IMG/VR virus record: IMGVR_UViG_3300026183_000018
Span: 1-36,087 of that record
Origin: a virus
Direction: 5' to 3' (one strand)
Length of the DNA: 36,087 nt
Part shown: positions 1 to 36,087 of the stretch, one piece after another
Position numbering within the stretch: position 1 is the stretch's first letter
Layout: every line of letters begins with the position of its first letter
The notes under the pieces: model-generated
What the model was told of the DNA's origin: nothing
Seen by the model: only the letters and a program-made list of their open reading frames with translations
The model's database searches: none
Made by a program: the position numbers and the translations under genes

Positions 1-591
1 GAAATTAAAAAATATCCTAACTTTGTATGTTCTGTATTGTCTAACTCTTTTATTCGTAAAAGATATCCACACATATTAGAAGACAAGGATATATTGTATG
101 TTGAACATAATATATTAGACTGGTACGAGAACGAAGTAAAGAAACTAGGTAACTTTGACTTTGTACCTGAAAATGATAATAACAATTATAATGTAGTTGT
201 AAAAACACCTAATTATTATGCGTTTAATCACAAGTATCCTGAAATTATGAAAAAATTAGATCATAAGAATACAATGTGGAAAGCATTTAATGGCAGATCA
301 AAAGAATTTACAGATGTTATACAGGCACCTGAAATAGATAGGAAGATGTGTGCTGCTTTTCCTATGGTACCTGTTATTGATTTTGAAAAGAAAGTTATAA
401 TACATTGTAGTAAAAAATTTGCAAATAATACTGAACTATCCAGAATGTTTGAGATGACAAAAGAAAATGTAGATAAGATGATGAATTTTCAATTATTTAA
501 ATACGAAAGTTATTGTAAGACTTGTACTGAATGGGTACAACCTAAAGGTCATTTTCCTATGAGAAAATATGCGAAGTTGTTAAATGACTAA
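1..591 (+). CDS. C-terminal part of a Cys-containing protein, possibly radical-SAM/SPASM-like (5' truncated by window)
   Basis: The reading frame is open from base 1, so the gene begins left of the window; the first in-window start-like codon is an internal TTG at 37 that I do not accept. About 196 residues are visible. The C-terminal third has a single Cys after a short beta-like stretch (VIIHCSKKF) and, some 40 residues later, a CxxC pair (YCKTCTEW). That spacing resembles the end of a SPASM/twitch auxiliary cluster domain of radical SAM enzymes, but the radical SAM CxxxCxxC motif, if any, would lie outside the window. The stop overlaps the start of the carbamoyltransferase by 8 bases, so it is the upstream member of the same operon. 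Function remains tentative; the coding call is firm because the frame is open and co-directional. Confidence 0.6.
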   Translation, partial: EIKKYPNFVCSVLSNSFIRKRYPHILEDKDILYVEHNILDWYENEVKKLGNFDFVPENDNNNYNVVVKTPNYYAFNHKYPEIMKKLDHKNTMWKAFNGRSKEFTDVIQAPEIDRKMCAAFPMVPVIDFEKKVIIHCSKKFANNTELSRMFEMTKENVDKMMNFQLFKYESYCKTCTEWVQPKGHFPMRKYAKLLND

Positions 592-2065
592 AATATTTTC
601 AGTAGCATTAAACTTACACGATCACAATACATATGATGGTGTGTGGCATAATCAAAGAGAAAGACATACTAGATTTAAACATAATTTACCTTATCACGCT
701 GAGGCGTATGCTCATCAATCAGATATATTAAACCCAGCAGATTATCGTTTAAATGAGGAATTTGTAAAAGAATATTTTAAAAAAAGAGATGATGTATTAG
801 CATTTACTTACACTTATGGTGGTATTAGAATGTGTAAAGATATTATACCTAAAGATGTATTTAATTATGTACCAAAAAAACTATGGGATCATTATTATAA
901 AGACAATTTTTATTATATAGACCATCATCAATCTCACGCTACTTACGCCTTTCTTAATTCAGGTTTTAAACAATCTGATATACTAGCAATTGATGGTATA
1001 GGTTCAAAGTATAGATGTGTATTCTTTAATAAAGACCAAAACTTAATAGACTTGTCGGATAAACTACCTATTGGTTGGTTATGGAATCATATGTCTAACT
1101 TGACAGGATTTGGCACATTAGGTGCAAGTAAACTTATGGGCAAAGTAGGATATGGTCAATATAGACAATATTACTATGATGTATTTGAAACAATATTAGA
1201 TGGACCTATTACTGAAAAGAAACAAAAACATTTTAATCATATTGATTTATCTAGTGTAGAAGACTTGGCATTTACATTACAAAAATTTACAATAGACAAG
1301 ATAAAACAATTTGTTTATCCTTTAAAATCTTGTGATAATTTATGTATTGCAGGAGGTGTTGCTTACAACGGATATATGAATGAAGAATTTACTAAACACT
1401 ATAATAATGTATTTGTACCACCAGCAATAGGTGATGAAGGTCAAGCATTAGGAACATATCAACACGCTGACTATGTATTGAATAACAATATACATATAAC
1501 AGAAACATTTGCTGGTAAAGAATATGATTATACAGGAGATGAAAGAGTTAACTACAAAGAAGTATCACAAGCAATTGCCGATGGCAAGACAGTAGGTTGG
1601 TTTCAAGGTAAATCAGAAAGTGGTAATCGTGCATTAGGTAATAGAAGTATATTAGCAGACCCTCGTAATTCTGATATAAAAGATATTATTAATCATACTA
1701 TAAAAATGAGAGAAGACTTTAGACCATTTGCACCTGTTGTATTAGAAGAACACTATAAAGAATACTTTGATACAAATAGTCATAGTCCTTATATGAGTAG
1801 AATATGTAAAGTTAAATCTGATAAGGTACCTGGCATAACGCATATAGATAATACAGCAAGAATACAAACTGTCAATCAAAAACAAAATGGTAAGTTATAT
1901 AATTTAATTAATGAGTTTTATAAGATTACAGGTATACCTATGTTATTAAATACAAGTTTTAATTCTCAGGAACCTATTGTAGAAACACCTGAACAAGCAA
2001 TAAGAACATTTAAAAAAACAGCATTAGATATATTAGTCATTAACGATTGGATAATTAGAAAATGA
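584..2065 (+). CDS. Carbamoyltransferase, NodU/CmcH/TobZ family
   Basis: This family transfers a carbamoyl group from carbamoyl phosphate, through carbamoyl-adenylate, to a hydroxyl on a sugar, antibiotic or, in some viral members, a modified base. Visible signatures are the metal-binding stretch DHHQSHA near residues 113-119 in the N-terminal Kae1-like half, AIDGIG near 135-140, the glycine-rich LCIAGGVAYNG near 253-263, PPAIGDEGQALG near 279-290, and the C-terminal-domain hallmark GNRALGNRSILADPR near 347-361, followed by REDFRPFAP and LLNTSFN. At 493 residues it is somewhat shorter than many family members (about 550-600), but both halves and the key motifs are present, so it looks functional. 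It overlaps the preceding gene by 8 bases and the next by 4, implying coupled translation. The acceptor is unknown; neighbouring glycosyltransferases favour a glycan or glycosylated base. Confidence 0.92.
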   Translation: MTKIFSVALNLHDHNTYDGVWHNQRERHTRFKHNLPYHAEAYAHQSDILNPADYRLNEEFVKEYFKKRDDVLAFTYTYGGIRMCKDIIPKDVFNYVPKKLWDHYYKDNFYYIDHHQSHATYAFLNSGFKQSDILAIDGIGSKYRCVFFNKDQNLIDLSDKLPIGWLWNHMSNLTGFGTLGASKLMGKVGYGQYRQYYYDVFETILDGPITEKKQKHFNHIDLSSVEDLAFTLQKFTIDKIKQFVYPLKSCDNLCIAGGVAYNGYMNEEFTKHYNNVFVPPAIGDEGQALGTYQHADYVLNNNIHITETFAGKEYDYTGDERVNYKEVSQAIADGKTVGWFQGKSESGNRALGNRSILADPRNSDIKDIINHTIKMREDFRPFAPVVLEEHYKEYFDTNSHSPYMSRICKVKSDKVPGITHIDNTARIQTVNQKQNGKLYNLINEFYKITGIPMLLNTSFNSQEPIVETPEQAIRTFKKTALDILVINDWIIRK

Positions 2066-2745
2066 ATTACTTTGATACATTAGAAAAGAAAAGAAATCAC
2101 GTTAAAACTTATAGTGAAAAAATACCTCCTAAAAAGTTAATAGAACAGGCATTATGGAAAGCGTGGAAAACATCTCCTTCAAAAAATAATGCAATGGCAT
2201 ATGAGGTACTTGTATGGGGTCCAGATAAAGAATTAGAAAAGGCAGCTATTCATAGTTTAGTTGTAAAAAATCACAAACACGCTGAAGATAGGGCTGTTGA
2301 AAAAAAGTTAATGAATAAAACTCAAGAAGGTGTTCCTAATCCATATTATGAACATATAAAATTAAATCCATATTTAATTACAATACATAGTAGAATAGCA
2401 TACCCGAATCGTTTTTATAAAGAACAAGTTGAACAAGGACATTTTTACGACCAATCACATAATCCTGAAGATATAATAGATTCAGTAGCAGTTGAAGTAG
2501 GTTTGTTTGTAGGTAATTTAGGATATTATTTACTAGAAGAAGGATTAGATATATCTTACAACTCTTGTTTTAAAAGAGAAGTTAAAGATTGGCATAATGT
2601 AGGATTACATATGGTTGAACAAAGACCTATAACAATGTTAAGTTGTGGTTATGCTGAAAGATATAGAAGACAAGATTTGATAGATAGAAAAAAAGAAAGT
2701 TGGGATTTAAAACCAGAAATAAATGAGATAGTAAAATGGATATAA
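2062..2745 (+). CDS. Nitroreductase-like flavoprotein (copy 1)
   Basis: A 227-residue protein with the layout of the FMN-dependent nitroreductase fold. The early motif TSPSKNNAMAYEVLV (about 37-51) corresponds to the family's APS-x-x-N-x-QPW-x-F flavin-binding segment, and the later VEVGLFVGNLGYYLLEEGLDISYNS-type region (about 144-168) corresponds to the helix in which nitroreductases show an aliphatic, Ala/Gly-rich run before a Gly-Leu turn. Members reduce nitro compounds, quinones, flavins or enone-type substrates with NAD(P)H. The start ATG overlaps the carbamoyltransferase stop (ATGA-type overlap), and the C-terminus overlaps the methyltransferase start by 10 bases. A second, longer relative lies at 4976-5878. 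The substrate cannot be read from sequence, and the family call rests on motif resemblance only. Confidence 0.65.
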   Translation: MNYFDTLEKKRNHVKTYSEKIPPKKLIEQALWKAWKTSPSKNNAMAYEVLVWGPDKELEKAAIHSLVVKNHKHAEDRAVEKKLMNKTQEGVPNPYYEHIKLNPYLITIHSRIAYPNRFYKEQVEQGHFYDQSHNPEDIIDSVAVEVGLFVGNLGYYLLEEGLDISYNSCFKREVKDWHNVGLHMVEQRPITMLSCGYAERYRRQDLIDRKKESWDLKPEINEIVKWI

Positions 2746-3407
2746 AATTATTACAAACGATATTGGATAACTTAATCTCTCCTTCAATGAGGGATGCTGT
2801 TAATAATCCTAGTGATGAAAGAGGAACTAATAGAGTTTCGGAAGAACAAGATTTATTAGATTCATTTAGTCCTATGCAATTTAAATCTAAACTTAAATTA
2901 GTAGAACACATAGATAAATTAAATATTCTAACAAAAGATTCTGAAATAGTAATATTTGGTTGTTGGTATGGTAGTATTTTAATACCAGCATTTTATAATA
3001 AAGTTAAAAAGATTACTGCTATTGATATGGACCCTAAAGTTATTAGTATTGCAAAATATAAATTGTTTAAAGATTTAGATGTTGATTTTATAACTGGTGA
3101 TGTATTTGAAAAGTATAGAGACCAGTACACAAGTTGCGATTTGTTTATCAATACTTCTTGCGAACATATGAAATCTATGAAACAATGGGGACCAGCACCA
3201 ACTTATAAAAATCCTTGGTGGGATAGAGTATCACCAGCTTATTTCGCCTTTCAATCTAATAATATGTATGATATAGAAGGACATATCAATTGTGTATCAT
3301 CAATAGAGGAATTTAAATATCAAATGCCAGATAAAGCAGAAATATTAGTTGAAGATAAAATTGTTGATGATAGAGGAACTAGATTTATGTTAATAGGTAA
3401 ATTATGA
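2736..3407 (+). CDS. SAM-dependent methyltransferase-like protein (class I Rossmann fold)
   Basis: A 223-residue protein whose central part reads as a class I methyltransferase: motif I is VIFGCWYGS (about 72-80) after a beta strand, then the acidic end of strand 2 is ITAIDMDP (about 93-100), the usual SAM ribose contact, followed by VDFITGDVFE (motif III region) and CDLFINTSCEH at the motif IV position. Motif I has Cys and Trp inside the glycine loop, which is unusual, so cofactor use should not be assumed. No target-recognition domain of a DNA methylase is seen, so a small-molecule or sugar substrate is more likely. It overlaps genes on both sides (10 and 4 bases), placing it in the same transcription unit as the carbamoyltransferase and glycosyltransferases. 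Confidence 0.68.
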   Translation: MDIKLLQTILDNLISPSMRDAVNNPSDERGTNRVSEEQDLLDSFSPMQFKSKLKLVEHIDKLNILTKDSEIVIFGCWYGSILIPAFYNKVKKITAIDMDPKVISIAKYKLFKDLDVDFITGDVFEKYRDQYTSCDLFINTSCEHMKSMKQWGPAPTYKNPWWDRVSPAYFAFQSNNMYDIEGHINCVSSIEEFKYQMPDKAEILVEDKIVDDRGTRFMLIGKL

Positions 3408-4246
3408 AAGTAATTTATAGCGTTTATGTTGATGTGCCGTCTAAAGAACATTATGGTCAATCTAAACAAAGAAATGATACAACAGAAAAGGCAAATATAA
3501 CGGTTAATGCTTTTAAAAAACATTATACAAAATTAGTTGAATCTAAACGCAAATATGCAAATGATATAGGTGCAACTTTTATGATGTTTGGATACGATCT
3601 TCGTTATCAAAGTTTTGAACAGAAATTACTTAAAGTTTGTCCAGACCTAACAGGATATGAAGTTGTAAATTTTTATAAGATACATTTACTTGAAGAGCTA
3701 TCAAAAGACTATAACGAAATATTATATTTAGATTTTGACGCAGTACCTTTGACTAACGAATCTTTTTTTGATCGTTGGGATTTAACAAAAGGCATATGTG
3801 TTTATAATAACAATGCTCAAATTGTAAAAGATAAAGAAGTAAAACATAGTATTAGAAGTCCATCAGCAAAGTATTTTAATTGTCAAGCAATGTTAATAGA
3901 TAAAGGACTAGGTGCTAAAAATGATGTTATTAATACTGGTATCATAGGTGCTTGTAGAGATGATATACTTAAATTAGATTTCTTTGGTGGGTTTAAAGAT
4001 ACAATAGATTTGATGACAAGATTAAGAAGTGATACAAGTTTATATCCTCAAAACATTGTTGATATGTTTAGATATGATAATGAAACAATTTTTTCATACA
4101 AGAGAGAGATTAATCAAGTTAATATACAATGGTTAGATGACAAGTGGCACTATTTTTTAGATACTCAAAACTTTATACCAAAAGAAATAAAGATAGTACA
4201 TTGTGTTTGTAAAGACTTTGATTTAGTTTGGAGAAGATATGCTTAA
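3404..4246 (+). CDS. Putative glycosyltransferase (DxD type), first of three
   Basis: A 280-residue protein with the features of a GT-A glycosyltransferase. The strand-acid motif EILYLDFDAVPLT (about 105-117) contains the D-F-D that in this fold holds the divalent metal and nucleotide sugar. Upstream lies a helix with KIHLLEEL, typical of families that first bind the donor and then place the DxD. C-terminal WLDDKWHYF and KIVHCVCKD resemble the late His-containing segment (IVHFTG-like) of GT8-type enzymes that also contacts the metal. Donor and acceptor are unknown. The ATG overlaps the methyltransferase stop (ATGA) and the end overlaps the next glycosyltransferase by 8 bases. The assignment rests on motif pattern and on having two neighbours of the same style. 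Confidence 0.6.
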   Translation: MKVIYSVYVDVPSKEHYGQSKQRNDTTEKANITVNAFKKHYTKLVESKRKYANDIGATFMMFGYDLRYQSFEQKLLKVCPDLTGYEVVNFYKIHLLEELSKDYNEILYLDFDAVPLTNESFFDRWDLTKGICVYNNNAQIVKDKEVKHSIRSPSAKYFNCQAMLIDKGLGAKNDVINTGIIGACRDDILKLDFFGGFKDTIDLMTRLRSDTSLYPQNIVDMFRYDNETIFSYKREINQVNIQWLDDKWHYFLDTQNFIPKEIKIVHCVCKDFDLVWRRYA

Positions 4247-4976
4247 GATATGTACCGTATATCATAAAGGTTTTTATACACCAGATTATGTATCAAAGTT
4301 ATATAGAAGTTTAAAAAGAAACTCATCTATACCTTTTGAGTTTGTTTGTATAAGTGATACAGATGTTGAGGCAGATGTTGTATTGCCTTATAATCACTAC
4401 GACAAGATTAAAAAACATTGGCATAAATTAAAATATTTTAGTCCTAATTTTGCTTATCAAAAACCTGGAGATGACATTATAGTTATGGATATTGACCAGG
4501 TGATTACGGGCAATGTAGATGACCTTTTAGGTCATCCTGTACAAGATAATGAATTAGTAACTTATGGAATATGGTGGGAATCAAAGTTAAAAACAAATGG
4601 TGGTTTTTATAAGTTTAAATCTGGTAGTTTAAAGTATATATGGGACGACTTTGCTAAAAATCCTGACTATTGGCAATTACATTATTATAATATAGGTGAT
4701 GTACATAATAAATATTACGGAGAACAAAACTATGTTAATTGGAAGATACAGGAATATAAATCTAAATTAAGTAAAACTCCTGAAGAATGGATAGGTAAGT
4801 TTTCAACAGATTATACAGAAAATCTACAATTAAATAAAATGTATTGTAATAAATTTAAAACAGAATATATGATAATGGATAGTGTAAATAAAAATATTAA
4901 AGTTGTTCATTTTACAGGTCCAGGTAAGACTATACACGAACATAATCAATCTTTTATAAAGGAGTATTGGAAGTAA
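4239..4976 (+). CDS. Putative glycosyltransferase (DxD type, GT8-like), second of three
   Basis: A 245-residue protein and the clearest glycosyltransferase of the trio. The N-terminus (MLKICTVYHKGF) is a first beta strand of a GT-A fold, SSIPFEFVCISDTD (about 29-42) is the second strand region, and DIIVMDIDQVITGNVDDLL (about 79-97) carries the D-I-D metal/nucleotide-sugar motif followed by the GNVDDLL segment typical of GT8-like enzymes. The C-terminal IKVVHFTGPGKTIHEH has the HFTG-P-K pattern in which His and Lys contact the donor phosphate. It overlaps its left neighbour by 8 bases and shares one base with the ATG of the following gene. Likely cytoplasmic, since no membrane segment is seen. 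Donor and acceptor are unknown. Confidence 0.75.
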   Translation: MLKICTVYHKGFYTPDYVSKLYRSLKRNSSIPFEFVCISDTDVEADVVLPYNHYDKIKKHWHKLKYFSPNFAYQKPGDDIIVMDIDQVITGNVDDLLGHPVQDNELVTYGIWWESKLKTNGGFYKFKSGSLKYIWDDFAKNPDYWQLHYYNIGDVHNKYYGEQNYVNWKIQEYKSKLSKTPEEWIGKFSTDYTENLQLNKMYCNKFKTEYMIMDSVNKNIKVVHFTGPGKTIHEHNQSFIKEYWK

Positions 4977-5878
4977 TGAAAGACAAATGGAGTAATGCTT
5001 GGAAAGATATTGTATCTTTAGGTGAAAATACCGAAATGGGTATTAAAAATATGTTTTATGATTGGAGCGATGAAATGGATGTTATTCGCAAACTTCAAAA
5101 ATGTCAAAGAGTTTGGGATCATTCTAAAAGAGTACACGAAGAAGTTATAGATTATCTTTTATGGACTGCCCAAAATGCACCTTCAAAACAACACGAAGGA
5201 TATTATGATATATACTGGACTGCTGATAGAAAAGTATTAGACGAGTTATCAAAATATACTTGGGGATGTACTCATATTCGTAAACCACCTTCTACTTGGC
5301 AAAACTCACAAATGAATGCTAATCTTTATATTTTATTTGTGGCAAAAGAACCAGATACAAAATTAAATTGCAATGCAGATGGAACCTTAAAAGAAAATTA
5401 TACAGCTGCTCGTTGGGAAAATGCTTATGTAAGTATTGGCATAGCCCTTGGTTTAACTATGAGAGCGGCTGCAAAAATAGGACTTGCTACTGGTTGCAAT
5501 AAAAGTCATAATGATATGAACGGTGATGATTTTTGGGAAAAGAAATTAGGTATATTAGATGAAGTTATTAAAGGTGAAAAGAAAATAACATACGGTATTG
5601 GCATTGGATTTCCTAAAGAAGGAGTTGAACGCTATGAATCAGATCAAACAGAATTAGCAATCGGCGCTGGCAATGGTAGTAATTTAACAACTGAAAATTT
5701 AGATAAACATCCTAGAACAGGTAAACCTTTTAGAAAAATTAAGATAGTTGATATTACAAAACACGCAGGCGAAAAGGTGCAATGTCCTAATGGTGATTGG
5801 CACGATATACCAGAGAAAGCAGATATTAAAATTAATACTATAAGAAAAAGAAATATAGAAATTAAAGAAATAAAATGA
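4976..5878 (+). CDS. Nitroreductase-like flavoprotein (copy 2)
   Basis: A 300-residue protein related in layout to the nitroreductase-like gene at 2062-2745 but longer at both ends. QNAPSKQHEGYYDIYW (about 66-81) matches the flavin-binding APS-K-x segment, and the helix VSIGIALGLTMRAAAKIGLATGC (roughly residues 153-175) matches the Ala-rich helix of the family. I chose the ATG at 4976 rather than a TTG at 4967: an AAAGGAG ribosome-binding sequence at 4958-4964 lies 11 bases before the ATG but only 2 bases before the TTG. The ATG shares one base with the upstream TAA. The C-terminal 60 residues, rich in Lys, lie beyond the usual fold and contain CPNGDWHDIP of unknown role. Two divergent nitroreductase-like proteins in one operon suggest two different reduction steps or a heterodimer; both are inference. 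Confidence 0.65.
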   Translation: MKDKWSNAWKDIVSLGENTEMGIKNMFYDWSDEMDVIRKLQKCQRVWDHSKRVHEEVIDYLLWTAQNAPSKQHEGYYDIYWTADRKVLDELSKYTWGCTHIRKPPSTWQNSQMNANLYILFVAKEPDTKLNCNADGTLKENYTAARWENAYVSIGIALGLTMRAAAKIGLATGCNKSHNDMNGDDFWEKKLGILDEVIKGEKKITYGIGIGFPKEGVERYESDQTELAIGAGNGSNLTTENLDKHPRTGKPFRKIKIVDITKHAGEKVQCPNGDWHDIPEKADIKINTIRKRNIEIKEIK

Positions 5879-6441
5879 GAATAATATGTTGTAAATTTGG
5901 TAACAAGTTTACTGATTGGCACATTAAAAATTTGAAACATATGATAGACACTTATTCAGGTCTAAAGTATGATAGTTTTGAAATAATAGATACTGATTTA
6001 TATGGCAATTGGTATAATAAATTTCAAATGTATGATAAGTTTAGAGATGGAGAAAACTTATACTTTGATTTAGATGTGATTATCTATGATAAATTACCTA
6101 ACTTAATTAGAAAAGATTTTACATTATTAGATGATACTTGGTGGAGAGAACCTGCTCATACACCATTAAACTCTTCCGTTGTATCGTGGACAGGAGATGT
6201 ATCTCACATATGGAAAAAGTTTAAATCAAATGACAAAGAATACCTAAAGAAATATTATAAAGGTAGTGATGAATTTTACTATAAGGAAATAGATTATAAA
6301 ACTTACGATAAAGTTTGTCCTAAATTTAATGCAGAATCATCAGATAAAAATTATAGTATGTGTACACTAGGTCAATTACATCACATAATGGAAGAAGGTT
6401 GGACTGGTTGGTGGACGCCTTATTTTATACCTTATAAATAG
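5875..6441 (+). CDS. Putative glycosyltransferase (DxD type), third of three
   Basis: A 188-residue protein beginning MRIICCKFGNKF with a predicted beta strand, followed by a helix and FEIIDTDLYGNWYNKF. The metal-binding-like ENLYFDLDVIIYDKL (about 60-74) has D-L-D in the same strand context as the DFD and DID of the two genes upstream. The C-terminal SMCTLGQLHHIMEEGWTGWWTPYF region is aromatic-rich, as in acceptor-binding parts of sugar transferases. It is short for a glycosyltransferase (most are 240 residues or more), so it may be a minimal or degenerate catalytic domain. The start overlaps the previous stop by 4 bases. The last codons (tyrosine, lysine, stop) overlap an exact TATAAATA octamer at 6433-6440. 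Confidence 0.52.
   Translation: MRIICCKFGNKFTDWHIKNLKHMIDTYSGLKYDSFEIIDTDLYGNWYNKFQMYDKFRDGENLYFDLDVIIYDKLPNLIRKDFTLLDDTWWREPAHTPLNSSVVSWTGDVSHIWKKFKSNDKEYLKKYYKGSDEFYYKEIDYKTYDKVCPKFNAESSDKNYSMCTLGQLHHIMEEGWTGWWTPYFIPYK
6433..6440 (+). promoter_or_regulatory. TATAAATA late-promoter octamer overlapping a gene end
   Basis: This is an exact match to the T4-type late promoter octamer, overlapping the last codons of the third glycosyltransferase gene. With the T4 geometry (octamer at about -13 to -6) transcription would begin at about 6446, the A of the next ATG. Because TAT-AAA-TAG is also a natural Tyr-Lys-stop ending, chance cannot be excluded. Confidence 0.4.
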
Positions 6442-6445
6442 ATAT

Positions 6446-6784
6446 ATGTCATACATAGCAAAATGGATAGTAAAAAATACTAAAAAAGATAATAATTTTA
6501 ATACCATATCACATTTTTTTGATGAAGTAGAAAATGATGAGTCAATAATGGAACAACATATTTTTCTTAGCCACAAATATGCAATGGATAAAGGTGGATA
6601 TATAGCATTTGATAAAAAATCAATTTTATATTGGATGGAGTTTAAAGATGAAGATACTTATAAAGAATATATTAATGAATTTAAAAAGTTACCTGCTATA
6701 GATATTGATTTAGAATACACTAAAGTTTCTGAAATAGATTTTACAAAATATTTGAGCAAACTTGGAGATAGAAAAGTATTATAA
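6446..6784 (+). CDS. Hypothetical protein, 112 residues
   Basis: I do not recognise this protein. It is 112 residues, charged and aromatic, with no membrane segment or signal peptide. Stretches such as HIFLSHKYAMDKGGYIAFD and KSILYWMEFKDEDTYKEYINEFKK suggest an alternating beta-helix-beta small domain. No Shine-Dalgarno sequence precedes the ATG; instead an exact TATAAATA lies 5 bases upstream, so it may be translated from a leaderless message or coupled to the gene that ends at 6441. It sits between a glycosyltransferase and a 2OG oxygenase-like gene. The coding call relies on the open frame, codon use like its neighbours and tight spacing. Confidence 0.7.
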   Translation: MSYIAKWIVKNTKKDNNFNTISHFFDEVENDESIMEQHIFLSHKYAMDKGGYIAFDKKSILYWMEFKDEDTYKEYINEFKKLPAIDIDLEYTKVSEIDFTKYLSKLGDRKVL

Positions 6785-6793
6785 GTTAAAATT

Positions 6794-7438
6794 ATGAATG
6801 ATGATGATAAGGCGTTATTGCGTCTAAACACAATGTCTGATTGGATAGAATTTCCAAGTTTTAAAAAAGATAAATTGTTAGAAGAATTAAAACCTTTTGA
6901 GAAAGATTGGAAAAGATATAATTATAATACAAAGAAACCAAACAATCGCTGGGGATTAAGTGTAACTAGTATTGATGGTGGTCTTCACGGCATCCCTGAT
7001 TTATCAAGTTTAAGAGATTGGGAATCACAAACTGGTCAATTAATACACAACCACGAAATAAATGTTCCAACAGATGTTTGGAAACAATGTCCAACACTAC
7101 AAACAATTTTAGAACCTTGGAAGAAATGGTTAGGTCGTTGTCATTTTTTAAGAATGGATAGAGGTAGTTATTTTCCAGAACACTTTGATATTAATAAAGA
7201 AGATTATAGTTATGATGAAGTTAGATTTATAGGATTTGTTAAATGTAATGAATATGACTTTAAATGGATTTATGATGATAAAGTTATAAAAGGAAATAGT
7301 GGTTCTCTTTGGTATTTTAATGGCAATAAAAGACATAGTGTTTTTTCATTTTCAGATGGAATAGTTTTATTAGTTATGTGTTTAAAATTTGATAAAGAGT
7401 TGTTTCAAAAAATGTTGGAATATGGCAGGGTAAAATAA
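6794..7438 (+). CDS. 2OG-Fe(II) oxygenase-like, aspartyl/asparaginyl beta-hydroxylase type
   Basis: A 214-residue protein with a plausible facial triad for non-heme iron. The motif FPEHFD (His130, Asp132) is the H-x-D pair, in a context (RMDRGSYFPEHFDINKE) typical of aspartyl-hydroxylase-like double-stranded beta helices. The third ligand is probably His181 in GNKRHSVFSFSD, followed by a hydrophobic strand. Such enzymes use 2-oxoglutarate and O2 to hydroxylate proteins or small molecules. The start at 6794 has no strong ribosome-binding sequence, and an internal Met at residue 14 is an alternative. The gene ends on the base that begins the TctA-like permease ATG, so the two are translationally coupled. 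The substrate is unknown; a second relative lies at 8703-9188. Confidence 0.7.
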   Translation: MNDDDKALLRLNTMSDWIEFPSFKKDKLLEELKPFEKDWKRYNYNTKKPNNRWGLSVTSIDGGLHGIPDLSSLRDWESQTGQLIHNHEINVPTDVWKQCPTLQTILEPWKKWLGRCHFLRMDRGSYFPEHFDINKEDYSYDEVRFIGFVKCNEYDFKWIYDDKVIKGNSGSLWYFNGNKRHSVFSFSDGIVLLVMCLKFDKELFQKMLEYGRVK

Positions 7439-8706
7439 TGCTTTCTTTATTATGGTGTTTGATTGGAATATTAACAGGTGTTATCTTCGGAATTATACCT
7501 GGTGGAGGACCTTTTTTAGCAATCGCAACATTATATCCTTTACTACTTATTTTAGACCCTTTTAATATATTACTATTTTATATTTCAATCCTTATTACAA
7601 CAAATTATACCAATTCAGTAACAGGTATTCTTTATGGAATACCAGGTGACGCTGCCGCTGTAACTACTGCTAGACACGGACATAATTTATTCTTAAAAGG
7701 AGAAGGACATCTTGCAGTAAGTACCAATGCTATTTCAAGTACAATAGGTTCTATTTTTGCAATATGTTTATTTTTATTGTTTCTTCCTAGTATCTATGAC
7801 ATATTTAAATTTTATAATAGTACAATACAACTTTTTATTATAATATTAGCAATTTTATTATTAACTCTACTATCAAAACAAAAGATGTGGAAAACAATAC
7901 CTCTTTTTATATTTGGTGGAGTATTAGCAAAGATAGGATTTGATAATATTTCATTTAAAACTTGGGGAACATTTGGTATAGATTATTTGACTTTAGGTAT
8001 TCCTTTTAGTGCTGTGATGATTGGATTATATATCATACCTGAATTATTGAAATTTAGAGATATTAAAATTACTAAACAAAAATCAATTAATAAATTTGGT
8101 ATAGCAAAGAGTACATTACCTTCAACAGGTATAGGTAGTTTTGTTGGATTTTGGTGTGGTCTTATTCCAGGAGTAACTAATATTTTAGGAAGTTATTTAA
8201 GTGCTAATTTAGTTAAGACAGATATAAAGAAAATATCAGCAGCAGAATCAGCAAACAATAGTGGTGCGTTAAGTTCTTTATTGCCTTTAATTATACTTGG
8301 CATACCGATTGTAGGTAGTGAGGTATTAATTTATTATTTAATTGTAACTAAAGGTTTTAATTTTGGTGTAGAAACAATGTCTTATTTTACTAATATATTT
8401 TATTACATACCTATTATATTAATAATATGTTTAATATTATCTTGGACTTGTTTTAACTTATTAGGTAAATTAGCAAATCTATATAAGAAACATAAAAATA
8501 CAATTACATATGCTATTGTATTATTCATTTCTATAATGAGTATTTACATTTATCCAGTAAGAGAGTGGATGATAATAACATTATTTGTATTAGGTACAAT
8601 AGGTTATTATTTAAAAAGAGTAGATACTTTTCCGATACTATATGGATTTTTCTTAACAGATTTGTTTTGGGATAATTTAATGAGAGTAATAGTAATACAC
8701 GGATGA
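7438..8706 (+). CDS. tctA: TctA-type permease of a tripartite tricarboxylate transporter
   Basis: A polytopic inner-membrane protein of 422 residues with about ten hydrophobic segments. The N-terminal signature (GILTGVIFGIIPGGGPFLAI, about 10-29) matches the GxxPGxGP loop of TctA, and NSVTGILYGIPGDAAAVTTA (about 59-78) matches the family's S-x-x-x-ILL-x-IPG segment. A half-repeat, GSFVGFWCGLIPGVTNILGS, appears near residues 233-252, as expected for the internal duplication of TctA. In bacteria TctA is the large permease working with TctB, a small membrane subunit, and TctC, a periplasmic binding protein, to import carboxylates using an ion gradient. It is shorter than typical TctA (about 500). 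No tctB is present, but a TctC-like gene lies 1.6 kb away on the other strand. A permease is very unusual cargo for a T4-like phage. Confidence 0.88.
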   Translation: MLSLLWCLIGILTGVIFGIIPGGGPFLAIATLYPLLLILDPFNILLFYISILITTNYTNSVTGILYGIPGDAAAVTTARHGHNLFLKGEGHLAVSTNAISSTIGSIFAICLFLLFLPSIYDIFKFYNSTIQLFIIILAILLLTLLSKQKMWKTIPLFIFGGVLAKIGFDNISFKTWGTFGIDYLTLGIPFSAVMIGLYIIPELLKFRDIKITKQKSINKFGIAKSTLPSTGIGSFVGFWCGLIPGVTNILGSYLSANLVKTDIKKISAAESANNSGALSSLLPLIILGIPIVGSEVLIYYLIVTKGFNFGVETMSYFTNIFYYIPIILIICLILSWTCFNLLGKLANLYKKHKNTITYAIVLFISIMSIYIYPVREWMIITLFVLGTIGYYLKRVDTFPILYGFFLTDLFWDNLMRVIVIHG

Positions 8707-9188
8707 AGTATTGTAAAAAATATAATTTTTCTTGGCCAAAAAATCAAATTGTCAGGTCTTGTTTAGAGGCAAAATATCATAGAGGTGTTGACCGTCATAA
8801 CATACAATGGCCAGTAGATGAAGCACCAGTACCTACAACTTCTTGGAGTGAGGCATTAAGTAATATCACACAATCTCCAATTAGTAGTATGAAATTTTCC
8901 AAAGTACATTGGGGTGGTTTACCTATTCATAGAGACCATAGTAAATTATGTTCATTAAACTTTCCACTTGTAGGTGATTTTAACAATAGCTCAATTATAT
9001 TTGTTGACGATTTTAATGATCCTATTGAAGAATTTAGTGGCGAAGAAGTTTACTTAATAAACACCAGACAACTTCACGGTGTTAAAAATAAAACAGATAT
9101 AGATAGAATTACACTTACAATAGGATTTGATAGACCATTTGACACTATTAAAGGAAAACTAAATGAAAAATTTAATACTAGGATATAA
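8703..9188 (+). CDS. 2OG-Fe(II) oxygenase-like small protein
   Basis: A 161-residue protein with a compact double-stranded beta-helix pattern. GLPIHRDHSK (about 72-81) supplies an H-x-D pair (His76, Asp78), INTRQLHGVKN (about 119-129) supplies the distal His125, and DRITLTIGF (about 134-142) supplies Arg135 on the last strand, where 2-oxoglutarate is normally held. Phe/Leu strands between them (SLNFPLVGDF, SSIIFVDDF) fit a jelly roll. Its target is unknown; position beside a permease and an ATP-grasp enzyme suggests small-molecule or peptide modification, which is inference. The ATG overlaps the permease stop by 4 bases, and its own end overlaps the next gene by 26 bases, an operon arrangement with strong coupling. 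Confidence 0.66.
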   Translation: MKYCKKYNFSWPKNQIVRSCLEAKYHRGVDRHNIQWPVDEAPVPTTSWSEALSNITQSPISSMKFSKVHWGGLPIHRDHSKLCSLNFPLVGDFNNSSIIFVDDFNDPIEEFSGEEVYLINTRQLHGVKNKTDIDRITLTIGFDRPFDTIKGKLNEKFNTRI

Positions 9189-10338
9189 TAGAGGAAAAAA
9201 CAAATGGCAATGTCTTCAAAGAGCATTGAAAAATTGTGATGTATTTATTGAAGACTTTGATAAGATCAAAGGACCCTATGATAGAATTTATACGGTTGCA
9301 GAAAGTCTATTACCTTTACAAGTAAAATTAGAGAAAAAATGGGGAATAAAAAATTTATCAGAAAAAGCAGCAGATATTTTATCTGATAAGAAAAAGTTTG
9401 ATGATTTTTGTATTAATATAGGTCTTCAAAGTTTAATACCACATAATATTATTCCTACAAATCCAGATCATTTAGATTATTGGAAAGATAAACCTTTTAT
9501 AGTAAAACCTGTTGTTGGTTCAGGCAGTAAACCTGGGGGTTTAAATTATATTTCTTTTAAAAATAAGAAAGAGTTTTTATCATATTGTTTAAATAATAAA
9601 GTATCTGATTTTTTTACTAATAATGAAAAGGGTTGGGAAGACCCAGCATTTAATAATCGTATTAATCGTTATATAGTGCAAGATCAACTTCCTACTAAAT
9701 CTGAAATTTGGGGTCCATATTATTATGTAAATGATAGTGGAGTTATAAAAGATTTATTATGGGTAAAAGGTGAGGTTTGGTATAATCAAATAGACAAATA
9801 TAGATATGAAACTAAATTATCTCAATGGATGAGTTTTGATGAGAAAGATGTACCAGATGATATTAAATTATATGCTGATCGTTTTTACAATAAAGTAATT
9901 AATAATCTACAATTAAAAAATATGTTTTTTTCTGGACCTGATTTTTACAAGTGGGATAATAATATTAAGATGATAGATTGTAATCCAAGAATAGGTCAAG
10001 GTTTACAACAAATGGATGATGTACATAACAATACAATAGTTTCAAAAATTTTAAATAATGAACCGTACTCTTTTAACAAACAAATCTTATGGAAAATTTC
10101 TAAATTAAAACCAGGTAAGATAAAATCTGTAAAAGATATATCTCACTTAAAAAAATATTGGGTTAAAACTAATAATGATAGATTAAAACGTGGAGAAACT
10201 ATATTAGAATATACTCATATAACTTCAGAAAGAGTTCCTAGAATTTCTTTTTTAATAACTGGCACTAACGAATCCGATATGTTAAAAACATATCAGACCG
10301 TTAATGACCAACTTCAAAATTGTATTGAATATTATTAA
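9163..10338 (+). CDS. ATP-grasp-like ligase
   Basis: A 391-residue protein with the hallmarks of the ATP-grasp fold. KPFIVKPVVGSGSKPGG (about 110-126) is the Lys-containing strand followed by the flexible glycine-rich loop over ATP; YIVQDQLP (about 170-177) corresponds to the adenine-binding segment; and the metal-binding end is IKMIDCNPRIGQG (about 268-280), the D-x-N-x-R signature. Such enzymes join a carboxylate to an amine or thiol through an acyl phosphate. The N-terminal 100 residues form a pre-ATP-grasp-like domain, and about 100 residues follow the core. GGAAAA just before the ATG serves as a weak ribosome-binding sequence. Its stop codon overlaps the stop of the convergent TctC-like gene by 3 bases. 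The substrate is unknown; being next to hydroxylase and transport genes is the only hint. Confidence 0.75.
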   Translation: MKNLILGYNRGKNKWQCLQRALKNCDVFIEDFDKIKGPYDRIYTVAESLLPLQVKLEKKWGIKNLSEKAADILSDKKKFDDFCINIGLQSLIPHNIIPTNPDHLDYWKDKPFIVKPVVGSGSKPGGLNYISFKNKKEFLSYCLNNKVSDFFTNNEKGWEDPAFNNRINRYIVQDQLPTKSEIWGPYYYVNDSGVIKDLLWVKGEVWYNQIDKYRYETKLSQWMSFDEKDVPDDIKLYADRFYNKVINNLQLKNMFFSGPDFYKWDNNIKMIDCNPRIGQGLQQMDDVHNNTIVSKILNNEPYSFNKQILWKISKLKPGKIKSVKDISHLKKYWVKTNNDRLKRGETILEYTHITSERVPRISFLITGTNESDMLKTYQTVNDQLQNCIEYY

Positions 10339-11117
10339 TTAGTGTTTAGTACAATAGCAGAGTTCACTTTATTAACTAGTGAATCTTTATTACCATTATC
10401 TAAAACATAAGTAGCCGATCCTGCAAATGCAGTTTGCCACGCTTCAGTAGTTATTAAATCTTTAACAACTTTTCTGAAATTTTCAACTGTTCCATTTTCA
10501 GCATTAACTGATAATAGTACATCAACAAAAGCAAAATCTAAATCACCATTAGCACTAAAAGCAATACAATTGCCGTCTGCTTCTACTTTAGATTGTTTAG
10601 TTTGAATTGTAAAAATTGTATCAGCGTCTTTGCCTAGATAACCTCTAACTGTATCTCCACTTCCACCGTATGGTACGATTTCAAATGTAGTGTTATTTGA
10701 TTTACCTAAATTTTCAATAAACTTACTAACAGCAGGAGATTCTCCCCAGGTTGCAACTTTAATAGTCTTACCACTCATATCAGATAATGAATTAAAAGTA
10801 CGACTACAAAGTATAGTTTCGTATGCTGTAACAGCAACGATTGTACTTGCGTCTATTGTTACCGATGGCAATGATTCATCACCAGGCCATTCTGTACTCC
10901 ACATAGTCAAAACATTACCTTTATCAAAGTGTGTTTCTGCTATAATGGGATTGTTTGCTTGTATAAATTTATGATTGTTTAGTTTATCTCCAATCATAGT
11001 TAAAATTTGATGAAATGCACCAGAATCACTTCCTGCATTTACTATTGTTGCTGATCCACCAGCGATTGCTGTATGAGACCATAATAACATCATAATTGTG
11101 ATTATATATTTTTTCAT
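10335..11117 (-). CDS. tctC: TctC/Bug-type periplasmic solute-binding protein
   Basis: A 260-residue secreted protein. The N-terminus has a type I signal peptide: two Lys, a hydrophobic core, and a probable cut after AIA at residue 19. The mature part shows the two-lobed layout of the TctC/Bug family: a first strand with GSDSGAFHQILTMIGDKL, a middle strand-turn GKTIKVATWGESPAVSKFI, and VPYGGSGDTVRGYLGKDADT, which matches the family's Y-x-G-x-G-x-x-x-x-x-LLGG-x-VD segment. TAXI-type TRAP binding proteins are an alternative. It is shorter than usual (about 300-325). A GAGGAAA ribosome-binding sequence precedes the ATG on the minus strand, and a sigma70-like promoter lies at 11148-11176. It is the only minus-strand gene I accept and probably partners the permease at 7438-8706. 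Confidence 0.8.
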   Translation of the reverse strand: MKKYIITIMMLLWSHTAIAGGSATIVNAGSDSGAFHQILTMIGDKLNNHKFIQANNPIIAETHFDKGNVLTMWSTEWPGDESLPSVTIDASTIVAVTAYETILCSRTFNSLSDMSGKTIKVATWGESPAVSKFIENLGKSNNTTFEIVPYGGSGDTVRGYLGKDADTIFTIQTKQSKVEADGNCIAFSANGDLDFAFVDVLLSVNAENGTVENFRKVVKDLITTEAWQTAFAGSATYVLDNGNKDSLVNKVNSAIVLNTN

Positions 11118-11147
11118 AATTTCCTCTTTAATTAATTAATTATATTA

Positions 11148-11176
11148 AATATAACATAATTTGACAAAAAAGTCAA
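11148..11176 (-). promoter_or_regulatory. Sigma70-like promoter for the TctC-like gene
   Basis: Read on the minus strand, TTGACT (11176-11171) and TATATT (11153-11148) are each one mismatch from the sigma70 -35 and -10 consensus and are separated by exactly 17 bases. Transcription would begin near 11141, about 24 bases before the ATG at 11117, leaving room for GAGGAAA. The -35 lies in a small palindrome, TTGAC-N6-GTCAA at 11161-11176, which also gives a TTGACA on the plus strand with a weaker -10 (TATGTT at 11185-11190). In T4-like phages host-sigma promoters serve early genes. Confidence 0.55.
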
Positions 11177-11209
11177 TGCTGATTTATGTTATATCTCTTA
11201 TTTATTTCG

Positions 11210-11217
11210 TATAAATA
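11210..11217 (+). promoter_or_regulatory. Late promoter octamer before the virion gene cluster
   Basis: An exact TATAAATA lies 30 bases upstream of the ATG at 11248, and AAAGGAG at 11235-11241 provides a strong ribosome-binding site. The predicted start of transcription is near 11223. This site marks the switch from cargo genes to virion genes. Confidence 0.75.
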
Positions 11218-11247
11218 TACCTATATATTATAACAAAGGAGTATATA

Positions 11248-11472
11248 ATGGCTTTAACAATAGACGGTAAAACATATGACGAGTCATCTTTTAGCATTGA
11301 ATTACGAAATAAAATCGTTGCTAGACAAGAAATTGAGGCGTCAAAAGTAAGACACAATGTTGAGTTGGAAAAAATTCAAGTTTTAACAGAATTTTATAAC
11401 AAGAAAATTTTAGAATTAATGGAAAAAGAGAAAGTTCAACCAATAGAAGATACGAATGGCAGCAATAGCTAA
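11248..11472 (+). CDS. Small coiled-coil protein beginning with a TIDGKTY motif
   Basis: A 74-residue protein. The N-terminus (MALTIDGKTYDESSF) is like that of small phage proteins that open with a conserved I-x-I-D-G-K-x-Y strand and continue as a helix; residues about 18-62 here are a continuous charged helix with heptad-like spacing (VARQEIEASKVRHNVELEKI). Its function is not known. It is the first gene behind a perfect late promoter and a strong AAAGGAG ribosome-binding site, and it overlaps the next virion gene by 17 bases, so a structural or assembly role is plausible but unproven. Confidence 0.72.
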   Translation: MALTIDGKTYDESSFSIELRNKIVARQEIEASKVRHNVELEKIQVLTEFYNKKILELMEKEKVQPIEDTNGSNS

Positions 11473-11797
11473 TTTAATAATAGATCAAGGCGCTAATTTC
11501 AGTTCAGATGTAACTGTAAAAGACGCAAACGGAAACGCATTTAATTTGACTGGTTACACAACTGAAGCCAAAATGGCAAAAGGTTATGCGTCAACAAGAA
11601 CAAGAACATCTATGACTTCAACGATTGCCACGGACGCTACTTCAGGAGTAGTTGCCTTAGCAATGACAGCGGCTCAGACCGCAGCTTTAGACGCAGAAAG
11701 ATATGTTTATGATGTAGAGATTACACAAACTTCTACTGGTACAGTTACTAGAGTAATTGAGGGTTTAATTACTGTAAGACCCAACGTAACTACATAA
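11456..11797 (+). CDS. Putative virion structural protein, beta-sandwich
   Basis: A 113-residue protein built of Thr/Ala/Val-rich beta strands with almost no Cys or Trp. The opening ANLIIDQGANFSSDVTVKDANG and the following FNLTGYTTEAKMAK match the style of small baseplate or fibre-attachment beta-sandwich proteins in marine T4-like phages, where a 'dynamic' strand is followed by LTGYT-type turns. The C-terminus (VYDVEITQTSTGTVTRVIEG) is again an extended sheet. It shares 17 bases with the previous gene and lies ahead of a set of fibre genes. An exact molecular role cannot be given; structural assignment is by composition, context and resemblance. Confidence 0.65.
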   Translation: MAAIANLIIDQGANFSSDVTVKDANGNAFNLTGYTTEAKMAKGYASTRTRTSMTSTIATDATSGVVALAMTAAQTAALDAERYVYDVEITQTSTGTVTRVIEGLITVRPNVTT

Positions 11798-11806
11798 TAA
11801 AAGTAT

Positions 11807-11814
11807 TATAAATA
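11807..11814 (+). promoter_or_regulatory. Late promoter octamer TATAAATA
   Basis: An exact octamer sits in the 36-base gap before the gene at 11834, followed by a purine-rich AAAGAGAGAGG ribosome-binding stretch. Predicted transcription start is near 11820. Confidence 0.72.
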
Positions 11815-11833
11815 TAACAAAAGAGAGAGGTTT

Positions 11834-12082
11834 ATGGCAAGTATTACAGCAAAGATTAATGCTTCTACTGGAAGCGGACCCAAAAAAGTTTCAGTAACCC
11901 TGCCTTCAGGTACTTCACTTCAAAACAGTTCTCTTTCATTAAAATTATTAGGTGATGTTGACGTAAGTTCTTTAAATGATGGTGCATTATTGCAATACAG
12001 AGCTAGTGATGGTAAGTTCGTAAGTAGAAACGAAATTGTTACTACTACTGGAACTTTAACATTTAACGGCGGAACATTTTAG
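11834..12082 (+). CDS. Small virion structural protein, fibre-associated
   Basis: An 82-residue beta-rich protein. Its middle (DVDVSSLNDGALLQYRASDGKFV) carries the 'dV-sS-LNDGalLqY-a-dGkfV' pattern commonly found in fibre and baseplate accessory proteins of marine T4-like phages, where it repeats between structural modules. It ends in TFNGGTF, very like the C-terminal VDGGNF of the fibre gene that follows, which suggests a shared terminal motif. It has its own late promoter and a GAGAGG ribosome-binding sequence. The next gene starts 9 bases after its stop. Exact virion location is unknown. Confidence 0.65.
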   Translation: MASITAKINASTGSGPKKVSVTLPSGTSLQNSSLSLKLLGDVDVSSLNDGALLQYRASDGKFVSRNEIVTTTGTLTFNGGTF

Positions 12083-12091
12083 AGAGTAAAT

Positions 12092-13807
12092 ATGGCAACA
12101 GTAATACAGATAAAAAGAAGTTCATCTACTTCAGCACCAGCAACACTTAAACTTGGTGAATTAGCATATACTTATGGAACAGGTACACAAGGCAATCTTG
12201 GAGATAGAATTTTTATTGGTGAAGGTGGCGTTGACGGTAACGGTGACGCAAATAATGTATCAGTAATCGGAGGTCAGTATTTTACAGATATGTTAGACCA
12301 CGTACAAGGTACTCTAACAGGTAATTCAGCACTTACAGCAGACGCTAACTTAGCAATAGACACAATCAATATAGGTAACTCACTAACAACAGGTGGTGAA
12401 ATTAGATTTAACGAAGGTACTAATAACGGTAGTAACTTTATAGGAATTAAATCTCCTAATGCAGTAACAAGTTCTCAAACTTTTGTTTTACCTGATGGTG
12501 ATGGTACTGCTGGTCAGTTCTTAAAAACAGACGGTTCAGGTAATTTAGATTTTGATACTGTTAATCAATTTATTAATTTAGCAGGTGATACAGGTACAGA
12601 CCAATACAATACTTCAGAAACTTTAAATTTTTTAGGTACAGGTGGTATGACACAAACGGTTACAGACAATACTGTAACTGTAACTGCTACAGCATTAACA
12701 AATTCTAACTTATCTGGTTCTGCTGGAATTACAAATGCTAATATAGCAAATCCTCAAACAACATTAGGTACTTCAGTTTTAACTTTAGGTGCAACTGAAA
12801 CTGACCTTGCAGGATTAACTTCTTTAGTTGTAGATGATATTACAATCAACGGTCAAACAATTACTACAACAGCAGGTAATAAAGATATTGATTTAACACC
12901 TCACGGTACTGGTACAGTAATTGTACCATCAGGTTATGAAGATAGAGCAGGTTTTGGAGATAATTCACTTGCAAATAAAACTTACGTTGACCAAGTTGCA
13001 CAAGGTTTAGATACTAAACCATCTTGTAAACTTGCAACAACAGGTAACTTAACAGCAACTTATTCAAATGGTACTGCTGGTGTAGGTGCAACTTTAACAT
13101 CAACATCAAACGGAACATTAACATTAGATACTCTCGCAACAAATTTAAGTGATAGAATTTTAGTTAAAGATCAAACAGATGCTACTCAAAACGGTATCTA
13201 CACTTTAACATCACTTGGTGATGTTTCAAATCCTTGGGTACTAACAAGAGCAACTCCGGAAGATCAACCATCAGAATTATCAGGTGGTGCTTTCGTATTT
13301 GTTGAAGAAGGTGCTGTTAACGCTAATAACGGTTACACATTTACACACACAGGCGCTCCAACATTTGGAACAACTGATTTAGATGTAGCACAATTTTCTG
13401 GTGCAGGTCAAATAACTGCAGGTGCAGCTTTAAGTAAAAGTGGAAATACTTTAGATGTAGAAGTTGACGATTCTTCAATAGAAGTAAATTCAGACGCATT
13501 AAGAGTTAAGGCATTAGGTGTTGTTAATTCTATGATTGCAAACAACACAATAACAACTAGTAAATTGGCAAATCCATTTATTACTTTAACAGATGAATCT
13601 TCAACAACAGGTAGAGTTTATTTAGAACAAAATTTAGAGTTTTTAGCAGGAGAAGGTATTAACACAATCGTTGATAATAATACTATCAAGGTTGAAGGTG
13701 AGGATGCCTCTACTTCTAATAAAGGTGTTGCTTCATTTACCTCAGACAATTTTCAAGTAACTTCAGGTGAAGTTGAAATTGTAACTGTTGATGGAGGAAA
13801 CTTTTAG
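12092..13807 (+). CDS. Tail fibre / virion structural protein (571 residues)
   Basis: A 571-residue Thr/Asn/Gly-rich, Cys-poor protein of the kind that forms trimeric phage fibres. The N-terminal KRSSSTSAPATLKLGELAYT (about 8-27) resembles an N-terminal attachment module also present, diverged, in the following gene. The middle contains FVLPDGDGTAGQFLKTDGSG and LANKTYVDQVAQGLDTKPS (about 292-310), the 'nKtYVD' turn typical of cyanophage and pelagiphage fibres, followed by a SDRILVKDQTDATQNGIYTL segment. ITTSKLANPF appears in the distal part. It ends with VTVDGGNF. The stop overlaps the GTG start of the next gene by one base. Possible roles are side fibre or short tail fibre; the sequence does not decide. 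Confidence 0.75.
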   Translation: MATVIQIKRSSSTSAPATLKLGELAYTYGTGTQGNLGDRIFIGEGGVDGNGDANNVSVIGGQYFTDMLDHVQGTLTGNSALTADANLAIDTINIGNSLTTGGEIRFNEGTNNGSNFIGIKSPNAVTSSQTFVLPDGDGTAGQFLKTDGSGNLDFDTVNQFINLAGDTGTDQYNTSETLNFLGTGGMTQTVTDNTVTVTATALTNSNLSGSAGITNANIANPQTTLGTSVLTLGATETDLAGLTSLVVDDITINGQTITTTAGNKDIDLTPHGTGTVIVPSGYEDRAGFGDNSLANKTYVDQVAQGLDTKPSCKLATTGNLTATYSNGTAGVGATLTSTSNGTLTLDTLATNLSDRILVKDQTDATQNGIYTLTSLGDVSNPWVLTRATPEDQPSELSGGAFVFVEEGAVNANNGYTFTHTGAPTFGTTDLDVAQFSGAGQITAGAALSKSGNTLDVEVDDSSIEVNSDALRVKALGVVNSMIANNTITTSKLANPFITLTDESSTTGRVYLEQNLEFLAGEGINTIVDNNTIKVEGEDASTSNKGVASFTSDNFQVTSGEVEIVTVDGGNF

Positions 13808-14187
13808 TGGCAACAGTAATTAAACCAAAAAGATCCGAAACACCGAGTCAAATTCCAGGTGCTGCTGCTTTAGAAGTACACGAATTGGCAATGAATGTTA
13901 CCGATGGTAAGTTATATACTAAAACATCTGGTGGTGTTGTAAAAGAAGTTGGTGGTGCTGGTGCTGTAACTTTACAGGCAGTTACAAATGCAGGTGCCGT
14001 AACTAGTAATGATATTACATTAAACGGTGCAAATTTAGTTTTTGAAGGCTATCAGGAGAACGCATACGAAACAACTATAACGGTTGCAGAACCTACAGGA
14101 GATAGAACAATAACTTTTCCAGACGCAGATGGTGATGTAGCAATGGATGGCGATGCTTTAGCATACGCTATAGTATTTGGAGGATAA
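13807..14187 (+). CDS. Small fibre-related virion protein (GTG start)
   Basis: A 126-residue protein whose start is GTG at 13807, sharing one base with the upstream TAG; GGAGG at 13793-13797 is at the right distance, and no ATG is available. The N-terminus (MATVIKPKRSETPSQIPGAAA) is a diverged copy of the N-terminus of the preceding fibre, followed by LEVHELAMNVTDGKLYT, a typical fibre N-terminal element. The C-terminal half (ITVAEPTGDRTITFPDADGDV) is the 'tgdRTiTfPdadGtv' strand seen in many phage fibres just before a trimerisation or tip region. It appears to be a short fibre or a split-off fibre module, paralogous to its neighbour. Confidence 0.68.
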   Translation: MATVIKPKRSETPSQIPGAAALEVHELAMNVTDGKLYTKTSGGVVKEVGGAGAVTLQAVTNAGAVTSNDITLNGANLVFEGYQENAYETTITVAEPTGDRTITFPDADGDVAMDGDALAYAIVFGG

Positions 14188-14191
14188 TTAA

Positions 14192-14539
14192 GTGGCAAGT
14201 ACATTTAAAAATGCAGGAATAACAGTTCCAGTTGTGGATACATCCGCTGGTAATTTATTTACCGCTGGTGCAAGTGCAACCGCTGTAATTCACGCATTAT
14301 ATATTTCAAATAAAAGTACAAGTGCTAGTGCTACTGTAAATGTAAAAGTTACAACCGATGGTGGTTCTACTTTTTATCATATAGGTAAAAGTTTAGAGGT
14401 TCCGCCAAACAATACATTGACTTTAGACAAACCAGTTAATTTAGAGGCTAACGATATTGTTAGAGTAGTTGCTGACGCAAATCCTGATTCGTCTTCAGTA
14501 GATGTTGAGGCATACGCAAGTATCCTTGAATTAACATAA
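14192..14539 (+). CDS. Small beta-sandwich virion protein (GTG start)
   Basis: A 115-residue beta-rich protein starting at GTG 14192 with TTTGGAGG at about 14176-14182 as ribosome-binding site. The sequence has the layout of a jelly-roll or Ig-like domain: AVIHALYISNKSTSASATVNV, then GGSTFYHIGKSLEVPPNNTL, then NDIVRVVADANP. Similar small proteins occur among fibre genes of marine T4-like phages and are assigned as virion structural on the basis of position and composition. No enzyme motif, membrane segment or Cys is present. It is followed by an exact late promoter. Confidence 0.65.
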   Translation: MASTFKNAGITVPVVDTSAGNLFTAGASATAVIHALYISNKSTSASATVNVKVTTDGGSTFYHIGKSLEVPPNNTLTLDKPVNLEANDIVRVVADANPDSSSVDVEAYASILELT

Positions 14540-14542
14540 TAA

Positions 14543-14550
14543 TATAAATA
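14543..14550 (+). promoter_or_regulatory. Late promoter octamer, very close to a start codon
   Basis: An exact TATAAATA ends 7 bases before the ATG at 14558. By T4 geometry the message would start at about 14556, two bases ahead of the ATG, so the RNA would be essentially leaderless. Confidence 0.62.
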
Positions 14551-14557
14551 TAGAAAA

Positions 14558-15187
14558 ATGCCATATCTAGTAGATCACACACCATCAGCTTCAGTAAAAC
14601 AGAAATCTTTTAACGGAATTAGACGAACAAAAGAGGGTATGTTATACTTAACTTCAATAAACCCTAACAAGGGTAATGAAACTATTGAAGTATCAAAATT
14701 TTATGAAGATGGTAAGTCTGATTTTGTTGGAAGAGGAGAAACAGATTATGTAGATGAAAGACTAGAGATGTTTGATGTCAACTATTTTACTTCAGACGGT
14801 ACGGCATTTGAATTTACAATAGGAACACCTGTGTTAAATGAGTCAAGGATTGCAGTATTTTTAGACGGTGTTCAACAAGTACCATTTTCTGACTTTACTT
14901 TAGTCAATAATACAGTAGTTACATTTACACTAATACCAAAGACTGGATTAAGTATTGTAGTAGGACAAGTTAAAAAAAGATACTTCAATAATGATAGTGA
15001 TAGATTTCAACAAATTAATTTTTCAGTAAATCCTACCACTACTTTTCTTATAAATAATACTAGTGGAGATTTAGTAAAACGATCAAACGCAGGAGTAACA
15101 AGAAACGCTGAAGGTTCAGACGATTTTGATACTTTTGAAGACACAACGGCAAGTTCATCAACTACTACTTACCAAAGTGCAGTATAG
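14558..15187 (+). CDS. Virion structural protein, 209 residues
   Basis: A 209-residue beta-rich protein. Residues about 80-140 (FEFTIGTPVLNESRIAVFLD, then GVQQVPFSDFTLVNNTVVTF) form the 'tiG-t-vl-ns-i-VflnGv-q-p--dFtv' element common in phage fibre and baseplate proteins, where it marks a small beta domain. The C-terminus is Ser/Thr-rich (ASSSTTTYQSAV). No Shine-Dalgarno is evident beyond AGAAAA, in keeping with the very short leader predicted from the promoter at 14543-14550. It is likely a fibre-attachment or accessory component upstream of the giant fibre gene. Confidence 0.68.
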   Translation: MPYLVDHTPSASVKQKSFNGIRRTKEGMLYLTSINPNKGNETIEVSKFYEDGKSDFVGRGETDYVDERLEMFDVNYFTSDGTAFEFTIGTPVLNESRIAVFLDGVQQVPFSDFTLVNNTVVTFTLIPKTGLSIVVGQVKKRYFNNDSDRFQQINFSVNPTTTFLINNTSGDLVKRSNAGVTRNAEGSDDFDTFEDTTASSSTTTYQSAV

Positions 15188-15209
15188 AAATAAGTAATTA
15201 GGGAAACAA

Positions 15210-18200
15210 ATGGCAGATTTTAAACTAGGTAGACTTAAATTTAAATGGAGAGGTGATTGGACAACCAGCACTGGTTATATAATTGACGATATAGTTAAAT
15301 ACGGTGGTAATTCGTATGTTTGTATAGCAAATCATACATCACCAAACAACGAAAATATTTTTTACACATCTCCTGCAACTTACACAACAAACTGGCAACT
15401 ACACGGTGAATCATTTTACTTTAAAGGTGCCTATGCAGACGCAACTTGGTACAAATTAAACGACCTAGTATCTTATGGTGGTAAACAATACCGAGTTACA
15501 ACTGCTCATACATCTTCAAGTGCAGTTTTAAACCAATCAAACTTTGAACAATATTCAGACGGTATCACTTTTAGAGGTGATTACGCTGATTCAACTCAAT
15601 ACAGATTAAACGACCTAGTTAAGTATGGGGGAAGAACATACAGAGTCACTACTGAACACACATCAGCTTCTGGTGGTGATATTAATATAGATTTAGCAAA
15701 CTTTTCACTTTATAGTGAAGGTTTAGCATTTAGAGGCGATTGGGCTGCAACAACTTATTACAGATTAGATGATATTGTAAAATTTGGTTCTTACCAATAC
15801 AGATGTACAACTGCTCACACTTCAGGTGCAACAACAGATGATTTCGCTCAGGCAAACTTTTCTATTTATTCTGAAGGATTACAATTTGAAGATTCATACA
15901 ACGCAGGTACGGTTTACTCAAAAGGTGATGTCGTAACTCACGGTGGATATTCTTATGTGTATATTAATGATGAAGAAGCTGCAGGACAAACTCCTGCTGA
16001 CAATTCATATTGGGATGTAGTAACAACTGGATTTAATGCCGAAGGTGTATATGCTCACGGAACAACATACAAAACTGGTGATACAATTCAGTATGGTGGT
16101 AATTCTTACGTATGTATTTTAGACGCAACTAATCAAAGACCTTCTAATACAGACGGAACTGTAAATTCAACTTATTGGAAACAAGTAGTTGGTGGATTTA
16201 ATTGGAGAGGTACTTATGACGCTTCTACAGCATACAATATAGGTGATGTAGTTAGATATTCTTCAAATTCATACATACAATTAAAAGATCAACAAACAAA
16301 TATTACTCCTGGTTCAGACGCAACTGTTTGGACAATTCTTGCTCAAGGAGATACTGCCGCTGTATTAACTACACGAGGAGATTTATTATTTGAAAGTTCA
16401 GGTGGTGTATCTAGGTTACCTATTGGTATGCCTGGTTCAGTTTTAACAACTGATGGACTAGATGTAAAATGGAGTGGTATATCAGGTAAAAACGTATTAT
16501 GGGTTTCTCCAAGTGGTTCAGATGATAACCCAGGTTCAGAATCATTACCTTATAAAACAATTCAATATGCTGCTACAAGAGCAAAAATAAATTCAGTAAG
16601 AGAAGTAAATAACGTATCTGGTGGTACTGGTGGTACTGCTAATGTTTACAATGATGTTAAGGCAGTTGCTTATAAAGAAGTTACAGTTGTTTCTGTTCCT
16701 ACAACTACTCAATTAACAGTAAATATAGGATATTCAACCGATACACATACTTATGTTAGTGGTGGAGAAATTAAAAAATCAGATAACTCAAATTTATCAG
16801 TTACAACCGCACCTTACAACCACGTAACAGGTGTAGTTACAATTACAACTTCAGGTGTTCACGGATTATCTATTAATGATACTATAAGATTAAGAGGATT
16901 AGATTACACTCTTACAAGTGGTGCAGAAACAACTTTACCTTCTGTTGGTGCTGACACTTTCTTTAGAGTAGATACAACAGGTGTTTCTACGACAGTAGAT
17001 ATTCAAAACGGTACACACGATCATAATGTAGATGATAAACTATACATTGATGGATCACTAATCGGTAATGCAACTGTTCCATTAACAATGGATGTTAAAT
17101 CTGTTGCTGGAGATATATTAAGAATTAAAAACGGAACATATTCAGAAATTTTACCTTTAAGAATTAGAGCAGGTGTTTCTGTAATGGGAGAAACTTTAAG
17201 AAATACAAAAGTAACTCCTGCAACTGGTTCAGGTACACAAATTAAAACAGTTAAAATAATTAACAAACCAAGTTCAGGTGTAACAAACGGAGATTACAAA
17301 TATATTCACTCTAGTAAAGTTGAAAAATCTTATGTTGTTGCAAGTGTACCAGACTCAACAAATTTTACTGCTAACATTGGTACATCATCTTTAGTACACA
17401 CATATAAAAGAGGTGGTAAAGTTACAAATGCTGCTTTTGGATCATTTACAATATCAAATGTAGCATATGACAATGTAACAGGTATTGCAACTATAACTAC
17501 TACTGGTGCTCACGGATTTTCAGTTAGTGATGCTGTAAAAATAACTGGTATGGATTTCAGTACACACGAAGGAACATTAACTCTTCCAAATGTAGGATCA
17601 GGTGCAGTATTCAGTTTACATAACGCAGGTGGTACTTGTGTTGAAATTAATACATATCACGGTGGTGCAGGATTTAGTGTTGGTGATATAATCACTTTAT
17701 CATCAGCAAATATTGGTGGTAGTGGAGATATGACTTTAGAAGTTACTTCTTTAGAAGATAATAATGCTTCTCATATGTTCCTATGTAATGACGCAAACAA
17801 TATTAGAAACTTTACATTTACAGGTTTAACTGGCACAAAACGTGCTGGTGCTTTATATGAGGTAACTGTAACAAGTGCTAATTCATTTACAGTTCCTACT
17901 GCCATAGAAGATTTAGCACACACTTATGTTAGTGGTGGTAATGTTATTGTTGAAGGTGCAGAATCAGTTAATGTTAGTGTTTCTAATTATGATTATGCTC
18001 ACGCAGCTGGACAAATAACAGTTAACACAAACTCAAATCACGGATTAACAACAGGTGATTTTGTAACTCTAGGAAAAGCAAAATTCAATATTACAGATGT
18101 AGGTGAAAGAGTATTACCTAAAGGTGTTATAATGGCTGCAGTAATATCATTAGACCCTAATGGAAATATCAGAACCGCTTCTCCATACATACAAAACTGT

Positions 18201-19874
18201 ACATCAGCAAATACTGGTGCTTGTGGTATGCAGATTGATGGTAACTTACATAAGAAAACATTCCCCAATTCAAACAAATCAATTTTAGGAAATGACTTTA
18301 CACAAATCAACTCCGACGGTATGGGTATTCATATCTTAGGAAATGGTCGTTGTGAGGCAGTATCAGTTTTCGTTTACTATGCAGAAAAAGCTATTTACGC
18401 TGAATCAGGTGGATTTATTAGAGGACTAAACTGTTCACACGCATACGGAGAACAGGCTTGTGTTGCAGAAGGTACGGATGAAGATGAGATACCAGTAAAT
18501 ATTCAAACTAGAGGTTTAATGTTGAAATACAATGCCGCTGCTATCTTAGGTGGTGCAACGGTTTCAGATATTGAAAATATGATTTCAGTACAAGGACAAG
18601 GAACTGCTACAATTCAGGGAGCTACTTCAGGTGCAACTGCTACAATATTCAGATTTAATACGTCATTAGCATATTTACATATAGAAAACATAAGTGGTAA
18701 TTTTCAAAACGGAGAAATTTGTACAATTGAAAAAGAAGATTCTTCTACTTTTCAAATTACTTTAGATGGTAGTTTTGGTTCACCTGCTCAACAAGGTCAA
18801 AGAGGACCATTACTTGCAGTTAAATCAGGAACAACAGCTTTAAATGCACAAAATATACTTAAACTTGCTTCAAATGTTAAGATGGCAGGTGATACAAAGT
18901 ATTACAGAATTGGGTTAGTATCTGAAGAAGATACAACAAACGGAACAGCAGTAATCAGATTAACGGAAGATATAGGAACAAGTAAGGCAAAAGGTGATGG
19001 TATATCAACAGATGTATCAAGTGGTTTCTCAAACATTCGTTTAACTGGACACGATTTCTTAAATATCGGTACTGGTGGTTTTGTAACTACAAACTATCCA
19101 AATATACCTACTCAACCTGCTGACCAAGATGATGAAATTATTGAAAATGATGGTGGTAGAATTTATTGGGTATCAACTGACCAACAAGGTGACTTTAGAG
19201 TTGGTGATCTATTCAAAATTGAACAGGCAACTGGTACTGCTACACTAAATGCAGACGCCTTTAACCTTTCAGGATTAAGTGAATTAAAACTTGGATCTAT
19301 CGGTGCAGAATTAGGTGCCGCTATTAACGAATTTAGTACAGACGAAACCTTAGGTGGTAATTCAAACAATGCTGTACCTACTGAAAATGCTGTATTAGGA
19401 TATTTAACAAGAGATAATGCAGGCGTTGGTGCTTGGGTTCCACCAACAGGAACAACAGCTCAAAGACCAGTCGGTGGTCTTTTATACGCAGGTGCTATAA
19501 GATACAATACATCTCTAGTTGCTTGGGAAGGTTATAACGGATCAAGTTGGACAGGTTTAGGTGGTGGTACACCATACGTAACTGTTGTTGGAGATGGTTC
19601 TACGGTAATTGTTTCTGAAAGTAATCAAAGATTTTTAGTTAATACTGCTGCCGCTGAATGTACAATACAATTACCTGGTTCACCATTAACTGGAGACTCT
19701 GTAACATTTTTAGACTTAAACGGAACATTTTCAACAAATAAATTAACAGTTGATAGAAACGGAAACGATATTATGAACCTTGCAGAAAATTTAACTGCCG
19801 AAACAGATCACGCAGCCTTTACACTAGTATATACTGGTGCAACTAACGGTTGGAAATTATTAGAGGTTGCTTAA
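15210..19874 (+). CDS. Giant modular tail fibre / VrlC-like virion protein (1554 residues)
   Basis: The largest gene in the window. Residues about 10-385 hold seven tandem ~50-residue modules of carbohydrate-binding-like type, each with W/F-R/K-G-x-W/Y, a Y-x-x-x-D-x-V-x-Y/F-G-G core and an aromatic end. A linker (TTRGDLLFESSGGVSRLPIG) leads to VSPSGSDDNPGSESLPYKTI near residue 430, the usual opening of a pectate-lyase-like beta-helix. That helix is interrupted by three diverged ~100-residue repeats (about 480-960), then continues with SPYIQNC, GMGIHILGNG and IYAESGGFI rungs to about 1100. The C-terminus contains ENDGGRIYWVSTDQQGDFRV and a tip domain. AGGGAAA precedes the ATG. Likely roles are host glycan binding and possibly glycan cleavage; catalytic residues are not evident. 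Large VrlC-like proteins occur in cyanophages of this group. Confidence 0.82.
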   Translation: MADFKLGRLKFKWRGDWTTSTGYIIDDIVKYGGNSYVCIANHTSPNNENIFYTSPATYTTNWQLHGESFYFKGAYADATWYKLNDLVSYGGKQYRVTTAHTSSSAVLNQSNFEQYSDGITFRGDYADSTQYRLNDLVKYGGRTYRVTTEHTSASGGDINIDLANFSLYSEGLAFRGDWAATTYYRLDDIVKFGSYQYRCTTAHTSGATTDDFAQANFSIYSEGLQFEDSYNAGTVYSKGDVVTHGGYSYVYINDEEAAGQTPADNSYWDVVTTGFNAEGVYAHGTTYKTGDTIQYGGNSYVCILDATNQRPSNTDGTVNSTYWKQVVGGFNWRGTYDASTAYNIGDVVRYSSNSYIQLKDQQTNITPGSDATVWTILAQGDTAAVLTTRGDLLFESSGGVSRLPIGMPGSVLTTDGLDVKWSGISGKNVLWVSPSGSDDNPGSESLPYKTIQYAATRAKINSVREVNNVSGGTGGTANVYNDVKAVAYKEVTVVSVPTTTQLTVNIGYSTDTHTYVSGGEIKKSDNSNLSVTTAPYNHVTGVVTITTSGVHGLSINDTIRLRGLDYTLTSGAETTLPSVGADTFFRVDTTGVSTTVDIQNGTHDHNVDDKLYIDGSLIGNATVPLTMDVKSVAGDILRIKNGTYSEILPLRIRAGVSVMGETLRNTKVTPATGSGTQIKTVKIINKPSSGVTNGDYKYIHSSKVEKSYVVASVPDSTNFTANIGTSSLVHTYKRGGKVTNAAFGSFTISNVAYDNVTGIATITTTGAHGFSVSDAVKITGMDFSTHEGTLTLPNVGSGAVFSLHNAGGTCVEINTYHGGAGFSVGDIITLSSANIGGSGDMTLEVTSLEDNNASHMFLCNDANNIRNFTFTGLTGTKRAGALYEVTVTSANSFTVPTAIEDLAHTYVSGGNVIVEGAESVNVSVSNYDYAHAAGQITVNTNSNHGLTTGDFVTLGKAKFNITDVGERVLPKGVIMAAVISLDPNGNIRTASPYIQNCTSANTGACGMQIDGNLHKKTFPNSNKSILGNDFTQINSDGMGIHILGNGRCEAVSVFVYYAEKAIYAESGGFIRGLNCSHAYGEQACVAEGTDEDEIPVNIQTRGLMLKYNAAAILGGATVSDIENMISVQGQGTATIQGATSGATATIFRFNTSLAYLHIENISGNFQNGEICTIEKEDSSTFQITLDGSFGSPAQQGQRGPLLAVKSGTTALNAQNILKLASNVKMAGDTKYYRIGLVSEEDTTNGTAVIRLTEDIGTSKAKGDGISTDVSSGFSNIRLTGHDFLNIGTGGFVTTNYPNIPTQPADQDDEIIENDGGRIYWVSTDQQGDFRVGDLFKIEQATGTATLNADAFNLSGLSELKLGSIGAELGAAINEFSTDETLGGNSNNAVPTENAVLGYLTRDNAGVGAWVPPTGTTAQRPVGGLLYAGAIRYNTSLVAWEGYNGSSWTGLGGGTPYVTVVGDGSTVIVSESNQRFLVNTAAAECTIQLPGSPLTGDSVTFLDLNGTFSTNKLTVDRNGNDIMNLAENLTAETDHAAFTLVYTGATNGWKLLEVA
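15237..16365 (+). repeat. Seven tandem carbohydrate-binding-like modules
   Basis: Protein-level repeats of about 50-55 residues in the giant fibre: each has a G-x-W/Y turn, then Y-x-x-x-D-x-V/I-x-Y/F-G-x-x-Y and, in copies 1-4, a terminal HTS. Copies 2-4 are closest to each other (for example YRLNDLVKYGG and YRLDDIVKFG). The fold resembles the small three-stranded ChtBD3/CBM5-12 type by spacing of aromatics. Boundaries are approximate. Confidence 0.72.
16640..18090 (+). repeat. Three diverged ~100-residue repeats inside the giant fibre
   Basis: Three copies share the order Y/E-V-x-V-x-SVP...T-x-NIG...HTYVSGG, then YN/YD-HVTG-x-ITI-x-T-x-GxHGL/F, then a D-x-V/I-x-L/I-x-G/A turn. Copy 1 is at about 16645-16970, copy 2 at about 17300-17630, and copy 3 at about 17850-18085. 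They interrupt a beta-helix-like domain between its first and later rungs, which suggests insertion and amplification of a beta-sandwich module. Confidence 0.62.
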
Positions 19875-19879
19875 TAGGA

Positions 19880-19887
19880 TATAAATA
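19880..19887 (+). promoter_or_regulatory. Late promoter octamer 5 bases before a start codon
   Basis: An exact TATAAATA ends 5 bases before the ATG at 19893. T4 geometry puts +1 on the A of ATG. No ribosome-binding sequence fits between the octamer and the ATG. Confidence 0.65.
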
Positions 19888-19892
19888 AAGAT

Positions 19893-21383
19893 ATGAGTAA
19901 ATTAACACAATTCACAGTAACAGGAAAAGAAAAAGACGATTTCTATGGTTTTCATATCACAGGAATTACAAATCAAACAGTAAGAAAAGTTATTACTAAA
20001 TTAACAACTGGTGCTGAAAGAAATGATAGTATCTATGAATATGCTCTTTCAAGTGCTTATGACGCTACTAGTGCTACATTTACAACTACACAATCTTTAG
20101 TTAGAAATAATGCTGAAAATTCTACTCAATCAGGTAAGTCAACTTTAAACGGTTTTGAATTTAATAATAACGGAACAAAACTTTATGCTGTTGATAAATT
20201 TCACGCAAGAATTATACAATACTCATTATCAACTGGTTATGACGTATCTACATTGACTTACGAAAAAGAAAAAAGTATTTCTACTGAAGGTCAAAGTCCT
20301 GTTAATTTAACATTTAATAATGACGGAACAAAAATGTTCGTTATTGAAAATGGAGGATCAAAAGCTGAAGCTTCACCTCAAATTGCTGCTGGTAATATAA
20401 ATGAATATACTTTATCAAGTGCTTTTGACGTTGCAACAGCAACTTATTCACAAAGATTTTCAGTTGCAACTCAGGATGCAAATATGATTGATTTACATTT
20501 TAATACAGTTGCTAGAGGTGCTGTTAACCCTGGAGAATTATTATTTTTAGTTGGAGATGACGGTAACGATATTAATGAATATCTATTGACATCTGCTTAT
20601 GATATTTCAACTGCTTCGTTTGTTGACGCATATTCAATTGCTACTGAAGATGATAAACCAAGAGGAATTGAGTTTAATGCTGCTGGTACAAAAATTTATA
20701 TATCAGGTGCAACAGGTAATGATGTTATGGAATATCCATTAGTAACAGAATATGATATTTCAACTACCCAGGCAGTAACTTCAAATCAAAGTTTTAGAAC
20801 AAATAATATAGATATTAAAGGATTTTCATTTAATTCTGATGGAACAAAAATGTATGTTTTAGGTATTGGTGGAACTTTATGTGTTGATAATGGTGATGAT
20901 GAAAAACCAATTACACATATAACTAGAACCAGAAATGATATAAAATTATATGAAGGATTTACATATGTTTTTGATGTTTCTGATACTAAGTTATTACAAT
21001 CTGATTTTAAATTTTCTATTACAAATGGTGGAACAAAATCAGGTGGAGTAGAATATACTACAAATGTAACTACTTCAGGTACAATAGGTGTTGCTGGTGC
21101 AACAGTAACTATTGAAATACCAAAGAAAAATGTAAGTTTGTTCCCAGGAAGTGCTGTTGGAGTATTATATTATTATGAAAGTAATTTTAGTGATACAGGT
21201 GGAAAAATCTACACACCTGAATGGAAAGGTGAATTACAACTAACTAAAACTGACGGAAAAGACAATATAGAAACTCGTTTTGAAACTAAAGAACAAGAAG
21301 ACATCTTTAAAAATAGTTTCTTTATGAGGGCTGGTCTGACATTTAGTGTTGATAACGGAGATTTAAAAGTAGAATTAAATTAA
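19893..21383 (+). CDS. Propeller-like repeat tail fibre protein (496 residues)
   Basis: A 496-residue virion-type protein with at least four ~60-residue repeats between about residues 40 and 330. Each carries F-N-x-x-GTK-h-Y/F-V/I, a short loop, then EY/QY-x-L-S/T-x-A/G-Y/F-D-V/I-S/A-T-A-T/S (for example INEYTLSSAFDVATATYSQR and INEYLLTSAYDISTASFVDA). This is the layout of beta-propeller blades described in phage fibre and surface proteins. A separate C-terminal portion begins near LYEGFTYVFDVSDTKLLQSD (about 350) and ends in a mixed alpha/beta stretch. There is no Shine-Dalgarno; the ATG is 5 bases from a late promoter octamer. It is probably part of a host-recognition fibre, but its partner is unknown. 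Confidence 0.75.
   Translation: MSKLTQFTVTGKEKDDFYGFHITGITNQTVRKVITKLTTGAERNDSIYEYALSSAYDATSATFTTTQSLVRNNAENSTQSGKSTLNGFEFNNNGTKLYAVDKFHARIIQYSLSTGYDVSTLTYEKEKSISTEGQSPVNLTFNNDGTKMFVIENGGSKAEASPQIAAGNINEYTLSSAFDVATATYSQRFSVATQDANMIDLHFNTVARGAVNPGELLFLVGDDGNDINEYLLTSAYDISTASFVDAYSIATEDDKPRGIEFNAAGTKIYISGATGNDVMEYPLVTEYDISTTQAVTSNQSFRTNNIDIKGFSFNSDGTKMYVLGIGGTLCVDNGDDEKPITHITRTRNDIKLYEGFTYVFDVSDTKLLQSDFKFSITNGGTKSGGVEYTTNVTTSGTIGVAGATVTIEIPKKNVSLFPGSAVGVLYYYESNFSDTGGKIYTPEWKGELQLTKTDGKDNIETRFETKEQEDIFKNSFFMRAGLTFSVDNGDLKVELN
20148..20880 (+). repeat. Propeller-blade-like protein repeats
   Basis: Four to five repeats at protein level with F-N-x-x-GTK-h-Y-V-h and Y-x-L-S-T/S-A-Y-D-x-S-T-A-T cores. 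Repeat unit is about 60 residues, and one blade (around 20,500) carries an insertion. DNA identity between copies is low, so these are old duplications. Confidence 0.62.
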
Positions 21384-21412
21384 AAATTTTTTATAGTTGA
21401 GATATAAACGAT

Positions 21413-21426
21413 TATAAATATAAATA
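21413..21426 (+). promoter_or_regulatory. Overlapping double late promoter octamer
   Basis: TATAAATATAAATA contains two exact TATAAATA octamers (21413-21420 and 21419-21426) offset by 6 bases, with TATAAACG a few bases upstream. AAGGAAA at about 21432-21438 precedes the ATG at 21448. Confidence 0.75.
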
Positions 21427-21447
21427 GAAATAAGGAAACATAGAATT

Positions 21448-22074
21448 ATGGCAACAATAAATTTAGGAAGAATTAAACCAGTATTCCAAGGGGCTTACAA
21501 CGCAGGAACTGCTTATGTAGTTGACGACATTGTAACTTTTGATGGTGAATCATTCATCTGTATTTTAGCTTCAACTGGTAATGCTACTTCAAATGCAACT
21601 TACTGGTCAAAAATCGCTAAAAAAGGTGATGATGTAACTCAATTAACTACACACGGAGATTTCTTATTTAGAGATGCTACTGGTGTACAAAGACTTGCAG
21701 CTGGTTCAAGTGGACAAGTATTAGTAACTAAAGGTGCTTCGGCTGATCCAGTATGGGCAGACGCAACTGCTATCAATTGGGATGTAAAGGATGCTAATTT
21801 TACAGCTGTTTCTGGTGGCGCTTATATTGGTAATACAACAAACGGTGCTTTTACAATGACTTTACCTGCTAACCCTAGTAATGACGATTATGTATTAATT
21901 GCTGACGGTTTTGGTAAATGGAAAGACGCAAATCTAACGATTGCAAGAAACGGACAAAATATTGCTGGTGAAGCTGCTGATCTAATTGGTGACGCTAAAT
22001 ATGCAAGTTTAAGACTTGTGTACAAAACAACGCCAGATGTAACTTCTTCATTTACAGGATGGGTGTTAACATAA
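21448..22074 (+). CDS. Short tail fibre-like protein sharing modules with the giant fibre
   Basis: A 208-residue protein that reads like a miniature of the 1554-residue fibre. It opens with MATINLGRIKPVFQGAY and one carbohydrate-binding-like module (YVVDDIVTFDGESFICI), continues with LTTHGDFLFRDATGVQRLAA, which parallels LTTRGDLLFESSGGVSRLPI of the large protein, and ends with a tip domain (TMTLPANPSNDDYVLIADGF, then NLTIARNGQNIAGEA and LRLVYK) parallel to the C-terminus of the large protein (QLPGSPLTGDSVTFLDL, LTVDRNGNDI, FTLVYTG). It probably arose by deletion or recombination between fibre modules and may be a shorter fibre using the same attachment and tip. It is preceded by a double late promoter and AAGGAAA. 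Confidence 0.75.
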   Translation: MATINLGRIKPVFQGAYNAGTAYVVDDIVTFDGESFICILASTGNATSNATYWSKIAKKGDDVTQLTTHGDFLFRDATGVQRLAAGSSGQVLVTKGASADPVWADATAINWDVKDANFTAVSGGAYIGNTTNGAFTMTLPANPSNDDYVLIADGFGKWKDANLTIARNGQNIAGEAADLIGDAKYASLRLVYKTTPDVTSSFTGWVLT

Positions 22075-22095
22075 TACTATGAAGAAGATTAATAA

Positions 22096-22103
22096 TATAA
22101 ATA
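22096..22103 (+). promoter_or_regulatory. Late promoter octamer TATAAATA
   Basis: An exact octamer, 30 bases before the ATG at 22134, with AGGAGAA at about 22120-22126 as ribosome-binding site. Predicted transcription start is near 22109. Confidence 0.72.
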
Positions 22104-22133
22104 ATTTAAAAGAAAATTCAGGAGAAAAATTCA

Positions 22134-23624
22134 ATGGCTAGTTTATCAAATTTATTAGGCGGTGGAACAACTGTTGACCACAGAAAAGAGGGACTTCCAT
22201 TATTCGGAATATGGGGAGATAACTCTGACCAAAACCATAACGTCAACTATCGTATTTACGACTCAAGTTTTAATAACGTAGGGTCGCCTTGGGCTGCAGT
22301 ATGTAACTCAACAACTAACTACCGTTTTGGTATGTTATCAGACGCTTCACACTCATATTCTTACAATGACCACGGTACTGACGTATCGCATTGTGATTTA
22401 ACATCACAAGATTACACGACTTATACTTGTTACTTAAAATCAATGTATCAATGTGACCAATATCCTTGGGCACAATATTACACATCTTCAAAAGATGGTT
22501 TTATATCTTGGCACTCATATCATCAAATAACAGCTTCATTTGAATTTACAACTGCTTGGTCTAAATTAAATCACGTCCTACCTGAAGGGATCAGACCAAG
22601 AAGATTGTTTACTAATAGAAGACAAACTATGAGAGAATATAATGGTGGACAGGCTGCTGGTAATGGTCAAATAGATTATTACGATTATTCTACACATATG
22701 TTAGATGTAACTAATACTTACGCTACAGGTACTGGATATAACGAGAAAAACAAAACGCTTGTTATGGTTCACTCTGCTGGTGAAGGTTCAGATTCTGCTA
22801 AAACAATTCACGTTTTCAAATCAACTAAATGTTTAAACAAAGTTGATAGAATTAGTGAGTTTTTTACTAATTTAGAATCAACAGAATACTTTACTGATAC
22901 TTGGTCAATTAGCAACTGTAGAAATATTTGTGTTGTTCCAGGTAATAACGGTTGGTGTGGTTTTGGATATAAACAAGGTAACGGTATGCAATATGCTGCT
23001 TACAATTGTAATAACGGTGCAGGATTAGGAACAACTGGTGCTGCTAGAATTTACATTGGTTTCCAATCTTTTAACGGATCAACTACAACATCTTATAGTG
23101 CTGAGAACGGTCCTCAATACTACACTAAATTTAATACAACTTGGGACGGTACTTGGGGAATGATTTATGGTTCTTACTACTACTACGGAGTTGGTATTAA
23201 CGGTTGGTGTATGAGTTTAGAAAATCCTAGAAAGTTTATAAGTATTAACCAGACTAAATCAAGTCGTGCTAATCCTTATATGGCTTGGGGTAAAACTGGA
23301 TTCCACGGTGGTTATTCTGATAACACAGATGGTGAATCTTGGAGAACATATTGTTGGTCATTTGATCCTAAAGACTCAGATCATACAGTAGATACTAGAG
23401 TTTACTACGGTTCTGATAACTCGGATAATACTAATCCGACAACTAATGGTGCTTCAACATCAACAACAGTTACAAACAAAACAGGTAACTACGGATTAAC
23501 TGCATCTTACAACTACTTACACGGTGGATTCAATTCTACTGTTTATCCACTAATGTGTCAAATTGATTGGTGGGGTAACTTTGGTTCAGGTGATAGTAGA
23601 TACGGTGGAAAACACGGCGAATAA
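22134..23624 (+). CDS. Cys- and aromatic-rich candidate receptor-binding protein (496 residues)
   Basis: I do not recognise a family. The 496 residues are unusually rich in Tyr, Trp, Asn, Gly and Ser and contain about a dozen Cys (for example HCDLT, YQCDQYPW, NCRNICVV, GWCGFGY, GWCMS, YCWSFD), whereas the other virion proteins here are nearly Cys-free. Repeated NNGWCGFGYK / NGWCMSLEN and YGSYYYYGVG stretches suggest a compact globular head. It ends Gly-rich (NFGSGDSRYGGKHGE). It has its own late promoter and AGGAG site and lies at the distal end of the fibre cluster, the place where T4-like phages put adhesins or tip proteins. A receptor-binding or adhesin role is inference from position and composition. 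Confidence 0.6.
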   Translation: MASLSNLLGGGTTVDHRKEGLPLFGIWGDNSDQNHNVNYRIYDSSFNNVGSPWAAVCNSTTNYRFGMLSDASHSYSYNDHGTDVSHCDLTSQDYTTYTCYLKSMYQCDQYPWAQYYTSSKDGFISWHSYHQITASFEFTTAWSKLNHVLPEGIRPRRLFTNRRQTMREYNGGQAAGNGQIDYYDYSTHMLDVTNTYATGTGYNEKNKTLVMVHSAGEGSDSAKTIHVFKSTKCLNKVDRISEFFTNLESTEYFTDTWSISNCRNICVVPGNNGWCGFGYKQGNGMQYAAYNCNNGAGLGTTGAARIYIGFQSFNGSTTTSYSAENGPQYYTKFNTTWDGTWGMIYGSYYYYGVGINGWCMSLENPRKFISINQTKSSRANPYMAWGKTGFHGGYSDNTDGESWRTYCWSFDPKDSDHTVDTRVYYGSDNSDNTNPTTNGASTSTTVTNKTGNYGLTASYNYLHGGFNSTVYPLMCQIDWWGNFGSGDSRYGGKHGE

Positions 23625-23650
23625 TATTAACAATAAAAGGAAAATAAACA

Positions 23651-23917
23651 ATGGATTATTACTTTACACTTAACGGCGAACCTTTTACTGGTAATTCTGT
23701 AACTGGTGATGACGCAGTTGCAAAAGGTCAGGCTATCTTAAAAACTGGTATTGCTGAGGTTGAGTCTTGGAGATTATCTTTAGACGCAGATGAAAATGTA
23801 GTTGTATTTGGTGGAACTAAAAATGAAACCGATGCTCAAACGCAAAAAGAATCTGAAAGAACTGCAAAAGTAGCTGCTGATAGAGCAAAAGCTGACGCTT
23901 TACACGCTACTGAATAA
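23651..23917 (+). CDS. Small hypothetical protein downstream of the adhesin candidate
   Basis: An 88-residue protein. Residues 1-55 (YYFTLNGEPFTGNSVTGDDA to VVVFGG) look like a small beta domain, and residues 56-88 form a charged helix (ESERTAKVAADRAKADAL) that may oligomerise. A short gap of 26 bases with AAAAGGAAAA separates it from the preceding gene, so it is likely co-transcribed and could be a chaperone or accessory factor for the fibre tip; there is no direct evidence. The function is unknown. Confidence 0.65.
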   Translation: MDYYFTLNGEPFTGNSVTGDDAVAKGQAILKTGIAEVESWRLSLDADENVVVFGGTKNETDAQTQKESERTAKVAADRAKADALHATE

Positions 23918-23953
23918 TTTTAATTAATTATTTACATTGCTGATTTTTATATT

Positions 23954-24616
23954 ATGGCGTATGACATTAAAGAGCTCACAAAAGAGATTCATCAAAATGC
24001 TGAACGACAAGAGTTTGTAAAAACTCTAATGAGTGGTACGATTCGTCCTGAATTGTACGCTATCTATTTGTATAATCAATTACAATGTTATTCTGTGCTA
24101 GAAAAGTATGGAATGCACAACGATTTGTTTAGACAAACACCTGGTCTACAAAGAGCAGAAAACATACATAGAGATTACAAAAAGTTATGGCCTGATTTAT
24201 CAAATGCGCCACAAATAACTCCTAGTACAAAACGATATATAGAACACATAGAAACTATACAAGACGATCCTGAAAAACTATACGGACACATTTATGTTAG
24301 ACATTTAGGTGATCTGTCTGGTGGTCAAATGATTTCTAAAAAAGTACCTGTAAAAAGTTATTATGATTTTCAAGGTAGAGGACAAGAATATAAAAGAATA
24401 GTTAAAGAAATCATCAATGAATATTTAAACACTTATCAAATTAATGTAATGAATGAAGTAGAGTTTTGTTTTAAATCTGCTACAGAATTATTTATTGAAA
24501 TGAATGAAATTAATAAACCTTTAGTATTAACTAATGAAGTTTTTGAATTTACAACTAATAATAGAGATACTAAAAATGATCCTTTTAAAGGAACAAGTAT
24601 TGAGGGTAAAGATTAA
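23954..24616 (+). CDS. ho1: Heme oxygenase (biliverdin-forming)
   Basis: A 220-residue protein of the HO-1 family, which opens heme with O2 and reducing power to biliverdin IXalpha, CO and iron. The proximal heme ligand is His13 in KEIHQNAERQEFVKTLMSG, and the distal helix signature is YGHIYVRHLGDLSGGQ (about 110-125) with the catalytic-network Asp120 and the flexible GG. Length and motifs are complete. It shares one base with the start of the bilin reductase gene (TAATG), an arrangement also known from marine phages that make bilins. No Shine-Dalgarno is visible before its ATG and no late promoter lies in the 36-base gap upstream, so its expression may depend on read-through. Electrons would come from host or phage ferredoxin. 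Confidence 0.93.
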   Translation: MAYDIKELTKEIHQNAERQEFVKTLMSGTIRPELYAIYLYNQLQCYSVLEKYGMHNDLFRQTPGLQRAENIHRDYKKLWPDLSNAPQITPSTKRYIEHIETIQDDPEKLYGHIYVRHLGDLSGGQMISKKVPVKSYYDFQGRGQEYKRIVKEIINEYLNTYQINVMNEVEFCFKSATELFIEMNEINKPLVLTNEVFEFTTNNRDTKNDPFKGTSIEGKD

Positions 24617-25296
24617 TGATTTGGGAAAGATTAATTAAACTACAAAAAGAAATCATAGAAGTTTTAGATAAACATTTAATAGAATACAAAGAACCAGGTA
24701 TGGATAGATTTAATAATCCTAATTGGACAAACCGTACTTGGAAGAATAAAAGTATTAGAAGAGCACACGTAGATGTAGTTGACGCTAGAGAATCAAAAGG
24801 ATTGTGGATGGCACATATATGTCTATTTCCTAATACTACAAATGGTGGACCTATTTACGGTTTTGATATTATTGCAGGCAAGAGTAAAGTTACTGGTGCG
24901 TTCCACGACTTTTCTCCACTACTTAAAAAAGAACACGCATTAACAAAATACTTTATAGAAGAAAACAAATGGTTTACACCATCAAAGGTAAGAGAATTGC
25001 CTGATTGGGCAAAGAATATCTTTAGTCCAGGAATGATTGCTGCTGGTAATGTAAGAGAAGAAAAAGAATTAGAACAAATATGTACAATGGGTTTGTCAAA
25101 CTTAAACGCATATATTGACAAGATAGGTGATTATGACAACGATTCTACTAAAGAAGATGTCATAAAAGCACAGAATTATTACTGTATTAATCAACAAAAG
25201 AATCCCCATACACCGAAAACAATGCAATCTTTAGGGTTGCCTGAAGAAGATATTAAGTTGTTTTGTGCTGATAATCTCTTTCCTACCATTAAATAA
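24616..25296 (+). CDS. Ferredoxin-dependent bilin reductase (PcyX/PebS/PcyA family)
   Basis: A 226-residue FDBR, which reduces biliverdin with ferredoxin electrons. Diagnostic stretches are RRAHVDVVDARESKGLWMAH (about 48-67), ICLFPNTTNGGPIYGFDIIA (about 68-87), AFHDFSPL (about 95-102) and the C-terminal YYCINQQKNPHTPKTM with LFPTI. Aligned by eye with PcyA, the catalytic His88 and Asp105 correspond to His67 and Asp84, while PcyA Glu76 is replaced by Asp53, a change reported for phage enzymes that make phycoerythrobilin rather than phycocyanobilin. The ATG overlaps the heme oxygenase stop. Known phage members are PebS (cyanophage) and PcyX (marine phages outside cyanophages); I lean to PcyX-like because no photosynthesis gene is present. 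Product identity is inference. Confidence 0.87.
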   Translation: MIWERLIKLQKEIIEVLDKHLIEYKEPGMDRFNNPNWTNRTWKNKSIRRAHVDVVDARESKGLWMAHICLFPNTTNGGPIYGFDIIAGKSKVTGAFHDFSPLLKKEHALTKYFIEENKWFTPSKVRELPDWAKNIFSPGMIAAGNVREEKELEQICTMGLSNLNAYIDKIGDYDNDSTKEDVIKAQNYYCINQQKNPHTPKTMQSLGLPEEDIKLFCADNLFPTIK

Positions 25297-25300
25297 TTCT

Positions 25301-25308
25301 TATAAATA
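25301..25308 (+). promoter_or_regulatory. Late promoter octamer before the neck genes
   Basis: An exact TATAAATA in the 33-base gap between the bilin reductase and the gp13 gene, followed by AAGAGGAA ribosome-binding sequence and ATG at 25330. Confidence 0.75.
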
Positions 25309-25329
25309 GTAGTAACAAAGAGGAATTTT

Positions 25330-26151
25330 ATGGCTGTACCATCTACACGAGAAACACTAAAGCAATACGCATTAAGAGCATTGGGTAAACCAGTGATTGA
25401 AATAAATGCTGATGACGACCAATTAGAAGATAGAATAGACGAAGCTGTACAATATTTTCAACAGTTTCACTATGACGGTATTAGAAGAACATATCTAAAA
25501 TACAAATTAACTGCTGAAGATAAAGTCCGTTTATCAGGTTTAAATGCTGAAAGTGAAACTAAATCAGATTTAAAAGATACTAATGTTTCAACAACTTGGT
25601 ATGAAGATAAAAATTATCTAGTAGTTCCAGAGACCATACTTTCTATTATTAATATTTTTCCAATTACAAACAAAGGTAATATGAATCTATTTGATGTTAG
25701 ATATCAAATGAGATTAAATGATCTATATGATTTTTCTTCAACATCAATGGTTAACTATGATGTTGTATTAAGACATTTAGATTTTTTAGATCATATACTA
25801 GTAGGTGAAAAACCTATGAGATTTAATCAACACGACAATAGACTTTATATTGATATGGATTGGAAAAATGATTTAGAAGAAGACGAGTACCTAGTTATAG
25901 AATGTTATAGAAGATTAGATCCAAATACTTACACAGATGTTTTTAATGACATTTATTTAAAAAGATATACTACTGCTTTATTTAAAAAACAATGGGGCGC
26001 TAACTTATCTAAATTCAATGGAGTTGCAATGGTTGGTGGAGTAACTTTAAATGGACAACAAATATATTCAGAAGCATTAGCAGATATAGAAAAACTAGAA
26101 ACAGAAATAAGAAGCACATTTGAATTAAACCCAGCCTTTATGATCGGATAA
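25330..26151 (+). CDS. 13: Neck protein, T4 gp13-like
   Basis: A 273-residue neck protein. T4 gp13 forms a ring with gp14 beneath the portal that closes the filled head and accepts the tail. The N-terminus (MAVPSTRETLKQYALRALGK) with INADDDQLEDRIDEAVQYFQ is the highly conserved helical start of gp13 in marine T4-like phages; a beta-rich C-terminal half follows (VVPETILSIINIFPITNKGN, DYDVVLRHLDFLDH-type region). It is the first gene of the conserved morphogenesis block, directly behind a late promoter, and is followed after 4 bases by the gp14 gene, exactly as in T4 order. Confidence 0.87.
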   Translation: MAVPSTRETLKQYALRALGKPVIEINADDDQLEDRIDEAVQYFQQFHYDGIRRTYLKYKLTAEDKVRLSGLNAESETKSDLKDTNVSTTWYEDKNYLVVPETILSIINIFPITNKGNMNLFDVRYQMRLNDLYDFSSTSMVNYDVVLRHLDFLDHILVGEKPMRFNQHDNRLYIDMDWKNDLEEDEYLVIECYRRLDPNTYTDVFNDIYLKRYTTALFKKQWGANLSKFNGVAMVGGVTLNGQQIYSEALADIEKLETEIRSTFELNPAFMIG

Positions 26152-26155
26152 AACT

Positions 26156-26968
26156 ATGCCAGTTAATCATTACTTTCAAGGTGGCAACGGCATTGGTAAT
26201 CAAAACGAGAAAAGACTTTACGAAGACTTAATCGTAGAGGGTCTAAAGATTTACGGCCACGATGTTTATTACCTGCCAAGAACACTAGTCAATAGAGATT
26301 TAATTTTAGGAGAAGATACAGCTTCTAGGTTTGATGACTCTTGGATGATTGAGATGTATATAGAATCAACTGAAGGTTTTGCAGGTCAACAAGAAATAGT
26401 TTCAAAATTTGGTTTAGAGATTAGAGAAGATACTACATTTATGGTATCTAAAAGAGCGTGGGATTATCACGTAGGATTAAAAGATAGTTTAATTGCTACA
26501 GGTAGACCTAACGAAGGTGATATAATTTACTATCCGTTAATGAACTCATTTTTTGAGATACAATTTGTTGAAGATCAGGAACCTTTCTTTGCATTAGGTC
26601 AATTGCCGGTTTATAAATTAAGAGTAACTCGTTGGGAGTATTCTTCGGAAGAATTAAATACTGGTTTAGAGGCAATAGATGGCGCTGAGGATAAGTACAC
26701 ATTAAATCAATTAAATTACAAATTTACTTTAGAGAGTGGTCAAGTTGCTTTAAGTGGTGAAGGATCATTAAGATTAGAACAAGATTTATCATCTGGAGAA
26801 CCTGCTTTCTTAATGAATGAAGATTTTACAGAATTATCTATACAACAACAATCATCTTATGCTGCTAATACAGATTTAGATACTGAAGCAGGTTTTGATA
26901 CCCAATCAGCGTTAGATGATATATTAGATTTTACTGAAAGAAATCCATTTGGAGATGAGGATAATTAA
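26156..26968 (+). CDS. 14: Neck protein, T4 gp14-like
   Basis: A 270-residue homologue of gp14, partner of gp13 in the neck. Conserved stretches include NHYFQGGNGIGNQNEKRLYE near the N-terminus, GHDVYYLPRTLVNRDLILGE (about 34-53), FGLEIREDTTFMVSKRAWD, GDIIYYPLMNSFFEIQFVED and LPVYKLRVTRWEYSSEELNT. The C-terminal 80 residues are acidic and less conserved (FNP-type end EDN). The gene overlaps the gp15 gene by one base. The order 13-14-15 is conserved with T4, which strongly supports the assignment. Confidence 0.88.
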   Translation: MPVNHYFQGGNGIGNQNEKRLYEDLIVEGLKIYGHDVYYLPRTLVNRDLILGEDTASRFDDSWMIEMYIESTEGFAGQQEIVSKFGLEIREDTTFMVSKRAWDYHVGLKDSLIATGRPNEGDIIYYPLMNSFFEIQFVEDQEPFFALGQLPVYKLRVTRWEYSSEELNTGLEAIDGAEDKYTLNQLNYKFTLESGQVALSGEGSLRLEQDLSSGEPAFLMNEDFTELSIQQQSSYAANTDLDTEAGFDTQSALDDILDFTERNPFGDEDN

Positions 26969-27771
26969 TGTTAGGTAATAGATTTTATAATCAAAGTTTA
27001 AGAAAACTTATTGTTGCATTTGGACAAGTGTTTAATAATATAGTTATACAAAGAACTAATAGTACAGGTGGTGTAACTAGCAGAATAAAAGTACCTCTTG
27101 CATATGCACCTAAAGAAAAGTTTATGGTCAGATTAGATCAACAAGCAAATTTAAATAGTAGAGAATTTGCAACATCTTTACCTCGTATGGGTTTTGAGAT
27201 TACTGGATTAAGTTATGACGCTACTAGAAAATTAACTCGTGTTCAAAAATACTCACAAGCAAAATCAGGTGAAGAAGGTAAGAAAGTAAACTTTAATTAT
27301 ACACCAGTACCTTACAATATAGATTTACAACTATACCTTTTTACAGCAACTGCTGAAGATGGATTACAAATAGTTGAACAAATTTTACCTTACTTTCAAC
27401 CTGACTATACAGTAACAGTTAATATGGTTCCTAATTTAGATATTAAAAGAGATATACCTATTGTATTAGGAAATATTAATTACGAGGATAGTTATGATGG
27501 TGAATTTACTAATCGTAGAGCTGTTATATATACTATTAACTTTACTGCTAAAACATACTTGTTTGGTCCTATGAATAATCAAGGTGTTATTAAAAAGACA
27601 CAAGCAGATTTAGGGTCAGATACTAACCCTCAATTAGCAAGAGAGGAAAGAATTGTAATATTACCTAATCCAACAACTGCTGAGGCTGATGATGATTTTG
27701 GATTTACAACTACAATTAGTTTTTTTGATGACGGTAAAAGATTTGATCCATCAAGTGGAAATGATACATAA
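26968..27771 (+). CDS. 15: Tail completion / sheath stabiliser, T4 gp15-like
   Basis: A 267-residue homologue of gp15, which caps the finished tail and forms the interface with the neck. Recognisable parts are FYNQSLRKLIVAFGQVFNNI (about 5-24), APKEKFMVRLDQ, ATSLPRMGFEITGLSYD and the beta-barrel core with VPYNIDLQLYLFTATAEDGL and VPNLDIKRDIPIVLGNINYE. A flexible acidic C-terminus follows. It begins on the last base of the gp14 gene and ends on the first base of the gp16 gene, so all three are translationally coupled. Confidence 0.88.
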   Translation: MLGNRFYNQSLRKLIVAFGQVFNNIVIQRTNSTGGVTSRIKVPLAYAPKEKFMVRLDQQANLNSREFATSLPRMGFEITGLSYDATRKLTRVQKYSQAKSGEEGKKVNFNYTPVPYNIDLQLYLFTATAEDGLQIVEQILPYFQPDYTVTVNMVPNLDIKRDIPIVLGNINYEDSYDGEFTNRRAVIYTINFTAKTYLFGPMNNQGVIKKTQADLGSDTNPQLAREERIVILPNPTTAEADDDFGFTTTISFFDDGKRFDPSSGNDT

Positions 27772-28259
27772 TGACTAAACTAGAAGATAAAGTAAATGAA
27801 ATACTAGGTGTTGATACACCTACAACTGTACAAAAAGAATTTAATCCACCTGTTGAAAGAAAAGAAGGTGAATTAGAATTAGCTATAGAAAAAGATATTA
27901 ATACAGATTATGATTATAGTAGAGAAAGTTATTACAATCTAATTGAAAAAGGACAAGAGGCAATTCAAGGTATACTTGATATTGCAAAAGAAGGTCAACA
28001 TCCTAGAGCATATGAAGTTGCTGGACAACTTATTGGTCAAGTAGGAACAACTGTTGATAAATTACAAGACTTACAAAAAAAATTAAAAGATTTAAAAGAA
28101 GTTCCTGGTAAAGCAAGTGCCAATATTAAAAATGCTTTATTTGTAGGCTCTACTGCTGAACTACAAAAAATGTTAAATAAAAAAACTGTTGAAACAAATA
28201 GTGAAAGAAAAAGTGAAAATGATAATGACAAAAACTTCAAAGACATCACACCTAAGTAA
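27771..28259 (+). CDS. 16: Terminase small subunit, T4 gp16-like
   Basis: A 162-residue small terminase. gp16 forms a ring that regulates the large subunit and helps recognise concatemeric DNA for packaging. The central coiled-coil segment YYNLIEKGQEAIQGILDIAK (about 57-76) followed by EGQHPRAYEVAGQLIGQVGT and VDKLQDLQKKLKDLKEV is the hallmark of gp16 in this group; the N-terminus (LEDKVNEILGV) also matches. The C-terminus is short, polar and Lys/Asn-rich. Unlike T4, where 16 and 17 overlap, here two unrelated genes separate it from the large subunit. Confidence 0.85.
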   Translation: MTKLEDKVNEILGVDTPTTVQKEFNPPVERKEGELELAIEKDINTDYDYSRESYYNLIEKGQEAIQGILDIAKEGQHPRAYEVAGQLIGQVGTTVDKLQDLQKKLKDLKEVPGKASANIKNALFVGSTAELQKMLNKKTVETNSERKSENDNDKNFKDITPK

Positions 28260-28274
28260 TACTTTTATAACTCT

Positions 28275-28282
28275 TATAAGTA
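28275..28282 (+). promoter_or_regulatory. Late promoter variant TATAAGTA
   Basis: One mismatch from TATAAATA, in the 42-base gap after the small terminase gene. TGAGGAA follows, 8-14 bases before the ATG at 28302. The same variant occurs upstream of the portal gene (33837-33844), which supports it being a used form. Confidence 0.5.
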
Positions 28283-28301
28283 TCTGTATGAGGAATTATA
28301 T

Positions 28302-28904
28302 ATGATAGATGTAAGACAAATAGACTTGGAATTAGCAAAAAGTTTTCTAAAAACCGAAAGAGGTTATAGTGAAGATGAAGTCAGTAGATTGTTAGAAAAA
28401 ACTACCACAGAGTTAAGAGGTAGTGTCTTTCTCAAAGATGAAAAAATAACAGTAAAAGGACCTATTTTTGAAAAATTTGTTAAAGGTGTTAATGTATGGT
28501 TGGGTGCTTTTGACGGTAATCAATTTGTAGGAATACATTGGCACGCTATTTCTTGGCACGCTGACTCAGATAAAAACTTTGATGAACACGATATTTTTGA
28601 CGGTATGATGTTTGCAGAAAATGAAGAAGCTGCAAGAGCCTTAGATAAAAAATTTTTAGATATGAATAAAAATAATTTTGTAGTAAATTATTCATTTTGT
28701 TTTCCAGATGATGAATGGAAATTAGATTTCAGAAAAACTTTAGGTTATACAAGTTGGGCTGCTGCTAAGTATCCAATAAAAAAAGGTTATGGTACACTTC
28801 ATTATTTAAAAAGACTTTCAGGAACTGAAAGATTGAGTGAAGAAGAATTAAGAAAAAAACAAATTGAAAGATTAAAGAAAGAATTGGAGGATCTAGGTGG
28901 TTAA
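28302..28904 (+). CDS. Hypothetical protein inserted between terminase genes (200 residues)
   Basis: I do not recognise a family with confidence. The core VWLGAFDGNQFVGIHWHAIS (about 66-85) is a beta strand-turn-strand of the type found at the acyl-CoA side of GNAT acetyltransferases, and KTLGYTSWAAAKYPIKKGYG (about 146-165) has a position like the late 'lGF' segment, so a degenerate GNAT-like fold is possible; no clear pyrophosphate-loop motif is seen. The C-terminal 30 residues are a charged helix (SEEELRKKQIERLKKELEDL). It has TGAGGAA ahead of its ATG and overlaps the following oxygenase gene by 8 bases. Together they form a two-gene insert between terminase subunits. Confidence 0.7.
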   Translation: MIDVRQIDLELAKSFLKTERGYSEDEVSRLLEKTTTELRGSVFLKDEKITVKGPIFEKFVKGVNVWLGAFDGNQFVGIHWHAISWHADSDKNFDEHDIFDGMMFAENEEAARALDKKFLDMNKNNFVVNYSFCFPDDEWKLDFRKTLGYTSWAAAKYPIKKGYGTLHYLKRLSGTERLSEEELRKKQIERLKKELEDLGG

Positions 28905-29550
28905 AGAATATAAATTTCCGAAAGAAAGTTTTATAGGTGGATGGTATATTAATCCAAACAACTGTGATTCTTTGATAGATTTATTTAAAAAAAATTCTAG
29001 CCTGCATAAGGAAGGTGTTATAGGTGGACCATACAATATTAATAAAAATAATAAAGACTCTATTGATCTCGGAATACATCCTGATTACACAGACCCAGCG
29101 TTTTTAGAATACAAAAAAGCATTAAAAGAATGTGTTATTGAGTATGAAAAAATATATCCTGAATTAAAAAATTTTAATGCTTATGGAATGCAAGAAGGTG
29201 CTAATATACAGTATTATAAACCTGGTGCAGGTTATTTTGCTGAGCATTGTGAAAGAACATCTAAAAATGAAAATCGTTGTCTTGTATGGATGACATATTT
29301 AACAGATACACCTGATGCTGGTACACATTTTAAATATCAAAATATTACAACACCTTGTAAAAAAGGTTTGACATTGATTTGGCCAACAGATTTTACACAT
29401 ACTCATAGTGGACAAATATCTAAAACACACGAGAAATATATTATTACAGGATGGTTTGGATATGAAAAAAGTTTATGGGAAGATGATCCTAGAGAAATAA
29501 AAACAAATACAGATGGACAAAAATTTCAAACTTTTAAAAAAACATATTAA
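28897..29550 (+). CDS. 2OG-Fe(II) oxygenase, prolyl-4-hydroxylase-like, inside the terminase operon
   Basis: A 217-residue oxygenase starting at GTG 28897, with TTGGAGG at 28884-28890 upstream and an 8-base overlap with the preceding gene. The jelly-roll core runs from NIQYYKPGAGYFAEHCE (about 103-119) to FTHTHSGQISKTHEKYIITG (about 166-185). The iron ligands are probably His117, Glu119 and His168 or His170, with Lys180 binding 2-oxoglutarate, as in P4H-type enzymes; Glu replaces the more usual Asp in H-x-D. CLVWMTYLTDTPDAGTHFKY matches the 'l-yLn-v-eGG-T-F' strand. The substrate is unknown; its location suggests late expression with packaging genes. The end overlaps the large terminase ATG by one base. 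Confidence 0.82.
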   Translation: MVKEYKFPKESFIGGWYINPNNCDSLIDLFKKNSSLHKEGVIGGPYNINKNNKDSIDLGIHPDYTDPAFLEYKKALKECVIEYEKIYPELKNFNAYGMQEGANIQYYKPGAGYFAEHCERTSKNENRCLVWMTYLTDTPDAGTHFKYQNITTPCKKGLTLIWPTDFTHTHSGQISKTHEKYIITGWFGYEKSLWEDDPREIKTNTDGQKFQTFKKTY

Positions 29551-31184
29551 TGGCAGTAACAGACGCATATTTAGGTAACCCTAATTTAAAAAAGATAAAC
29601 ACACCACAAGAGTTTACTAAAGAGCAAATTTTAGAATATCAAAAGTGTGCTAATAATCCTGTGTATTTTATGGAAACATATGTAAGGATTGTATCGCTTG
29701 ATGAAGGTCTTGTGCCTTTTAAGATGTATGATTTTCAAAAAAAGATAGTAGATACTATTCATAATAATAGATTTACAATTTGCAAACTACCTAGACAATC
29801 AGGTAAATCCACAACAACGGTTTCTTATTTAATGCACTATGCAATGTTTAATCCAAATTCTAATATTGCTTTACTTGCTAACAAATCTTCAACTGCTAGA
29901 GATATATTAAGTAGATTACAACTTGCATATGAAAATTTACCAAAATGGATGCAACAAGGTGTAGTAAACTGGAACAAGGGTAATATTGAACTAGAAAATA
30001 AATCAACAATAGTTGCCGCTGCTACTTCTTCAAGTGCTATTAGGGGTGGTTCTTATAATATAATATTCCTTGATGAGTTTGCTTTCGTACCTACAAACAT
30101 TGCTGAAATGTTTTTCAGTTCCGTTTATCCTACAATATCTTCAGGACAAAAAACTAAAATGGTTATCGTATCAACGCCTTATGGTATGAATCAATTTTAT
30201 AAATTATGGATTGACGCAGAAAAGAAAAGAAACGATTATATTCCTATTGAAGTACATTGGTCAGAGGTGCCTGGTAGAGATGACGAGTGGAAAGAACAAA
30301 CAATTAGAAATACATCTCCTGAGCAATTTCAACAAGAGTTTGAATGTGAATTTTTAGGTTCTGTTAATACTCTTATTTCACCATCAAAAATTAAAGCCTT
30401 AACTTATGAATCACCTACAATATCAAAAGGAAGTGTGGATCAGTTTGAACAACCTATTAAAGGTCGTACATATGTGGTTACAGTTGATGTCGCAAGAGGT
30501 GTAGAAAAAGATTACTCAGCATTTGTAGTATTTGATGTAACTAAAATGCCATTTAGAGTTGTTGCAATTTATAAAAACAACGAAGTAAAACCTTTTGTAT
30601 TTCCTAATATTATATCTGAAATTGCTAAACGATACAATCAAGCACATATTTTAACCGAGGTAAATGATATAGGTCAACAGATAGCAGAAGCACTACAATA
30701 TGAAATAGAATATCCTAATGTATTAATGTGTACTCAAAAAGGTCGTGCTGGTCAAATACTAGGCGCTATGTTTAGTGGTCGTGGTTCTTCTCTAGGTATG
30801 CGTATGACAAAAGCAACAAAAAAAGTAGGTTGTGCTAACATAAAGACACTTATTGAAGGAGACAAGTTGATAGTTAACTCTTTTAAAATCATACAGGAGA
30901 TGTCAACTTTTGCCAAGAAAGGTCAATCCTGGCAGGCTGAGGACGGTAGCAATGATGATTTAATGATGTGTTTAGTTATGTTTGGTTGGGTATCAAACCA
31001 AGGTTATTTTAAAGAATTAACAGATCAAAATGCTCGTATGCAGATGTATGCTGAACAACAAAATTTAATAGAACAAGATATGGCGCCATTTGGTTTCGTA
31101 GATGACGGCATAAATGAACAAGAACAAGAAACAGTTGATGAATATGGAGATAGATGGATACCTGTGGTTCGTAAAAACCACTAG
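29550..31184 (+). CDS. 17: Terminase large subunit, T4 gp17-like
   Basis: A 544-residue packaging motor and nuclease. The N-terminal ATPase has Walker A LPRQSGKSTTTVS (about 80-92), the Walker B acid IIFLDEFAF (about 171-179) and coupling motif VIVSTPYG (about 205-212). The C-terminal RNase H-like nuclease has VDVARGVEKDYSAF (catalytic Asp313), LTEVNDIG (Glu370) and DGSNDDLMMCLVMFGW (Asp469/470), the expected triad. The enzyme cuts concatemers and pumps DNA through the gp20 portal. It is shorter than T4 gp17 (610), mainly at the N-terminus, as is common in marine relatives. Its ATG overlaps the oxygenase stop. Confidence 0.97.
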   Translation: MAVTDAYLGNPNLKKINTPQEFTKEQILEYQKCANNPVYFMETYVRIVSLDEGLVPFKMYDFQKKIVDTIHNNRFTICKLPRQSGKSTTTVSYLMHYAMFNPNSNIALLANKSSTARDILSRLQLAYENLPKWMQQGVVNWNKGNIELENKSTIVAAATSSSAIRGGSYNIIFLDEFAFVPTNIAEMFFSSVYPTISSGQKTKMVIVSTPYGMNQFYKLWIDAEKKRNDYIPIEVHWSEVPGRDDEWKEQTIRNTSPEQFQQEFECEFLGSVNTLISPSKIKALTYESPTISKGSVDQFEQPIKGRTYVVTVDVARGVEKDYSAFVVFDVTKMPFRVVAIYKNNEVKPFVFPNIISEIAKRYNQAHILTEVNDIGQQIAEALQYEIEYPNVLMCTQKGRAGQILGAMFSGRGSSLGMRMTKATKKVGCANIKTLIEGDKLIVNSFKIIQEMSTFAKKGQSWQAEDGSNDDLMMCLVMFGWVSNQGYFKELTDQNARMQMYAEQQNLIEQDMAPFGFVDDGINEQEQETVDEYGDRWIPVVRKNH

Positions 31185-31189
31185 GTTTT
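31174..31189 (+). terminator. Weak hairpin at the large terminase stop codon
   Basis: AAAACC and GGTTTT (31174-31179 and 31184-31189) can pair around a 4-base loop, overlapping the TAG of gp17 and ending in a short T run. The stem is only 6 bp with two G-C pairs, so this could at most attenuate. A late promoter follows immediately. Confidence 0.28.
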
Positions 31190-31196
31190 GATCTAT

Positions 31197-31204
31197 TATA
31201 AATA
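31197..31204 (+). promoter_or_regulatory. Late promoter octamer before the tail sheath gene
   Basis: An exact TATAAATA lies 93 bases before the gp18 ATG, giving the longest leader in this window (about 88 bases, start near 31210). AGAGGAGA precedes the ATG at 31298. The long untranslated stretch contains no gene. Confidence 0.75.
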
Positions 31205-31297
31205 TCAGTAAGATTGAAATTTAAATATGGGCGTATGAATAATACGAGTTTTGAACAAATATGACAACTAAATTAGCTAATTAGAGGAGAATAACTT

Positions 31298-33241
31298 ATG
31301 GCATTTCAAGTATCACCTGGTGTTCTCGTACAGGAAAGAGATTTAACAAGAATCATTCCTGCAGTATCAACTTCAATCGGTGCATTTGCTGGTCAATTCA
31401 GCAAAGGACCTTTAGATGAAGTTGTTTCTATTTCTAGTGAACAAGAACTTGTAGATACCTTTGGTAAACCTGATACAAATAACTTTGAGTATTTTTTCAG
31501 CGCTGCTAACTTTCTACAATATTCTAACTCATTGAGAGTAGTACGAGCAAAACAAGGATCAACACAAGTAAACGCTGCCGCTGGCGGAACAGGTTTGCTT
31601 ATAAAGAACAAACAAGACTACGAAGATAATTACTCAACAGGACAAGGTTCAGTTGGAACATTTGCTGCTAGATCAGCAGGTGCTTGGGGTAATAATCTTT
31701 TAGTCGCAACTTGTCCATCTGCTTCGGCATTTGAACAAATCACAACTACATCTCAACAGGTAGATCAATCAGATTTAGCAGTTGGAGATACATCAATATC
31801 TGTTGACTCAGACGCAACAAGTTACCTTAATGTTGGCGACATCATTGAGTTTTCTACAACTGGTGCTGGCGTAGATTTCACTACTGGTGAAAAATATAAA
31901 GTAACTAGTGTTGCTTCAACATCTATTGGTATTGTACAACATCCTAGAGGTGAAGGTGGATTAATTTCTGCTGTAGCTGATGATGCTAGAATCAAAAGAA
32001 GATGGAGATACGCAGATCAAGTTGATGGCGCTCCAGGAACTTCTGCTTATGTTTCTACAAGATCAGGCTCTGGTGATGAAATACACGTAGTTGTTATAGA
32101 TGAAGACGGAGAAGTTTCAGGTGTACCTGGAACAGTTTTAGAATCTTATTCTAAACTTTCAAAAGCTTCAGACGCAAAAACACCACAAGGAGAGGTTAAC
32201 TACTACCCAACAGTAATTAGTAATAAATCTAATTATATATTTTGGATGGATCATAACACTTCTGGTACCAATTGGGGTAACGCAGCTGCAAATACACCAT
32301 TTACTGCTGTTGATGTACCTACAAGTGAATCATTATCTGGCGGAATAGACGGAACTGCTTCTACTGACGGCGAATTAAAATCAGGTTACGACCTTTTTGC
32401 TGACGCAGATACAGTAGATGTTGGATTAATCATCGCTGGACCAAGTGGTTCATCTTCACACATTGAAAATCTGATTACTATTGCAGAAAATAGAAAAGAC
32501 TGTGTGGTTTTTGCTTCACCGCAAAGATCAGATGTAGTAAATGTAGCAAACTCAAATACACAAACAAGTAATGTAACTGGTTTCTTTGATGGAATTAGAT
32601 CATCTTCTTACGTTGTATTTGATAGTGGTTACAAATACTGTTACGATAGATACAATGATGTGTATAGATATATACCATTAAACGGAGACATTGCTGGACT
32701 GGCTGCTAGAACAGATATTTTAGCTGACGCTTGGTACTCACCTGCTGGATTAAATAGAGGTGTTATTAGAGGCGCTGCTAAATTAGCATACAATCCTACA
32801 AAATCACAAAGAGATGACCTTTACACTAGTAGAGTAAATCCAGTTGCAACATTCTCAGGACAAGGAACAATCTTGTTTGGAGATAAAACTGGTTTATCAT
32901 CACCGAGTGCTTTTGATAGAATCAATGTTAGACGATTGTTCATAACTTTAGAGAAGGCAGTAGCAACTGCTTCTAAATTCCAATTGTTTGAATTCAATGA
33001 TGAATTTACAAGAGCGAACTTTAGAAACATTGTAGAACCTTTCCTTAGAGAAGTACAAGGTCGTAGAGGTATCACAGACTTTTTAGTAGTATGTGATGAA
33101 ACTAACAACACTGGCGAAGTAATTGATAGAAATGAATTTGTTGCAGAAATCTTTGTGAAACCTGCAAGAAGTATCAACTTTATCACTTTATCTTTTGTCG
33201 CAACCAGAACTGGCGTTTCTTTTGAAGAAGTGGCTGGGTAA
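31298..33241 (+). CDS. 18: Tail sheath protein, T4 gp18-like
   Basis: A 647-residue contractile sheath protein. The N-terminus (QVSPGVLVQERDLTRIIPAV) and GAFAGQFSKGPLDEVVSISS (about 28-47) match the conserved start of gp18 family proteins. The conserved C-terminal domain includes IPLNGDIAGLAARTDILADA, AGLNRGVIRGAAKLAYNPTK and the handshake region INVRRLFITLEKAVATASKF, FEFNDEFTRANFRNIVEPFL. The middle (about 150-350) is the variable, surface-exposed part with a Gly/Ser-rich insertion. It has a strong AGAGGAG ribosome-binding site, in keeping with high expression, and is followed 21 bases later by the tube gene. Confidence 0.96.
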   Translation: MAFQVSPGVLVQERDLTRIIPAVSTSIGAFAGQFSKGPLDEVVSISSEQELVDTFGKPDTNNFEYFFSAANFLQYSNSLRVVRAKQGSTQVNAAAGGTGLLIKNKQDYEDNYSTGQGSVGTFAARSAGAWGNNLLVATCPSASAFEQITTTSQQVDQSDLAVGDTSISVDSDATSYLNVGDIIEFSTTGAGVDFTTGEKYKVTSVASTSIGIVQHPRGEGGLISAVADDARIKRRWRYADQVDGAPGTSAYVSTRSGSGDEIHVVVIDEDGEVSGVPGTVLESYSKLSKASDAKTPQGEVNYYPTVISNKSNYIFWMDHNTSGTNWGNAAANTPFTAVDVPTSESLSGGIDGTASTDGELKSGYDLFADADTVDVGLIIAGPSGSSSHIENLITIAENRKDCVVFASPQRSDVVNVANSNTQTSNVTGFFDGIRSSSYVVFDSGYKYCYDRYNDVYRYIPLNGDIAGLAARTDILADAWYSPAGLNRGVIRGAAKLAYNPTKSQRDDLYTSRVNPVATFSGQGTILFGDKTGLSSPSAFDRINVRRLFITLEKAVATASKFQLFEFNDEFTRANFRNIVEPFLREVQGRRGITDFLVVCDETNNTGEVIDRNEFVAEIFVKPARSINFITLSFVATRTGVSFEEVAG

Positions 33242-33262
33242 TTAGTAGAGGAGAAATAAAAA

Positions 33263-33790
33263 ATGGCAAACATAAATGACTTCAAAGCTAAACTTGCTGG
33301 CGGTGGCGCAAGAGCCAATCAGTTTAAGGTAACAATGCCTTTTCCTGGTTACGCACAAGTTGGTGGAGAAATAGAAGACTTAGCTTTTCTATGTACAACA
33401 GCTCAAATACCTGCAATGAATGTTGGTCTTGTGAATGTTCCTTTTAGAGGAAGACAGATCAAAATTGCTGGTGATAGAACTTTCGGAGATTGGACTATTA
33501 CTGTTCTTAACGATACAAACTTTAAGTTAAGAAATGCTTTTGAGAGATGGCAAAACGGTATCAACAATATGTCAGACAACGAGGGTTTATCAAATCCTGT
33601 TGACTATCAAGTTGACGCATTTGTAGATCAGTTGGATAGAAATGGTAATACATTAAAATCTTATACTTTGAGAGGCGCTTTTCCTACGGAAGTAGCGGCT
33701 ATTGATTTGAATTTTGGAACGAATGACGAAGTAGAAACATTCGGAGTAACTTTTCAATATCAATATTTTGAAACAAACACTACTACATAG
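33263..33790 (+). CDS. 19: Tail tube protein, T4 gp19-like
   Basis: A 175-residue tail tube subunit that polymerises around the tape measure inside the sheath. The N-terminus NDFKAKLAGGGARANQFKVT and the segments CTTAQIPAMNVGLVNVPFRG, IKIAGDRTFGDWTITVLNDT and FKLRNAFERWQNGINNMSDN are the conserved gp19 pattern. It is close to T4 gp19 in length (163). GAGGAGAAA lies upstream in the 21-base gap after the sheath gene, so the two are co-transcribed. A strong hairpin terminator follows its stop codon. Confidence 0.95.
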   Translation: MANINDFKAKLAGGGARANQFKVTMPFPGYAQVGGEIEDLAFLCTTAQIPAMNVGLVNVPFRGRQIKIAGDRTFGDWTITVLNDTNFKLRNAFERWQNGINNMSDNEGLSNPVDYQVDAFVDQLDRNGNTLKSYTLRGAFPTEVAAIDLNFGTNDEVETFGVTFQYQYFETNTTT

Positions 33791-33801
33791 TAGATAAATT
33801 T

Positions 33802-33828
33802 AAAGGGCGCCGTCAAAAGCGCCCTTTT
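33802..33828 (+). terminator. Rho-independent terminator after the tail tube gene
   Basis: A 9-bp perfect stem (AAAGGGCGC at 33802-33810 with GCGCCCTTT at 33819-33827) with an 8-base loop and a short T run. The stem contains six consecutive G-C pairs in an otherwise A+T-rich genome, so it stands out clearly. It would end the sheath-tube message before the portal promoter. Confidence 0.85.
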
Positions 33829-33836
33829 AAAACTAT

Positions 33837-33844
33837 TATAAGTA
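33837..33844 (+). promoter_or_regulatory. Late promoter variant TATAAGTA before the portal gene
   Basis: One mismatch from the late octamer, placed 8 bases after the terminator and 23 bases before the ATG at 33868, with AAAAAAGGA as ribosome-binding sequence. Same variant as at 28275. Confidence 0.58.
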
Positions 33845-33867
33845 GTTAGAGAAAAAAGGAATAAATT

Positions 33868-35394
33868 ATGGCAGAGTTATTTGGTTTTAATATAACACGA
33901 GTTAAACCACAAACAGATCCAAAACAACAATTTAGTCAACCGGCAGCGGAAGACGGCACACAAGTAGTTGCCGCTGGTGGATTTTTTGGTAGTTACCTTG
34001 ATATGGAAGGTACTGCTAAGACTGAGCAGGATCTAATCAGAAGATATAGAGAAATTGCTTTACACCCAGAGTGTGATATGGCGATTGAAGATATTGTCAA
34101 TGAGGCAATTACTTCAAATGAAAACAAACAATCTGTAAAAGTAATTACAGATGGATTAAACTATTCTTCAAAAATTAAAGTAAGAATAGAAGAAGAATTT
34201 TCTGAAGTATTAAGACTATTACAATTTAATACAAGAGGACACGACCTCTTTAGACGATGGTATGTTGATGGAAGAATCTTTTTTCAAAAGGTCATTGACG
34301 CTGAAAATACAAAAAACGGTATTGTAGAATTAAAATACCTTGATCCAAGAAAAGTTAAAAAAATTAGAGAAGTTAGAAAGAGAAGGCCTGAAGGTATGAC
34401 TTCTCCTACTAATATTAATATTGCAGATGAAACTATTGAATATTTTGTGTACAATGAAAGAGGTATACAAGGTGCAGCTGCTATACAAGGAATTAAAGTT
34501 GCTGTGGACACTATTGCATTTTGTCCATCAGGAATGATAGATCAGAATAAGAATGGTTTAATATTATCTTATTTACATAAGGCAATTAAACCTGTCAATC
34601 AGTTAAGAATGATTGAAGACGCTGCTGTGATTTACAGAATTGCAAGAGCACCTGAAAGAAGAATATTTAAGATTGATGTAGGTAATTTACCTAAGGCAAA
34701 AGCAGAATCTTATTTAAGAGATGTTATGGCAAGATATAGAAACAAACTTGTATATGACGCTTCAACAGGAGAAATAAGAGATGACAGAAATTATATGTCA
34801 ATGCTTGAAGACTTTTGGTTACCAAGTAGAGAAGGTGGTAGAGGAACAGATATTACTACACTTCCAGGTGGTGCTAATTTAGGTGAAATAGCAGACATAG
34901 AATATTTTAGAGCAAAATTATATAGATCATTAAACGTGCCTGTAAGTAGATTAGAGGCAAGTCAAGGTTTTAATCTTGGTCGTGCAAGTGAAATTAGTAG
35001 AGATGAATTAAAATTTACTAAATTTGTAGGCAGATTAAGAAAGAAATTTACTGAATTGTTTAATGATTTATTAAGAACACAATTAATAATTAAAGGTGTA
35101 ATTTCTGAAACAGAATGGCCGTTAATTAGAGATAGTATATTTTACGACTTTTTACAAGATGGTCACTTTGCAGAATTAAAGAATACTGAAATGATGAGAG
35201 AAAGACTAAACTTGGCAAGAGAAGTAAGAGATTATGTTGGTAAATATTTTTCTGTTAATTATGTTAGAAGAAACATATTAAAACAAACAGAAGCAGAAAT
35301 TAAAAAAATGGATGCTGAAATCAAAAAAGAAATTGATGACGGTATCATATCATCACCTGAAGTACAAACAACAGGCAATGATGACTTATTATAG
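33868..35394 (+). CDS. 20: Portal vertex protein, T4 gp20-like
   Basis: A 508-residue portal protein that forms the dodecameric ring through which DNA enters the head. Conserved stretches include REIALHPECDMAIEDIVNEA (about 62-81), LLQFNTRGHDLFRRWYVDGR, IYRIARAPERRIFKIDVGNL, DFWLPSREGGRGTDITTLPG and the helix-rich wing region NVPVSRLEASQGFNLGRASE. It is near the usual size of the family (about 520-560). It is the standard phylogenetic marker of T4-like cyanophages and relatives. It follows its own terminator-promoter pair and is followed after 10 bases by the core-like gene. Confidence 0.96.
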   Translation: MAELFGFNITRVKPQTDPKQQFSQPAAEDGTQVVAAGGFFGSYLDMEGTAKTEQDLIRRYREIALHPECDMAIEDIVNEAITSNENKQSVKVITDGLNYSSKIKVRIEEEFSEVLRLLQFNTRGHDLFRRWYVDGRIFFQKVIDAENTKNGIVELKYLDPRKVKKIREVRKRRPEGMTSPTNINIADETIEYFVYNERGIQGAAAIQGIKVAVDTIAFCPSGMIDQNKNGLILSYLHKAIKPVNQLRMIEDAAVIYRIARAPERRIFKIDVGNLPKAKAESYLRDVMARYRNKLVYDASTGEIRDDRNYMSMLEDFWLPSREGGRGTDITTLPGGANLGEIADIEYFRAKLYRSLNVPVSRLEASQGFNLGRASEISRDELKFTKFVGRLRKKFTELFNDLLRTQLIIKGVISETEWPLIRDSIFYDFLQDGHFAELKNTEMMRERLNLAREVRDYVGKYFSVNYVRRNILKQTEAEIKKMDAEIKKEIDDGIISSPEVQTTGNDDLL

Positions 35395-35404
35395 GAGATA
35401 AAAA

Positions 35405-35710
35405 ATGAGTGAAGAAGTAAAAAACTTTATAGACAAAATGGCACAAAATGATATGGTCGGTGCTGGAGATGCTTTTAAAGACGCATTAAGAGCTAAAGTT
35501 GGCGATCAATTAGATATTAAAAGACAAGATGTTGCTGGGAATATGTTCCAGGCACAACCCCATAGTGATCCAAAACCAGAGATCGCAGGTACAGGTACTT
35601 TTACACAAGATGGACAAGTTGAACCTACAGGAGCAGAAGCACAACCAGAAACACCAGAGGTATCAAATGCAGAAAGTCAGTCAGTTAATACAGACGCAAC
35701 AGGCGTTTAA
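35405..35710 (+). CDS. Prohead core/scaffold-like small protein
   Basis: A 101-residue protein directly after the portal gene, the position of the small core gene(s) 67/68 in T4. The N-terminus (VKNFIDKMAQNDMVGAGDAF) followed by KDALRAKVGDQLDIKRQDVA has the pattern 'I-k-na-aF-daL-dKv-eaLd-kR-eia', common to core-protein N-termini in T4-like phages. The rest is acidic, Pro/Gln/Glu-rich and probably disordered, as expected for a scaffold component. AGGAGA lies just upstream of the ATG. A second small frame overlaps its 3' end. The link to gp67/gp68 is by pattern and position only. Confidence 0.62.
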   Translation: MSEEVKNFIDKMAQNDMVGAGDAFKDALRAKVGDQLDIKRQDVAGNMFQAQPHSDPKPEIAGTGTFTQDGQVEPTGAEAQPETPEVSNAESQSVNTDATGV

Positions 35711-35906
35711 TAGTAATTCATATAACAACTTAACGCCAGTATTAAAAGAGGCGATTAATGATGTTATGAAGTTAGTTAAGAATGAAGGCAATTTATTAAT
35801 GAACTTTGAAAATGCAATTGAAAAAGTTGCAGAATTTCATAATGTTAATAAAGACGACATTGAAGAATACTTTGATGACGAACTAAAAGAACAAATAGAG
35901 GAATAA
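35667..35906 (+). CDS. Small acidic protein overlapping the core-like gene (79 residues)
   Basis: The frame is open over a longer range, but its first part is a shadow of the core-like gene. From about 35710 onward the translation (YNNLTPVLKEAINDVMKLVK, then NFENAIEKVAEFHNVNKDDI and an acidic end) looks like real protein. I place the start at ATG 35667, with AGAGG at 35656-35660 six bases upstream, giving a 44-base overlap with the preceding gene. Alternatives are the ATG at 35766 (no ribosome-binding sequence) or +1 ribosomal frameshifting at GTT-TAA at the end of the preceding gene, which would fuse both. Its function may be assembly core or scaffold; unproven. Confidence 0.55.
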   Translation: MQKVSQLIQTQQAFNSNSYNNLTPVLKEAINDVMKLVKNEGNLLMNFENAIEKVAEFHNVNKDDIEEYFDDELKEQIEE

Positions 35907-35907
35907 T

Positions 35908-36087
35908 ATGGCGTGGGTAACTGTTCCTGGAACAAATGGAATTTGGGAATATGAAAATACTGCTATAGTAACAGACACTTATAGAGATTCAGCTGATGGT
36001 GCAAACTCAACTATTACAAACGGCATTAGAAGTTGGGTAAGACCTGGTACTAGTGAAACACTAGAATGTTATATTAAATGTAGAACA
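35908..36087 (+). CDS. Partial small virion-type protein, cut by the window end
   Basis: Sixty codons are open to the last base. The start ATG at 35908 is one base after the preceding stop, with AGAGGAATA as ribosome-binding sequence. The sequence opens MAWVTVPGTNGIWEYENTAI and is beta-rich (SWVRPGTSETLECYIKCR), like a small conserved protein found near the head genes of marine T4-like phages. Nothing more can be said without the rest. In T4-like order the protease gene 21 would be expected next. Confidence 0.66.
   Translation, partial: MAWVTVPGTNGIWEYENTAIVTDTYRDSADGANSTITNGIRSWVRPGTSETLECYIKCRT

Follow-up and report, generated by a model that had tools for sequence, protein, structure and literature searches.

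Does a marine T4-like phage encode a solute importer of its own, built from a permease and a secreted binding protein of the tripartite tricarboxylate transporter (TTT) type, and could such a pair work without the third subunit, TctB? The DNA analyzed here (the window; 36,087 nucleotides, IMG/VR record IMGVR_UViG_3300026183_000018) is a 36-kb virus fragment of a T4-like phage in which a permease gene, tctA, lies close to g14, a gene for a tctC-like secreted binding protein. We consider it likely that the two products form an importer that has two components, depends on a binding protein and operates without TctB, its solute being small and probably a carboxylate.

The T4-like genome named in the first-pass annotation is borne out by TerL, which is 78% identical to that of Pelagibacter phage Mosig (Kyanoviridae) and 64% identical to that of HTVC008M. 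Cellular contamination was rejected: the module borders on T4-type tail and terminase genes in the window, and on tail-type genes in many relatives. The carriers form a large group of ocean phages akin to the phages of SAR11 bacteria.

Permease and binding protein

Both open reading frames are intact, tctA at 7438–8706 on the + strand (422 aa) and g14 at 10335–11117 on the − strand (260 aa). The tctA product exceeds the curated Pfam cut-off of PF01970 across the full domain (E 2.7e-65; 221 bits, the cut-off being 28.9; profile positions 1–415 of 423), and it contains the Gly/Pro loops GIIPGGGP and YGIPGD by which it had initially been recognized as TctA. TTT permeases carry a Gly/Pro signature, G-Hy3-G-Hy3-G-Hy2-P-G-Hy-G, that is repeated in TM1 and TM7 (PMC5812351). 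Both copies are kept in the window protein (G10-G14-G18-x2-PG and G233-G237-G241-x2-PG), with Thr in place of Gly at the end of the second copy, and columns G10, G14, G18, P21, G22, G24, G233, G237, G241, P244 and G245 are invariant in an alignment of 25 viral TctA sequences. At least eight hydrophobic segments were counted, making this the sole multi-TM protein of the window. A sequence search found no solved TctA structure. Given the profile match and motifs, the product can be assigned to the TctA family with certainty. It is nonetheless remote from its cellular counterparts: phage TctA is ~25% identical to cellular TctA and forms one deep clade in the tree, with a very long branch between the two. 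As the first-pass annotation had noted, both proteins are shorter than cellular ones, at 422 aa versus 501–514 aa in the six cellular TctA proteins nearest to it and 260 aa versus ~320–340 aa for the TctC partners of those six.

The g14 product begins with MKKYIITIMMLLWSHTAIA, which by inspection reads as a Sec-type signal peptide, and is followed by a periplasmic-binding-protein type II domain. Inspection of the relatives' alignment likewise found a basic start, a hydrophobic stretch and a mostly AxA-like site. The protein contains the segment VPYGGSGDT. Its two cysteines, C104 and C184, are invariant in 33 relatives and could form a disulfide. Searches of Pfam, NCBIfam, PHROGs and PDB sequences returned nothing convincing for TctC: PF03401 was not matched even at E 1, leaving g14 below the family cut-off, NCBIfam gave no TctC match, and the sole Pfam match was a weak one to PBP_like_2 (E 0.003).

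Structure and profile comparisons were more specific. An AlphaFold2 model built from 25 viral homologues has a periplasmic-binding-protein fold at medium confidence (pLDDT 71). The top four Foldseek matches to this model are all TctC/Bug proteins, with Bug27 best (E 8e-8) and TctC 4X9T and BugE among the best that follow, the aligned stretches being of high rmsd. In the VIA structure comparison, the top 11 rows are all TctC/Bug (TphC, TctC, TBP, Bug27, 2DVZ, MatC, BugD and AdpC; Z 10.8–11.8), and the next families score 10.1 and 9.0. The top five BFVD matches are proteins of uncultured phages named as Bordetella uptake protein or PBP2_Bug_TTT. A profile of the 33 g14 relatives was also aligned with one of 37 cellular TctC proteins using hhalign, with three other families and 20 column-shuffled profiles as controls. 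The TctC comparison gave a probability of 92% (E 6.8e-7, 207 columns) and paired VPYGGSG of g14 with the VPF/YkGg segment of TctC, whereas NMT1 reached 50%, PBP_like_2 12%, TAXI 9% and the shuffled profiles at most 1.2%. In predicted fold and in profile, g14 is therefore nearest to TctC/Bug, yet very divergent and below the formal family cut-off. The original assignment to TctC/Bug thus holds at the level of fold and profile and lacks a PF03401 sequence match. In 398 Pseudomonadota genomes, no cellular relative of g14 was found except on two phage-type contigs in a Rhodobacteraceae MAG (L064 and L065), and on this search a cellular origin of g14 was rejected.

Linkage, gene order and the wider module

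Scans of IMG/VR found the TctA clade on at least 80 contigs and g14 on 62. Eighty TctA loci were compared, 78 of them on viral contigs and two in a Rhodobacteraceae MAG, the phages being partly duplicates of one another. The first-pass annotation had proposed looking for the same pair in related phage contigs, and the outcome was uniform: among the matches listed, g14 is encoded in 71 of 71 TctA loci with at least 2.7 kb of downstream sequence, at divergence down to ~53% identity. Seven loci have no g14, and each extends less than 1.6 kb beyond tctA. The pairing of tctA with g14 is not due to chance. Relatives of the two proteins on the viral contigs (at least 80) are 45–95% identical (TctA 52–95%), and the TctA and g14 distance matrices of 32 representatives less than 95% identical in TctA correlate at r = 0.935, a value that partly reflects shared phage phylogeny. 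Comparison with close relatives gave dN/dS values of ~0.18–0.33 for TctA and ~0.13–0.26 for g14, and both genes are evidently under purifying selection. Because their relatives are conserved at such ratios (~0.13–0.33), the two are more than chance ORFs. A search of 50,697 phage records, from which those very near the window were possibly left out, found no relatives of tctA, g14 or the adjoining g13 apart from distant TctA matches; these matches are to records resembling bacterial sequence or to unannotated fragments.

Three gene arrangements occur. In 28 loci, g14 follows tctA by 8–20 bp on the same strand with nothing between, and g13 then lies convergent to it. Four loci have tctA, an FkbM methyltransferase gene, g14 and a convergent g13. 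The remaining arrangement, found in 41 loci including the window, runs tctA, g13 and then g14, convergent on the opposite strand. Relative to the 28 same-strand loci, the g14-g13 pair has been inverted as a unit, and the opposite-strand position of the window's binding-protein gene follows from this inversion. On the tree, gene order has to change once; the branch leading to the cellular outgroup is too long to give a root, and the change is compatible with either polarity.

Two further genes accompany the pair. The g13 gene (9163–10338, + strand) is convergent with g14, the 3' ends overlapping by 4 bases, and is present in 76 of the 80 TctA loci by neighborhood clusters among the matches listed. 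No Pfam ATP-grasp match was obtained for g13. The top Foldseek matches of its AlphaFold2 model (pLDDT 91) in the PDB are ATP-grasp enzymes, with L-amino acid ligase 3VOT ranking first (E 1.4e-15). By predicted structure, g13 is an ATP-grasp ligase. Upstream, the last base of g10 (6794–7438, + strand) overlaps the tctA start. This Asp/Asn beta-hydroxylase-like gene has a weak PF05118 match (E 0.045), an HxD...H metal-ligand pattern by inspection, and a homologue in Mosig annotated as Asp_Arg_Hydrox (32.5% identity, E 2e-23); it is present in 71 of the 80 loci, again by neighborhood clusters among the matches listed. The ATP-grasp ligase and the Asp/Asn-hydroxylase-like gene travel with tctA and g14 as a conserved phage module. 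A second hydroxylase-like gene, g12 (8703–9188, + strand; weak PF05118 match, E 0.0098), lies between tctA and g13. In relatives g12 is found elsewhere or is absent, and it is a variable gene and not a core part of the module.

The ligase, the hydroxylase-like gene and the BtuB-like receptor of the relatives described below went unmentioned in the earlier annotation. The linkage of g13 and g10 may merely reflect a variable glycan-type gene cluster. Two T4-type late-promoter-like motifs near the module are weak evidence: TATAAATA (6433–6440, + strand), from a pattern scan, upstream of the g9-g10-tctA-g12-g13 run, and AATAAATA (11199–11206, − strand), from a separate script scan, ~80 bp upstream of the g14 ATG. 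The number of motifs in the pattern scan is not above chance (11 seen versus 9.5 expected), though all 11 are on the + strand.

The same-strand clade, whose TctA is 52–58% identical to that of the window, carries additional genes. In 18 of its loci the end of a TonB-dependent receptor gene meets or overlaps the start of tctA (stopping 2 bp short in L125). By similarity, the receptor comes nearest to BtuB (TIGR01779, E 3e-52, 178 bits versus a 600-bit cut-off; PDB BtuB, E ~1e-29). A DUF6580 membrane-protein gene overlaps the receptor start in 10 of these 18, and an eleventh DUF6580 locus (L128) has no receptor; DUF6580 scored above its cut-off in 1 of 299 genomes. In 25 loci, a gene encoding a B12-binding radical-SAM enzyme is located a few kb upstream. 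Among marine megaphages, a TonB receptor of the SusC type has been described (PMC9723777). The arrangement in this one clade is a hint that the phages may encode a complete uptake path through both membranes, perhaps one linked to corrinoids. Since all receptor and B12 loci fall in the one clade, the association may be a single event. A broader scenario is tentative and rather doubtful as a whole: a TctA-TctC importer that is self-sufficient without TctB would have arisen in marine T4-like phages and been inherited as a core module, and one clade would have extended it to a complete phage-encoded trans-envelope route (BtuB-like receptor, binding protein, permease and DUF6580 in one operon), possibly feeding cobalamin-dependent phage enzymes.

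Absence of TctB and the proposed importer

The missing TctB, remarked on at the outset, was confirmed. No PF07331 match was obtained in any of 17 viral records, that is, the window and 16 records of 42–257 kb that may themselves be fragments, whereas the same search scored above cut-off in 20 of 58 alphaproteobacterial genomes used as a control; many small genomes in that sample have no TctB. Besides TctA, the window has no multi-TM ORF that could be a TctB candidate, and a tctB gene would not fit between tctA and g14 in the 28 adjacent loci. All six nearest cellular TctA genes lie in a tctC-tctB-tctA operon, the middle gene of which (143–179 aa) was called TctB from its position, size and hydrophobic character. 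In TRAP transporters, the small subunit analogous to TctB is essential (PMC5812351). DUF6580 was considered as a TctB substitute on account of its similar size and was rejected, as its hhalign probability to TctB is 0.1% and only 11 loci carry it. Because TctB was searched for and not found, the phage pair stands outside the complete tripartite system, but it probably works like one. The first-pass annotation had left a choice between a reduced two-part system and the borrowing of a host subunit. The conserved 8–20 bp spacing of the tctA-tctC pair and the lack of TctB in all 17 viral records favor the former and disfavor the latter.

It is hypothesized that the host Sec system exports g14, which would bind its ligand, a small solute and most likely a carboxylate, in the periplasm before delivering it to phage TctA in the inner membrane. 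Phage TctA would then move the solute inward on an ion gradient without TctB. Since the module also encodes an ATP-grasp ligase and an Asp/Asn-hydroxylase-like protein, what is imported may be used in a ligation or hydroxylation step; alternatively, import may provide 2-oxoglutarate for the many 2OG-oxygenase-like enzymes of the phage. A carboxylate is the most likely substrate as a family prior. We infer transport itself and likewise its direction, energy coupling, substrate, the export and physical interaction of the proteins, timing, host and an altered uptake during infection. Several observations speak against the importer: g14 fails PF03401, its model is of medium confidence and aligns with TctC at high rmsd, the small TRAP subunit analogous to TctB is essential, and the cellular TTT systems nearest in sequence always include TctB.

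The last of these would suit a hybrid in which phage TctA and the TctC-like protein assemble with host TctB and so redirect or boost a host TTT. The nearest cellular operons have TctB as a standard component, many alphaproteobacteria encode it, and phages often borrow host subunits. We regard such a hybrid as unlikely. Conservation of TctB from one system to another is poor (PMC5812351), so that borrowing across hosts would be demanding; the phage permeases form the single deep, long-branched clade described above, with ~25% identity to cellular TctA; and many of the small alphaproteobacterial genomes sampled have no TctB to lend. It is quite improbable that the permease and secreted protein were repurposed for an infection step, such as DNA entry, superinfection exclusion or metabolite export, and not for nutrition. 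DNA uptake by two methanogenic archaea requires TctA-like proteins that occur without TctB or TctC (PMC10133366), tail-fiber genes adjoin the module, and g14 has no cellular relative in the 398 Pseudomonadota genomes; against these points, the binding-protein fold nearest to TctC and the strict linkage to TctA fit solute capture, and the overlap of tctA with a TonB-receptor gene in one clade points to uptake.

Whether the importer might serve cobalamin-dependent phage enzymes, bringing in vitamin B12 or a precursor in place of feeding carboxylate metabolism, turns on the same-strand clade. There the receptor gene, whose product resembles BtuB most closely, overlaps both the DUF6580 gene and tctA, and 25 loci have the B12-binding radical-SAM enzyme upstream. 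The clade of the window has neither the receptor nor a nearby B12 enzyme, TctC proteins are known for binding small acids and not corrinoids, and the receptor scores far under the BtuB cut-off, all of which make a corrinoid route very improbable. Lastly, g14 might be an unrelated type II binding protein, its TctA neighborhood a frozen accident, as its missing PF03401 match, weak PBP_like_2 match and medium-confidence model would allow. This is scarcely credible: it is largely refuted by the 71 of 71 co-occurrence, among the matches listed, over three gene arrangements and ~50% divergence, and the fold and profile results are specific for TctC/Bug.

Comparison with known systems

The literature searched describes no phage tctA-tctC pair, no conserved TctB-free pair and no linkage to a BtuB-like receptor. 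Mentions of phage tctA among auxiliary metabolic genes are sparse, and none was found in the pelagimyophage and methylophage literature. Common phage nutrient genes encode one enzyme or one binding protein that tops up a host pathway. A conserved permease and binding protein, paired through ~50% divergence, would mean that relatives of SAR11 phages install an import system of their own. Since evolution appears to have dropped TctB while keeping TctA and TctC paired, the need for TctB in TTT transport becomes testable.

Among viruses, a tctA domain has been noted on SUP05 viral contigs, with its role called unknown (PMC4164917). Those contigs share a TctA domain in a marine viral setting but represent a domain match only, without a binding protein, module or family description. 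The Bug and PBP2_Bug_TTT proteins of uncultured Caudovirales (BFVD, e.g. A0A6J5M1T7) are also TctC-type proteins on phage contigs; they are ~300 aa long and 12–15% identical to g14, and linkage to TctA is known only for g14. Pelagibacter phage Mosig EXVC030M (Kyanoviridae), the isolate nearest in TerL (78%), has a similar tail-fiber and glycan-type neighborhood and a distant g10 homologue, but no tctA, g14 or g13 match.

With TctABC (TC 2.A.80; Salmonella TctCBA; Bordetella Bug), the phage pair shares a TctA permease with both Gly/Pro motifs, a secreted binding protein nearest to TctC/Bug by fold and profile, and adjacency of the genes. It differs in having no TctB, in its gene order (tctA-tctC or inverted, versus tctC-tctB-tctA in the six nearest cellular operons), in the length of both proteins (15–20% shorter), in a binding protein under the PF03401 threshold and in being carried by a phage. 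TctA without TctB is already known in archaea (PMC5812351, PMC5898192), and a DNA-uptake role has been shown for two of the archaeal TctA-like proteins (PMC10133366). These stand-alone proteins (COG1784; Methanococcus MMJJ_13030) share with the phage permease membership of the TctA family without TctB. They usually also lack TctC (PMC5812351, PMC5898192), whereas in the listed phage loci with enough downstream sequence a binding protein is always linked to TctA.

Genes around tctA in sister-clade phages

In the sister clade, in which the TctA permease gene (tctA) is followed on the same strand by the gene for the TctC-like binding protein, ten phage contigs (L112-L118, L126, L127 and L137) carry the gene order DUF6580, BtuB-like TonB receptor, TctA and TctC-like protein. 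This apparent operon, whose open reading frames overlap or nearly touch, begins ~2.1 kb before tctA and runs to 2.1 kb past the tctA start. The BtuB-like gene is also present in eight more loci, without DUF6580. L128 (6071-7831), L133 (4246-6129) and 23 further sister-clade loci encode a B12-binding radical-SAM enzyme, in each case a few kb upstream of the permease gene; the enzyme has PF02310 and PF04055 domains and matches a KedN5-like C-methyltransferase model (E 9e-50).

Module-bearing contigs in a Rhodobacteraceae bin

The same phage module was found on L064 (FZLS01000099) and L065 (FZLS01000023), both binned into a Rhodobacteraceae MAG. These are probably phage contigs inside the bin, and the binning is possibly a hint to the host. 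Upstream of the Asp/Asn-hydroxylase-like gene g10, L065 encodes a 321-aa membrane protein (9989-10954) with relatives in L096, L097, L099, L101 and L136. It had no matches in Pfam and reads like a PiT-type phosphate permease. In several loci, a porin-like secreted protein follows it.

Tail, heme oxygenase and possible sugar-modification genes of the window

CBM5/12 repeats of the chitin-binding type occur seven times in a large tail-type protein (15210-19874). Another protein (21448-22074) has a borderline CBM5/12 match just below the cut-off. A heme oxygenase gene (23954-24616; PF01126, E 2.5e-22) is flanked by tail and neck genes. The closest isolate by TerL, Pelagibacter phage Mosig EXVC030M, also has a heme oxygenase gene, there adjoining a putative phycocyanobilin:ferredoxin oxidoreductase. 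Upstream of the module, clustered genes for a carbamoyltransferase, two nitroreductase-like proteins, a methyltransferase and glycosyltransferases (584-6441) resemble the sugar-modification region of Mosig.
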